Positions 1-64,000 of a stretch of 64,000 bases of DNA are shown in pieces. The stretch is from Bolinopsis microptera (taxonomy: Eukaryota; Ctenophora; Tentaculata; Lobata; Bolinopsidae), in NCBI RefSeq assembly GCF_026151205.1, contig NC_087075.1, positions 12,076,303-12,140,302 on the forward strand, read 5' to 3'. The notes beneath the pieces are model-generated. The model did no database searches and was not told where the DNA came from. It saw nothing but the letters and a program-made list of their open reading frames with translations. Every line of letters begins with the position of its first letter. The first letter of the stretch is position 1. The translations under genes were made by a program, and so were the position numbers.

Positions 1-3000
1 TAATTTTTAGGGCAATTTGTTCACGAAAGCCCGGAAAAGAAATAATTTCTCTCAACCACAATTCCGCTGAGTGCAAAATTTGGAGCAAGCAAAACTGAAG
101 AAAAGAAGTCTAAAGATAGAAAGATATTCAGAAAATCAGGACATACCCAAATTAAATAATCAAGAATTAGAAACTCAAAATCTATAAAGGAAAGATTTTA
201 ATGTAGAACAGCCGCGGAAGCTCTACGCCTAGTGACTTCAACAACCAATACCACCTGTCAATGAGCCCAGCCATCTTGACCATTTCAATATGCGATTATG
301 AACTAGAAAACATAGCGCTGTGCTCAACAATTCTGAAACAATAGAAAACTGAAATACCAGCTGAAGCAGTATAATTTAGGTAAACTATAGGTAAAAATAT
401 AATAATTTAGACCTCGCATCACTTAGCAGACGCTACCCTCAAATATGACGTTTAAAAACCTGACATGCTGCTTATCTAAGGATTGCTATGATTGCCATCC
501 CAGGAATGTCCAGCAGCACTCAAAAGAAGAGACAGTATTAGAGAATTACAATCCCACCCACATACGCAGCTGAAAAGACTCAAAGTCAAAGTGAATGGCA
601 GCTTAACAGTAGAAACGTCTAAAATGTTAAAAATGAGCGTCAGGCGAGTAGTGAAGCTGTAGAAGGTTGCACTAAAGCAAGTTGCTTAGCAACCATTCCT
701 AGTTTCATACCAAAACGCAACAGGTGTGGTATTCAGGGCGAAAATAAACCCACACCAGTGCTTGTGGGCTACTGTTTTAGTTGTAAAAACTTTAAATGTG
801 GCCGTCAGAATATCCGTAACAGTTTGCCACAAATTCACACGATAGGTTGGGACCAGGAGTCTAGTATGTACGGAGTCTGTGGCACGGCTTCAGCATGGAA
901 TGTGAAGTTGCTTTCGATTAAACAACATGGTCACTCCAAGACATAATGTTACAAGACGTAACAAGACGTTAGATAACTAGAAATGTTGCAAGACAGCACA
1001 GTTTCAACCAGGGGACGGGTTGTTGAGAAGACCGGATAGCTCGGTGTAAATATAGACGTGATAATACCCGAAAAAAACGGACTTGGTTATAATAAAGGGG
1101 TGTTTATATATGGCGGACATGAATCTCAGGGAGAGACAAAATCGAGATTCGGACCCTGAAGCCTAATTCAAGTCGGTCAAGATTCAATTGAACCTCCCAG
1201 ACTTACAGAGTCTATCCCAGACCTGGGGGCCATATAACAGGGGTTACTGAGAGTGTTTATTAATTGTGGCAAAAAGAGGACCCCGAAAAGTAAAATTTTA
1301 AAGGTTCGAACCAAGTGTTAACCAAGTACAAAACGATTTTTATCAAACAAAACAAAGGTGTCAGAAAATCTAAAAGTTAAAATAAAGAAAAACTACATTT
1401 ATGCTTAAGAAGAAGAAGGAACGCTTCTTACATTTAATTTGATGAAGGAGGCAGGAGCTAGATTTTCAGACAAATCCAGAAAAAACAAGTTTCAAGACTG
1501 CAAATAATGTTTTTTCTGACAGATGAATAGAAATGAGATGAGCGAAGAATGAGATGGTCACATTTAACCTAACAGTATATAAGTCACGTGATCACATCTA
1601 ACAACACAGTATATGATCACTCAGTCACGTTACGCTTCGTGATTCAGTTTGGATCTTAATTCTCCTGGACATAGACAAATTCACGAACAATAGCAATTCG
1701 AGAGGGAGAGTGCCTTTGAGTTATCGGCTTGCAGCTCCGTAATACATCACATTCTAACAATACCTGATAAAGTAGATTGCAATACTTCAATAACTACGAC
1801 CCGAGTGGACAGTTCCACGTTACGCTGTACCACCTCACATAATTGGAGGAGCCTTGGAACAGCTGAGGTTAAGAGTGGTGCATTGCACCATTTTATATCA
1901 TTCAACAATACCATAGCGAAATATGCGAATAATAAACAAATATGAGCTCAGAAGCTCAGGAATATTACTCAGGAATTTGTTTGTGTGGGGTGGGTTATGT
2001 AAGAGGCGATTAAACCCATGATACTATGGACACATTTCCGATAATTCATAATTCATAATTCAATAAAACACTATTTCATTTAATCAATAACCAATCTATA
2101 GAACAACTTCTGGCGAACAATCAGTGCCGGACTTTAGGACTAGGCCCGGAGTAGACTACAAATGACTGCAGAAGACTAAAAATGAATACAGATAACTACA
2201 GAAGACTACAAATGACAGGGCTCACGAGCTGTCTGCATTGGTGAATTGTTGTTTCCTTATTTTAGAGGAAATACCAATTTACCGAGGGTGGTATCTCAGT
2301 TTACTCCAGTATGAATGTCATGAATAATAAGAATAACATGGAAAACATGAATGATGTCAGATCCTGATGATGCTGGCTACAAAAATTCTGTAAGTACGAC
2401 TTCAAAGACAATAAAGCTGCCGATAATTGTAGACAACCTATTATTTAACTAAGAGACTAACGGAATACTAACGAACTTGAAGATATAAAGGTATCCCAGA
2501 ATGTGTATTATAGTATGGGGGTACAGTGTACTAGTACTGCTGTAGCACTAAATAGCATCACATAATTAACAGTTATGAAAACTTAGTAATTAACAGTTAT
2601 GCATAAATAATCATTCCATTAACCTCCTCATACCCTGATGAACAATGTGTATACAAGAAATTTTCTAAATCGGTCCAAGTGATGATAGACTCTACAAGGT
2701 ATAGAAATTTCCAAAAATTCAAACCCTCACTCAAACCTATCATAAACCAAAATGCAAAAAAATGCGACCTACGAAAAACCAAAACGCGATTAAAAGTTTC
2801 CTCTCGCGCTACACTATCAACTCAAAGCAAAATGCTAGGTGTGGGGTTAAACTTGTCAAGAAGAAGAGGCTGCCCAGCAATCAGGACGTTACTAATAGCA
2901 CACATCAACACCACTCAAACCAGAGTAACGAGAGAGAGTAAGAGATCGTGTAGCCTTTTTAGGTGTTAAACCTCTGAGCGGCTGATGTCGGGTTATACAG

Positions 3001-3241
3001 TGGCTCTGCTTGATGATTACTAGCGCCAACATTGGTTACAGTTGTTGCCCTTATTCTGCAGAAAACACCACCTTGGATATTTTTGTTAGACTCTAATATA
3101 TCCAGGGTCTAACATTGTTTGAGGTCGGTACGGCGAAACACGGCACGAGATTCGAGCTGGCGGAAACCGGCACTTTATAGTTTATTCCAACCACATACGA
3201 TCAATGGACATGTAAAGTAACGAGGATTAACTAAAAACCGA
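1..3241. other. non-coding stretch, no gene recognised
   Basis: No long open frame, no recognisable protein motif and no RNA gene were seen on either strand. The only open frames are under 100 codons and resemble nothing familiar. The DNA is AT-rich with scattered short direct repeats, for example near 2155-2215 and 2045-2065. It may contain decayed transposons that cannot be classified by eye. Confidence 0.5.
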
Positions 3242-3357
3242 GCAGTTGAAACATGCACGACCGCGCAAGTGCAGTTGAAACATGCACGACCGCGCAAGTG
3301 CAGTTGAAAGATGCACGACCGCGCAAGTGCAGTTGAAAGATGCACGACCGTGCTCAT
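3242..3357. repeat. 29-bp tandem repeat, 4 copies
   Basis: Four consecutive 29-bp units begin at 3242, 3271, 3300 and 3329. Each starts GCAGTTGAAA and contains the core GCACGACCG. The third and fourth units share an A/G change at their eleventh base, and the last unit has a diverged 3' end. An antisense open frame of about 110 codons across this repeat and the next is a by-product of the repetition. Confidence 0.9.
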
Positions 3358-3478
3358 GCAGCAGTTAGTGCAGTAAGTGCAATAAGTGCAGTAAGTGCAG
3401 TAAGTACAGTAAGTGCAGTAAGTACAGTAAGTACAGTAAGTACAGTAAGTGCAGTAAGTGCAGTAAGCCTGTAAGCAA
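3358..3478. repeat. 10-bp minisatellite (AGTAAGTGCA type)
   Basis: About eleven degenerate copies of a 10-bp unit (AGTAAGTGCA / AGTAAGTACA) directly follow the 29-bp array. The minus-strand translation is a Tyr-Cys-Thr repeat, which is an artefact of the repeat. Confidence 0.85.
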
Positions 3479-4760
3479 GTGCAGTTCTTACGAAAACTTG
3501 CATAAGTTACGAACAATTACCCAATTACAGTCTCCGCTTTTTGCACCCAGCAGTCAGTACACTGCAGAGTGCAGCCATGCTGCAAAGAATACACTACCCA
3601 ATTAACCGGCCATGCGTGCTGGAGAGCACAGTATTAATAAATAGATTTACCGTAGGGCGGGAGTACTATGACTTCTGTCATGAAATGGGGCGGAACACCG
3701 TCCAGTTAAATCTTTCTCCACCTGGGTGTCATGCTTGTTCATCAATTATGACGGCTGTTATTTTTGGAAACGTCTAAAATAGTTTAGCCCATTTTAATAA
3801 ATTAATAGGATGAAATGATTAAAGGTTTCCTTGTGTTTATAATAGCACGATTTTTAGAGTTAATGCATGTGCATTCGTTCTTATAGAAAGAATTGTAAAA
3901 CACGCCCCAATATGTTATAATGTTTGAGCAGCTTTCCAACACAAAAAGACCTTCGGAATTGAAGAAAATTCGCCGCACATTTCGCAAATATTCGCCAAAT
4001 CCCTCGACTTCCTCCAAGTCTCTCACAATCTGGTCCCACTAATCACAGTACTTGAGCTTTACTCTATTTCATTCCGTAAAACTGCTTTGGAGCACGGGCT
4101 TCATCAACAGATGGGGTAAATTAGGAGGCAAAAAAAGAAATCATGATTTTCAATGGTTGACTGCAGACTGGTTGCGTAATGTCATCTTGCGAATCTAATA
4201 TCGTTATGTTTCAAAAGTGCAATCTCATTAACAAGACAACACGCACAGTTATACAATACCCGTTCTGCACTGAACATCGACGGTAGAACGGTAGCCCAAT
4301 GAATGGTGATGAAACTTATTCGAGAAGAAAGCAATCTATGATTGTTAAATGAAAAAACGGTGGATGAGTCGTTATCCAATGATGAGTCCCTCGCCACAAA
4401 ATATTGAAATGCGTTTTTTTTTCGCTGATTAAAGGCTTCACTTTCATCTTGTGGCTGATTAAAACTCTGGCCATGGGAACAATTTATTTTCTGAACGCGT
4501 TCAGTGGCCGAGGTCTCTCCGACCAATATGATATTACATTTGTCCGTGGTTACTACTCATACTCATAGTACAGACTCAAAGATTCTTCTGGAAATCAGCT
4601 ATTGGATTTAAAGTTGAGGAGTTACTGTAAGGACTCAACTTTAATCACTCCTTGAACGTGGTGTTCGGCCACTACTCTTTGGAACCGCATTGTTTTATTT
4701 TTATCATCTGACTCGTTGCTAATTTTGTCACAGTGTGGTTATTCGATCTTTTGTATCACA

Positions 4761-4940
4761 ATCTTTTGCTGTAAAACTCGACCTTTTACAGTAAAACTCA
4801 ACCTTTTGCTATAAAACTCAACCTTTTGCTGTAATACTCAACCTTTTGCTGTAAAACTCAACCTTTTGATGTAATACTCAACCTTTTGCTGTAAAACTCA
4901 ACCTTTTACAGTAAAACTCAACCTTTTGCTTTAATACTCC
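4761..4940. repeat. 20-bp minisatellite, 9 copies
   Basis: Nine exact-length 20-bp units lie in perfect register. Each has the form ACCTTTTGCT followed by GTAAAACTCA. Variants are limited to TGCT/TACA/TGAT in the first half and AAAA/AATA in the second, so the array grew by unit duplication without indels. Confidence 0.92.
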
Positions 4941-6361
4941 TGCAAACCCCGATTTATCGGAACCATTTCCAATTTACTCCAAGCTAGTAGGGATTAATTG
5001 CAACATACCCGATTGACCATATCCGACTGCAGGGCAACCCAACAAATAATCGGGGCTGGTTTATTGTCAACTTTCCTCCAATTTCTCGGCTGCACGGAAA
5101 ATAGGATAGCTTCTCTGTCGCAGAGTATTGGTACACTCCAGGACCTGAGGTCCTGGGGACCTCAGGCTTTTGTGTTCATAAACCTATAAACACACCGATT
5201 GAAGATATGGTGAAATGACATGCTGAGCGCCGTGCCCGGTAAAGAGTTCAAAGCACTGTTATCATGAGCTCAAGTTTGCCTGAATAAAATTACGGTATTA
5301 TATAATGGTATGGTATTGCATCGAGTGCAGACATTCACAACTGATGCCCAACAACTGAGAGGAGTCTCTGATTAAACACGCGATTCAGCACGTAATTCTA
5401 GCACGTGATTCCAGCATGTGATCAAACACTCATCTCCTAAATTGCCAGTACCATGTAACTCTTCATTTCTAATAGCCTTGCTCCCGGGCTGGCTGATGTT
5501 CTGGCAAATAAGTTTAAAATTAAAGGTTTTATTTCTTTGATGTCCAGGTATTTTATATTTTGAGATTTTTAGCGATGGAGAGGGAGCCCAAGAAATCGAA
5601 ATCATATTTAGCCAAGTCGAGTATATTGATGCCAACCTCCAGTCCCAACTTTATTCGGATCCATCAGTAGTAATTAAATATAGCTGGTTTGGTAGTTTGG
5701 AGATTTTTCTTGTTGTAAGAATTTTAAATACTTCCTGTCGCTATATTACGCCTACAGGTACAACTGCTATAAGTGCTATCTTTCCATGAACCGCTTAAGT
5801 CGTCTTTTATTTTTGTCTTAACTTAGTACTGGTTGATAAGTAAAAGGAAATCGATCAGTAGTTGTGATTGAATTCAAGAAGGCCACAAACACTGTGTACC
5901 ATGCAAAACAATTTCCCTTACGCGTTATATATTACCTGTTCTCGATCATGGATTCGCTTCACTTCCTTCTTGGACAATCGACACTCAAGTCAGTCAACTG
6001 CTAAACTTTTAAACTTAAAGATTTAAGAATCATTTAAAAAGATCACCTGATCATTTGATAAATTTTAAATACTACATATAACCATTACCGCTGACGTGCA
6101 ACCCTAGAATATAAGCCAATCAAAATCGACACAATTCCGACACAATCGCTATATGGTTATGTCTATGATATTGATACTCGAGCAATTTAATAACCAGTCA
6201 CTAGAGCTTTAATTTGATTTCAAAACTGCTTTCTCGTAAAATAATACGTTGCTATTATGGTGGGTTAGATTATTATTACCTAATACTTTTGAAATATTCT
6301 AAATCATTAGCTTGATGTGAGCAATTTACGTAAATTGAAAGCCGCGTCTCTCCCCTAATTA
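4941..6361. other. non-coding stretch, no gene recognised
   Basis: Nothing recognisable as a gene was found. Around 5132-5165 two overlapping palindromes (CCAGGACCTGAGGTCCTGG and a shifted partner) could form alternative hairpins. The rest is AT-rich unique sequence. Confidence 0.45.
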
Positions 6362-6374
6362 TTTCCGTATTATA

Positions 6375-7090
6375 CTACTAATTGTACTTGATTAGGTCTC
6401 CTCAATCATTCGAGTGGCCTGCACCAATGAACTCCCGTTTGTGACGTATCATCTCCCTCCAAAGTTTTCGGTCACTAGCCATCTCGCTCGCTCCGTCTAG
6501 GTCTATGTCAGTGTTTCCTGTAAACGCTGCAGCATCTTCCAGCAAACATTTCCTCCAGTTCTTTCTTGGACGGCCCCTAGATCTTCTCCCATGCGCAGGG
6601 GTCCAGTTAAGCAGGTACTTAGGAAGCCTAGTGCCTGGCATTCTGGTGACATGGCCAAACCAACGCAGGTGGTTTGCTCCTATGAACGTCTCTACTGGAT
6701 TTATCTTTGCACGCTCCAGCACTTCAGTGTTTCTAACCCGATCGAGCCATCTTATCCTAAGTATTCTCCTCAAGCAACGCTGATAGAACACCTCAAAGCG
6801 ATGTAGCTGCTTTTTGGTTGTGTTCCAAACCTCACTACCATATAACAATATTGTCAAAACCGCTGCCTTATAAATCCTGATCTTTGTATAAGACTGGATG
6901 TTGCGGTTTTTCCATATATAATTACTCAGTTGATTGAAGGCTCCGGAAGCTTTCTGAATCCTAGCTGACAGCTCACGGTCGATAGTACCGTCGCTGGAGA
7001 TAATTGTACCTAAGTACGTAAAGTCACTAACTTGCTGCACTGGCGTGTCTTCAACAGTGATGTTCACTGTGGCTTCTTTCGTGTATGGCC
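6375..7090 (-). mobile_element. 5'-truncated non-LTR retrotransposon (LINE) insertion
   Basis: The segment encodes the C-terminal part of a LINE reverse transcriptase and is flanked by identical 13-bp direct repeats, TTTCCGTATTATA, at 6362-6374 and 7091-7103. Variable-length target-site duplications and 5' truncation are the signature of target-primed reverse transcription. The element is about 716 bp, so most of it was never copied. The intact reading frame and perfect flanking repeats suggest a fairly recent insertion. Confidence 0.9.
6402..7067 (-). pseudogene. LINE reverse transcriptase, C-terminal fragment
   Basis: A 221-codon open frame within the truncated LINE. Features typical of the region after the RT catalytic core are visible: DFTYLGTIISSDG near the start, then AVLTILLYGSEVW, RCLRRILRIRWLDR, LRWFGHVTRM and the basic GRRSRGRPRKNWRKC near the end. 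In the endonuclease-containing LINEs widespread in invertebrates these follow the thumb of the polymerase. The catalytic YxDD motif and the endonuclease are missing, so the fragment cannot be active. The ATG is internal to the original ORF and not a real start. The exact LINE clade cannot be settled by eye. Confidence 0.88.
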
Positions 7091-7261
7091 TTTCCGTATT
7101 ATAGCCAGGCTATATGATCGTATACAGTTATACAAATCTATATGATCGTCTATTATGTGGTCTTACTCTTACCATTTCATTTCAGTATTTAATTTAACTT
7201 TTAGAGAATATTACAATCAACAATAGTAACAATTATGCATGTTTAGCAAAGTCCTATCAGA

Positions 7262-10200
7262 ATGGAAAGTGATCAGGTTGTACCGGATCTCCTTCGATTT
7301 TCGGACCGCTTAATGTTGGGTGTCTCCATGGTTGGATTTTCCATCATCACCATTTGCGGTAAGCAATTCTTCGATATTTTGCCGATTTAATCTTTGAAAT
7401 TTGAAATTTATAACATGTTAAATACTTTGAGTGTCACAATTTTGTAAAAATTAAATTCAAAATACAAAATACTGTCCCGTGCGATATCGAATTTGTTGTC
7501 GGGTATGATCGTTGCCGAGCATGTTATTTGCACTTTTACTAGTACGATTATCATGTCCCTTGTGATGGTTTCTAAATAGAACTCTGTTTTTCAGGTTCCT
7601 TCTTAGTGGTGGCCAGTGTAACTATTCACAGCAAGAAGATTAAAAGTCGCAACAATATATTTATCATCAATCTCATGATCGCAGACTTCATTGTCGGTAA
7701 TAATACTCGATATGATTCCTCGTGACTGTTAAAATTAAAATAAGATATCCAGTATGATAAGTGTTGAAACTTAAATTTTTACTCCCAATAGTTTTGTATC
7801 CTCCATGAGCGGTATTGAAATTAAAATGAATGTCCTTCACTCTTAGAAGCGATAAAACTAAAATTGTCTCCCTCAGGAGTGTTAACGATGCCCATAACAT
7901 CCTCCTCAGTACTGCAGAATAAATGGGTCTTTGGAGCTGATCTTTGCAATGTAAATTCTTAACCTTTTAGTGATTTAGTGTCATGCTTAGATAGACAAAT
8001 TATCAATTTTTTCGAAGTTATTTCTAAATCAGCTTGATATCTAAAATGTGGGGTTAGCATAAATTATATTTTTGTATAAATTATGCTTTTATACGCATCC
8101 CCCCTACAGACGTCAGGTTTCTTGGATAACGTAGCGCTGGTTTCCTCCTTATGGACTATGGCAATGTCTTCTGTGGACAGATACTATTTCGTTACCCATC
8201 CATTCACTTACTTCAAGGTAACATTATATTACTTATAACTTATACTACGGCAATGTAATAAAAAGAGGTTTATTGATTTTTTTAAAATTCCAATTTTTTT
8301 CAATTATGATAATCAATGTCTGGCTGTGCATGTTTTGTTGTTTTGGTATTATCGATTAAAATTTTCATTTTCTAATGATACTATGGGGGAATAAAATTAG
8401 AAATATCGATGATCTTGGACATTGGACAGTTTGACACGACCGATAAGAAATTTAAGTAATGGGGATCCCAATTCAGGTCACATACCTCAGGGCGCAGAAT
8501 ATCCCTCAAATGCAAATTTCGCCATTTTTACCTTAGATACCTTACACAGGCTTCCTTGGTGCCATCTGTTTAAGATCAGATCTAGAATTGACATGTCTTT
8601 ATCAGGTTATCAGATCTAGAATTGACATGTCTTTATCAGGCTATCATATCTTTACCTGTCTTCATATCGGGGAGCACGTTTTGAAGGTTCGATATTCTGC
8701 CTAAATGTCACTGTGCTGAGTCTTCAGACCAATTAGCCAGCTGAAGTATCCATCAACATTCTGTGCTAAAGGTTGAGAGTTTAAATCCTGTTATTGAAGT
8801 ATTGAGGACCGACAAATCCGGCGGCTAAGTTTCGAGCACTTTTTACTCGAACTTCGAGACATTGCGTGATAGGAGTTGACATTTATATTAATGCCCTTCA
8901 TCGATACAGTTTATATTTACGTAAATCGTGCATTTGAGAAAATTAGGTTTCTATTTTCTACGCAGTTTGAGCTCCGGTTATTCCCTATCTCGCTTGAAAC
9001 TGACAGCAGTTTATAAATCAAATTAGACATAATTACATAACCTCAAACTTAGTGGTGTTGGAAAGGTTGAATTCTTAATATTGCGAGAGTTCTGCTGAGG
9101 ATGATAATGAGTATTACAGTTACAACGGCAAATCTTTCATAAAATCTCCGAAAATAAGGGCTTACGGGCCGTTAATAATTGACAACAAGATCCGTCCAAA
9201 CAAAGGTCAATAGATCTGATTGAAACGTTAAAACTCCCAGGTGATGTCACACAAGCGGATAGTGGTGATGCTGGTGTTCAGCTGGCTTCACTCTTCTCTC
9301 CTGGCAGCATGTCCTCTGTTCGGGTGGGACTCCTACGTTTACTCTCCCTACTCTTTCAACTGTGGTATCAAGGGATCCAACGACGCTTTCCACCGGTATA
9401 ATGTTCCGACAGATGAAATTATTTTTAAATTTGATGAATTAAATTTTTGTTGGCAAGAATCTGCACCTATTTTTTCCAAACATATTAAATTCTAGAATGG
9501 CTCTTGAATCAAGGATTTAACTTACAGATTATTTTTATCACAGATACTACTTCATCACCTTCTTCATGCTCTCAATCCCTGTTCCGGTCTTTCTCTGTGC
9601 CTACTTCTACTTCAAGCTGCTCATCATCACAAGAAAACGTCTTAACTCAAGGTCCAAGAGACAGCAGGCCTCCTTTCCGACCGCTACATCTTCTTGTCCA
9701 GTGTGAGTATGAACTTATGATTTCAGAATTGCTCATCATTTCCTAATTATATTTCAAAACTTTAGGCTTGTTTCGCAAACATATTTGATCATACTACATT
9801 TCTGTTTTTACAGTGTTGCATTGCGCCGTTATCAAATAAGAGGAAAATAAAAATAAACAGATGTTTCTGATCCATCCTGTATTTTGAATTTTTAACAGCT
9901 TTTGAAGTTTTTGGCAAGAACACAAACTAATATTTGTAGTGACACTACTGGCATTTTATCAACTGTGATAAATGCACGAATAATCATACCTTATTGGCTC
10001 TAAGGATCACGTCAAATCATGATCAGTGCCTAATGAGGTTTATTTCAGCAGTACAGTTCAGTTCAGTGACACCACTGCGTTCTCCAACGTCCACTTCAAA
10101 TACCCCTTTGACTACCAAGGTTAGTTCGATTTCACAATTTCTTCAGTAATTCTCAGATTCTGTTTGTCCCACCTTTAGGAGTTATAACATTTTAGCATTA

Positions 10201-10835
10201 ACGTTTTACAAAGCTGTTCTGTGCTAAGCTGCAGTTTAGTCTGATTTCTAAAGCGATTGACTCTAATTGAGTGGTATCTAAAGTATTATCCAACACCAAG
10301 ACTGGTGGTTATAGAACGTTATAGAGTTATAATTATTATAAATAACATGCCGATAATTTCAGAGTCCAGCTCAACAGCACAAGACCCAGTGAGTAGGAAC
10401 TCCCCGGAAGAACCAATCGAAGGACCAGTCCGCCGCACACTCCGCCAACACCAGCCCGAACACACACCCGGACCAGCCCCCCAGAAGAGTAAGTGGAGGT
10501 GGAACAGGGCTGCAGACCACAAAGCAGCCAACACCAACGAGGCGAAGGCGAGTATCAAGATACGCCGCTCCAGAAACACGGCCATGCAGCGGAAAGTCAC
10601 CGTGTCTGTGTTCATTATAGTAGGCTGCTATATGCTCTTCACTATGCCATTGTTTGTGACGGGACTGGCACATTGGATCTCAAAGCACCCCATAAACATT
10701 CCCATAAAGTGGGCCCTCTTGGCTCACTGGCTGTTTATCGGGAAGAGCGCTTGTAATCCCATATTGTTCGCGTCTTTGAACCCCCAGATACAGGGTGGTT
10801 TTAAACAACTGATAGGATTTTGTAAGTGTCGGTGA
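7262..10835 (+). CDS. class A (rhodopsin-like) GPCR, 8 exons, about 412 aa
   Basis: Exons inferred from GT/AG sites with matching phases: 7262-7358, 7595-7696, 7877-7950, 8110-8217, 9241-9395, 9544-9702, 10049-10119 and 10363-10835 (stop). They sum to 1239 nt, 412 residues. TM1 is in exons 1-2. TM2 has NLMIAD. Exon 3 gives ECL1 with WVFGADLC, whose Cys (about residue 90) would pair with the Cys of ECL2 (YSFNC). TM3 ends in SVDRY (Asp114-Arg-Tyr). TM4 and ECL2 are in exon 5 and TM5 in exon 6. A long basic, Pro-rich third loop precedes TM6 (CYMLFTMP). TM7 carries NPILF in place of NPxxY, at Asn387. It is a plasma-membrane G-protein receptor. The ligand is unknown: amine, melatonin or opsin-like origins are all possible. 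The N-terminus is short with no signal peptide. The exon 7 acceptor is the least certain junction. Confidence 0.85.
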
Positions 10836-11626
10836 TTGTGGTCTGGTAATTTTACAGGATCGTTTTGTGTGTCCTTATTCTAGTTTATCACGTGTCAAAT
10901 TACACCAATGTAATATTTAACAGTTAATACCTATTACAATGAAAAGCTGTTGGAGTTGCCACATTACCAGCTAGAGTGTAAAAAACTGTATCTTGACATA
11001 GTTCAGCGATAGAACAATCAGAATTTGATTTACCATTTACGCTAGGGCTTTGTGAGCGACTCATGTACTTCAATAATCAATATTGAAAGATTGCCATTTA
11101 AGATTCAAACACCTACAGTGCAATACCAAGGCTATCATAAATGAAAATTAACTTAAACAGATATAGCCACCAAGCCACACAAAGTTAGATCATTGCAGTC
11201 TTTTTTAGTGTGATTTATAGCTATATTTATCAAAGCTAAGCGTTAACCAAACGTTTTGTCTTTGTATTAAAAGAAAACAGTAAGGGCCGAAAAAAGACGG
11301 AACATAAAGACTTTGCTAAATTATGTTTAAGGCTGCAAAACTGTCAAAGCTTTTGTATTCATAAGTTTTATAAAACTGTGATAAATCGGCTTATATTTGG
11401 ATCTGGATGCTTTCCGATCCATATCCCATATCAAATGAGTTTGAAACGCTTCCCCAAGGTGTCACTAGCCAAAATTCGCATTTGGACACAAAATTAATTT
11501 AAGATATGGATTATTATTTATTAGGGAAGAAATCGGAAAGGATTCTTTTGAAGAATTGACTGAAGCGGTTCGTGACAAACTAGATTTGAGAAATGTTTAT
11601 TTTATTTATTATTTGGAGTGTTTCGT
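10836..11626. other. intergenic, no gene recognised
   Basis: AT-rich sequence between the GPCR stop codon and the left edge of the tandem duplication. It presumably holds the GPCR 3' UTR. No open frame or structured repeat was recognised. Confidence 0.45.
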
Positions 11627-11983
11627 ACTCGTCATATTATTTATTTTATTCAAATTGTAAGTTTTATTCATTGTATAATTATTATTATTAATATTTACAT
11701 GTTTCATTGTTGATATGAATTTTATGTTTAAATATTTAACAGAAGTGTTCTTAATTCAAATTTAAATCTAAATTTAGGAAATAAAGATATTAATTGATAA
11801 AATTTCAATATATAATATATAACACGCACTTCAAATGTAAATTTTTGGATAATAACGTTCCACAATCCTCTTACGACTTACATCATATAACATATTATAA
11901 AAGTGCACGAATTGTCTTGAACTTTCAAAAAGAGCTGCAGCTATCAATATTATAACTTTATTTATAAAGTTATAATAAAGTTA

Positions 11984-12047
11984 ATTACCTCAAAGCGGTA
12001 AATTCGGAGTGTTTATAAACACTCCGAATTTACCGCTTTGAGGTAAT
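11984..12047. repeat. perfect 64-bp palindrome
   Basis: Two 32-bp arms with no spacer, centred between 12015 and 12016 (GTTTA/TAAAC). Only the right arm exists at the equivalent place in the right copy (near 18193-18222), so the left arm was added after duplication. A weaker inverted repeat (TATAACTTTA / TAAAGTTATA) lies just upstream at about 11951-11974. Confidence 0.95.
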
Positions 12048-13025
12048 CTTTTTGTTTTTGTTTTCAGCAACGATTACGAGTGAGGAGTCATTTGTTTAAT
12101 TTATAAAATTTAAGTTTCACTAGCTTTTAGCTTTTATGATGAAATTTTAAGTCTTTAGTGGTGTGTCATGTGTGAGACTAAGGCTATTTAAAATATTCGG
12201 AGCAAAAATTATTTACAAAAGATCATCAAGGCTGGTAAACAATTACTAAATTATTGGTCCAATACTATTAATAGGCTTTTTCGTGCATATAATTGAACGG
12301 CTTCGGGCTTCTCTAGAATAAAAAGTTCAAGTTATTTAACAACAGTCATTGATAAGGAATTTTTATCACTACCAGACAATAATGTCACTGATCGTGAGCT
12401 GGAATCCCAAGGTGATGAGCGAGAGTGGAGAGGGTCGAGGGACGAAGGTGGATGCATTGTAAGCTTTCAATTTACAAGTTCTCCTTTAACAATGACAAGA
12501 AAGTTTAACCAAACATTCAATCTGAGTCGCTGTGAGAAGAATTATACTATAGTACTGGTTAAAATAATTCATAGCTATTAGTCATATGACCTATCATTAT
12601 CAATACATTTCGTAATTATCTATTGCAGTCCTTAACTTTAATCCGACTACCGTAAAATTGGTGTGATTTGTCACCTTCTAAAATGTAAAACCATTTGATT
12701 TTAGATGTTAACCGATTTATAAAATATAATTATAATAAAGCATGGCGTGGTTTGAGCATTGTTAATTGTTGAACTATTGATGGTCTGAACACCTGGACAT
12801 AATTCAACCTCTTAAATATCACTTTTTTGTTTCTTAAAACGAACACGTGATCAGTAAAGAACGAGGTCATGAGTGGGTTTTGTCTCCTTCAAAACTCTTT
12901 AGTTTTCAGCTTTAATTGGTTTATTGTTTGCCCTAGCAGTTTTAACGAGCAGAAACCACTCAATATAGTCATTTTAATCGAACCGATTTGAGCATAGCAC
13001 TGCACTGCCCCTCAACGGCAAGACC

Positions 13026-13386
13026 ATGAAGATCATCCTACTGCTATGTGTGTTGGTAACCCTCTCTGGAGCCATCACATGGAATTTTAACGAGATGATG
13101 GACTATTTGGACAATTTCCTGAATATAAAAGAGGAAACTTTAAAAAGGCGGGACCCTAACAACTGGATGTGGTTGGGAGGAAACGACATCAATGAGGAGA
13201 AGCAGTGGGTCTGGGAGGCCGATGGTGAGAAGATAGAGTGGGACATCCCCTGGCAGAAGAAAGCTGGAAATGACAATTCCGAAAGGAAAATGAAGGAGGG
13301 GCAGGATGTCAAGATGGGGAAAAGTTGATGATTCCTAACGTCTTGGGGTATATCGACCATTCGCTTGTCAATGTCCGGAAACATAG
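13026..13386 (+). pseudogene. C-type lectin, internally deleted copy
   Basis: This is the left-copy counterpart of the intact lectin at 19200-20219. The signal peptide (MKIILLLCVLVTLSGAIT) is preserved. About 650 bp are then missing, removing the whole first lectin domain and the start of the second. The frame resumes at the LNEMM region of the second domain and continues through WMWLGGNDINEEKQW. An 11-bp deletion after GQDV shifts the frame and gives a premature stop at 13328, before the C-terminal Cys-containing strand. The remaining open frame is about 100 codons. A secreted short peptide could in principle still be made, but both folds are destroyed. I call it a pseudogene. Confidence 0.85.
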
Positions 13387-14254
13387 AGGAAGTGCAAAAT
13401 CTAAAGAAGAAGTTTAAAATTAGAATGATATTTTTATAAACATGTTTTTTTTGCAAAAACATTATTAATTTTTAGAGCATTTCAGCAAGTTGTGTTATTG
13501 TTAGACTGCAGACCAAGATGTAAAAACTAACCATTTATTTTCCCTGGTTACAAATTGTTGGAAACCGGGTATTCATGAAATGATAACTATATCATTTATT
13601 CTTATCGTGCTATTGAGTCTAGTTTGATGATTTTTTGAAAAACATTTCTGGTTGATTCATATTTGAATCAGTAATGACGATGTTATGACAAAGGTAAGTA
13701 AGTAAATATTGAATTAAATACATACAACACATTCATACTCTGAAACTGTACTTATTTGATACGAACTATCTCCAATCTAAAATTGTGACTAGACTAAAAA
13801 TGTAAATCAAAACATTTCCGAAGAAATAGCAATAAAATATAAAAGGGCGAAATAATTGTAAGAAGTAAAAACTTTCCGAACTTATTCGAAATGATAGGCA
13901 GCGTATTAAAAACTATTCAGCTACTAAATAAGTATGTAATTGTAATATCATGCATCGTGTCACAAACACGAAATAAAAGATAGTTAAGATCAGTTTTTTT
14001 TAAACAGTTAAGATCGGACGATCATTTTTACTACTAAATTATTCAACATCACCCAGCTTGCTGGTGTATAGCTCTTTTCTATCTACGGAAGGAATGGTGC
14101 AGCTGATACGTTCAACATTGTCTTTAGGTTGAATGTTCTTGTTAGTTTCTCGTTAATCTAAAAACGGGCCTCCTTGTTTAAAAACTGAAGTTCCTGCTGT
14201 CATGACATATGTTTGTCGTGAGGTTTGGGTCTTGTTGGATAAGGAAAAACTGCA

Positions 14255-16921
14255 CTAGCACCTGCTTGAAACAAATCCTCTCCAGCTTCTCCAAAAACAA
14301 GAGTATAATATATTCTTGTACAATTCACTGTAGAAAATGGGGTTAAGAATGCTGTTGATGGGTAGAACAACCAGAGCTAGCACTTCAAATAGTAGGGGAG
14401 GAGGACTTTCACTAACTATTTGGAAGTACACAGCAGCCCCGATAAAAGACAACCAACTTGCTAGCTGTGTTCCTATCATCAAAGAAACCTTCAGAGCGAG
14501 TGAGGTGGCTGCAGCGTTCTGTCTGTTCATCCCACCTCCAATGTCTCCCACTTCACGTCGAGAAACTAACTGCTTTCTAACTATGATGAGGTAAGTGAGA
14601 GTAACTATAATCAGTAGTAGCGATACTATAATAAGGTAGGAGAGTTTATAGATGAAGTAGGATTCTTGTTCTTTAAAGACGTTGTGGACACACAGACGGG
14701 TGTTTCCATAATATCCGATCTCTATGATATCAAATATGTTGTCTTTACTGGTGAAGGTGTTGACTGTTGAGGTCCTTGACAGTTGTGTATAGATCAGTTT
14801 TGTTAGAGTAATATATTTCATGTATGTGGTCTAACCAGGTCATGTTCACATAGCTAGAGCTGATGAAGGGATTATCTAGAAAGTTTTTAAAGAACACGTC
14901 TGTACGGAAGATATTTTGTATGGCAACCAAAGGAAGGATGGGAATCAACGCATTTATCACATTTATGGCAATAAGTATTTCAGATGTTATAAATATTGTT
15001 TTAAGTTTGGTTTGATGATGTACTCTGACACAATTGACACACCTGACTACACTCATAAGGGCTATTGCACTGAGGGACCCATGTGAAGCTATTGAGAATA
15101 TCAGTCCAAGTGCCTGACAGAAGATACTTGTTCTCCAAGTTTCATCTTGAATACAGTAGTTGCCATTTGCACGAAGAACCAGGGCTGCTACCACAATACC
15201 ACAGCTATACAGACCCATACTACCATCAAAGAAAAGAACCTGGAGACACAAGAATCTGTCAACTTTGCCGGCTGATGTGGAGGGAGTGCTGTTGAAGCAT
15301 CTGATCCCCCCTCATAAGTTCAGTATGATCATTGAGACTCCTGCAATAGCTGTAAAAGCAAGCAGAAAGTAAAAACTGAGGAGTAGGTTGGATGAATTAT
15401 CTGAGTTACAGGGATCACATTCGTCACGTCCGTTGGAGCAATGTTTGATATTATCACAAGTTTTATCAGGAGTCACCCACTCTGTACTCTCAGAGGTATT
15501 GAGGGAGCAATAGAAACGTCCTGGACATTCTGCCTCATCCGCACCGTTAGAACAATCTAATTCTCCGTCATATAGGTTAGATAATTGGCAAGTTTCATCA
15601 TAGTATTTGGGCGTACAAGTGAAATCAATCTGCTTGACCATACCCATACTTGTTAACACGATTCTGTCGCAAAACTTAGCCCATTTTTCATCATCAAAGT
15701 CAGGAGTCTCAGAGCAGTTTGTTTTACAGTAGCTGGAAATATCATCATTATTATTGAAGAGGTGTATGATAGTATAGTTCATGCATCGGTTGATAGGGTT
15801 GATGAGACGGTTTTCATTATTCAAAATTGCAGAGCAGTCAAAATTTTCAATATTACGAAAGATGCATGAATTGATTAACTCTGAAAAGATGTGTTTTGTG
15901 TCACAATATTCTTGTTGTGACAAGCAAATACTTGAGGAGTTTAGGATAGGACATTCTACTTCCACAAAACCCTCGCATAAACACTCATCAGCGCCATCAA
16001 GACAATCATTCTTACCATCACACAACTGTGGAAAGGTAACACATCCAGTGCGTTTTGGACAAAAGAAAACGTCTTTACTGGTATACAGCCACATTCGTCT
16101 GTTAGGCAATCAGAAATTGCGTCGCAGTAACGGTTGTCGTTATCGAGTTTGCAGAAACAGGGTACTTCAGAGATTGCTATTATCCACGAAGGAGCAATTT
16201 CTTCTCTGAGCACAAGATCCATGGCGCTAACCGGAAATTGACACACACCTTCCGTTATACTGTTATATTTTCATTACGACTTGTATTAATAACATTGAGT
16301 GGACGAGAGGAGTCTCCAGATTTGATAAAGATTTTGTGAGTTGGTTGGCACTTTCCTTTAAGTTTAGACCCTACCTCTAGGGCTGGAATTTCCCAAGGAT
16401 AATCATTTAAGTTAACGATGTTAGGAATACTAATAGGAGATTCGTTACTAAAATGAGGTACGTCAGGAGTAGGAGGTTCGTTACTAAAAGGAGGTACGTC
16501 AGCAGTAGGAGGTTCGTTACTAAAAGGAGGTACGTCAGGAGTAGGAGGTTCGTTACTAAAAGGAGGTACGTCAGGAGTAGGAGGTTCGTTACTAAAAGGA
16601 GGTACGTCAGGAGTAGGAGGTTCGTTACTAAAAGGAGGTACGTCAGGAGTAGGAGGTTCGTTACTAAAAGGAGGTACGTCAGCAGTAGGAGGTTCGTTAC
16701 TAAAAGGAGGTACGTCAGCAGTAGGAGGTTCGTTACTAAAAGGAGGTACGTCAGCAGTAGGAGGTTCGTTACTAAAAGGAAGTACGTCAGGAGTAGGAGG
16801 TTCATTGCTAAAAAGAAGCTCGCCACCAGAAGGAGGTTCGTCAGGAGTATGAGGCATACCATGAGGGTTGGTGAGACAAAAAAAGAGTGAACACTATCAG
16901 AGTTATCAATAGTTTGAACAT
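14255..16921 (-). pseudogene. LDLa-ectodomain GPCR, broken left copy
   Basis: Collinear with the intact receptor at 22031-24595 but carrying at least five lesions. A net length change follows the signal peptide (ATG at 16921; the repeat frame at 16857 is out of phase). An 8-nt insertion lies near 16258-16268, and a 2-nt insertion near 16081-16085. A nonsense change turns Phe-Arg (TTTAGA) into TTATGA at about 15312, at the end of TM1. A 7-nt insertion lies near 14755-14765, in the extracellular loop before TM5. Individual pieces remain highly readable: LDLa modules between about 15500 and 16110, and TM6-TM7 with ILNPIFY near 14340. The N-terminal stalk is a 36-bp repeat, unlike the 15-bp repeat of the right copy. 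Indels from sequencing error are a residual possibility, but the nonsense codon and the size of the insertions argue for true decay. Confidence 0.85.
16440..16840 (-). repeat. 36-bp coding minisatellite in the GPCR pseudogene stalk
   Basis: About eleven 36-bp units, translating on the minus strand as a 12-residue period containing NEPPTPDVPPFS or NEPPTADVPPFS. Ala/Pro variants are distributed in blocks along the array. All six frames stay open because the period is a multiple of three and poor in stops, which explains the open frames on the opposite strand. Confidence 0.92.
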
Positions 16922-17359
16922 CGCCTCATCTGTCTACTGAATAATTACAGTTTTTATCAAATAAAGATTATTTGTTAAACTTAAGTTTAACCATCTCAAT
17001 AAAAATTTCTGCAGAGTGCAGAGTAAACAAAATGAGACAATAATTTAAGTCCAAACATTTTAATCGATGGTAAAGTAATCGTTTTGCTGCGAAAAGTTTA
17101 GTCGTCAAATTAATGAAGAAAATATAAATAGATGCTATGCGATAATTACTCGTCATATTATTTATTTTATTCAAATTGTAAGTTTTATTCATTGTATAAT
17201 TATTATTATTAATATTTACATGTTTCATTGTTGATATGAATTTTATGTTTACATATTTAACAGAAGTGTTCTTAATTCAAATTTAAATCTAAATTTAGGA
17301 AATAAAGATATTAATTGAGAAATTTCAATATATAATATATAACACGCACTTCAAATGTA

Positions 17360-18076
17360 CAAGGTGGGCCAAAAGTCAGTACCCATATGTTGGCCTTAAT
17401 AGCTCAATCACTGAGTGCCCAATTGAAATAATTCTGTCTGGTATGACTTACTACCACCACTGGTTCAAGGAATTTGTCAAATCGAAAAATATTCGTGTTC
17501 ATTTTTTTCAAATGAAGGTTCATTTTTGCATATATTTGATAGTTTGGATAGTCGGATGAAGCCAAATTTTATTGAATAGTGTTTGGCCATTTAAATCACG
17601 TTTGTCCTGAAAAATGAGAGTTCTAGCTTCTCAGATGACCGAGATATGAAGCATAACGAGTTTGTTCATTACGTGTGATCAGGTAATTGGGTTGAGGCTA
17701 GATCTGCATTATGGGAATCGTGTAGAGAGCCCAATTACGGTGCCGTAATTAGGTAATCATTGCTAACGAGATAAACAAATTGCTTTATAACTTCGTCATT
17801 TTAAATCCGTTTCGCACCATCTTTTCATATCCTATTCCGGATTAAATGACCTATTGCAATATGTTACAACGGAGTCTCTAACAGGTTCACAAGCACCAGT
17901 ATAAACAATTCAATGTTGATTGGGCGTGGCCCCCAAAAATCGAATTTTCACATTTTGGTGACGGAATCCTCGAACAAGTAGGTACAGTATGCCATCTGCA
18001 AAGCAACAACTCTCAAATATAAAACACGGCGGGGTTATAAGACCCAACGTATGGGTACTGACTTTGGCCCACCCTG
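17360..18076. mobile_element. non-autonomous TA-target transposon (Tc1/mariner type)
   Basis: A 717-bp insertion with roughly 36-bp terminal inverted repeats: the left end begins CAAGGTGGGCCAAAAGTCAG and the right end is the complement of CAGGGTGGGCCAAAGTCAG. It is flanked by TA at 17358-17359 and 18077-18078. The left duplicate preserves the empty site (AAATGTAAATTT near 11838) with a single TA, so target duplication is shown directly. No transposase-like frame was found inside. TA targeting is characteristic of the IS630/Tc1/mariner superfamily, so it was probably moved in trans. Confidence 0.92.
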
Positions 18077-19199
18077 TAAATTTTTGGATAATAACGTTCC
18101 ACAATCCTCTTACGACTTACATCATATAACATATTATAAAAGTGCACGAATTGTCTTGAACTTTCAAAAAGAGCTGCAGCTATCAATATTATAAACACTC
18201 CGAATTTACCGCTTTGAGGTAATCTTTTTGTTTTTGTTTTCAGCAACGACTACGAGTGAGGAGTCATTTGTTTAATTTATAAAATTTAAGTTTCGCTAGC
18301 TTTTAGCTTTTATGAATACTAATTTGAAGTCTTTAGTGCTGTGTCATGTGTGAGACTAAGGCAATTTAAAATATTCGGAGCAAAAATTATTTACAAAAGA
18401 TCATCAAGGCTGGTAAACAATTACAAAATTATTGGTCCAATACTATTAATAGGCTTTTTCGTGCAAATAATTGAACGGCTAGTTCGGGCTTCTCTAGAAT
18501 AAAAAGTTCAAGTCATTTAACAACAGTCATTAATAAGGAATTGTTATCACTACCAGACAATAATGTCACTGATCGTGAGCTGGAATCCCGAGGTGATGAG
18601 TGAGAGTGGAGAGGGACGAAGGTGGATGCATGATAAGCTTCCAATTTACAAGTTCTCCTTTAACAATGACAAGAAAGTTTAACCAAACATTCAATCTGAT
18701 CAGTTGCTGTGAGAAGAATTATACTATAGTACTGGTAATAATTCATAGCTATTAGTCATATGACCTATCATTATCAATACATTTCGTAATTATCTATTGC
18801 AGTCCTTAACTTTAATCCGACTACCGTAAAATTGGTGTGATTTGACACCTCCTAAAATATAAAACCATTTGATTTTAGATATTAACCGATTTATAAAATA
18901 TAATTATAATATAGCATGGTGTGGTTTGAGCATTGTTAATTGTTCAACTATTGATGGTCTGAACACCTGGACATAATTCAACCTCTTAAATTTCACTTTT
19001 TTGTTTCTAAAAACGATCATGTGATCAGTAGAGAAGGAGGTCATGAGTGTGTTTTGTCTCCTTCATTACTCTTTAGTTTTCAGCTTTAATTGGTTTATTG
19101 TTTGCCCCAGCAGTTTTAACGAGCAGAAACCACTCAATATAATCATTTTAATCGAACCGATTTGAGCATAGCACTGCACTGCCCCTCAACGGCAAGACC

Positions 19200-20219
19200 A
19201 TGAAGATCATCCTACTGCTATGTGTGTTGGTAACCCTCTCTGGAGCCATCACAAGGAAACAAAGGAAACAACTGAAGGGACTCCGGGACCTCCTAACAAA
19301 CCTCCCAAATAATGTGTTCGCTACTTGTAACATAGCCTTCTTCTCCACCGTAGTGGACTACAAAACTGCCCAGGAGAACTGCAGGAACTTTGACATCGGA
19401 GCAGGAGCAGTGAAGGGGAACCTTGTGACAATTAACACAGATGAGAAAAACGAAGATCTTAAGATGCTGCTAGAAATGACATATCCAGAGGATCAACAAC
19501 CAGAAAGTGAATGGACGAAAACTAAATGGGTGTGGTCTGGGTTGAGGAAGGTGAATAATGTGGTTGGATCACCCTACCAGGCAGTGGTCTACCTCAACGA
19601 CGACTGGCAGTGGGCTAATGGATCAACACCCGGAAACTTTGCTAAATGGGCACCAAAACAGCCAGATCAGAATGCACTGAAGTACCGCAAGAACGGTTGC
19701 GATGAAAAGCCCAAATGCTACCAGAACCAGATGAGAATCAACCACGATGGAGAGTGGGACGACACCTATAAGTTCATGGAGCACCCCTACGCGTGTGACT
19801 ACCAAGGAAAATACATCATTTCCTCGAACAAGGTTAGTTGGGAGGATGCCAAGCTGGCCTGTGACAATGCTGGTCTGCATTTAGCTAAGATAAGGTCAGG
19901 TGGGGAGCTGAACGAGATGATGACAGCAATGGACTATTTCCTGGGTAAAAGAGAGGAAACTTTGAAAAGGTGGGACCCTGACAACTGGATGTGGTTGGGA
20001 GGAAACGACATCAATGAGGAGAAGCAGTGGGTCTGGGAGGCCGATGGTAAGAAGATAGAGTGGGACATCCCCTGGCAGAAGAAAGCTGGAAATGACAATT
20101 CCGAAAGGAAAATGAAGGAGGGGCAGGATGTAATGGCTTTATCAAGATGGGGAAAAGTTGATGATTCCTACCGTCTTGGGGTATATCGACCATTCGCTTG
20201 TCAATGTCCGGACACTTAG
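19200..20219 (+). CDS. secreted protein with two C-type lectin domains
   Basis: Single-exon, 339 residues. Residues 1-17 form a strong signal peptide. Lectin domain 1 spans about 43-200, with Cys43, 61, 167, 173 and 199, WVWSGL, a QPD motif at 154-156 (the Ca2+/sugar site signature that usually favours galactose) and GEWDD at 185-189 in place of the classical WND. Domain 2 spans about 202-336, with WEDAKLAC, WMWLGG and WGKVDD. It lacks an EPN/QPD signature and most inner cysteines, so it may not bind Ca2+. No transmembrane segment follows, so the protein is probably secreted. Its 3' end faces the LDLa GPCR 1.8 kb away. The start is fixed by the signal peptide. The first part of the left-copy pseudogene, including the region upstream, is nearly identical. 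Confidence 0.9.
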   Translation: MKIILLLCVLVTLSGAITRKQRKQLKGLRDLLTNLPNNVFATCNIAFFSTVVDYKTAQENCRNFDIGAGAVKGNLVTINTDEKNEDLKMLLEMTYPEDQQPESEWTKTKWVWSGLRKVNNVVGSPYQAVVYLNDDWQWANGSTPGNFAKWAPKQPDQNALKYRKNGCDEKPKCYQNQMRINHDGEWDDTYKFMEHPYACDYQGKYIISSNKVSWEDAKLACDNAGLHLAKIRSGGELNEMMTAMDYFLGKREETLKRWDPDNWMWLGGNDINEEKQWVWEADGKKIEWDIPWQKKAGNDNSERKMKEGQDVMALSRWGKVDDSYRLGVYRPFACQCPDT

Positions 20220-20830
20220 AGGAAGCGCAAAATCTAGAGAAGAAGTTTAAAATTATAATGATATTTTTATAAACATGTTTTTTTTGCAAAAACATTATTA
20301 ATTTTTAGAGCATTTCAGCAAGTTGTGTTATTTCTTAGACTGCAGACCAAAAAGTAAAAACTGACCATGGCCATTTATTTTCCCTGGTTACAAATTGTTG
20401 GAAACCGGGTATTCATGAAATGCTAGGTATTAACTACCTTACTCGGGAATATTATAACCGGGATAAAGTGGTGGGTTTTGGATGATTCCGCCATATTTTT
20501 CCCGGTCAAAAATTTTACCAGCCATAAAAAACCCGCCGACTCAGATTATGGGGTTCCAAGGGGGTGGTGATCATCCTATTTTACCTGAAGTCTCATATTA
20601 TGTGCTAGAGAAGACTTTTGAAGCAGTGGAAGGAGGGCTGTAACTTTATTGGCGGTTGCTACCATAATTTCGTTATAAAAATCACAATTTGGTTATAGAA
20701 ATCAGATTTCAGGGTGGACCGTGATTCTCACTTCTCTTGCCCATGAATCAGTGAATCGGAGAGAAGAAAACAATTTATATGTTATAGAAGAAAACGAAAA
20801 TAATAATAATATATAATATATATAATAATA

Positions 20831-21262
20831 ATGTCTCTAAAGATTGATCGCTTCTCGTGTGCAGTGTGTAGACTAAAGACAGAGGGAGTTTTTCCCGTTA
20901 AAGTAACTTGTGGCCACATCCCGCTAGAAGTGAGTAAACTGTGCCACTATTTCATGGTCCACGGTGGATTGATTACTGGAGCAGTTGAAGATGCAAAGCC
21001 AAGACGTTCCCCAATACCAAGCGGTGGGCAGGAAATTAAGCTCCGGCTGACCTTCAGAGCATTAGCCCCATTAGCGGATAAAATGAAAGTCTTGTTAAGA
21101 CAACAATACAACTTCGAATTTGACGGTCAGCAGCTCAGGGGGATATCAATAATGATAATGGCGGGAACATTAGCGATAATGAGAATGAGAATACGCTTTA
21201 ATGAAGATTTGACTTATTATTGCATTGCGATTAAATTTATTTTGTTGATTGTAATGTTGTGA
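20831..21262 (+). CDS. small ORF inside the transposon, HIRAN-like C-terminal half
   Basis: 143 codons. The segment CGHIPLEVSKLCHYF, then MVHGG, RRSPIPSGGQEIKLRLTF and a basic amphipathic end resembles the second half of the HIRAN-like domains seen in many uncharacterised animal proteins (pattern GHvPr.iS..c..F...GG...qGG.EipC.l.F). HIRAN domains are DNA-end-binding modules in some repair helicases. The first half of that fold is absent and the last 40 residues are low complexity and hydrophobic, so this is probably a captured or decayed fragment carried by the element. The family assignment rests on remembered motif spacing and needs a profile search. The ATG choice is uncertain. Confidence 0.45.
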   Translation: MSLKIDRFSCAVCRLKTEGVFPVKVTCGHIPLEVSKLCHYFMVHGGLITGAVEDAKPRRSPIPSGGQEIKLRLTFRALAPLADKMKVLLRQQYNFEFDGQQLRGISIMIMAGTLAIMRMRIRFNEDLTYYCIAIKFILLIVML

Positions 21263-21288
21263 TATTGCATAATTTATTGTAAATGTAA

Positions 21289-21413
21289 TACCTTACTCGG
21301 GAATATTATGACTGGGATAAAGTGGTGGATTTTGGAAAATTCCGCCATATTTTTCCCGGTCATTAATTTTCCCAGTCATAAATTAACCCGCTATAATATT
21401 CCCGAGTAAGGTA
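21289..21413. mobile_element. 125-bp mini-element (MITE) sharing the same TIR
   Basis: The 21-bp ends are perfectly inverted, and the interior is partly self-complementary (GACTGGG / CCCAGTC; TTTTTCCCGGTCA). It closely matches the first 100 bp of the larger element at 20435 and could be its deletion derivative or a nested insertion. Confidence 0.75.
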
Positions 21414-22030
21414 TATGTTTTCAGAAAATTATGTAATGTAACGTGATGGAGGTTCTTTAAGCGGGAAATTCCAGTCCAAACCCTGGAAACATGACATAAA
21501 GGATTTGTTTTACTTGTTGCATGAAAAGCACTAATACAACACATTCATACTCTGAAACTGTACTTATTTGATACGAACTATCTCCAATCTAAAATTGTGA
21601 CTAGACTAAAAATGTAAATCAAAACAGTTCCGAAGAAATAGCAATAAAATATAAAAGGGCGAAATAATTGTAAGAAGTAAAAACTTTCCGAACTTATTCA
21701 AACTGATAGGCAGCGTATTAAAAACTATTCAGCTACTAAATAAGTATGTAATTGTAATATCATGCAACGTGTCGCAAACACGAAATAAAAGATAGAGAAT
21801 TTATCAAGGTGTCATTGGTAGAAAGATCAAACGTTAGGATGATAAGTACAGTATTATTTTTAGATTGAGTGTTATTTTCTTGTTCATTTAAAAACGGGCC
21901 TACTTGATTTCCCTGTTCAAAAAGTGAATTTCCTGCTGTCTCGACGCATGGTCTTTAATGTTTACTTTACTTTTGTGCATGATATGTTTGTCGGGAGGTT
22001 TGGGGTCTTGTTTGATAAAGATCGAATGCA

Positions 22031-24595
22031 CTAGTGCATTCTTGAAGTGAATCCTCTCCAGCTTCTCCAAAAACGAGTATTTATATTCTTGTACAGTTCA
22101 CTGTAGAAAATGGGGTTAAGAATGCTGTTGATGGGTAGAACAACCAGAGCTAGCACTTCAAACAGTAGGGGAGAAGGACTATCACTAACTATTTGGAAGT
22201 ACACAGCAGCCCCGATAAAAGACAACCAACTTGCTAGCTGTGTTCCTATCATCAGAGAAACCTTCAGAGCTAATGAGGGGGCTGCAGCGTTCTGTCTGTT
22301 CATCCCACCTCCAATGTCTCCCACTTCACGTTGAGAAACTAAATGCTTTCTAACTATGATGAGGTAAGTGAGAGTAACTATGACCAGAAGTAGCGATACT
22401 ATAATAAGGTAGGAGAGTTTATAGATGAAGTAGGATTCTTGTTCTTTAAAGACGTTGTGGACACACAGACGGGTGTTTCCATAATATCCGATCTCTATGA
22501 TATCAAATATGTTGTCTTTACTGGTGATGGTGTTGAGGTCCCTGACTGTTGTGTACAGATCAGTTTTGTTAGAGTAATATCTTTTATGTATTTGGTCTAA
22601 CCTGGTCATGTTTACATAGCTAGAGCTGATGAAGGGATTATCTAGAAAGTTTTTAAAGAACACGTCTGTACGGAAGATGTTTTGTATGGCAACCAAAGGA
22701 AGGATGGGAATCAATGCGTTGATCACATTTATGGCAATAAGTATTGCAGATGTTATAAATATTGTTTTAAGTTTGGTTTGATGATGTACTCTGACACAAT
22801 TAATACACCTGACTACACTCATAAGGGCTATTGCACTGAGGGATCCATGTGAAGCTATTGAGAATGTCAGTCCAAGTGCCTGGCAGAAGATACTTGATCT
22901 CCAACTTTCATCTTGAAAACAGTAGTTGCCATTCGCACGAAGAACCAGGGCTGCGACCACAATACCACAGTTATACAGACCCATACTACCATCAAAGAAA
23001 AGAACCTGGAGACACAACAATCTGTCGACTTTGCCGGCTGATGTGGAAGGGTTGCTGTTGAAACATCTGATCCCCCCTCTAAAGTTCAGTGCTATTGCTG
23101 AGACTCCTGCAATAGCTGTGAAAGCAAGCAGAAAGTAAGAACTGAGGAGGAGATTGGATAACCCATCTGAGTTACAGGGATCACATTCGTCACGCCCGTT
23201 GGAGCAATGTTTGATATTATCACAAGTTTTATCAGGAGTCACCCACTCTGTACTCTCAGAGGTATTGAGGGAGCAATAGAAACGACCTGGACATTCTGCC
23301 TCATCCGCACCGTTGGAACAATCTAATTCTCCGTCACATAGTTTTGATAATTGGTAGGTTTCATCATAGTATTTGGGCATACAAGTGAAATCAATCTGCT
23401 CGACTATACCCATACTTGTTAACACGATTCTGTCGCAAAACTTAGCCCATTTTTCATCATCAAAGTCAGGAGTCTCAGAGCAGTTTGTTTTACAATAGCT
23501 GGAAATATCATCATTATCATTGAAGAGGTGTATGATAGTAAAGTTCAGGCATCGGTTGATAGGGTTGATGAGACGGTTTTCATTATCCGAAATTGCAGAG
23601 CAGTCAACAGACTCAACATTACGAAAGGTGCATGAATAGTTTAACTCTGAAAAGATGTGTTTTCTGTCACAATATTCTCTTTGTGACAAGCAAATACTAG
23701 AGGAGTTTAGGATAGGACATTCTACTTCCACAAAACCCTCGCATAAACACTCATCAGCGCCATCAAGACAATCATTCTTACCATCACACAACTGTGGAAA
23801 GGTAACACATCCAGTGCGTTTTGGACAGAAGAAAACTTCTTTACTGGTACAGCCACATTCGTCTGTTAGGCAATCAGAAATTGCGTCGCAGTAACGGTTG
23901 TCGTTATCGAGTTTGCAGAACCAGGGTACTTCAGAGATTTCTATTATCCACGAAGGAGCAATTTCTTCTCTGAGCACAAGATCCATGGCGCTAACCGGGA
24001 ATTGACACACACCTTCCGTTATATTTGCATTACGACTAGTATTAATAACATTGAGTGGACGAGAGAAGTTTCCAGATTTGATAAAGATTTTGTGGGTTGG
24101 TTGGCACTTTCCTTTGGACTCTTCATTTAGGGTTGGAATTACCAGATGATAATCATTTAAATTAACGATGTTAGGAATAGTAAGTTCGTCAGGAGAAGAT
24201 TCGTCAGGAGAAGATTCGTCAGGAGAAAGTTCGTCAGGAGAAGGTTCGTCAGGAGAAGGTTCGTCAGGAGAAGGTTCGTCAGGAGAAGGTTCGTCAGGAG
24301 AAGGTTCGTCAGGAGAAGGTTTGTCAGGAGAAGGTTCGTCAGGAGAAGGTTCGTCGGGAGAAGGTTCGTCAGGAGAAGGTTTGTCAGGAGAAGGTTCGTC
24401 AGGAGAAGGTTCGTCAGGAGAAGGTTCGTCAGGAGAAGGTTCGTCAGGAGAAGGTTCGTCAGGAGAAGGTTCGTCAGGAGAAGGTTCGTCAGGAGAAGGT
24501 TCGTCAGGAGAAGGTTTGTCAGGAAGGGAAGGCATACCAGGGTTGATAAGACGAAACAAGGTGAATGAGATCAGTGGTATCAATCGTTTGAACAT
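22031..24595 (-). CDS. LDLa-repeat ectodomain GPCR (GRL101-like), 854 aa
   Basis: Single-exon, 854 residues. A hydrophobic signal sequence (about 1-20) is followed by some 22 copies of a DEPSP pentapeptide (about 26-136), an acidic Pro/Ser stalk likely to be extended and O-glycosylated. A Cys-rich ectodomain to about 485 follows. It contains at least three LDL-receptor class A-like modules, recognisable from CDGKNDCLDGADE, CDGELDCSNGADE and HCSNGRDEC, with several N-glycosylation sites. Seven TM helices occupy about 488-840. The third helix ends SVVRC instead of DRY, and TM7 has ILNPIFY. The arrangement matches leucine-rich/LDLa receptors such as snail GRL101, but no leucine-rich repeats are visible. 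Role: plasma-membrane receptor whose LDLa modules probably bind Ca2+ and a protein or lipoprotein ligand. It converges on the secreted lectin gene. The start is supported by the signal peptide and by conservation with the left copy. Confidence 0.9.
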   Translation of the reverse strand: MFKRLIPLISFTLFRLINPGMPSLPDKPSPDEPSPDEPSPDEPSPDEPSPDEPSPDEPSPDEPSPDEPSPDKPSPDEPSPDEPSPDEPSPDKPSPDEPSPDEPSPDEPSPDEPSPDEPSPDELSPDESSPDESSPDELTIPNIVNLNDYHLVIPTLNEESKGKCQPTHKIFIKSGNFSRPLNVINTSRNANITEGVCQFPVSAMDLVLREEIAPSWIIEISEVPWFCKLDNDNRYCDAISDCLTDECGCTSKEVFFCPKRTGCVTFPQLCDGKNDCLDGADECLCEGFVEVECPILNSSSICLSQREYCDRKHIFSELNYSCTFRNVESVDCSAISDNENRLINPINRCLNFTIIHLFNDNDDISSYCKTNCSETPDFDDEKWAKFCDRIVLTSMGIVEQIDFTCMPKYYDETYQLSKLCDGELDCSNGADEAECPGRFYCSLNTSESTEWVTPDKTCDNIKHCSNGRDECDPCNSDGLSNLLLSSYFLLAFTAIAGVSAIALNFRGGIRCFNSNPSTSAGKVDRLLCLQVLFFDGSMGLYNCGIVVAALVLRANGNYCFQDESWRSSIFCQALGLTFSIASHGSLSAIALMSVVRCINCVRVHHQTKLKTIFITSAILIAINVINALIPILPLVAIQNIFRTDVFFKNFLDNPFISSSYVNMTRLDQIHKRYYSNKTDLYTTVRDLNTITSKDNIFDIIEIGYYGNTRLCVHNVFKEQESYFIYKLSYLIIVSLLLVIVTLTYLIIVRKHLVSQREVGDIGGGMNRQNAAAPSLALKVSLMIGTQLASWLSFIGAAVYFQIVSDSPSPLLFEVLALVVLPINSILNPIFYSELYKNINTRFWRSWRGFTSRMH
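24180..24520 (-). repeat. 15-bp coding minisatellite encoding DEPSP repeats
   Basis: About 22 units of 15 bp (plus-strand unit TCGTCAGGAGAAGGT) lie in perfect register inside the receptor gene. Unit variants (TTG for TCG, GGG for AGG, GAT or AGT for GGT) are non-randomly placed, and the outermost units nearest the ectodomain are the most diverged. The opposite-strand open frame is an artefact. Confidence 0.93.
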
Positions 24596-24821
24596 CGCCT
24601 CATCTGTCTACTGAATAGTTACAGTTTTTATCAAATAAAGATTATTTGTTAAACTTAAGTTTAACCATCTGAACAACGATTTTTGCAGAGTGCAGAGTAA
24701 ACAAAATGAGACAATAATTTAAGTCCAAATATTTTAATCGATGGTAAAGTAATCGTTTTGCTGCGAAAAGTTTAGTCATCAAATTAATGAAGAAAATATA
24801 AATATATGCTATGCGATAATT

Positions 24822-25685
24822 ATGTCATGAAATGTTTTTTCCAAGCTCAAATTCAGCGAACATATTCGAAAATGAGCAACTGAAGAAGAAGACAGGTGTT
24901 GCATGTACACTTTATTGCACAACGGTCGTTACTGAAGCTACCAATGACCTATCCATCACGAGTTAACAAATTATTTAATACGGGTAAAAAACACTTGGGG
25001 CTGAATAATGAGCTGTATTGCTGTAAAAGAGAATATTTTTAATTTTAAGGAAAATAGGGCAGCTGTTGCACGTACAGTTTATTGCACAATTTTATTTGAG
25101 TTACCAATGACATATTCAATATAAGTTAGTTTTAAAAACACTTTGCAGTACATTATACTACAAACGAAACGCATGCTAATAATCACAGCTGTTATTGTAA
25201 GCGATCACTATTCAATGTGCATTTAATTTAATGGTCGTATTACAATTGAAGGGCTATAAGTGCGGTGCATTATTCTCGAACTTTACTCATCTGGGTTGAC
25301 TTACATAAAGATACAAAAACGCATTTGATAGGAATGTATGTCAGTTAAACATTTAGTATTATAACATTGAGGAGCAGTTCATTGGACTTGGAGGGTTGAA
25401 CAAGGATCTGATGGAAATATAATATGTACTAATTAGTGATTATTACTTTATACCACCGTCCACAAACTACCTGACTCTTCAACGCCTATAACACGTGGAA
25501 CAAAATAATCCCATGATAACTCTCACATGCTTCTAAGTAAGTAAGTAGTCTTGCACTGATATGATCGGTGCTTTGTGAATATCATTATTATCTAACTCTC
25601 CAGTCTGGTGAGCTGTTATATTTTGTGAAGTACAGCGGTTGTGAGGGTTGGGAGGGTATCGTCTTCAAGTCTCAGCGTGTGACAT
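24822..25685. other. intergenic, with a weak direct repeat
   Basis: No gene recognised. Two related segments near 24893-24970 and 25059-25125 share TTGCAYGTACASTTTATTGC and ACCAATGACMTAT, about 165 bp apart, indicating an old local duplication. Confidence 0.5.
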
Positions 25686-25866
25686 AACTGTGGGGAATAT
25701 GGTGTTATATAGAGTAAAACTGTGGGGAATATGGTGTTATATAGAGTAAAACTGTGGGGAATATGGTGTTATATAGAGTAAAACTGTGGGGAATATGGTG
25801 TTATATAGAGTAAAACTGTAGGGAATATGGTGTTATATAGAGTTAAATGTGGAGAATATGGTGTTA
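25686..25866. repeat. 32-bp minisatellite, about 5.5 copies
   Basis: Units begin at 25686, 25718, 25750, 25782 and 25814 with the core ACTGTGGGGAATATGG. A sixth, diverged unit trails into the dispersed repeat that follows. Confidence 0.9.
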
Positions 25867-25871
25867 TTATT

Positions 25872-26010
25872 TGGATAACTTTGTCACACTCATAATACGA
25901 TACCTCTTTTCTACTGTGAGGTGTGCTCAAAACCCTTTTAACTCATTATGTGATGGTTATTCTATCGATTGCTTCCCTAAAATGTGCTGTTTTGAATGGT
26001 CGCCTAACAC
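25872..26010. repeat. dispersed repeat shared with 43268-43410
   Basis: From GATAACTTTGTCACACTCAT to GTTTTGAATGGTCG this segment is recognisably homologous to 43268-43410 in the same orientation (for example GTGAGGTGT, AACTCATTAT and CCCTAAAAT at matching spacing). It starts with the complement of TGTGACAAAGT, the motif that seeds the repeat field at 43.6-45.1 kb. Confidence 0.75.
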
Positions 26011-26437
26011 TTTTTAAGCCTTAAATGAACGATAGATTTCATTTGGGAACAGTTATTTGATTTGTTCTTTCTCGTGGAAGGAAGAACCTGAACATTTGTC
26101 TAGAACTTTACAATCCCCCTCGCCTCAAGGATCACGTGAGGCGATCAGAAAACAAGACGATTTCGACGAATCATATGATTAATCAAATGTAGAAGATTCG
26201 CATGATTTTGAGGAGTCACATGACTGATCATTATCATGGCACAAATGAGAAACACACTCGTCAGGTTGGAATAGTATGTTGCATAGGAGCACAAGTAGCA
26301 GAAACCGACAGGTGTGCCAAACACCCCAACGATCACTTGAAATTATGTGAGCATAACCATACCCCTGCTCCCATGGTTGAGTTACTGGGCCGCGTTCAGC
26401 CTGTCATTCCGCCGAATCTCTATGTTTATGAACATAA

Positions 26438-26529
26438 GGGGTCGTTCACATATTACGTAATCATTTTTTGGAACATTTTTACCCCCCCCCCCCCCCCCTC
26501 AGCTGATTTCGTAATATGTGAACGACCCC
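26438..26529. mobile_element. 92-bp MITE, PIF/Harbinger-like
   Basis: Inverted ends begin GGGGTCGTTCACATATTACG on both sides. They flank a short interior with a run of about 15 C residues and are bordered by TAA at 26435-26437 and 26530-26532. A 3-bp TWA target duplication with a G-rich terminus is typical of PIF/Harbinger elements. A related end occurs at 47609. Confidence 0.75.
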
Positions 26530-27337
26530 TAATAGCCTGAGGTCCCCAGGTAAATGGTTGAGAAGAAGGAGCTCGTCAACTCTCTGAATAGGAAAGCAGA
26601 AAACCAACAGTTGTCCTCTGCCCAGAATATTCTGATGGAGACTCTATTTCCATCAACTCCGGATCTGAACATCCTTCTGCCGAAACTGGAGTCCCTTACC
26701 TGAGTACTACTAGCCAAATATACTAAAGCCAACGCTTCCGGATCATCTATAACCACTCTGAAACCCTTGCTGACTTCGAAGTTCGAGCCAGATATCCGAT
26801 CGGTTCCTAAATTTTTAAATTTTATTACTATCACAAAACAGGATTCCGTGATTAGTTGGGCGCAATTTTTGTATCCGATTAGGCAGTTTTTTATTGGTTT
26901 TGATTCGTCATCTTCTCATGACCCATGGTAGCTGGATCTAAAAGTAAATTGGGAACGATTGTCCGGCTGCCGAAATTTCTAGCTAATACCATATAAATGC
27001 AAAAAAAATCAATGTTACTGTTAGCTAATACCATTTACTTTCTATTATTATAATAAAATTAAAAGGATATTATAGAATACTGTAGGATAGAAGTTATAAA
27101 TATAATTAGCACCAAGAAATACGCAGAAAGAAATGTTCCCATTTTTGTGACCAAACATAAAAATTTCACATGTTTATTAATTGTCCTTTATAATGATCAA
27201 TAAGCAAATATAAAGAGACAGAAAATATTAAAAATTGAGAATAAAGAACAATTCTAAGATCTAATTATCAATGTTTTTAACCGATATAATAACGATTAAA
27301 CATAGTTAAATTGTCTCTAAATAATGGGTTTTTTTAA
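26530..27337. other. intergenic, no confident gene
   Basis: A 49-codon plus-strand frame from 26554 (MVEKKELVNSLNRK...) could form a short coiled coil, and an overlapping minus-strand frame of about 100 codons exists. Neither matches anything I recognise. The last 250 bp before 27338 are probably the 3' UTR of the minus-strand gene, with a possible AATAAA near 27172. Confidence 0.4.
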
Positions 27338-30199
27338 TTAATCCTCGTAGGTCATGCTGTCGATCGAACCAGTCAGATGGGTTCTGACATAGTAAAAGTC
27401 CTCGTATGCCTGGTTGACTTTCAGTTTCAGGATATCTTTTGTACTGTATGAAACTCCACACGCCTTCACTCCTTTCAGTACTTGATTACCTCCCAAAATT
27501 TCCACCTTCACTGTTGTTCCACAGTCCATTTCTAAAGGCACCGTCCTAAAGGGATCTTCTCCCGAGGCTTCAGTCTCCTGACCACTTCCAACTTTGTAAG
27601 TGACTTTGACACTTTCTGGTTTCTCACCGTCCGCCCAGAAGAACTCAATGTCATCCAGAGCACAGATCTGTCTGAGATTGATCTCAAACCAGCCATTCTC
27701 ACCAGCGTCCCACAAGGTGGAATTTGAAGCATCCACCAGGCTATCTGGATCTGAACTACCAACACTTGCTGAAACTGGCTTACCCTTTGACACGTCATCA
27801 AGAATATCGTAGGAAATTCCAATGAGATTGATGGTTCGGATGCCGAAGTAGTTCTTCCCGCTCCACGGATCTTTCTTTCCTTTTCTCAAGTCCATCTTTA
27901 TTTTGGTAGTCTTCATGTCCCATCCATTGAGATAACTCCAATGGTTGAACCAACCCTCTACTCGCTCATCTTCGTGTGTCTTCACCAGAACGTAGTCACC
28001 ATCTTCACCCATAGCATAGATGTCGTACTCTGCTGGCTTTGACCAACCCCACCATTGGAACTTTATTTCCTGTATTGTGGAAGGCTTCTCAAGATCAATT
28101 TCAAAATCAGCAGTTTCCTGTTTGCAATAGGCAGTGTTGCCATGTTTATCTGTCATCGCACGACTACTGGTTCCAAAGCATTCTGAAGTGACAATCTTTT
28201 CACTAGCAATATCAGACGACTTGTTTTCTTTTTCCCGCTGCGATAAAACAACTGGTAGCAGTGCATTTTGCACTGTTTCTTTATTTAGATTTGGTTCCTT
28301 TATTGCCTTTTCAAGATCAACCCACACCGCAAAGTTATAAGGGCATTCGGTTGTGGCATCTTCTAATATTTCAAATCGATCTTCAGGATTCACCAGCTTA
28401 CTTGCGATTCTCAATTTTTCAGAGAGCCTATAACCAGCCAGGTTCTTTTGAGCTTCATTCATAACACGGAAGTAGTATGCTTGTCTCATCCAAGTATACT
28501 GGATTCCCCAATGTGAATTTGACGATCCCCACCCAGAGACATCGTTACCCAGCACCCAGTTTCCACCTCTGTACCATATGTAAGCGCAGTGACCAGGCTG
28601 TCCCACTGGGACGGCAGCTACTCCATAAGCATGACACATTCCTGCAGCGAACTTTGATATAGCACCACAGACACCCCCAATCTCATGCATTGATTTGAGG
28701 GATACTGGGAGGTAGTAGTAATACGGCGAACCAGCGTGGACTGATGTTCCGTCATCGTTTTTTAGTTTGTATGACATCATTCTGTGGGTAGCGCCCCCTA
28801 TTTTAGATGGGTTATCATAACCTTCGGGAGTGTTTTCCCGAGCCCAAATGTGCTCTTCTTCTGTTTGCCAGGATCCTACTACATACCTGAGATGCCAGGC
28901 TGTTCCTTCAAAGAATGGTGAGAACAGCACATCTTCTTCACTCCATCTCATGTAGGTCTGGTACCTTGCCTTCCAGTCGATCGTGTTTCTTCCGACAGCC
29001 ATGGAGGCTACTGGTGTTGAATGTGTGATTGCCGTAGCAACAGCAAGTCGAAGTCTCAGTGGTTCATCTTTGATAGCAGGATCTAGCTGGATCAGGTCTC
29101 CTAGTATTTTCAGAGCCTTTCGGTATTTATTACTTTGAATATCCCCCGACGTCATGAACATTTCTAATGCTTCCCTGTTTGTTAGAATCCAATTCAGCGT
29201 CTCATCACTAAAGTCAAGAAACCCTGCTTTGTCTTGTATCTGTTTCATGAGCCACCATTGAAGGACATCCAGCGATCCCTCAGTCGAATTAGCATACGTT
29301 TTGACCTCCTGAAGGTTTTTCCCAGCGACCTTGTTAACAATTCCTTCTTTCAATGCGTCAACTTTTAATTTAAACTCTTTCATTCCCGTATATTGGATAG
29401 CTTTATCTGTTCCTGGTAGAATAAGTGTGTTCCACTTGAAGCCGTTATTACCGCCCCAGAATATAATGTCTTTCGCTGTTGAAATCTCTCTTCGATAAGG
29501 AAAGGTCGCTGAGAGAGCTTTCCCATTGAAATATATTTTGTAAAAGTTGTCCATTAAAACTATTTTCATGACGAAATCTTCGTAGGATTTTAAGCTTGGC
29601 AGTTCACACCTTACCTCTGACCCCCAGCCACCAAGTTTAGAGTTCAACACTGTTTTCCGCCAGTTTGGTCTAGGGTTGAGGTGGAACAGAATGTTGCCAC
29701 TGTCATCCAAAATGTTGGCACTAAACCAGGATGTATCTGCAGAGTAAGTTCCGTGGACCTCTATAAAATCACCTGGTTCCAAGACCTTGCCTAAACTGTA
29801 CTTGATGTTGATAGCGGGATTTTCTACTGTACCTTCTTCTTGTCCACCTTGTTCATCTGTTCGTTCTGCTAACTGTACCAGATCTGTTTCATCCTGGTAC
29901 AGAAAGGTCTCTGATTCTTCTTCCGAATGTCCAATGTTCATCCAATCATCATCGTACGTCTCTTCAGTGTCTTCCGATGCCCTTCTAAGTCTCTCCAAGT
30001 AGTTCTCAGAGTCTTCCTTGATGGGATCTGTTGGTAATACATTCTCGTGCTTAAAGTGATGTTCCTGATGGTTGTACTCCTCCATTGATTCATTTTCCCA
30101 AGCGTCGTCGTAATCATCCCGGTAGGTAACGTCGTCGTCAAAGGCTGCTTCAACACAACAGCCTGCTAACATTGCAGTAAGCAGGGCTAGCCGGATCAT
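27338..30199 (-). CDS. secreted galectin / transglutaminase-like / discoidin protein, 953 aa
   Basis: Single-exon. A signal peptide (1-18) and a strongly acidic region (19-125) precede the folded domains. The galectin-like domain spans about 128-262 with every canonical sugar-contact residue: His173, Asn175, Arg177, Asn186, Trp192, Glu195 and Arg197. A helical linker follows. The transglutaminase-like core spans about 385-580 with GGVCGAIS (Cys511), PGHCAY (His537) and GNDVSGW (Asp553), a plausible Cys-His-Asp triad. Two F5/8-type-C (discoidin-like) beta-sandwiches span about 668-796 and 800-918. Such folds act as cysteine proteases, deamidases or crosslinking acyl transferases. The sugar-binding modules would place this one on glycans outside the cell. 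It is not a classical animal transglutaminase or cytosolic PNGase, both of which have different flanking domains. The start is set by the signal peptide. Reaction and substrate are unknown. Confidence 0.85.
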   Translation of the reverse strand: MIRLALLTAMLAGCCVEAAFDDDVTYRDDYDDAWENESMEEYNHQEHHFKHENVLPTDPIKEDSENYLERLRRASEDTEETYDDDWMNIGHSEEESETFLYQDETDLVQLAERTDEQGGQEEGTVENPAINIKYSLGKVLEPGDFIEVHGTYSADTSWFSANILDDSGNILFHLNPRPNWRKTVLNSKLGGWGSEVRCELPSLKSYEDFVMKIVLMDNFYKIYFNGKALSATFPYRREISTAKDIIFWGGNNGFKWNTLILPGTDKAIQYTGMKEFKLKVDALKEGIVNKVAGKNLQEVKTYANSTEGSLDVLQWWLMKQIQDKAGFLDFSDETLNWILTNREALEMFMTSGDIQSNKYRKALKILGDLIQLDPAIKDEPLRLRLAVATAITHSTPVASMAVGRNTIDWKARYQTYMRWSEEDVLFSPFFEGTAWHLRYVVGSWQTEEEHIWARENTPEGYDNPSKIGGATHRMMSYKLKNDDGTSVHAGSPYYYYLPVSLKSMHEIGGVCGAISKFAAGMCHAYGVAAVPVGQPGHCAYIWYRGGNWVLGNDVSGWGSSNSHWGIQYTWMRQAYYFRVMNEAQKNLAGYRLSEKLRIASKLVNPEDRFEILEDATTECPYNFAVWVDLEKAIKEPNLNKETVQNALLPVVLSQREKENKSSDIASEKIVTSECFGTSSRAMTDKHGNTAYCKQETADFEIDLEKPSTIQEIKFQWWGWSKPAEYDIYAMGEDGDYVLVKTHEDERVEGWFNHWSYLNGWDMKTTKIKMDLRKGKKDPWSGKNYFGIRTINLIGISYDILDDVSKGKPVSASVGSSDPDSLVDASNSTLWDAGENGWFEINLRQICALDDIEFFWADGEKPESVKVTYKVGSGQETEASGEDPFRTVPLEMDCGTTVKVEILGGNQVLKGVKACGVSYSTKDILKLKVNQAYEDFYYVRTHLTGSIDSMTYED

Positions 30200-30766
30200 C
30201 TTCTCAAATTATGTGAAGAAGGCAAACGAAGTCCACAGTAAATTGTTAAAAAATAAACCAAGTTCAAATATTGTTAACTATACTTATAGTATCAACAAAA
30301 GCAGCTGAAGATAATAAAACAAGTTATTAGCGCTATACAATTTAAAGAAAGCGCTTTGTTCGTTTGTAAAGTAAAGTGACAATGGAAAAGTTTGTACGGA
30401 CCTTTTGGTTGATATTGGTCAGACTTTATGTCTTTAACTTCCATAGTTCAGTTATATAAAGGTATAGCTAAAATAATAATGACTCACAAAGAAAGTCACA
30501 AAAAAGCGTGTCTTTATACCTTGGTTATAACTCAAACAGGGGGTTAACAAGTGAGAAATATATTGTGAACTTGGGGACATCAAGCTTTGTGTTTAAAAAC
30601 ACAATGAAGATATGTCGGAGAAAGGGTCTCCATAAATGCTACCAAACAAATAGCTTGTTCAATTTTTAAACATATCACTTTTAATGTTTAACATGTTTTA
30701 TTTGGGGGTCATCCACACCACATTTAACTCATTAATTGGTCACTGGACGAAAATTCAATTGAATGT
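30200..30766. other. putative 5' flank of the galectin/transglutaminase-like gene
   Basis: AT-rich sequence upstream of the minus-strand start codon. No open frame, clear TATA box or transposon end was recognised. Confidence 0.4.
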
Positions 30767-30963
30767 CACCACGACCACGGTCCACGACCACGGTCCACGA
30801 CCACGGTCCACGACCACGGTCCACGACCACTGTCCACGACCACTGTCCACGACCACGGTCCACGACCACGGTCCACGACCACGGTCCACGACCACGGTCC
30901 ACGACCACGGTCCACGACCACGGTCCACTACCACGGTCCACTACCACGGTCCACGACCACGGT

Positions 30964-30966
<3 letters not shown>
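30767..30966. repeat. 13-bp minisatellite (GGTCCACGACCAC)
   Basis: About 15 copies of a 13-bp unit. Variants are ACTGTCC for ACGGTCC (two adjacent units) and CCACTACC for CCACGACC (two adjacent units). Because 13 is not a multiple of 3, all frames cycle through the same peptides, so the open frames here are not genes. Confidence 0.93.
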
Positions 30967-31018
<52 letters not shown>

Positions 31019-31019
31019 T

Positions 31020-31051
<32 letters not shown>

Positions 31052-31153
31052 AACCACGACCACGACCACAACCACGACCACGACCACAACCACGACCACG
31101 ACCACAACCACAACCACAACCACAACCACAACCACGACCACGACCACGACGAC
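30967..31153. repeat. 6-bp satellite (CACGAC / CACAAC)
   Basis: About 31 hexamers directly continue the 13-bp array, and the hexamer CCACGA is a sub-sequence of its unit. CACAAC variants form clusters in the distal half. The long poly-Thr, Pro-Arg and poly-Val frames are repeat artefacts. No match to a telomere repeat. Confidence 0.93.
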
Positions 31154-31460
31154 TTGAGCCTCGTTAAGATCTATCGATACTTGATAAAGTAAATTTGTTG
31201 TAAACAAACAACAAATTTAATTTGATCCTTCTTTCACTTCACGTGACACACTAATAGCCATATAAATAGAGACAATAAAACAAGTATTAACTATCGTGTT
31301 GCAAAAGAAAAACGAAAAATATTCGCCATACATAATCCGATATTATTATTTAAACACAATACATGTCTCATAAAATGTGGCATAAAATATTATTAATTAA
31401 AATCATTATAAATATAGTTTTATTCATAATATTAATAATTATGAATAATTATTAATTTCC

Positions 31461-34400
31461 TTATCTACCCGCAGAGCAGCCCTTGGGCTTTTTTAAAGAA
31501 CTAGTTTCACTTATACTTTCACTGAGTGTCTTATCTGTTTTATCTAACTGAGGCTCATCCGTTTGGATATGAGCAATCGCTTGACTTATCTCACTTTCTA
31601 TTCGAATAAGAGTTGAAATGTTCTGATCGTTAGCCCCGGAATTCAAACTACTGCAACTAATCGTATCGGGTAGATTGTCAGCTTTATAACAGCTACCAAA
31701 GATGTTATCAGCAGGAACATTCGAGGTGATTGGAGTTGTCGGATATTCGACATCTCGAATACCAGCTTTACTTTCAGGTATGGATTTGCTGCAAGCTGAT
31801 GGTTTCCTAGCTCCTCCGCGAGACTCTGTTTTGCTCGTGTCTTCATCTGTAACATTGCTACAATTATTACTTGCTGAGGATGTGGAAATTTTCTTATCGT
31901 TATTTCTAGATGCCCTCCTTGATACAGACTCTAGGATATTCTGAAAACCCTGACTGACGGTGCTGCTCCTGGTGGAGGAACCCTTCCTGCTAATACCACC
32001 GCGTTCAATGACATCACGTAAATTAACACGTGACCACAGACTCATCTTGCCATTGGTCCTAATAGCAGGGACCGACCCCGCTTCCTCTTGGATCGTTTCT
32101 GCTCCTGATGATTCTAAGACCTTCTGTAGACTAACCCGGCCCCAAACTTTCTTGGAACCCAGATCAGCACCTCCTGCACCATCACTAGCAGCAGCAGCAG
32201 CCCTTGTTGTCATAGACCGCTGCAGAGAATCTATAAAGGCTATCTGCACTGAAGATATCCTCGAAGGGAGAACTGACATTTTCTTGGAAATAACTTTCAT
32301 GTTAGTGTCAGCTGCCTCTCTGTAGAGAGTGAAGCAAAGTGCCACCAGAGCCAGGCCAGTGGACGCGAACATGAGGACCCTAACCACCTCCATAGCTTGG
32401 GTGAAATCCATCGACTGAGGAGTCACGTCTCCGAACCCTATAGTCCCGTATGTAATGACAGCAAAGTAGGTGCTATTCATGAACGAAGTGACGCTGTTAG
32501 GGTCTCGAGCGTGCTGTATTGCGAAGAATATGGTGAAATGAAGTAAAAGGAACAGGATAAAAGCTAAAGAAACCATGGCTATTTTAATAAATATTCGCGA
32601 GTTTTTGTTCCCCTGATCAAACGAACAGAACTTGTACAGACGCTTTAAAAGTTTCATCAGCTTGTTGATTCCCTGCATGAAGAACAAGTTGATGACAGCC
32701 AGGTGAGTTGTCATCACAGGTATTCCGATCAAAGCGTAGACAATACAGAACCAACGACCATTGTTATCATGAGGTGCCACCACTCCGTAGCCTGAGGTAG
32801 TCAGGTGGTTTAAGAGTTATCATAAGTAAAAGCAATATTTACCAGCGACTTTACGTTTCAAGAATATTGTAATGAACCGAAGTTTCGGCACGAATCTGCC
32901 TTTGACAAGATAAAACCTTTCAATAATATTGAAGCTGAGCCTAAAGCTAAGTAAGCATCCTTTGTTATTTTCCAGTATATGTACCTATAGTTGAGATGAC
33001 GGTGAAGGAGAAAGCAAAGGCGTTCCAGAAGCCCCAAGCTCCAGGTTGGGACACATCGTGGTCCTTGTTACAGCCGGACGCAATCAACTCCGTCAGTCGT
33101 TCTATCTGGGAATCCGGCATGTTCCTGGGAAAGTGTGTCAGCTTGATTATCTTTCTTTTTTTAATTAATTTTCCTCTCAAACGAGACAAATTTCTTCCTA
33201 ATTTCTACAGCTCTATTAAAAGGCTTGACTGAGGAAAATACGAGTATTATTTGAGAGTTTTCATGATGGTAGAGTTAGCAAAAGGTCATTAAAAATACTG
33301 ATTGAAGTTGAACTGTTCGAAGAATTTGCGTTGATAAACTCACTCAGTGTGCTCCAAGAAATGAATCCTTTGTTTTTTCAAACTTTCCATTTCCTTTTCT
33401 TCGGCATCGCCCTCCAACCACTGAAAATAGATTTCCGCTTTCAATAATCCCATGAAGTTATCCATTCATCCATTGATAGAACCCAACATTTTGAAGACAT
33501 CGAAGGACAGCTTTCATAACTTATAGTGTAGATATAACCTTGCTTTTCTAAAACAAGAGGATTAATTAAAATTGCAGTCATCTCTCACCATAAAGATGTA
33601 GGTTCCGAATGCGATGTGAACGCAAAGTAACAAAGGTAAAACTGCTGCCCTGATCAAGAGTTTCTTTTTGTCCTTAGGGGACGTTTTGCCTTGTACTCCG
33701 TCTGAAAATAAGGACATTATATTATTCGGTAACTTGATAAATGAAAAATATTTTATGATCAAGCTTCAAAACAATGTTCAATTTTGTGATTGAAGTTAGG
33801 TGTTCATAAAATCACGGAAGTTTAGTGTTCCGGCAATAAATATATAGTGGAGCTGCAATTGATATTCTTTCGCAGGTAAGTTTATATTTGATTCGCACCT
33901 TCTAATTGTTGCGCCTCCTTCAATTCCGCCATCATAGCCCTAAAACCAGACATCTTGTTTTGGTTTAAAGAAATGAGTGGGACTCCCTGGTTTTGCGTCG
34001 GAGAAATTTCTACTTCCACTGGTAATTCTTGTAGTTTCAAAGTTAGTGATGGTGGACGGGCTTTTTGCCACAATGCTTTTGATCGGAGATTTCGGACTCT
34101 TACGGTCACTTCCTTAGATTTTGGAGGCTCCTCGTCAAGAAGCTGTAATTCCTCTTCTAATTGACCGTCCAACAAATTTCCAGGTACAGAAATATTGTCC
34201 GACAAAGATATTTTATTATTTGATTGGAAGAAATCATCTTTAATCAAAGCTTCAGATTCATCTGATTTAGAGAAATGGTTATCTGTAACCTGGTTGTTTT
34301 GATCGACTTGGTAAGTACATTCGGCCGGTGATGAGGGAGACGACGAGGACTCTGTCCCACTAGAACTACTCAAATTATCCGTCATAAGATAGCTTTCATC

Positions 34401-34892
34401 ACCATGATGTGATGTATTCTTTCCGTTTGAATATTGGTACAAATCTTCTGAAGTTTTATTCTCATTGTCATTGTCAAGGAAATCATTGACTTTTTCTTTT
34501 TCTAAGTGGTTATCGGTGCTTATAATTCCTGATCTCATGTGACATTGGTAATACGAAATAACGTCCCCTATGTGATCAAGGAGCAGTGAGTCTCGCTCGT
34601 CCATTAAAATGTCCATTGAACCGCGACGGCTATTAATATTTCCTTGTGTTTGACATTTATGAGAATGTAAACCTCCATCTGAAAAGTGAGTGGATTGGTC
34701 TGGTTGAATGGCTTCAATGACAGTAATTTGGGAGTCGTGTGGGGAGGAAGTGCTCGGAGATACCGAGCTGTGCTCAAACAAGTTCTCTTCACCATAAGTT
34801 CTAGAACTATTCCGGGCAACATTAGAGCTATTTAGGTACGCAGAGAAGCTGGCTCCACCATTGTTTAACGTGGGGTTTTTGGACGGCTCCAT
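31461..34892 (-). CDS. two-pore-domain K+ channel (K2P), 5 exons, 884 aa
   Basis: Minus-strand exons with matching phases: 34892-33899, 33701-33589, 33420-33344, 33124-32985 and 32791-31461 (stop), totalling 2655 nt. TM1 is at about 346-369 (CVHIAFGTYIFM, then WLEGDAEEKE as in K2P cap helices). Pore 1 has TIGYG at 440-444, split by an intron inside the filter Gly codon. TM2 is near 454-480 and TM3 near 505-533. Pore 2 has TIGFG at 558-562 followed by DVTP, and TM4 spans about 570-605. The channel sets background K+ conductance at the plasma membrane and should dimerise. The 331-residue cytosolic N-tail (one exon; Ser/Asp/Glu-rich) and the roughly 280-residue Ser-rich C-tail are far longer than in most K2P channels and are likely phosphoregulated. 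The N-terminal exon donor (GTGCGA) is non-consensus, so its join is the weakest. A downstream AATAAA lies near 31419. Confidence 0.87.
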
Positions 34893-37800
34893 CTTCTTCA
34901 GATCAGAAAGCTCTCACCCTCCATCTGATCCGAGTACAGCTAACGGATGATGAATGTTATCAACTGATTTACGGACAACGTCAATGCAATTATACAACGG
35001 TTAAATGTTTATGAAATCTTAGCAACTGTAACCTAGCAACTGTCGAAATTCCGCGAACTGTCATGGTTCTACAGAAGTTTATTTAAGTAATTAGTTAATG
35101 TAATTAATTATATAAGTTTCGGTTTGTATTAGCCTTGTTTGAATAAGACCTTTTCCTGGTACAGGTAATAGTAATACAATAGCTACAAACGTTCGTTTTT
35201 CCACAGAAATACAGGGTGTTATCTTCTTTCAATGGTATAATCTCATTAAAAGTTCAAAATATCCTGGGGCCGGCCATGGCCTATTCCGTTATAACAGGCA
35301 TGTACCGACACACCGGACAATGGATATGTTAATTTTGTTAATACTGTTATGTTATATGACATTTCCATGTAAATTCTTAATTTTTTCCAGAATAGGAACA
35401 CTTTTCAAAACCGAAATCGAAAGCCAGAATTGTAGAGCATAAACCGAAAGTGCAATAAACTGAAAAATAAATTTGGCCCATTCCTTAGTCGCATAAATAG
35501 TAAAATTAAAAACTAAAATGATATTAATCCTACATATATGATATAGATAGGATCATTTTATACATAAAATAATCTATAAACTAAAATGATGCAATATGCA
35601 TATGTGAGCTAAATCTACTGATTTCAGTTGCTATACAGCTGAAATTAAGATCATTTCCGTATTAAATTTTAGCGCTGTCGCTATTTCTCCAACAGCTTAG
35701 GTCGATCACTATCTTTAATTTCATACATAGATTAATGTAACTTATATTACTGTTGCGCAACTGCAGAGTTGCATTGTAATATACAATGCAACTTGTAAGT
35801 CAAAGGACGATACATCGAATAATGAAAACTAATATTTGAGAAGAGAGCATGAAAGGCGAAATTAATCTGACAGCTAATGCCTAAAAATCTTTTTTTCATA
35901 AGAAGTGTCCTTTTATATAATTAATAAGATAATATGATTGTGCGACTCTTTAGTGTTTACTCAGCTAACTATTTTACTCGAAAAAATTGTTAAAAGATGA
36001 GAATAGAGGGTTGTTTTCTAATTGCTAATGGACCATCAACATCCAGGCCCAGGGGTAAGGTTAATAGGGTTAAATTAAAATTAACAAAATCATTGACAAA
36101 AGATTATCATACTGTTTCTCTGAAGTTTAAGAAATTAATACAACAAGAATTTAGTACGAAAGAGAGACAGTATAATATAGAAACATAACTTGTACGAAAT
36201 GGTATCTAACGCAGTGTGCCATGGCCTTGTAGGTTCCAAAGTAGCGGAAGTTACCGCTTGATAAGAGAATAATTATACAGTAAGCGGTAATGTTATCTGT
36301 AAATAAGCGCAAGGTTATAACATTATACCTTGATGATATAATACCTTGGGCTTCTTACTAAACTTTGAGTACTCTTGGATAAAAGGGATACATATTATAA
36401 AGCGCATCAGTCATCATGTTTATTCAGCAAACTTGAAGCTGCATAAACGGTCCACCAACTTATTGCTGAATATTGGTTACTTTTACTTGTGGATCAACGG
36501 TGATAATGACTGACCCGTGGTGTTCTACAGTGTAATAATATAATGATTAGTGAGATCATGAATAATAATATGGATTATTAAGTAGCCACCCCAGTGTGAC
36601 GAGTATAATGATATGGTTTGATGTAGAGTACCGCATATTATTTGCTCAAGCTTGCGTTGCACTTGCATACAAAATGGAAAGACTCCAAGGGAATTGGATT
36701 GGAATTTGAAGAAATCGAGAATATCTTGAATATTTAAAATCACAAAGTAATAATCTTATTCATGTTTACCAACTCGAATAAATAAAAAGTGATCTACTCA
36801 TTCACAGAGTTGTGATGATTAAAAGACAAGGAAATGTTTTATAAGATAAAATTTCGAAATTGTAAAAACCTTTCAATCCATCATGATCAACATATGAATT
36901 TCGGAATTGATCAAAGCCATTGAATTTGATACTTAAGTTTCCAGTAACGCTTAACAGAGTGGCAGTGATAATGAAGCGGTTGCTTGCTTTTATTGACCAT
37001 TTAATTGCATAATGATTTCTGAAGGCCATGACTAAATAGCAAAATCACGCGACCGCTAGTCATCCTCGGTGTCATTTGAACGGTCATTTAAGTCGTTTCT
37101 ATATCGTTTCCAGTTCTTTTGAAAAAATAAAAAACCGCCAAAAGACGGACCGCTTCACCTTATCTTTGGCATGATTATAGTGGTTTCAGTAAATCATAAC
37201 CATGAAAGAAAACATCTTAAGTACTAAATAGAGAAAATGGTGAGAAATAGGGAGCCTTGAAAGCATCATGCAGGGACAGGATGATTGAGATAATGACTGT
37301 AAGCGACAAATCTAACATTTCATTTGGTGTGTACTGTGTTTTACGGGAACAAGAATCAATAAGAGCAATCGTTTGGCACTGTAAAGCGATTGTTTCACTT
37401 TTAATGATGTGCAACAGCTGAGAACACTTTAATAAATAAATTAAATAACCGCACCAAAGCCAACAGACTCAAATCTATTGACGATCTAAAAAATGTTTAG
37501 ATAAGTACAGTACTGCAGGCCATTATGATGCATGTCGTGATTATGTTAAATCCCGGCTTTAATTTTTACTTATCTTGGGTGAATGTTAGTTAGGTTAGAT
37601 GTCTCTAAGCAGGACTGATGGTCCGTTGTGTGGAATGATTTCTTTAACTATCCGGTATCCAGCCAGCTTTTGTCCTAGGCAAAGAACTCTGGAAACAACT
37701 ACAGTGCAAGAAGATAAATAGCATTAGCTGTGAACGAGAAGGAGAGTCTATTGAAAACATTAATAAAACAATTATTTATTTTGATAAAACAATTATTTAA

Positions 37801-40400
37801 TAATAAAGTGACACTACTTAATGAACCCAGAAGTGGTTAATAACAGTAACACTGAATAAGCTGATAAGGACTTTGCAATGATTTAGTACTAATCAGCAAA
37901 ACGGAAAAAGTTGAACGTATAAAGTTATTGTTGGTCCAGTTTACTTAAATTTTTATCAAACTAACTTTTACATGACATCATACTTAATGAGTAACATTGA
38001 TTGACGAGACTAACTAAGATTAAGATGAATAACTAAAGGGTTTCCTTTCATTTAAACGTGGCACGTGCAGTGGCGTAACGTTGTATTTTGGCTCTCTCCC
38101 CCCCCCCCCCCCCCCGTTGTGTTTAAAGACAGTTTACTCTAGATTCTAGAGTCTAGATTCTAGACGGGTGCAGTGTGAGAAGATCCGTTAACTCGTTAAC
38201 TCATTAGCACGTTTCCTGTGTGTTTTGCCAATGTTCTACTGAAATCTGTTCCAAAACAGAAAGGGTTGCAGATGATCTGTAGAATGAAGATGTGTGCCAA
38301 CACTTACAATCAGTCGTTAAGCAGTAAAAATGTCAAAATATCTGTTATAGATCAGTGTCTATGATTCACAGGTCATCTTCGTCAAATTGGTTATTGTGCA
38401 TTAAATATTCCATGCTTAAAGTTAAAGCAGCAGTTATACCCGCTTTTTGAAGAAAAAAAAGATGTAGAGGTAGATGGTAACTCCGAATATAAAGTGAACG
38501 AGGAAGCCGAAGATCAAGAAAGTGATCATGCCATTATCATGTGATGCTTAGAATATTTAAATTTTATAATAACTTGTTTTTCATTGATCCAATGGTATAG
38601 TTTAATCTGGTGATAGAAATTAAAAATTACTGAAATTAAAAAGTTGTCATACCGTAGACATGATCTGAGTTCGCAGTGGAATAATTTTGGAAAAAATTCA
38701 ACGGACTTTAACTTGTACGGACCTTAAACGGACGCACTTTATTTGAACGGACAATAAGATGAACGCTTATAGGACCTCCAGCGTTCAATTAATGTCCACT
38801 CAAATAAGTTCCGATAAGGTAATATAAGTATGTATATATTATATGCCTCGAACTTAGCTGAATAAAACTATAACATTTGAACTCCAGAGCAGTTCAAACA
38901 TTTTTGAGACTATTTGTTTAATTTATTTTTTTATTATTGATATTTTGCCACCATGAAGCATGAAGCATAAAAATATCGAATTCCGGTGATCCGCGGCCGT
39001 ATTTGCAACAATTTCTTAGTTCATCATAATTTTCAAAGTTAAACGTTTTACTTTTATGTTGGTGATTTTCTTTACCCTATCCGCTACTATACCATTTTAT
39101 TTTTTAAGCTTAAAACGTGAGCGCTAACGATGAAAGGATCATTTCGCACATAACATAGATTCAATCGCTCACACTTTTACAGATCAATTACTTCGCCGCC
39201 TATGAAATTTTAGCCGATCATAATTTTTACCGATAAAATATTTTTCAGCTACCAGATAAAATTAAATTAACGTCAAAGAGAAATCATTAACAAGAATTGC
39301 GCCCGTTGTTTTGTTTTGGCGGACGCTAGATTTCCATTTCACATTTACTATAAATTTAAGTATAAGCTCCAATCAGCTCACTTCAATCTTCATGATAATA
39401 ATATTGATAAATTATGCATCAAATACGGGAAACACTTGAAATTCAGTTCAATTGCCGTAGAACTTAACTTGTATCTGTAATTCAAGAAATTATCAGCAAA
39501 GGTATACTATACTCGTGTACACATCAATATACTATGCGTGCCACGTACAAATTGGGCGTATTACCTAATAGTAATATTATACATTACATGCATCATATAC
39601 ATTAAAACACAGTCGCGCCGCGCATTCATAGATCACAGGCTATCTATACATCACATCTCCGCAAGCAATCCTCGCGCGCGCGCAACTTTTTCGTTTCATG
39701 GTAACGGACGGAATGACATCATATTCAGACCCGCCTACTGCTATCTCCAAAATCCACGTTTTTCTGCAAAAACCTCCATTCGTAACCTTTCACTATTGCC
39801 TTTTTTCAAAAGGGTGAAAAGGAAAAAATTATTCATATTTTTGCTATCAAATAACAATAATGAAACAATAATAAGACGAATTAACCAATGTCAACTGTCA
39901 AGATGTTACAATTAAAAACGGGACTATCTAAAGCTCATAAAAATGGCCGACCAACCTTCTATGACTAATGTCATATTTTCGCCTATCGCTATACTATCAG
40001 TATCAGTCGCCCAAAATTTTCCCATTCACTATTAAGTTATTAAATCAACATGCTCAACTCAATAACTGCAATTCAACTTGAAATTTATGGTCTTTGATGT
40101 TTTCGACATGTTTTCGACATTTGATCTGATTGAAATGTGGTTTTATGAAGATGAACAGACAAATATTATACATTAATTATTAGGGAGATATTGATCATGG
40201 TTTTAAACAATCCTATTGAAAATTAGCCCAAGAATACAGTGGTACTTGTAGCTAAAAATTAACACAAGTATGGCAACGGACAAAGTCACTGAATTATCCC
40301 TAGGCCAGTGGCCATATATATTAATATTTATTAACTCATTATTGGAATAAGATTTGATAATGACCTGAAATTACCCCGGATATGCGCATAATGGCAGGAC
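34893..40400. other. 5.5-kb intergenic stretch without a confident gene
   Basis: No protein family was recognised in any open frame, including the 125-codon frame at 39538-39915. Noted inside: a hairpin at 35767-35793 (arms AGTTGCATTGTA / TACAATGCAACT), a run of about 16 C residues at 38100-38115, a short direct repeat of TCTAGATTCTAGA units near 38140-38163, and a single-membrane-helix-like minus-strand frame at 38435-38530. Confidence 0.45.
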
Positions 40401-40404
40401 TAAT

Positions 40405-40455
40405 ACGCGCACGTGCAATAAAGTAGCGCACGTGCAATAGAGTAGCGCACGTGTG
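40405..40455. promoter_or_regulatory. three CACGTG E-boxes at exact 19-bp spacing
   Basis: CACGTG occurs at 40410, 40429 and 40448 inside a 19-bp tandem unit (GCGCACGTGCAATAAAGTA type). CACGTG is the classical bHLH (Myc/Max, USF, CLOCK-type) site. Regular clustering could be functional or simply the result of unit duplication. No adjacent gene start was identified. Confidence 0.4.
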
Positions 40456-41159
40456 CACACTGTTCCTACTTATTGGATCTACTTGGGAGTGTCTGCTATA
40501 GCTCTAACTTTAATTGGCTAATCATAAATTTCTAGATAAAACATTAACTAATCACGATCGTGTCTAAAACTATCAACAGATCATGCTGCAAATACCATGG
40601 TAAAATGATCAGCACATATTAAATACTGCTCACTCTGCAGCAGCAGTCCTAACATCATAACAATTTAAACGACACACTGTTTCTGCACAGAGTAATAAGG
40701 TAATGTCTCTGATCCTGTGGCGCGGCTGGGATACAATTATCCGTACTTGCAGGAGGAAATGTCTCCCTCAGTGTTATGGCAACAGACCACTACCGGTCAG
40801 AAGGCCATTACTCAATTACTGGTTTCAGTAGTACCAGTGGGGTACCAACCAATACGAGACGTGGTTTCGTCCAAATATTCAGTCTCCCCTGTACGATAAG
40901 AAAATAGAGCTAAACGGCTATTTCAGCAGTCATCGCGTCAATGTGTTCAACTTAGAAGTAACTTCATGATCAGTAATAACGACTATTGACTAGTATTGAC
41001 TATGACAATCCTCCTAATATTAATCAGGTACCGACGGAAGGTCCAGCAGGTCCGTGGCCACGTACATGATATCATTTGAAATACTTATAGTCAGATGAGG
41101 AGGAGGACGGACGGTTAATAAATTGGATAATTACGTAACAGGTCCGTAGGGAGGCAGAC

Positions 41160-41630
41160 GGATATGGGCGAATATTTAGCAAGCTTCCTGTCTAGTCAGC
41201 TTGATTCACAATTTACAGAGGCAAACGATCGAAGCAAGTATTTTATTGTTGGACCTTCAAAATTCCATTGTTTAAAAGTTCAATTAAACTTAAATGCAGA
41301 ACCCACCTCCAATCCAATGCCAGTTGATTCAGAGTTTAAGTACTCGGTTGTGCAATTCAAGATCCCATCGGAGTGGTAAATTAAAAAGGGCAAGTCTGTC
41401 AAACAAAAGGTTTACACGGTTTTAATTGTGCACGATTTTAATGCTTAATATTAATAATATAACAAGGAGACAGACGGGCATGGACATGGATTAGCAGGCA
41501 AACGATCGAAGCAAGTATTTATAGTTGGACCTTCAAAATTTCATTGTTCAAAAGTTCAATTAAGCTTAAAGTTAAATATAGAATCCACCGCCAATGCCAC
41601 TTGATCCAGATTTAATTGTGCACTATATTT
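41160..41630. repeat. degenerate direct duplication
   Basis: Segments 41218-41350 and 41494-41620 share CAAACGATCGAAGCAAGTAT, TTGGACCTTCAAAATT and AAAAGTTCAATTAA in the same order, about 277 bp apart. The 71-codon plus-strand frame in the first copy is interrupted in the second and is probably not a gene. Confidence 0.8.
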
Positions 41631-41695
41631 TTAGGGTACACATCTATATAACAACAATTTTTATCAAAACAGGCAATCAAACAGACAATTATGAG

Positions 41696-42134
41696 CTAAC
41701 CTGGAGTAGGAACCTCCTTCACGGTGGCTTTCTCCGGGGAGGGTATCTCTGTCACCGTGGCTTTCTCTACCTTAATCTCTGAAATATTATCTCTTTCCAT
41801 CATGCTTATCTTCTTTCTGTACTGATTTGAGGTAGCTCCGGTACCACTGCTTCTCTTAAGTTGCTGGTTAGTCCACACAAGTGTTTCTGGCCGTTTGGTG
41901 AATGTGACGTCACTGTTTTTGACGATATCTCCATTTGATGTCCCAGGTGAAGATAGGGTGGTGATTACTGGTCGGTGGCTGGATATTGAAACTGTCTCGC
42001 ACATAACAGGGCCGGTGTCATTACATTCAATCAGATGATGTTTGTTGTTTTCTGGTACTGTGGGGTATTCTGTATCTTCTATCACTCTGGTAAGAGGTTC
42101 AGGTTCCATTGCTTTATATCTGCAGATTGCTGAT
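41696..42134 (-). CDS. possible small gene or 5' coding exon of unknown function
   Basis: A strong acceptor (TTCATTTCAG at about 42135-42144) opens an exon whose first ATG (near 42108) starts a frame of about 136 codons: MEPEPLTRVIEDTEYPTVP, a hydrophilic Ser/Thr-rich middle, and a C-terminal near-repeat EKATVTEIPSP / EKATVKEVPTP. Upstream, a consensus donor (CAG/GTAAGT at about 42268) would give a non-coding first exon. The frame ends in TAG directly after CCAGGT, and that same spot is a usable donor (G/GTTAGC), so the gene may continue. No domain recognised. The protein would be cytosolic and disordered. Codon use looks plausible, but this could still be chance. Confidence 0.4.
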
Positions 42135-42399
42135 CTGAAATGAATTAATAGTGATAGAAACTGCACAAAATATAAAATCAATGCAACCATTCAGTTCAAC
42201 TTTAAACGAATGTCAGATCAAATTCCGAAGATGTAAAATCGTCCATTTCATAAGTTTTGGGTACTTACCTGTTTATAAAAAAACAAAGCGAGGTCGAGTC
42301 TGCAACAGTATAAGTTTAAACTTATGTCGGAATGTCTCCGTGATAAAATTCTACAACAACCATGCAACCTCAAAGCGAAAGTTACTGTGAACCCTGCAG

Positions 42400-43267
42400 T
42401 ACGCCCATAAATTTAAATTCTTAAGTCAAGCAAATATTTGTGATTGAAGTAAACCGACGGATAAGGCGCGATTTGAAAACTGTCAACAGGTAACTTACAG
42501 AGTTATACAACAATTTCATTACGCTGATCACTCTCGTTTAAATTCTTCCAACTCCAAATTAAGTTTCAGGAGAGTGGCAATTAAACTGGTTAACTCAAAA
42601 TAAAGAGCTAAAATCTAAAAATCGCCTCATTTGAGAATTGAGAATTAGGTAGTAATTACAATATTACGCTTTTGTAATTGTACGTGATGGATATAACGGC
42701 GATTAAAATAGAGTAGCTGTAACCAGTGGAGCCATGGTTCATATCTACATTGGCAAGAATGGTTTAGGCAGAAGCGATTAATTTATCCGGAAATTTAATT
42801 TTTCGGCCTTCCTGCATTCTCGTGACTCATTAATTTCATTTTCGTTCAGATTTAATTCCATGCTTTAATGCTGAATATGAGTCACGTTAACAAATTTGGC
42901 TCAAATAATATGTACATGCTATGATGTTGTTATATGGACACGTTCATTTGAGTTTGAGGATATTGGTAAACAAAAATAATAGCGTTTTCGACGATAGTGG
43001 CTTAATTTTGACATCTATTAACCTAGCATGTTCAGAAGTTCTGAACATAAGCCACGTAACCCATACTCCCATATGCTCCGCTCAAAAAGAAAATCTATTG
43101 TTGTTAGGCACTATAATGGTTCAAATGTCACATTTTGTGTGACTTAGTTAACTGCAGATGTCTAATTATCATTCCTTGGTCTGAAATATAGTAAGTTAGG
43201 TCAATCTTACAATTATGATACAACATTGGTTAATGGGCACGGATCGAACGGTTACAAGGCAATATTT
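42400..43267. other. intergenic, nothing recognised
   Basis: AT-rich sequence with only short open frames of no recognisable family. Confidence 0.4.
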
Positions 43268-45060
43268 GGGTAACTTTGTCACACTCATGATACCATACCT
43301 CCATTCTAATGTGAGGTGTCCTAAAAACCCTTTCAACTCATTATTTGATGGTTGCTCTACCAATCATAGCCCTAAAATATATCGTTTTGAATAGTTAGCT
43401 AATACAGGCACTTGGTTATTGGGAAATGAGGTTAATTCTGTCACAATATATGAAAATTTAAATTTTGGGCGAATTATTTATATTTGATTTTGGTTTGAAA
43501 GGCGGGAAAACTTTATATGATGACAATGTAGTTGATGCAAGTTAAGATCAGTTGATGTTTACATTGTCACAAAAAAATTAAACGAAATCGTAAATAGGTT
43601 AAAAACAATGATTATAGAATGAAATAGTCTCTTATAATAACTCTTATAATAACTGATGTGACAAAGTGAACATGTCTTGCCCCTATTTTGAAGATCTATA
43701 TTCTATACCTCTATTAGAATTCAACATTCTTAAGTTTAACAATTTTAGGTTAAATTTGTCAAAGTCACTAAAAATGTGACAAAATTAACTTTCCCTGCCC
43801 CAACAATATCAAGATAGTGTGTTAAAATTGGCATACTAGAATGCTTTATTGCCTATATAAATCAATCCAAACTACAAAATATATGTTAATGTGACGACGA
43901 TTACCTAACTCTTATAATAACTGATGTGACAAAGTAAACATGTCTTGCCCCTATTTTGAAGATCTATAACTCTATTAGAATTCAACATTCTTTCAGAAAC
44001 GATTGGAAGAATATTGTCCAGAACATCAGAGCTCAATTTTAACAATTTTAGATTAATTTGTCAATGACACTGAAAATGTGACAAAATTAACTTTCCCTGC
44101 CCCAACAATATCAAGATAGTGCACGTTAAAATTGGCATAGGGTGCTTTATTACAGGTATATTAATCGATCCAAACTGCGAAAAATATCTTTTAATCTGAT
44201 GACGATTACCTAACTCTTATAATAACTGATGTGACAAAGTAAACATGTCTTGCCCCTATTTTGAAGAACTATACCTCTATTAGAATACTATGAAACTTAA
44301 TCATCAAAAAATTTTCGATAAACTAGTTATTTTGCCAGCAAGGTAGGAGGTAAGGAGCTAACAGAGTTATAATAATTTTTTTGTGACGAAATTATCCTAT
44401 TTTTGACCATGTTGTGGTAGTTTAATTGTGACACTGTTAACATATTACCACCTGATAATTATTCATGTGACTGGTGCATGGTACTAGCAGTGTTGTTTGA
44501 TCCATAGTACGTAATATAAGGGGTTTAAGCTGGTATATCATTATTTGTTCAATTTCACACATGTTCAGATATCATCAAGATTATGTGACAAAGTAAACTT
44601 GGTTGTGCCTTCTGTGTTTTAATTCCTTACGACTATATGATATAATAACAATTCCCAGCACTTTCAGGCCATCAAATAAACCTACACTACTCAGCATTGC
44701 TTATCAGGGTGCCCTAAACAATAAACATTCATCACATATTTTCTTTAATGTGTGACAGAGTAAACCTGAGTGCACCATCTAACGAAAAAAGTCGACAAAT
44801 ATGTAGGTAATGGTCATATGTACCCATCCAATCAACTGGACACTCAAAAATTTGGTCAAAAACGGCAGCAAGGGGTCCATATTTACTCCGTCACATGTTT
44901 ATAGTGTGACAATGTAACCATTTCCGTGCCGGCCGTATTTAAGCGATATCTTATCACCTGATTAAGATATCGTTATGTGACAAAGTTAGCCTAGAGGATG
45001 ATACGATTATCCTAACCATCAAGGGTTTATGTAATTTCATAGTGTGACAAATTCAACTAC
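43268..45060. repeat. degenerate repeat field built on TGTGACAAAGT
   Basis: It begins with the dispersed repeat also found at 25872, which carries the complement ACTTTGTCACA at 43273. Exact forward TGTGACAAAGT follows at 43657, 43925, 44230, 44584 and 44976, with variants at about 44752, 44906 and 45041. The first three are in clear homologous units of 268 and 305 bp starting ACTCTTATAATAACTGATG at 43640, 43908 and 44213 (the last truncated near 44290). Beyond that only the core is conserved. Confidence 0.8.
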
Positions 45061-46436
45061 ACTGTGCCATTTAATAGGGTCACTTATATTTACCAATATC
45101 CTCAAACTCAAATGAACGTGTCCATATATGCATAAAATTCTTTAATTGTGCAACTATTAGATTATTCGAAATTTAAATATTTAACGTTCAGTGTTCACCA
45201 CAAAAATTAACAATATTAACAATAATATAGGTCGGAATCAATGCTGATGGTGATGACATTTTCAGTCTTCCTCAGCAGTGAACAACCGTACGGCCGTTCT
45301 TAACGTTTACTTTATTGTTCAGCAGAACATAGAATCTAACATCAGCAAAATGGAGAAAGTACTATTAGTATTCCATTTTTTGTAGTTTTTTCCGTACCAT
45401 TGTCATCCGGAGTCGACATCATTGGCACAATCTGCGCTTGCACAAAACATACTTTAAGATTACCTAAGGTGGCACCAAGGTGGCACCAAAAATAGGGTTA
45501 ATAGTTGCAAATTTTGGGCCAGGTTATTTATGAGTCATAATTATACTTATAGGGTTAAGTTTAGTTACATTTAGTTTTAAATGTATGTTTAGTGTACTGC
45601 ATGTAACCATGCTCTAATCGTGTTAACGTGTGTGGACTGGAACAAAAAATTAATTTCCAGTCGTCACCATATTTGGTCAGGTAAATTTAGCAGCCTTGAT
45701 CGTTCGTCATACATTATAATCGCACATTTCTTTAAGTGGGAGATATCTTAGTTATATGGTTACTATTTTTGGTGGGTCTGCTGGGAGGGGGGGGGGGCGG
45801 AGGCGGGTGGGTCGGTCGGGGTACTTCTAAATTTTTAAAACTCCGTTTTACAAAATTTGGAACACTTTATCTGAATTCTTACCTGTCACGTTGTCCCCTG
45901 TGCAATGTGCATGCTTAATCGTCTCCTTCTCGTCCCCCTCATCGTCCCCTCATCGTCCCCTTCTACTTCACTAGGTACTGAAAATAGTGATCGTAAAAGG
46001 AGATATCTTTCTCACAAGAGAATAAGGCCAGGGCAGAAGAGCTATTTAGACATAGCCTTTCGCACTAGGAGTAGGTCATGACTAGGCGCATCATGTCAAT
46101 CCATTGTATTCGTAAGTATGTATAACTTTTAATTATATGAAAAAACTTCAAGTCTCATCGATACAACTAAGATAGTTTAAGTACAGAGGATGTGAAGTGA
46201 GGTTGGAGACAGTCAAGAGTTTGAGAAATCACACATGTTTTATCTTTTTAAAGTACTATCGTTTTTATTGTTTTTGTTTTAGAAATTAAAGGTTCTTGAA
46301 CTGATATTCATTAGTTTTCAGTTTCTGTTGTTGTCATTATAAATTAAATCTACTTGTAGACCAAATTACAGAAATTTTGCATTATGGTAGAAATTTAAAG
46401 TTAGCTATCAACATATTATCTTGAAATATGAAAAAT
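45061..46436. other. intergenic, low-complexity patches
   Basis: No gene recognised. There is a G-rich run at 45783-45812 and a short ATCGTCCCC triplication near 45927-45962. Confidence 0.4.
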
Positions 46437-47244
46437 TCAGAAATTATACATACCACTGCATTCGTGAATGGCATTCGTTCTTCTGATCATCCCATCCCTA
46501 CAGTTACACATGTAAACGTTTCCTCCTGTTGACAAACTTCCTTGCAGACAAGATTGACAGGCGTATTTACATTTTACTGTTACCCTGATTAGGTTCTGAT
46601 CCACACTACACTCTGGGTAAAAGTTGTTCATGTTCATCTAATCTGGATAATTTTGTTTGTAATTTTAAGTTCTGTAGTTTCAACTTCTTGGTCATTTGCC
46701 TATTTGCTGATACATAAACAATAAAAGTAGCGTTAACGGATAAGTAAAATTAAATTAAATGCGGCTTTTGTAACCTGGTAATTCTGCTTGATAATTGTAT
46801 TTGAGTGCTCCAGCCGTGTAACGGATATGCTGATATTCACTATAATAATCGAACTGTATAGAAACAAGAATCTTCAATCCTAATCCACTGCCACATATTT
46901 CAGTATGGGTAAGTGTGAAGAATAATTGCCAGAAATTCTCATAAAAGATCGTGACTATACTTGTGCCTGTCAAGGAGGCGCTGAATTGCAGCATCCAATA
47001 AGGCGGATTTATTTCGCACGGTCTTCGATCTTTTTCATAGGTGAAATCTTTCATTTTTCATATTTGTTTCGTCCAGGCTGAGGCGAGCTCTGCATTTCTG
47101 ATCATCATCATCTTTAAAAGTCATCAGCATCTCGAACTTATTATTCGGGTTAAATATCATAAGCAGATTATTGTTGGATATTTCCTGGTCGTTGAATTTG
47201 AGGGCATATTTCCCGTGAATTTCACGATCTAGATCTGACGCCAT
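46437..47244 (-). CDS. possible Cys-rich multi-exon gene fragment
   Basis: Three minus-strand open frames lie end to end. At 47244-47035 is MASDLDREIHGKYALKFNDQEI. At 47054-46755 a frame includes PPYWMLQFSASLTG and THTEICGSGLGLKIL. At about 46637-46452 is a Cys-rich segment with VKCKYACQSC and VYMCNCRDG that ends at a consensus donor (G/GTATGT). The first two overlap by about 20 bp in different frames, so either a frameshift or an unseen intron separates them. The phases I can derive do not join frames two and three cleanly. Cys spacing loosely resembles EGF-like modules. Could be a decayed gene or part of a larger one. Family unknown. Confidence 0.3.
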
Positions 47245-47371
47245 GCTCCAATTAACTGCGTCTGTAATATTTTGCAGATTATTGTTTATGAAAAGCTATG
47301 GAAATCTAAAGTTGAATTGAGGAGTATAGGCATTAGGCATAGCATATTTCAATCAAATGAAGTTTTAGGTG

Positions 47372-47740
47372 TCGCTCACATATTCAGTTATCATATGTTA
47401 AAATTAAACTAGCATAATTATTTGGAAACCCCTCCCTCTCCCTCGGTGGTTCAGTGATTACGTAATATGTGAACCTGGAACCATACTGTTTAGAAACATG
47501 ACAAAGATTCAGTATTGACCAACGAAAGCCCTGAATGAACGTCCAGTGTAGAACAAATTTGATTACGTAATTTCCAGTGTATGAACAGTATGGTTCACTA
47601 AGGCCTAAGGGGTCGTTCACATATTACGTACGGCGTACCACGTACGCGTACAGTCATCAGTCGTGAGTCACTCACTGATGGGGAAGGAGGGGGTTTCTAA
47701 ATGATTACGCTAGTGTAATTTTTCGGGACCTCTTATTATA
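47372..47740. mobile_element. degenerate MITE ends related to the 26.4-kb element
   Basis: TAA at 47606-47608 is followed at 47609 by GGGGTCGTTCACATATTACG, identical to the MITE end at 26438. Another pair (GTCGCTCACATATT at about 47372 and the inverted AATATGTGAACCTGG ending near 47480) is a diverged relative. The right end of the 47609 copy is unclear; a decayed inverted end may lie near 47720-47735. Confidence 0.5.
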
Positions 47741-48440
47741 CTGCAGAGCCTGGTGAATATAATTCTTCTCATCCTCCAGAATTTGTCTCATCCCTACACA
47801 TTGCCAGTCAAATAGCTAATCACAGTGTCTGTTTATAATTCCTTAACTTCACAAGATAATTAATCAGATCATAATCACTTTATAATTTATTATATCGCGC
47901 GCGCGCCCGGCCCAATATAATCCATTGCTCGCGCGTAATTCTGTACAAATTTATTAACGCGCGTTCCTGCATAAATCAAATGTAGACCTCTTTTTCAGCA
48001 AGCCAGAGGATGCAAGCAGAGTATCTCTCTGCTGAGACAAATCACACAGCCCGATCTTTTAATCTAGCTATCATCGAGCAATGGAAAGTATCAAATCCTA
48101 CCACATTCAGTCATAAGATAACGATAACTATTTTAAGATCGAAATTAAAATCACTGTTTGAGATTTAAGTGATTAATAAGTAAATTAATTGACCAATAAT
48201 TCGATCAAAATTTTATGTCGAGTAAGTGTAATTGCATCAAAATTCTCAGTATTTACGACAAATCCTGATGTGATGAGCAGAGTGATATTGTAGTGGTTCA
48301 ATAGTTTGATGTAAAATTAAGAACCACTCAAAACTATTCTGTTTGAATCATTGCATCATACCGTGTATCTATAACAAGCATTACCCTAGAACGATTTGGA
48401 AATTGTTCACTTTACGATATTATATCATTGTTGATTTAGC
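47741..48440. other. intergenic, nothing recognised
   Basis: AT-rich except for a GCGCGC-rich island at 47896-47911. No open frame of interest. Confidence 0.4.
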
Positions 48441-48470
48441 GTTTAGCGTCGTTTAGCGTCGTTTAGCGTC
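48441..48470. repeat. 10-bp repeat, three perfect copies
   Basis: GTTTAGCGTC occurs three times consecutively, 30 bp upstream of the 52-bp array. Confidence 0.9.
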
Positions 48471-48500
48471 GTGGTGACTAATCCCATCTTTCACACTAAA

Positions 48501-49852
48501 CAAACACGGCGGACCACTCTAAAACCACTCAGTAGTCAGTATCTCATAGTAACAAACACGCCGGACCACTCTAAAACCACTCAGTAGTCAGTATCTCATA
48601 GTAACAAACACGCCGGACCACTCTAAAACCACTCAGTAGTCAGTATCTCATAGTAACAAACACGCCGGACCACTCTAAAACCACTCAGTAGTCAGTATCT
48701 CATAGTAACAAACACGCCGGACCACTCTAAAACCACTCAGTAGTCAGTATCTCATAGTAACAAACACGCCGGACCACTCTAAAACCACTCAGTAGTCAGT
48801 ATCTCATAGTAACAAACACGCCGGACCACTCTAAAACCACTCAGTAGTCAGTATCTCATAGTAACAAACACGCCGGACCACTCTAAAACCACTCAGTAGT
48901 CAGTATCTCATAGTAACAAACACGCCGGACCACTCTAAAACCACTCAGTAGTCAGTATCTCATAGTAACAAACACGCCGGACCACTCTAAAACCACTCAG
49001 TAGTCAGTATCTCATAGTAACAAACACGCCGGACCACTCTAAAACCACTCAGTAGTCAGTATCTCATAGTAACAAACACGCCGGACCACTCTAAAACCAC
49101 TCAGTAGTCAGTATCTCATAGTAACAAACACGCCGGACCACTCTAAAACCACTCAGTAGTCAGTATCTCATAGTAACAAACACGCCGGACCACTCTAAAA
49201 CCACTCAGTAGTCAGTATCTCATAGTAACAAACACGCCGGACCACTCTAAAACCACTCAGTAGTCAGTATCTCATAGTAACAAACACGCCGGACCACTCT
49301 AAAACCACTCAGTAGTCAGTATCTCATAGTAACAAACACGCCGGACCACTCTAAAACCACTCAGTAGTCAGTATCTCATAGTAACAAACACGCCGGACCA
49401 CTCTAAAACCACTCAGTAGTCAGTATCTCATAGTAACAAACACGCCGGACCACTCTAAAACCACTCAGTAGTCAGTATCTCTTTGTAACAAACACGCCGG
49501 ACCACTCTAAAATCACTCAGTAGTCAGTATCTCATTGTAACAAACACGCCGGACCACTCTAAAACCACTCAGTAGTCAGTATCTCTTTGTAACAAACACG
49601 CCGGACCACTCTAAAATCACTCAGTAGTCAGTATCTCATTGTAACAAACACGCCGGACCACTCTAAAACCACTCAGTAGTCAGTATCTCATAGTAACAAA
49701 CACGCCGGACCACTCTAAAACCACTCAGTAGTCAGTATCTCTTTGTAACAAACACGCCGGACCACTCTAAAATCACTCAGTAGTCAGTATCTCATTGTAA
49801 CAAACACGCCGGACCACTCTAAGACCACTCAGTAGTCAGTATCTCATAGTAA
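48501..49852. repeat. 52-bp minisatellite, exactly 26 copies
   Basis: 1352 bp equals 26 x 52 with no indel anywhere. Unit starts CAAACACGCCGGACCACTCT and ends CTCATAGTAA. Copy 1 has one variant base (CGGCGG). Copies 2-18 are practically identical. Copies 19-26 carry variants (CTCTTTGTAA, AAAATCAC, CTCATTGTAA, AAGACCAC). It lies 1 kb downstream of the desaturase gene's 3' end. No coding potential. Confidence 0.97.
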
Positions 49853-50830
49853 CTGGGATTAAGGTAGACAGACAAGTGCTCTGATTATAAACTTTTGAAG
49901 AAAGATAAAACGGATATCTAGCTACGAAAAATTAGCATTATATTGATACCAGGATCGTTTTTGTTAGTTTTTCTTCTCTTTTGCAAGATTATATCTTTTA
50001 TGGCAGTTCTGGATTGACTGCTTGTGATATCTAGCTTAGGACATTCTCAAACTGCCATCTTCTACACTGACTTTTCTACACATTTCTTTCCTGAGACGGG
50101 AAGCTACGGGCAAATTCGGACACGGACTATCCATACCCTATGGGGGCAACCGGGTTACCGATTGAAGCGCTCCAGGAATTACTTGACATCTAGTATATAC
50201 GGTGACCACAACTTCATGCTTCTTTAAAGTTGAAGTATTGTTTGAGACGTTATTTTTAGGCAAACTCGGCATTGAGGAAAAAGTTATTTAGACCAAAGAT
50301 AACAATTATGTTACTTATACCTTCTATACTGCAAAAGCTCTGGAACAGAGAGATTTAATTAATGGGCCGCATCTCACAACAATGAGAATTTGATCAGCTG
50401 ATTAACTAATTAACTAATTAATTAATTATCTAACTAAGCAATTATTCAGCAAGATTCGATCACTGAGGATCATTATAACACTCAGCATAAAAGAGCGCAC
50501 ATAATTCAAAAATTAATAAGAATTAGTACAACAAATATAAAAACAGATATATTATTTAATAACAAAAATTAAATAAGCAACAAGCACAGATCATATACAT
50601 AATCATTGAGGGTCTTGTGGTTGTGTGAATCTGTGGTGTGTGTGACAAGTAAAACTCTGACTCCCAGTCTTACAAATCTGTCTGTCCTTTAGGTTTAATT
50701 GGGTGGTGATGAGGTACTTCCTCCACGTGACCACTAATTGGCGGCCACCATGATACCAATACAGTGGTGAGATGGAGGCCGGTTAGAGGCCGAATGGTGA
50801 CCGTACCCGACCACCTATATCCCTGTACAG
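49853..50830. other. intergenic and probable desaturase 3' UTR
   Basis: No gene recognised apart from the presumptive 3' UTR of the minus-strand desaturase. A TTAATTAA-rich patch lies at 50400-50435. Confidence 0.45.
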
Positions 50831-53800
50831 TCACTGAGCTTTCCCGTAGGTAGGTTTGAAGTACCTGCCAACTCCGGAGGCGTCACCCGTTCTCTCCTTC
50901 TTGCCTGCAATAACAGACTTGCTGACGGTGCGCAGATCGTAGGCTTGCCCCAACATGTACATGAGATCAATGAACATGGTGGTGATATTGAGACTGTATC
51001 CCATCTCACTGGACTGGTAATCGAATGGGAAGGAGTGGTGGAAGTTGTGGAACCCCTCACCGATAGCGCCGAGTGATACCAGTCTGTTCTCTGCAGGGTT
51101 GATACCACTGTCGTAGGGTCTGATACCGTAGTAGTGAGCCAGCGAGTTTACCAACCAGGTCATGTGCAGGGTGAAGACGTATCGTGCAGTTCCAGCCACG
51201 GTGAACGCAACAAATGCGTTCTCACCCCATCCGAAATAAGGGACTAGTGTGGGCATCAGAGCGCAGACACTCCAGAATAGGGGCTGATAGTACCTGGAAG
51301 AGAGAGGTGTAATTAGCTAATTTGAGTAATTAGCAAATTGGAGACAACAAATTAGGACTAGTTCTAAAAGTTCCTACAACGTCATTACAATATTACGAGA
51401 TATATTTAAGCTGGTTTAACCCATCACAACCCACTATTACTCTGTAGAAACACACTATCCTGAGCTCTAAGATAACAGTGATAAGATAAGTCTACAGGTT
51501 ATATCCTGAGCTCTAAGATAACAGTGATAAGATAAGATAAGGTTATATCCTGAGCTCTAAGATAATAGTGATAAGATAAGGTTATTTAAACTGCTTACTT
51601 GCGCTGGAACTGAACGATAGGATCGGAGAGAATGTCATCAAAGTTCAGCTTGTTTCCGTACTTCATGACATCAGGGTGTTTCTTCACTAGCAGCCAGCCA
51701 ACATGAGAGAAGAACATACCTGAAAGGGAGGAATTTTTAAACTAAACAGCACTGTTTCTACTTTCTTGGTAAATTTTAAAACTGAGTTTCGAACCCACAA
51801 CTTATTCCTTGACATTTAATTATCATCACACCGCCAAACCAAATAATTATAATAGTAAAATGACCTCTATTAGCGTTATATAATAGTAAACTGACCTCTA
51901 TTAGCGTTATAAGGATCAGCATGGGTTTCACTCCATTTGTGGTGTACTCTGTGGTCTCTGCTCCATTTGTAGAGGTCATCTTGTCCAGCAAGAGTCTGAC
52001 ACAGCATTAGAAAACCTGGTTTTTTGGAACGATTAGAAAGCCTGGTATTTTAACAGCATTTGAAAACACGATAATGTCAATGACAGAGGATAACAAGCCA
52101 TAGAGCGATGGTTTTTTTAAATCGTACGATCAAATCTGTTGTTAGTCGCAATTTAACCACTCACCTCTAAGTAATGGTCTAGCTTTGTAAGATTTGTGGG
52201 CCCAAAGTCTGTGAGCCCCAGCGGTTATCCCCAACCCTCCGAAGAGATACAGGAACCAGGAAAATATCAGGGTCGGCCACGAGGCGTAAAATAGGGACTG
52301 AAAGAGGTGGTGTTAGTACTAAATAGGTGGTATTAGTACTAAATAGGTGGTGTTAGTACTAAATAGGTGGTATTAGTACTGAATACATAATAAGACAATA
52401 CCAGCTTAGGACTGTGGTAATCACGTGGGTATCATGAGTTCGGGACATTTTTGCCAGGTGATTCATTTTATGATTCATTATTAAAGCAGTGAGGGATGAA
52501 CCACCCCACTGTATTCACCTAAAATCTCTTAACCAGAAAAATGCCGCTATTTTGAAATGAATGGCAAGTAGTGATGATCACCCAGGAATCAGGATAGATG
52601 AGAGCGTATCAAAATAAAAGTAAACGCATCAAGTTAATTGATACGGTAATCAGTTAATCAGTCTAATTAACTAATTACCATCAAGGTAATTACTAGCTTA
52701 CTAGTTACTAGTTCAGCTGATGAAATATTCTACACAATAGAAACTGAAGTTGCGTCCTTCTCAGGATTTACATAGTCTTTATACAGCCGTGATATAAAGG
52801 TACAGAATACTATGAAAACGATTAGCCAGACTACTAACATAACTCTAAAATAACTAGCATTACTTTGATTGTTTCTAAAAACTAACAACACAGCTCAAGT
52901 GTTTAGATATTTGTAGACTAAAGTAGACTAAATTTAAAATATTTAATGTTGTAGATACGTGGCGACATTTATCCTGACTCTGTAAAAATTCCACTGTAAT
53001 TTATTTAATTGATATTAATGCGTAGCGTACAAACACTGCACTAAACATGTTTAATTAATGTGCATAAGATTAGTCTATTTCCAGGCAGATTAATAAGAAA
53101 TTAATGGAGCACTGAGCTCAGCTAATTGAGAGATAATTATTATACGAAATTACCCTCAAATTCAATGATTACCAATGATTACCATATTCATGATGATAAC
53201 TTTTAGGACAGGTATTAAATTTTTTTTACCCCCATTTTTCGGGACGATAAACGTATAATTATTTAACTACAGCAGAGAGCGCTTAAAAGGGTCCTAGCAG
53301 CCCTTAACTTTTCCATCCTAGACAAATGATTATATTCACGATCAACAGTCTAATCTGCTACCGTTAAAAAGTTGATGTTATCCCTGTTATTGACATTTTG
53401 TTCTGAATACGGAATGATTGTGAATCTACGGAATGAACTGGGATCCGGTAAATATAAGAATATAAGCATCATACTGAACAGTTTCCAACTGAAATTATCA
53501 CGCTAAAATGTACCGGACGGATTAAGGAGACTAGTAAAGAATGTGTGTGAATTGTTTTAATAACTAAAATATTTCCACTCGCCACATAGTGGGAGTCTTA
53601 CAATCATGTGTTACAGTCAAGTAACAGTTTTTAGTGTCAACTAGCTAACGTTGAGTAACTTGTAGCAACTGTCAAAATTCAGCACACATAATGTATTGAT
53701 CTGTTAATATGATATCAGTAATTAGGGAAGTAATAAGTGATTAGTGCATTAGTACAGGGAAGTATTAACTAACATTATAGAAGCCGATTAGGCCGAGGAG

Positions 53801-54302
53801 ATGGAGCACACTCATATTATACACGTTGAACCAAACAATCTCCGATTTGAACTCCTGAAATATGTAAACATTGTTATCTTGGAAATATAATGTAAACATT
53901 GTTATCTTGGAAATATAATGTAAACATTGTTATCTCTAAAATATTATGTAAATATTGTTTAAATCTCTGAAATATTATGTAAATATTGTTTAAATCTCTG
54001 AAATATGCAAACATTATCCGTAAAAATACCCATGTTATTGTTTATTTATGCGCCTCTTAACATGAATGGATTAATTTTCGATCCATATTAGAATTTTTCA
54101 TGAAATTTGATGCACCAGAATTGGAAATCATCCCCAAATTATACCTCAATTATCTAATTAACTAATTATCTAATTAAATCCCAATTACCTTGCTGCTCTC
54201 TTCTGGCTGATCATCGACCTCCTTCTCATGCACATCTGGAATGTAATCTACTGAGTTGTCATCTGAGGAACTCTCCGGTACGACCGGTCCTTCCTTACAC
54301 AT
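50831..54302 (-). CDS. scd: acyl-CoA delta-9 (stearoyl-CoA) desaturase, 6 exons, 343 aa
   Basis: Exons on the minus strand, all phases consistent: 54302-54189, 53854-53774, 52297-52165, 52015-51896, 51719-51599 and 51293-50831 (stop), 1032 nt. The enzyme sits in the ER membrane and inserts the first double bond into saturated acyl-CoA, using cytochrome b5 and a di-iron centre. All three His boxes are present: HRLWAH at 94-99, HRVHH at 131-135 and HNFHH at 272-276. Family landmarks also include GITAGAHR, WSETHADP, NANRG, SHVGWLLVKKHP and the membrane helices around them. Length fits the family (about 330-360). The N-terminal exon (MCKEGPVVPESSSDD) is acidic, and its ATG is the first possible in frame after an upstream TAG. 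Four of the five introns contain private tandem repeats. Best-supported gene in the window. Confidence 0.96.
51447..51585. repeat. intronic tandem repeat in scd intron 5, 3 copies
   Basis: Three copies of a roughly 45-55-bp unit containing ATCCTGAGCTCTAAGATAAC and AGTGATAAGATAAG, ending 14 bp before the exon 5 donor. Confidence 0.85.
52303..52385. repeat. 20-bp intronic repeat in scd intron 2, 4 copies
   Basis: Four units of AGGTGGTRTTAGTACTAAAT alternating G/A at one position, immediately adjacent to the exon 3 acceptor. Confidence 0.9.
53857..54008. repeat. 25-30-bp intronic repeat in scd intron 1, about 5 copies
   Basis: Units contain ATGTAAACATTGTTATCT followed by GGAAATATA or a TCTCTGAAATATT variant. 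The array begins 2 bp from the exon 2 acceptor AG, so the acceptor-proximal intron is itself repetitive. Confidence 0.85.
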
Positions 54303-56675
54303 CCTATCTGTAGCTGGTATAGTGGTTTGTTAGAATGTTACATAATTATAGAGCAGTAAGTTTTAATATCTATTTTATAAGAATTTCAGAAGTTGTTACC
54401 GAATGTATTGATGTACGCGTGGGTTTATTTAGAGAACGTGAATAAAGACTGAATTGAAAACTAAAAATTGAAATAACCGAAATGATGCAAAATATGGCAG
54501 AAATAGTGAAAAGTTAGAACCATTTTCATGTAAATTTTTAGCCTTCTCGCTTATTTTAATTGAGTCAGTCTATGAGAAAATGAAAAAAAACGTTGCCCTC
54601 TTTGATAGGGAGAATGGCGAAACAGTTTCTACGTGTCGAAATGGAAGATCTCGATAAACGATCAAGCCGTTATTTGTTTCGCAATGTTTTAAAGAGTAAC
54701 CTACAAACAGCAATCATCTTAAAAAATCCAAAAATACCCAACACACTAGTGATGGGTCCCTCTATAAAGGCGGAGAATACAACAACTGAATAGCAAACAA
54801 ACCACATAGATATGTACCCTCGATAAGATCGATTTGTCGTCAGATCCCATCAGTCAACTCAACTCAATATTGCGGTTCTTAAGAACACAAGCTGTTAAGA
54901 TGAATAAAAGTGATCACATAATAACGTAGCAGGAGAATATTTGGTCAAATCGACATCAAACCAAATTTAGAGAGTCCTGCGACTTGCGAGAGTCCTGTGA
55001 GGATACGACGCTAAAAAATAACAATTTCACTACTCTTATATAACGAAGGGGCAACTGTAGGTTATATTTCTTGTGACTATTCTGGGGAAGGGTAGGTAGG
55101 TTAAATAAAGGGAGCAAGGAAATAACTAAATAACACTAAATTCCTGCCCGTATGAAACAGTGACACTTGAAGAAAAATGTTGACAGGAAAAGAGAACATG
55201 AGTTTAGAAACGAAACCTTGTTATCTTTAAAACTTTAAACTACCCCCTCTACTTCTAGGTTTGTTATCTAGCATCCATCACAAGGCCAAGTTACAGCACG
55301 TCATCTCAAAAGTTCACGTGGCTAGCACAAATAACTTTAAAATTTCATCAAAAATTCCATCAAGAAGATATTGAATTTGCAACTAGCGTTTTTCACATGA
55401 CATCAGATTGGAGAGAGAGAGAGAGAAGCAAGGCACATGATTGCTCGATTTACAAAACTTAACCTCGCGGTTCAATAATATATAGGCCTCGGCGAGGTCA
55501 CATGACATTCATCAAATATATACCCTTGTGACACACGAACCCTCCAGAATAAAACCTTAACTTAATATTCTTAACAAGATTTCGCGACTGTGAACTGTAA
55601 TACCGAACGCTGGTCTCAGAACGATGCTACTTTAATCTAATCTCAGGCTATAATTCTTTAAACATGATATGATAATATTTTTAGATTCGTAGCCAGACAA
55701 ATATTTCTGAAAGTACTCCTTCCATGTTTGAGAAATTAATGAGCTAAATTCTAAGAAGTTAGGTTTATTTTAGGCCCCAGGGCGGGGGGCGGGGCAGGAC
55801 TTTGGGCATGCAGTCTCATTACTATGAGGTCTCAAAAGATAAGGATAATTTGATTTGATAAGAAACGTATCTGAACTGGAAGAAATCAGATTTGCAGTCA
55901 GACCACAGCTGTTATTGATGTGTGTTATAATATTATACAACGGAGGTGTGACCCAGTGGCTGGTTTATTATTGGTTCTATTATATTCTGTTAGTATGCAA
56001 TGAAGCAGAAACAGGCATCTGCAATCTGAAAAACCCATGTAACCCATGTTTTCACTATTATATACTATCTGTGCTCAAGCAGGAGCTTATTGTTAGGGGA
56101 ACAGTGAGCGTTTTCTAAGAATTATTGTTTCAGTAACACAGTACTCTCAAAGTGCGTATATTATATATAATATATATCATGTAGTAGATTCTAATGATCA
56201 AATATAAAATATTTCCAAGAAATATAACCCAGCTGAAATCACCTCATTTTGGTAGAGATATGACCTGATATAAATCATGAAGTTGTATAATGTAATCACG
56301 GAATGTACCAGTGTCCAGTACCACTAGCTCTTATCTTACAGTGTATAACACCTACCAATTACCAAGGAAATTGTATTAAATTCAAACGTCTTGGTAATCA
56401 AATATAAGACTTATTAATACCTGACACACGTGATTAAGATATAAGACTAGATAATATTTAACACGCACGACTAAGATATAACATTATAAGACTTGATAAT
56501 ATTTAACATGTGACTAGTCACCATGATAACTCTTTATCACTAAAACTTAACATACATATTATGTGACATAAAGTACTGGATTGCAGGCAGTGGAAAAGGT
56601 CAACCCCAAAAGATAAGTAACTAACTGTTTTACCACCTCTAATATTTGCTATATATTTGCTATACATCAGCGGAG
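54303..56675. other. scd upstream region, no further gene
   Basis: Expected to hold the desaturase promoter and any 5' non-coding exon. None could be identified by eye. Short direct repeats occur at 56415-56500 (ATAAGACT...GATAATATTTAACA, twice). A GAGAGA run lies at 55411-55425. Confidence 0.4.
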
Positions 56676-59600
56676 ACAGCCTCTAATATTTGCTATAGAA
56701 ACAGTCTCTCCCTCTACGACTCTACTAGAGACAGCCTCTAATATTTGCTATAGAACCAGTCTCTCCCTCTACGACTCCACGAGAGACAGCCTCTAATATT
56801 TGCTATAGAACCAGTCTCTCCCTCTACGACTCTACTAGAGACAGCCTCTAATATTTGCTATAGAACCAGTCTCTCCCTCTACGACTCTACTAGAGACAGC
56901 CTCTAATATTTGCTATAGAACCAGTCTCTCCCTCTACGACTCCACGAGAGACAGCCTCTAATATTTGCTATAGAACCAGTCTCTCCCTCTACGACTCTAC
57001 TAGAGACAGCCTCTAATATTTGTTATAGAACCAGTCTCTCCCTCTACGACTCTACTAGAGACAGCCTCTAATATTTGTTATAGAACCAGTCTCTCCCTCT
57101 ACGACTTTATTAGAGACAGCCTCTAATATTTGCTATAGAACCAGTCTCTTCCTCTACGACTCTACTAGAGACAGCCTCTAATATTTGCTATAGAACCAGT
57201 CTCTCCCTCTACGACTCTACTAGAGACAGCCTCTAATATTTGCTATGGAACCAGTCTCTCCCTCTACGACTCTACTAGAGCTGAGACAGCCTCTAATATT
57301 TGCTATAGAACCAGTCTCTCCCTCTACGACTCTACTAGAGACAGCCTCTAATATTTGCTATAGAACCAGTCTCTCCCTCTACGACTCTACGAGAGACAGC
57401 CTCTAATATTTGCTATAGAACCAGTCTCTCCCTCTACGAATCTACTAGAGATAGCCTCTAATATTTGCTATAGAACCAGTCTCTCCCTCTACGAATCTAC
57501 TAGAGACAGCCTCTAATATTTGCTATAGAACCAGTCTCTCTCTCTACGACTCTACTAGAGACAGCCTCTAATATTTGCTATAGAACCAGTCTCTCCCTCT
57601 ACGACTCTACGAGAGACAGCCTCTAATATTTGCTATAGAACCAGTCTCTCCCTCTACGACTCTACTAGAGACAGCCTCTAATATTTGCTATAGAACAAGT
57701 CTCTCCCTCTACGACTCCACGAGAGACAGCCTCTAATATTTGCTATAGAACCAGTCTCTCCCTCTACGACTCTACTAGAGACAGCCTCTAATATTTGCTA
57801 TAGAACCAGTCTCTCCCTCTACGACTCTACTAGAGACAGCCTCTAATATTTGCTATAGAACCAGTCTCTCCCTCTACGACTCCACGAGAGACAGCCTCTA
57901 ATATTTGCTATAGAACCAGTCTCTCCCTCTACGACTCTATTAGAGACAGCCTCTAATATTTGCTATAGAACCAGTCTCTCCCTCTACGACTCTACTAGAG
58001 ACAGCCTCTAATATTTGCTATAGAACCAGTCTCTCCCTCTACGACTCTACTAGAGACAGCCTCTAATATTTGTTATAGAACCAGTCTCTCCCTCTACGAC
58101 TCTACTAGAGACAGCCTCTAATATTTGCTATAGAACCAGTCTCTCCCTCTACGACTCTACGAGAGACAGCCTCTAATATTTGCTATAGAACCAGTCTCTC
58201 CCTCTACGAATCTACTAGAGATAGCCTCTAATATTTGCTATAGAACCAGTCTCTCCCTCTACGAATCTACTAGAGACAGCCTCTAATATTTGCTATAGAA
58301 CCAGTCTCTCTCTCTACGACTCTACTAGAGACAGCCTCTAATATTTGCTATAGAACCAGTCTCTCCCTCTACGACTCTACGAGAGACAGCCTCTAATATT
58401 TGCTATAGAACCAGTCTCTCCCTCTACGACTCTACTAGAGACAGCCTCTAATATTTGCTATAGAACAAGTCTCTCCCTCTACGACTCCACGAGAGACAGC
58501 CTCTAATATTTGCTATAGAACCAGTCTCTCCCTCTACGACTCTACTAGAGACAGCCTCTAATATTTGCTATGGAACCAGTCTCTCCCTCTACGACTCTAC
58601 TAGAGACAGCCTCTAATATTTGCTATAGAACCAGTCTCTCCCTCTACGACTCCACGAGAGACAGCCTCTAATATTTGCTATAGAACCAGTCTCTCCCTCT
58701 ACGACTCTACTAGAGACAGCCTCTAATATTTGCTATAGAACCAGTCTCTCCCTCTACTACTCTACTAGAGACAGCCTCTAATATTTGCTATAGAACCAGT
58801 CTCTCCCTCTACGACTCTACTAGAGACAGCCTCTAATATTTGCTATAGAACCAGTCTCTCCCTCTACGACTCTACTAGAGACAGCCTCTAATATTTGCTA
58901 TAGAACCAGTCTCTCCCTCTACGACTCTACTAGAGACAGCCTCTAATATTTGCTATAGAACCAGTCTCTCCCTCTACGACTCTACTAGAGACAGCCTCTA
59001 ATATTTGCTATAGAACCAGTCTCTCCCTCTACGACTCTACTAGAGACAGCCTCTAATATTTGCTATAGAACCAGTCTCTCCCTCTACGACTCTACTAGAG
59101 ACAGCCTCTAATATTTGCTATAGAACCAGTCTCTCCCTCTACGACTCTACTAGAGACAGCCTCTAATATTTGCTATAGAACCAGTCTCTCCCTCTACGAC
59201 TCTACTAGAGACAGCCTCTAATATTTGCTATAGAACCAGTCTCTCCCTCTACGACTCTACTAGAGACAGCCTCTAATATTTGCTATAGAACCAGTCTCTC
59301 CCTCTACGACTCTACTAGAGACAGCCTCTAATATTTGCTATAGAACCAGTCTCTCCCTCTACGACTCCACTAGAGACAGCCTCTAATATTTGCTATAGAA
59401 CCAGTCTCTCCCTCTACGACTCTACTAGAGACAGCCTCTAATATTTGCTATAGAACCAGTCTCTCCCTCTACGACTCTACTAGAGACAGCCTCTAATATT
59501 TGCTATAGAACCAGTCTCTCCCTCTACGACTCTACTAGAGACAGCCTCTAATATTTGCTATAGAACCAGTCTCTCCCTCTACGACTCTACTAGAGACAGC

Positions 59601-60640
59601 CTCTAATATTTGCTATAGAACCAGTCTCTCCCTCTACGACTCTACTAGAGACAGCCTCTAATATTTGCTATAGAACCAGTCTCTCCCTCTACGACTCTAC
59701 TAGAGACAGCCTCTAATATTTGCTATAGAACCAGTCTCTCCCTCTACGACTCTACTAGAGACAGCCTCTAATATTTGCTATAGAACCAGTCTCTCCCTCT
59801 ACGACTCTACTAGAGACAGCCTCTAATATTTGCTATAGAACCAGTCTCTCCCTCTACGACTCCACGAGAGACAGCCTCTAATATTTGCTATAGAACCAGT
59901 CTCTCCCTCTACGACTCTACTAGAGACAGCCTCTAATATTTGCTATAGAACCAGTCTCTCCCTCTACGACTCCACGAGAGACAGCCTCTAATATTTGCTA
60001 TAGAACCAGTCTCTCCCTCTACGACTCTACTAGAGACAGCCTCTAATATTTGCTATAGAACCAGTCTCTCCCTCTACGACTCTATTAGAGACAGCCTCTA
60101 ATATTTGCTATAGAACCAGTCTCTCCCTCTACGACTCTATTAGAGACAGCCTCTAATATTTGCTATAGAACCAGTCTCTCCCTCTACGACTCTACTAGAG
60201 ACAGATTCTAATATTTGCTATAGAACCAGTCTCTCCCTCTACGACTCTATTAGAGACAGCCTCTAATATTTGCTATGGAACCAGTCTCTCTCTCTACGAC
60301 TCTACTAGAGACAGCCTCTAATATTTGCTATAGAACCAGTCTCTCCCTCTACGACTCTACTAGAGACAGCCTCTAATATTTGCTATCGAAACAGTCTCTC
60401 CCTCTACGACTCTACTAGAGACAGCCTCTAATATTTGCTATGGAACCAGTCTCTCCCTCTACGACTCTACTAGAGACAGCCTCTAATATTTGCTATATAA
60501 CCAGTCTCTCCCTCTACGACTCTATTAGAGACAGCCTCTAATATTTGCTATAGAAACAGTCTCTCCCTCTACGACTCTACGAGAGACAGCCTCTAATATT
60601 TGCTATAGAAACAGTCTCTCCCTCTACGACTCTACGAGAG
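56676..60640. repeat. 55-bp minisatellite, about 72 copies (4 kb)
   Basis: Units start ACAGCCTCTAATATTTGCTA and end ACGACTCTACTAGAG. Register is kept throughout except for one 5-nt insertion near 57286. Unit variants include CTCCACGAGAG, GAATCTACTAGAGATAG, CTATTAGAG, GAACAAGT and TGTTATAG. Each unit contains GTCTCT and AGAGAC in inverted orientation plus the palindrome CTCTACTAGAG, so single strands could form hairpins. No coding capacity. Confidence 0.97.
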
Positions 60641-62116
60641 ACATCTTTTTTGACGCTGAAGGAATGAATATTAAAGATCATAAGTATTGGCGGACGTACC
60701 TAATATCATATCAAATCCAAAAATAGATCCTCCGAAAATAAATCCTCCAAAATTACATCCTTTAACTATTTTCGGCATTATGCAACCTCAGCCTGCACAA
60801 TGGAATTTATGTTATTTTCTGCAGATCTAATTATGTATGATGTCCGAGACTTATGGTAGGATTTTAAAATTCACTTCTAAAGGATTAACTCATTGGTAAA
60901 TCCATGGAGCTTCTTTCTGGAGATTAAACAGTTAAGTTAAATATGGGAGGAAAGGGCTCTGCTCGGCCCACGCCCCACGTGACCATCTAGTCTCACGTGA
61001 GCACAGTGCACCTGACATAGAATTCCTGGAAACATTATACTGTGGATCGGGACTGTCACGTGATATATCACCGGGCAAAGATGTTTTCTTTGTGTGCAGT
61101 ACAGTGGTTCCAGATAATTCCAGTGGTAATATTAATACAGCTTACTGATAAACAGCTTCTAGATGGACTATCTGATCAAAGTATTATGAATTATGTCTGC
61201 TGATAATACCAAATCTTGTTTTCTACGGAAATACAGCAAGAATTCAGCTGTAACGAGAGATGTAAGTAATGACTAAGGATTGCCTTCAATAATAAGTTAG
61301 TATTACTTTTAATGAAATGTTGAGTTTGATTTGAAGAACATAACTTGTTTTGACAATCTGATGTACGCTACTCTAGAAAAATCAAGAATAACTGACGTTA
61401 AAAAATCACGCCCAACTTTTAAAAGTTAAGATAACTCTCAAATCCAATCTTTCAATGTAATTACAGTAATGATAACGAAAAGAAATGATAACGAAAAGAC
61501 ACGTACTCAGTGTGTGATTTTTGGTTGGACTGTCAGAAAAAAAGTGTGACTTTCAAAACGTCTTAACTTGAGATTTGAGAACCGGTTATTCGGGTTACTG
61601 GAGTTATTAAATAACTTAATATCAAACCTCATACAGTCATATTACCAAACCAGTATTATCCAGAAGTTATAATTAGAACCCATAAAAAAGTAAGCTGAAA
61701 GCGAAATTTGATATAAATCTAATTCATAACCACACGCTAGTAAGATAACAAAGCCGTGAACTGTCAGCGATGCAGTGATTTGTATGTTAGACCAGTCACG
61801 ATGTCACGTGCCACATTCACCAGTCACGTGACATATTCAACCGTCACGAGACATTGTCTGAGAGTATTGTGAGAGAGAATGAACGGTAAATGTTCATGTT
61901 ATATGTTTACATGTAGTTTACATGTGGCAGACAATCACAGGAATTACTGGAAACATCCCGCCAAACCAAGAGAACAAGAGCAAGAGAAATGTAATGACTA
62001 TTATACAGTGTACACATTTGGAATACACGACCATACCAGCCACATTCAGTAGTAACAAGGTGTACTCAATACACGGAATAGGAGAGATACCTCATGTTAG
62101 ATAGTTTATAGGAAAA
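60641..62116. other. intergenic, rich in CACGTG sites
   Basis: No convincing gene. CACGTG occurs at about 60977, 60993, 61058, 61805 and 61825, the last two in a 20-bp degenerate repeat (GTCACGTGRCACATTC type). A 60-codon frame at 61922 resembles nothing known. Confidence 0.45.
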
Positions 62117-63812
62117 GGGAAGCAACATACTACATGATACATGATATCAGTTCTTCAGTAGAGCACCGCCTCGCCACAGTTTAGATAGTTTATTTATATA
62201 AATATAAATATTTATTTATATAAATACAAATAAAGGGAAGCAACATACTACATGATAAATAATGTCAGTTCTTCAGTAGAGCACCGCCTCGCTACAGTTA
62301 AGATAGTTTATATAAATAAAGGGAAGCAACATACTACATGATACATAATATCAGTTCTTCAGTAGAGCACCGCCTCGCCACAGTTTAGATAGTTTATTTA
62401 TATAAATATAAATATTTATTTATATAAATACAAATAAAGGGAAGCAACATACTACATGATAAATAATGTCAGTTCTTCAGTAGAGCACCGCCTCGCTACA
62501 GTTAAGATAGTTTATATAAATAAAGGGAAGCAACATACTACATGATACATAATATCAGTTCTTCAGTAGAGCACCGCCTCGCCACAGTTTAGATAGTTTA
62601 TTTATATAAATATAAATATTTATTTATATAAATACAAATAAAGGGAAGCAACATACTACATGATAAATAATGTCAGTTCTTCAGTAGAGCACCGCCTCGC
62701 CACAGTTAAGATAGTTTATACAAATAAAGGGAAGCAACATACTACATGATACATAATATCAGTTCTTCAGTAGAGCACCGCCTCGCCACAGTTTAGATAG
62801 TTTATTTATATAAATATAAATATTTATTTATATAAATACAAATAAAGGGAAGCAACATACTACATGATAAATAATGTCAGTTCTTCAGTAGAGCACCGCC
62901 TCGCTACAGTTAAGATAGTTTATATAAATAAAGGGAAGCAACATACTACATGATACATAATATCAGTTCTTCAGTAGAGCACCGCCTCGCCACAGTTTAG
63001 ATAGTTTATTTATATAAATATAAATATTTATTTATATAAATACAAATAAAGGGAAGCAACATACTACATGATAAATAATGTCAGTTCTTCAGTAGAGCAC
63101 CGCCTCGCACAGTTAAGATAGTTTATATAAATAAAGGGAAGCAACATACTACATGATACATAATATCAGTTCTTCAGTAGAGCACCGCCTCGCCACAGTT
63201 TAGATAGTTTATTTATATAAATATAAATATTTATTTATATAAATACAAATAAAGGGAAGCAACATACTACATGATAAATAATGTCAGTTCTTCAGTAGAG
63301 CACCGCCTCGCTACAGTTAAGATAGTTTATATAAATAAAGGGAAGCAACATACTACATGATACATAATATCAGTTCTTCAGTAGAGCACCGCCTCGCCAC
63401 AGTTTAGATAGTTTATTTATATAAATATAAATATTTATTTATATAAATACAAATAAAGGGAAGCAACATACTACATGATAAATAATGTCAGTTCTTCAGT
63501 AGAGCACCGCCTCGCTACAGTTAAGATAGTTTATATAAATAAAGGGAAGCAACATACTACATGATACATAATATCAGTTCTTCAGTAGAGCACCGCCTCG
63601 CCACAGTTTAGATAGTTTATTTATATAAATATAAATATTTATTTATATAAATACAAATAAAGGGAAGCAACATACTACATGATAAATAATGTCAGTTCTT
63701 CAGTAGAGCACCGCCTCGCCACAGTTAAGATAGTTTATACAAATAAAGGGAAGCAACATACTACATGATACATAATATCAGTTCTTCAGTAGAGCACCGG
63801 ATCGCCACGCCC
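62117..63812. repeat. 204-bp dimeric satellite, about 8 copies
   Basis: Anchors GGGAAGCAACATACTACATG at 62117, 62235, 62321 and 62439 show alternating spacings of 118 and 86, so the true unit is a 204-bp dimer of related halves. The long half carries an extra AT-rich inverted segment (TTTATATAAATATAAATA). A 1-nt deletion near 63109 is the only register change. The last half-unit diverges at 63799 (GGATCGCC for GCCTCGCC). Both halves contain TTCTTCAGTAGAGCACCGCC. Confidence 0.95.
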
Positions 63813-64000
63813 AGAGGATAATATAAGTGCACATAATACACAGTGAATGATCCAGGTTTTCAATAAACAGTTGTCATGCAAATCAGAACTGAGCATAGCG
63901 TAGAATAAATTACAGAGAATCATTGACCAACATGAAAGGTTCTCAAAGTTCTGCTAACACCATAAACAGAATGTAGATCAAAGAATAAATCAAATACTGA
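63813..64000. other. window end, nothing recognised
   Basis: Unique AT-rich sequence after the satellite, with no feature supported. Confidence 0.4.

Follow-up and report, generated by a model that had tools for sequence, protein, structure and literature searches.

An uninterrupted frame of 953 aa in the window, the 64,000 nt stretch of Bolinopsis microptera DNA analyzed here, encodes a protein in which a galectin domain precedes a core that, by sequence comparison, is of bacterial kind, its closest relatives within our sample being bacterial and forming a supported sister group. The explanation that we prefer, and to which we give about an even chance of being right, is that this is a secreted protein of ctenophores whose core was acquired laterally from bacteria and which would probably act as a cysteine hydrolase docked on glycans.

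Layout of the Window Protein

The frame (27338-30199) is exactly as given in the earlier note, which did not name its strand; it lies on the minus strand. In order, its product comprises a signal peptide, an acidic region, a galectin domain, a transglutaminase-like core and one or two F5/8C-like domains (Table 1). As had been proposed, residues 1-18 resemble a signal peptide, judged by eye and by Kyte-Doolittle hydropathy (best 12-residue mean of 2.23 within residues 1-25), and residues 19-125 form an acidic, prodomain-like region, with 37 D/E against 7 K/R, that includes an RLRR motif presumably corresponding to the furin-like consensus. A similar N-terminal start, followed by an acidic stretch, is found in the paralog at C4:4.02 Mb. 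In comparisons with two paralogs, dN/dS for the window gene was 0.21 and 0.19, values made rough by dS of 1.1 and 2.0, which support, without proving it, purifying selection on this gene. Substitutions were saturated in the comparison with the C5 paralog, which gave no dN/dS value. A chance open frame is ruled out by these ratios together with the existence of homologs. An NCBIfam profile scan of the whole protein gave no match.

Table 1. Features of the window gene and its product, with positions in the window.
Feature	Positions	Strand	Basis
Whole single-exon frame, 953 aa plus stop	27338..30199	-	Frame; dN/dS 0.21 and 0.19 vs paralogs
Signal-peptide-like residues 1-18	30146..30199	-	By eye and hydropathy; paralog at C4:4.02 Mb starts alike
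Acidic region, residues 19-125	29825..30145	-	37 D/E vs 7 K/R
RLRR, residues 70-73, furin-like motif	29981..29992	-	Possible propeptide cut
Galectin domain, residues 135-249	29453..29797	-	PF00337 1.9e-14; galectin fold matches, best Z 10.5
Galectin sugar-contact stretch, H173 to R197	29609..29683	-	Residue positions in frame
Bacterial-type core, residues 264-633 as modeled	28301..29410	-	Best bacterial match 1e-89 at 42%; pLDDT 90.7, pTM 0.91
Transglutaminase-like segment, residues ~413-579	28463..28963	-	3isr Z 6.7, transglutaminase 2 Z 6.3; bridge to PF01841
Cys511, probable nucleophile, start of predicted helix	28667..28669	-	94/94 cores; helix 248-260 of model
His537	28589..28591	-	94/94 cores; partly built in by retrieval pattern
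Asp553, claimed third residue	28541..28543	-	35/94 cores, poorly conserved
F5/8C-like domain 1, residues 678-773	27881..28168	-	25.4 bits vs cut-off 28.2; 9/10 family members match
F5/8C-like domain 2, matched residues 822-880, weak	27560..27736	-	PF22633 E 0.0059, 17.6 bits

Galectin and F5/8C-Like Domains

The galectin profile PF00337 matches residues 135-249 with 53.7 bits (E 1.9e-14), well above its curated cut-off of 22.1, and the best stretches in a sequence search of the PDB, among the 60 of 117 matches listed, also fall in this domain. The seven positions that we take to be the canonical galectin contact set are filled by H173, N175, R177, N186, W192, E195 and R197, the spacing between N186 and W192 being one residue shorter than in the aligned galectin-1. 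Profile, fold matches and residue positions thus bear out the claim of a galectin with all seven contact residues. The genome of B. microptera yields 30 galectin matches. The generalization that galectins are rarely fused to enzymes, also made in the earlier note, has an exception in the plant GT31 galactosyltransferases with a galectin domain, of which there are six in Arabidopsis according to the available portion of PMC4431829.

Two F5/8C-like domains had been proposed; the first lies just below the Pfam cut-offs (PF00754, 25.4 bits vs. 28.2; PF22633, 27.2 bits vs. 27.8), while the second is weaker, reaching 17.6 bits with PF22633 (E 0.0059) when scanned alone. Of ten members of the family in this genome, nine have an F5/8C match at E ≤ 1, the strongest at 5.3e-14. 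In the first structure model, most of the F5/8C-like part (model residues 534-733) has pLDDT below 50.

Bacterial Relatives of the Core

We scanned one genome per bacterial or archaeal species with two peptide patterns, one containing His537, and 177 of the 259 pattern-matched bacterial stretches encode a relative of the core. The best 80 of these 177 loci, which hold 82 frames, were kept; they belong to Verrucomicrobiota (30), Planctomycetota (23), Bacillota (11), Kiritimatiellota (4), Actinomycetota (2), Lentisphaerota (2), Bacteroidota (1) and Armatimonadota (1), with six unplaced, and so span at least eight phyla. The top matches among these 80 are mainly from Planctomycetota, with 36-43% identity, and the best relative is also from this phylum (1e-89, with 42% identity along 355 residues). 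Matches to the core at 28% were obtained with six Enterococcus plasmid records, and one of the plasmid proteins is annotated as putative mucin/carbohydrate-binding (Mucin_bdg, 2.9e-28). A viral source of the core is ruled out, as none of 28 pattern-matched stretches from viral_contigs encodes a relative and phage records gave no match.

Many of these bacterial relatives carry glycan-binding domains: the 47 frames scanned out of 82 include F5/8C in 20, PF22633 in 15, NPCBM in two, Mucin_bdg in two, and a ricin-type lectin and PA14 in one each, with no galectin among their Pfam families. No Pfam or NCBIfam model exceeded its cut-off over the core in the frames scanned. Signal-like starts are present in several of the 60 bacterial frames inspected. 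Conversely, neither F5/8C nor any other glycan-binding Pfam family was found in the 12 planctomycetal frames scanned singly (L018, L021, and ten more), so that the nearest kin do not have these docking domains; this lowers our confidence in the preferred explanation. For the same reason, the F5/8C-like domains of the ctenophore proteins could be either a later addition or an older inheritance that was lost in the planctomycetal bacteria.

Phylogeny of the Core

A first tree, with 94 cores (12 from ctenophore copies, out of about 18 places, and 82 bacterial), grouped the 12 ctenophore sequences in a single clade with support 100/99; the copies on C7 and C10, both on C13 and two from C3 were left out. 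Its sister clade (100/96) contains 25 rows, of which 21 are from Planctomycetota, one is from Bacteroidota and three are unlabeled, and the union of both clades is supported at 100/99; the other two of the 23 labeled Planctomycetota rows are placed elsewhere. Removal of 20 long-branch or near-duplicate rows, including three ctenophore ones (among them that from C6, with a branch of 1.68), left 74 rows, nine of them ctenophore, and gave a second tree with the same arrangement (ctenophore clade, 100/99; sister Planctomycetota clade, 99/95; union, 100/96). This pattern is as one ancient transfer would give. Both trees are unrooted and include this ctenophore genome as the only eukaryote, and we read the transfer as coming from bacteria because the family is spread more widely among them, a direction that the trees support but do not prove.

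Alternatively, the core could belong to a family of ancient eukaryotic origin that most lineages have since lost, with bacteria sharing it by common descent or having received it from eukaryotes. This possibility, which we consider unlikely, is favored by the eukaryotic sampling, limited to this genome, and by the position of the ctenophore clade as sister to the planctomycetal clade and not nested within it; against it, the best 80 of 177 loci are distributed over at least eight bacterial phyla, and one of the galectin-bearing copies on C8 has an intronless core although the surrounding parts contain introns. Genes of the bacterial family are not expected to have introns.

Copies in the Ctenophore Genome

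The ctenophore nature of the genome is borne out by one of its ionotropic glutamate receptors, the last part of which matches only four PDB sequences at E ≤ 1e-15, three of them named ML032222a iGluR (Mnemiopsis leidyi) and the fourth 4zdm (Pleurobrachia); by total score, kainate receptor chains come first for the entire receptor. No clear Hox gene emerged with an Antennapedia-type probe (19 matches, 30-55% identity), and no COX1 was found. The matches of five genome searches all fall on C1-C13, and 13 chromosome-scale scaffolds are described for B. microptera (PMC10232365). A search of the genome with the whole protein retrieved 52 matches, which by our own count correspond to about 18 places with core sequence on eight contigs: the window, C7, C8 (two copies), a second place on C4, C5, C3 (eight), C6, C13 (two) and C10 (one). 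Six of these contigs, those whose length was seen, measure 16-24 Mb. Stops occur within the matched pieces of the copies on C7, C10 and one on C13; the second C13 copy is a 71-residue fragment, and in three of the C3 copies the sequence is divided between two frames. To the extent covered by the genome matches, galectin accompanies the core in the window, in C7 and in both C8 copies. The earlier note had overlooked the bacterial kind of the core, the expanded gene family and the presence of galectin in some copies only.

The first C8 copy (C8a) contains GT-AG introns at about residues 182, 268 (the border between galectin and core) and 887, and none within the core. Two exons thus encode the galectin, a single exon covers the core plus most of the F5/8C part, and a separate one supplies the end. 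Contaminating bacterial DNA is ruled out by the distribution over eight contigs, the introns of C8a and the galectin in the same chain. This galectin-bearing branch includes one copy with a WSC-like domain upstream: the stretch preceding C8a matches WSC at 2.7e-5, just below the cut-off, and may well belong to the same gene. The galectin of the second C8 copy (C8b) has lost contact residues, and dN/dS between both C8 copies is 0.8. A frame change and a stop disrupt the copy on C7. Alignment blocks between this copy and the window, 95% and 90% identical, extend into the non-coding flanks on both sides; hence, the C7 copy is a segmental duplicate, and a retrocopy relation is ruled out.

Fold and Active Site of the Core

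The assignment of the core to a transglutaminase-like fold held by way of bridging sequences and, modestly, of structure, but not by direct comparison with the Pfam profile. The window protein gave no match to PF01841 (Transglut_core) at E ≤ 1; within the ctenophore family only one of ten members did so (E 0.1), and the bacterial frames L085 (E 0.032) and L030 (E 0.06) matched below the cut-off. The five Transglut_core matches of this genome are all away from the family loci. Eight bacterial genomes with family members yielded 22 Transglut_core matches, and the DNA of 16 of them was examined. Two of these loci, L119 and L120 from Akkermansia genomes, narrowly exceed the PF01841 cut-off (26.5 and 24.7 bits vs. 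23) and also match the profile of the 94-core family over its full length with 85-90 bits, Cys511 and His537 aligning with their GGIC and GPHAW motifs. Both were retrieved by the PF01841 search, independently of the GQPGHCA pattern. None of the other 14 loci matched the family profile, the lowest E among them being 0.21; in the control with 1,420 shuffled frames, scores did not exceed 5.4 bits. With hhalign, the match of the core profile to 13 ordinary transglutaminase-like sequences was weak (probability 6.6%, 25 columns), and rose to 63% over 77 columns with all 16, bridges included.

The predicted structure of residues 264-633 is confident (pLDDT 90.7, pTM 0.91), and transglutaminase-type enzymes rank first among its matches, at modest scores. 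Foldseek retrieved nothing at E ≤ 0.001, its transglutaminase comparisons having E of 1.9 and 4.5. The second comparison placed first the putative cysteine protease 3isr, whose fold we take to be transglutaminase-like (Z 6.7, within the range that the tool calls common; 136 residues, 4.0 Å), followed by transglutaminase 2 (Z 6.3, 152 residues, 3.9 Å), by short helical matches from Z 5.9 down, and by other transglutaminases at 5.1, 4.8, and 4.7. We accept that the core is related to the transglutaminase-like superfamily since the sequence bridge and the predicted fold agree; it is filed as a relative and not as a member of PF01841 because a direct profile match is lacking. Bridge and model together support, short of proof, a transglutaminase-like fold.

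In the model, Cys511 opens a helix, His537 lies three residues ahead of a strand, and residue 553 follows the next strand. The catalytic triad proposed by the earlier note, Cys511/His537/Asp553, was correctly positioned, and the Cys-His pair is present in all 94 aligned cores, as is W548; the invariance of His537 in bacteria is partly built in, one retrieval pattern including the His motif, whereas C511 is outside the patterns. Conversely, N552 is conserved in 61 and D553 in only 35 of the 94 cores (seven of 12 ctenophore and 28 of 82 bacterial), with another residue or a gap in the other 59. Because of this difference, the triad reduces to Cys511 and His537, with a third partner that may vary between cores.

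The variable third residue also bears on an alternative in which the protein is a non-enzymatic lectin or adhesin that retains the enzyme fold as a scaffold or peptide-binding module. The dN/dS of 0.8 between the C8 copies and the stops in those on C7, C10 and one on C13 point the same way. We nevertheless hold this alternative to be improbable in view of the retention of Cys511 and His537 in all 12 ctenophore cores and of the low dN/dS (0.19-0.21) of the window gene against two paralogs.

A second alternative is that the product is a transglutaminase proper, secreted to crosslink glycoproteins that the galectin has gathered in the mucus, egg coat or matrix of ctenophores. It would fit a secreted, lectin-bearing layout and the presence of transglutaminase 2 (Z 6.3), a fish transglutaminase (4.8) and the streptococcal TglA (4.7) among the first ten fold rows of the core. 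However, 3isr matches as well, with a Z within 1 of that of transglutaminase 2, the catalytic Asp is not conserved and the nearest relatives are bacterial; in bacterial members of this superfamily, hydrolysis is the commoner role. Furthermore, in animal transglutaminases the core is flanked on either side by beta domains, whose places are occupied here by the galectin and F5/8C-like domains, and no Pfam family of such beta domains was found at E ≤ 1 in the window protein or in ten family members. A crosslinking enzyme is, consequently, a doubtful reading.

Proposed Origin and Function

According to the preferred explanation, the gene for a secreted, transglutaminase-like cysteine enzyme would have entered the animal genome in or before ctenophore history, from a donor whose type of enzyme is nearest, in our sample, to those of Planctomycetota. 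The captured gene would then have multiplied in the ctenophore genome, and in one branch of the copies an animal galectin would have been added ahead of the core. The product would leave the cell by means of its signal peptide, and the acidic region with its RLRR site may hold it inactive until cut. The galectin and F5/8C-like domains may dock the protein on mucus or on glycoproteins carrying galactose. There, an amide or peptide bond of the target would be attacked by Cys511 together with His537, possibly in feeding or defense. We consider hydrolysis more probable than crosslinking for two reasons: glycan-binding domains are found in many of the wider bacterial relatives, some belonging to mucus-dwelling genera, and 3isr, which heads the fold comparison, is described as a putative protease. 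The absence of such domains from the 12 planctomycetal frames weakens this argument.

More broadly, we are evenly divided as to whether a bacterial cysteine enzyme, captured and present in about 18 places, and fitted in one branch with an animal galectin besides F5/8C-like domains, constitutes a class of lectin-guided secreted enzymes. If so, it would be a class not described in any animal, in which a captured enzyme was redirected through fusion with an animal lectin; it would also add a multi-copy case to the small number of bacterial genes described so far from ctenophores. Likewise, the bacterial family found in Akkermansia, Planctomycetota and others would gain a structural model and a superfamily assignment.

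Comparison with Known Systems

The galectin, the transglutaminase-like core and the F5/8C-like domains are parts of known kinds. Our literature search did not find their combination, the bacterial kinship in a ctenophore or the bacterial family itself: the main text of a compendium of animal gene transfers, as far as available (PMC13342648), contains neither "transglutaminase" nor "planctomycet," and the accessible part of PMC11797021 mentions neither "galectin" nor "transglutaminase."

The window protein resembles galectins (PF00337) in profile, fold match and the seven contact residues, and differs from them in its signal-like peptide and its fusion to an enzyme-like core. The plant GT31 galactosyltransferases likewise combine a galectin domain with an enzyme in a single chain, although that enzyme is an unrelated glycosyltransferase with one membrane-spanning segment (PMC4431829).

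With respect to lateral acquisition, nine foreign genes, four of them bacterial, were described in the ctenophore Mnemiopsis leidyi, eight of the nine with introns (PMC6005172). These are likewise bacterial genes in a ctenophore, mostly intron-bearing, but in the part of that source at hand none of the nine is given as transglutaminase-like or galectin, and ML219316a is uncharacterized, without a Pfam domain (PMC6005172).

The core is alike to the transglutaminase-like superfamily (PF01841; 3isr, transglutaminase 2) in the L119/L120 bridge, the leading fold matches, and the predicted placement of the Cys at a helix start and the His shortly before a strand; it differs in lying out of reach of the profile, in its variable third residue and in a helical front of about 150 residues. 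The closest known system is the bacterial family with the GGVCG...GQPGHCA signature, from Planctomycetota, Verrucomicrobiota including Akkermansia, Clostridium and Enterococcus plasmids. The window protein has in common with it a core of about 360 residues with its Cys-His pair, the signal-like start seen in several members and F5/8C-like sequence, F5/8C being present in 20 of 47 frames, whereas the bacterial proteins have no galectin in the 47 frames scanned and no F5/8C in any of the 12 planctomycetal ones.

Copies of the Fusion Gene and Its Core

The C7 duplicate of the fusion gene (L017) does not read through: its frame shifts, and a TGA also breaks it. Additionally, copies of the core occur at eight places on C3, in two groups, where they are followed by repeated F5/8C-like domains; a whole-protein search of the genome returned no galectin matches for these copies, and two of the six that were aligned have K at the position of Asp553.

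Neighboring Features

The ion-channel frame appears, by its look, to be a two-pore potassium channel. The two receptor-like stretches, which are similar to each other, combine proline-rich tandem repeats with LDL-receptor-A-like and rhodopsin-like parts. Also in the window are extended arrays of satellite DNA, whose units measure 52, 55, and 204 bases and are 97–99% alike.

Features in the window and in the genome of the same organism (G000; C3, C4, and C7 are contigs), with Pfam scan values
Feature	Location	Strand	Remarks
C-type lectin-like frame	window 19200-20219	+	uninterrupted; signal-like start; Lectin_C 3.4e-5, over cut-off
Ion-channel frame	window 31461-32783	-	adjoins fusion gene; Ion_trans_2 2.4e-15
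Receptor-like stretch 1	window 14255-16857	-	reading broken across several frames
Receptor-like stretch 2	window 22031-24595	-	7tm_1 3.5e-4, Ldl_recept_a 6.2e-4, both under cut-off
Satellite arrays	window 48499-49853, 56673-60643, 62099-63808		
Fusion-gene duplicate L017	G000:C7:15940800-15944400		blocks 95% and 90% alike, flanks included
Core copies	C3, 1.57-1.70 Mb and 6.02 Mb		
Frame L016	G000:C4:1272400-1275200		745 residues; four galectin-like matches in tandem

Relation to Known Transglutaminase-Like Proteins

Two Akkermansia proteins, L119 and L120, link ordinary Transglut_core proteins to the unnamed bacterial family with the GGVCG...GQPGHCA signature.
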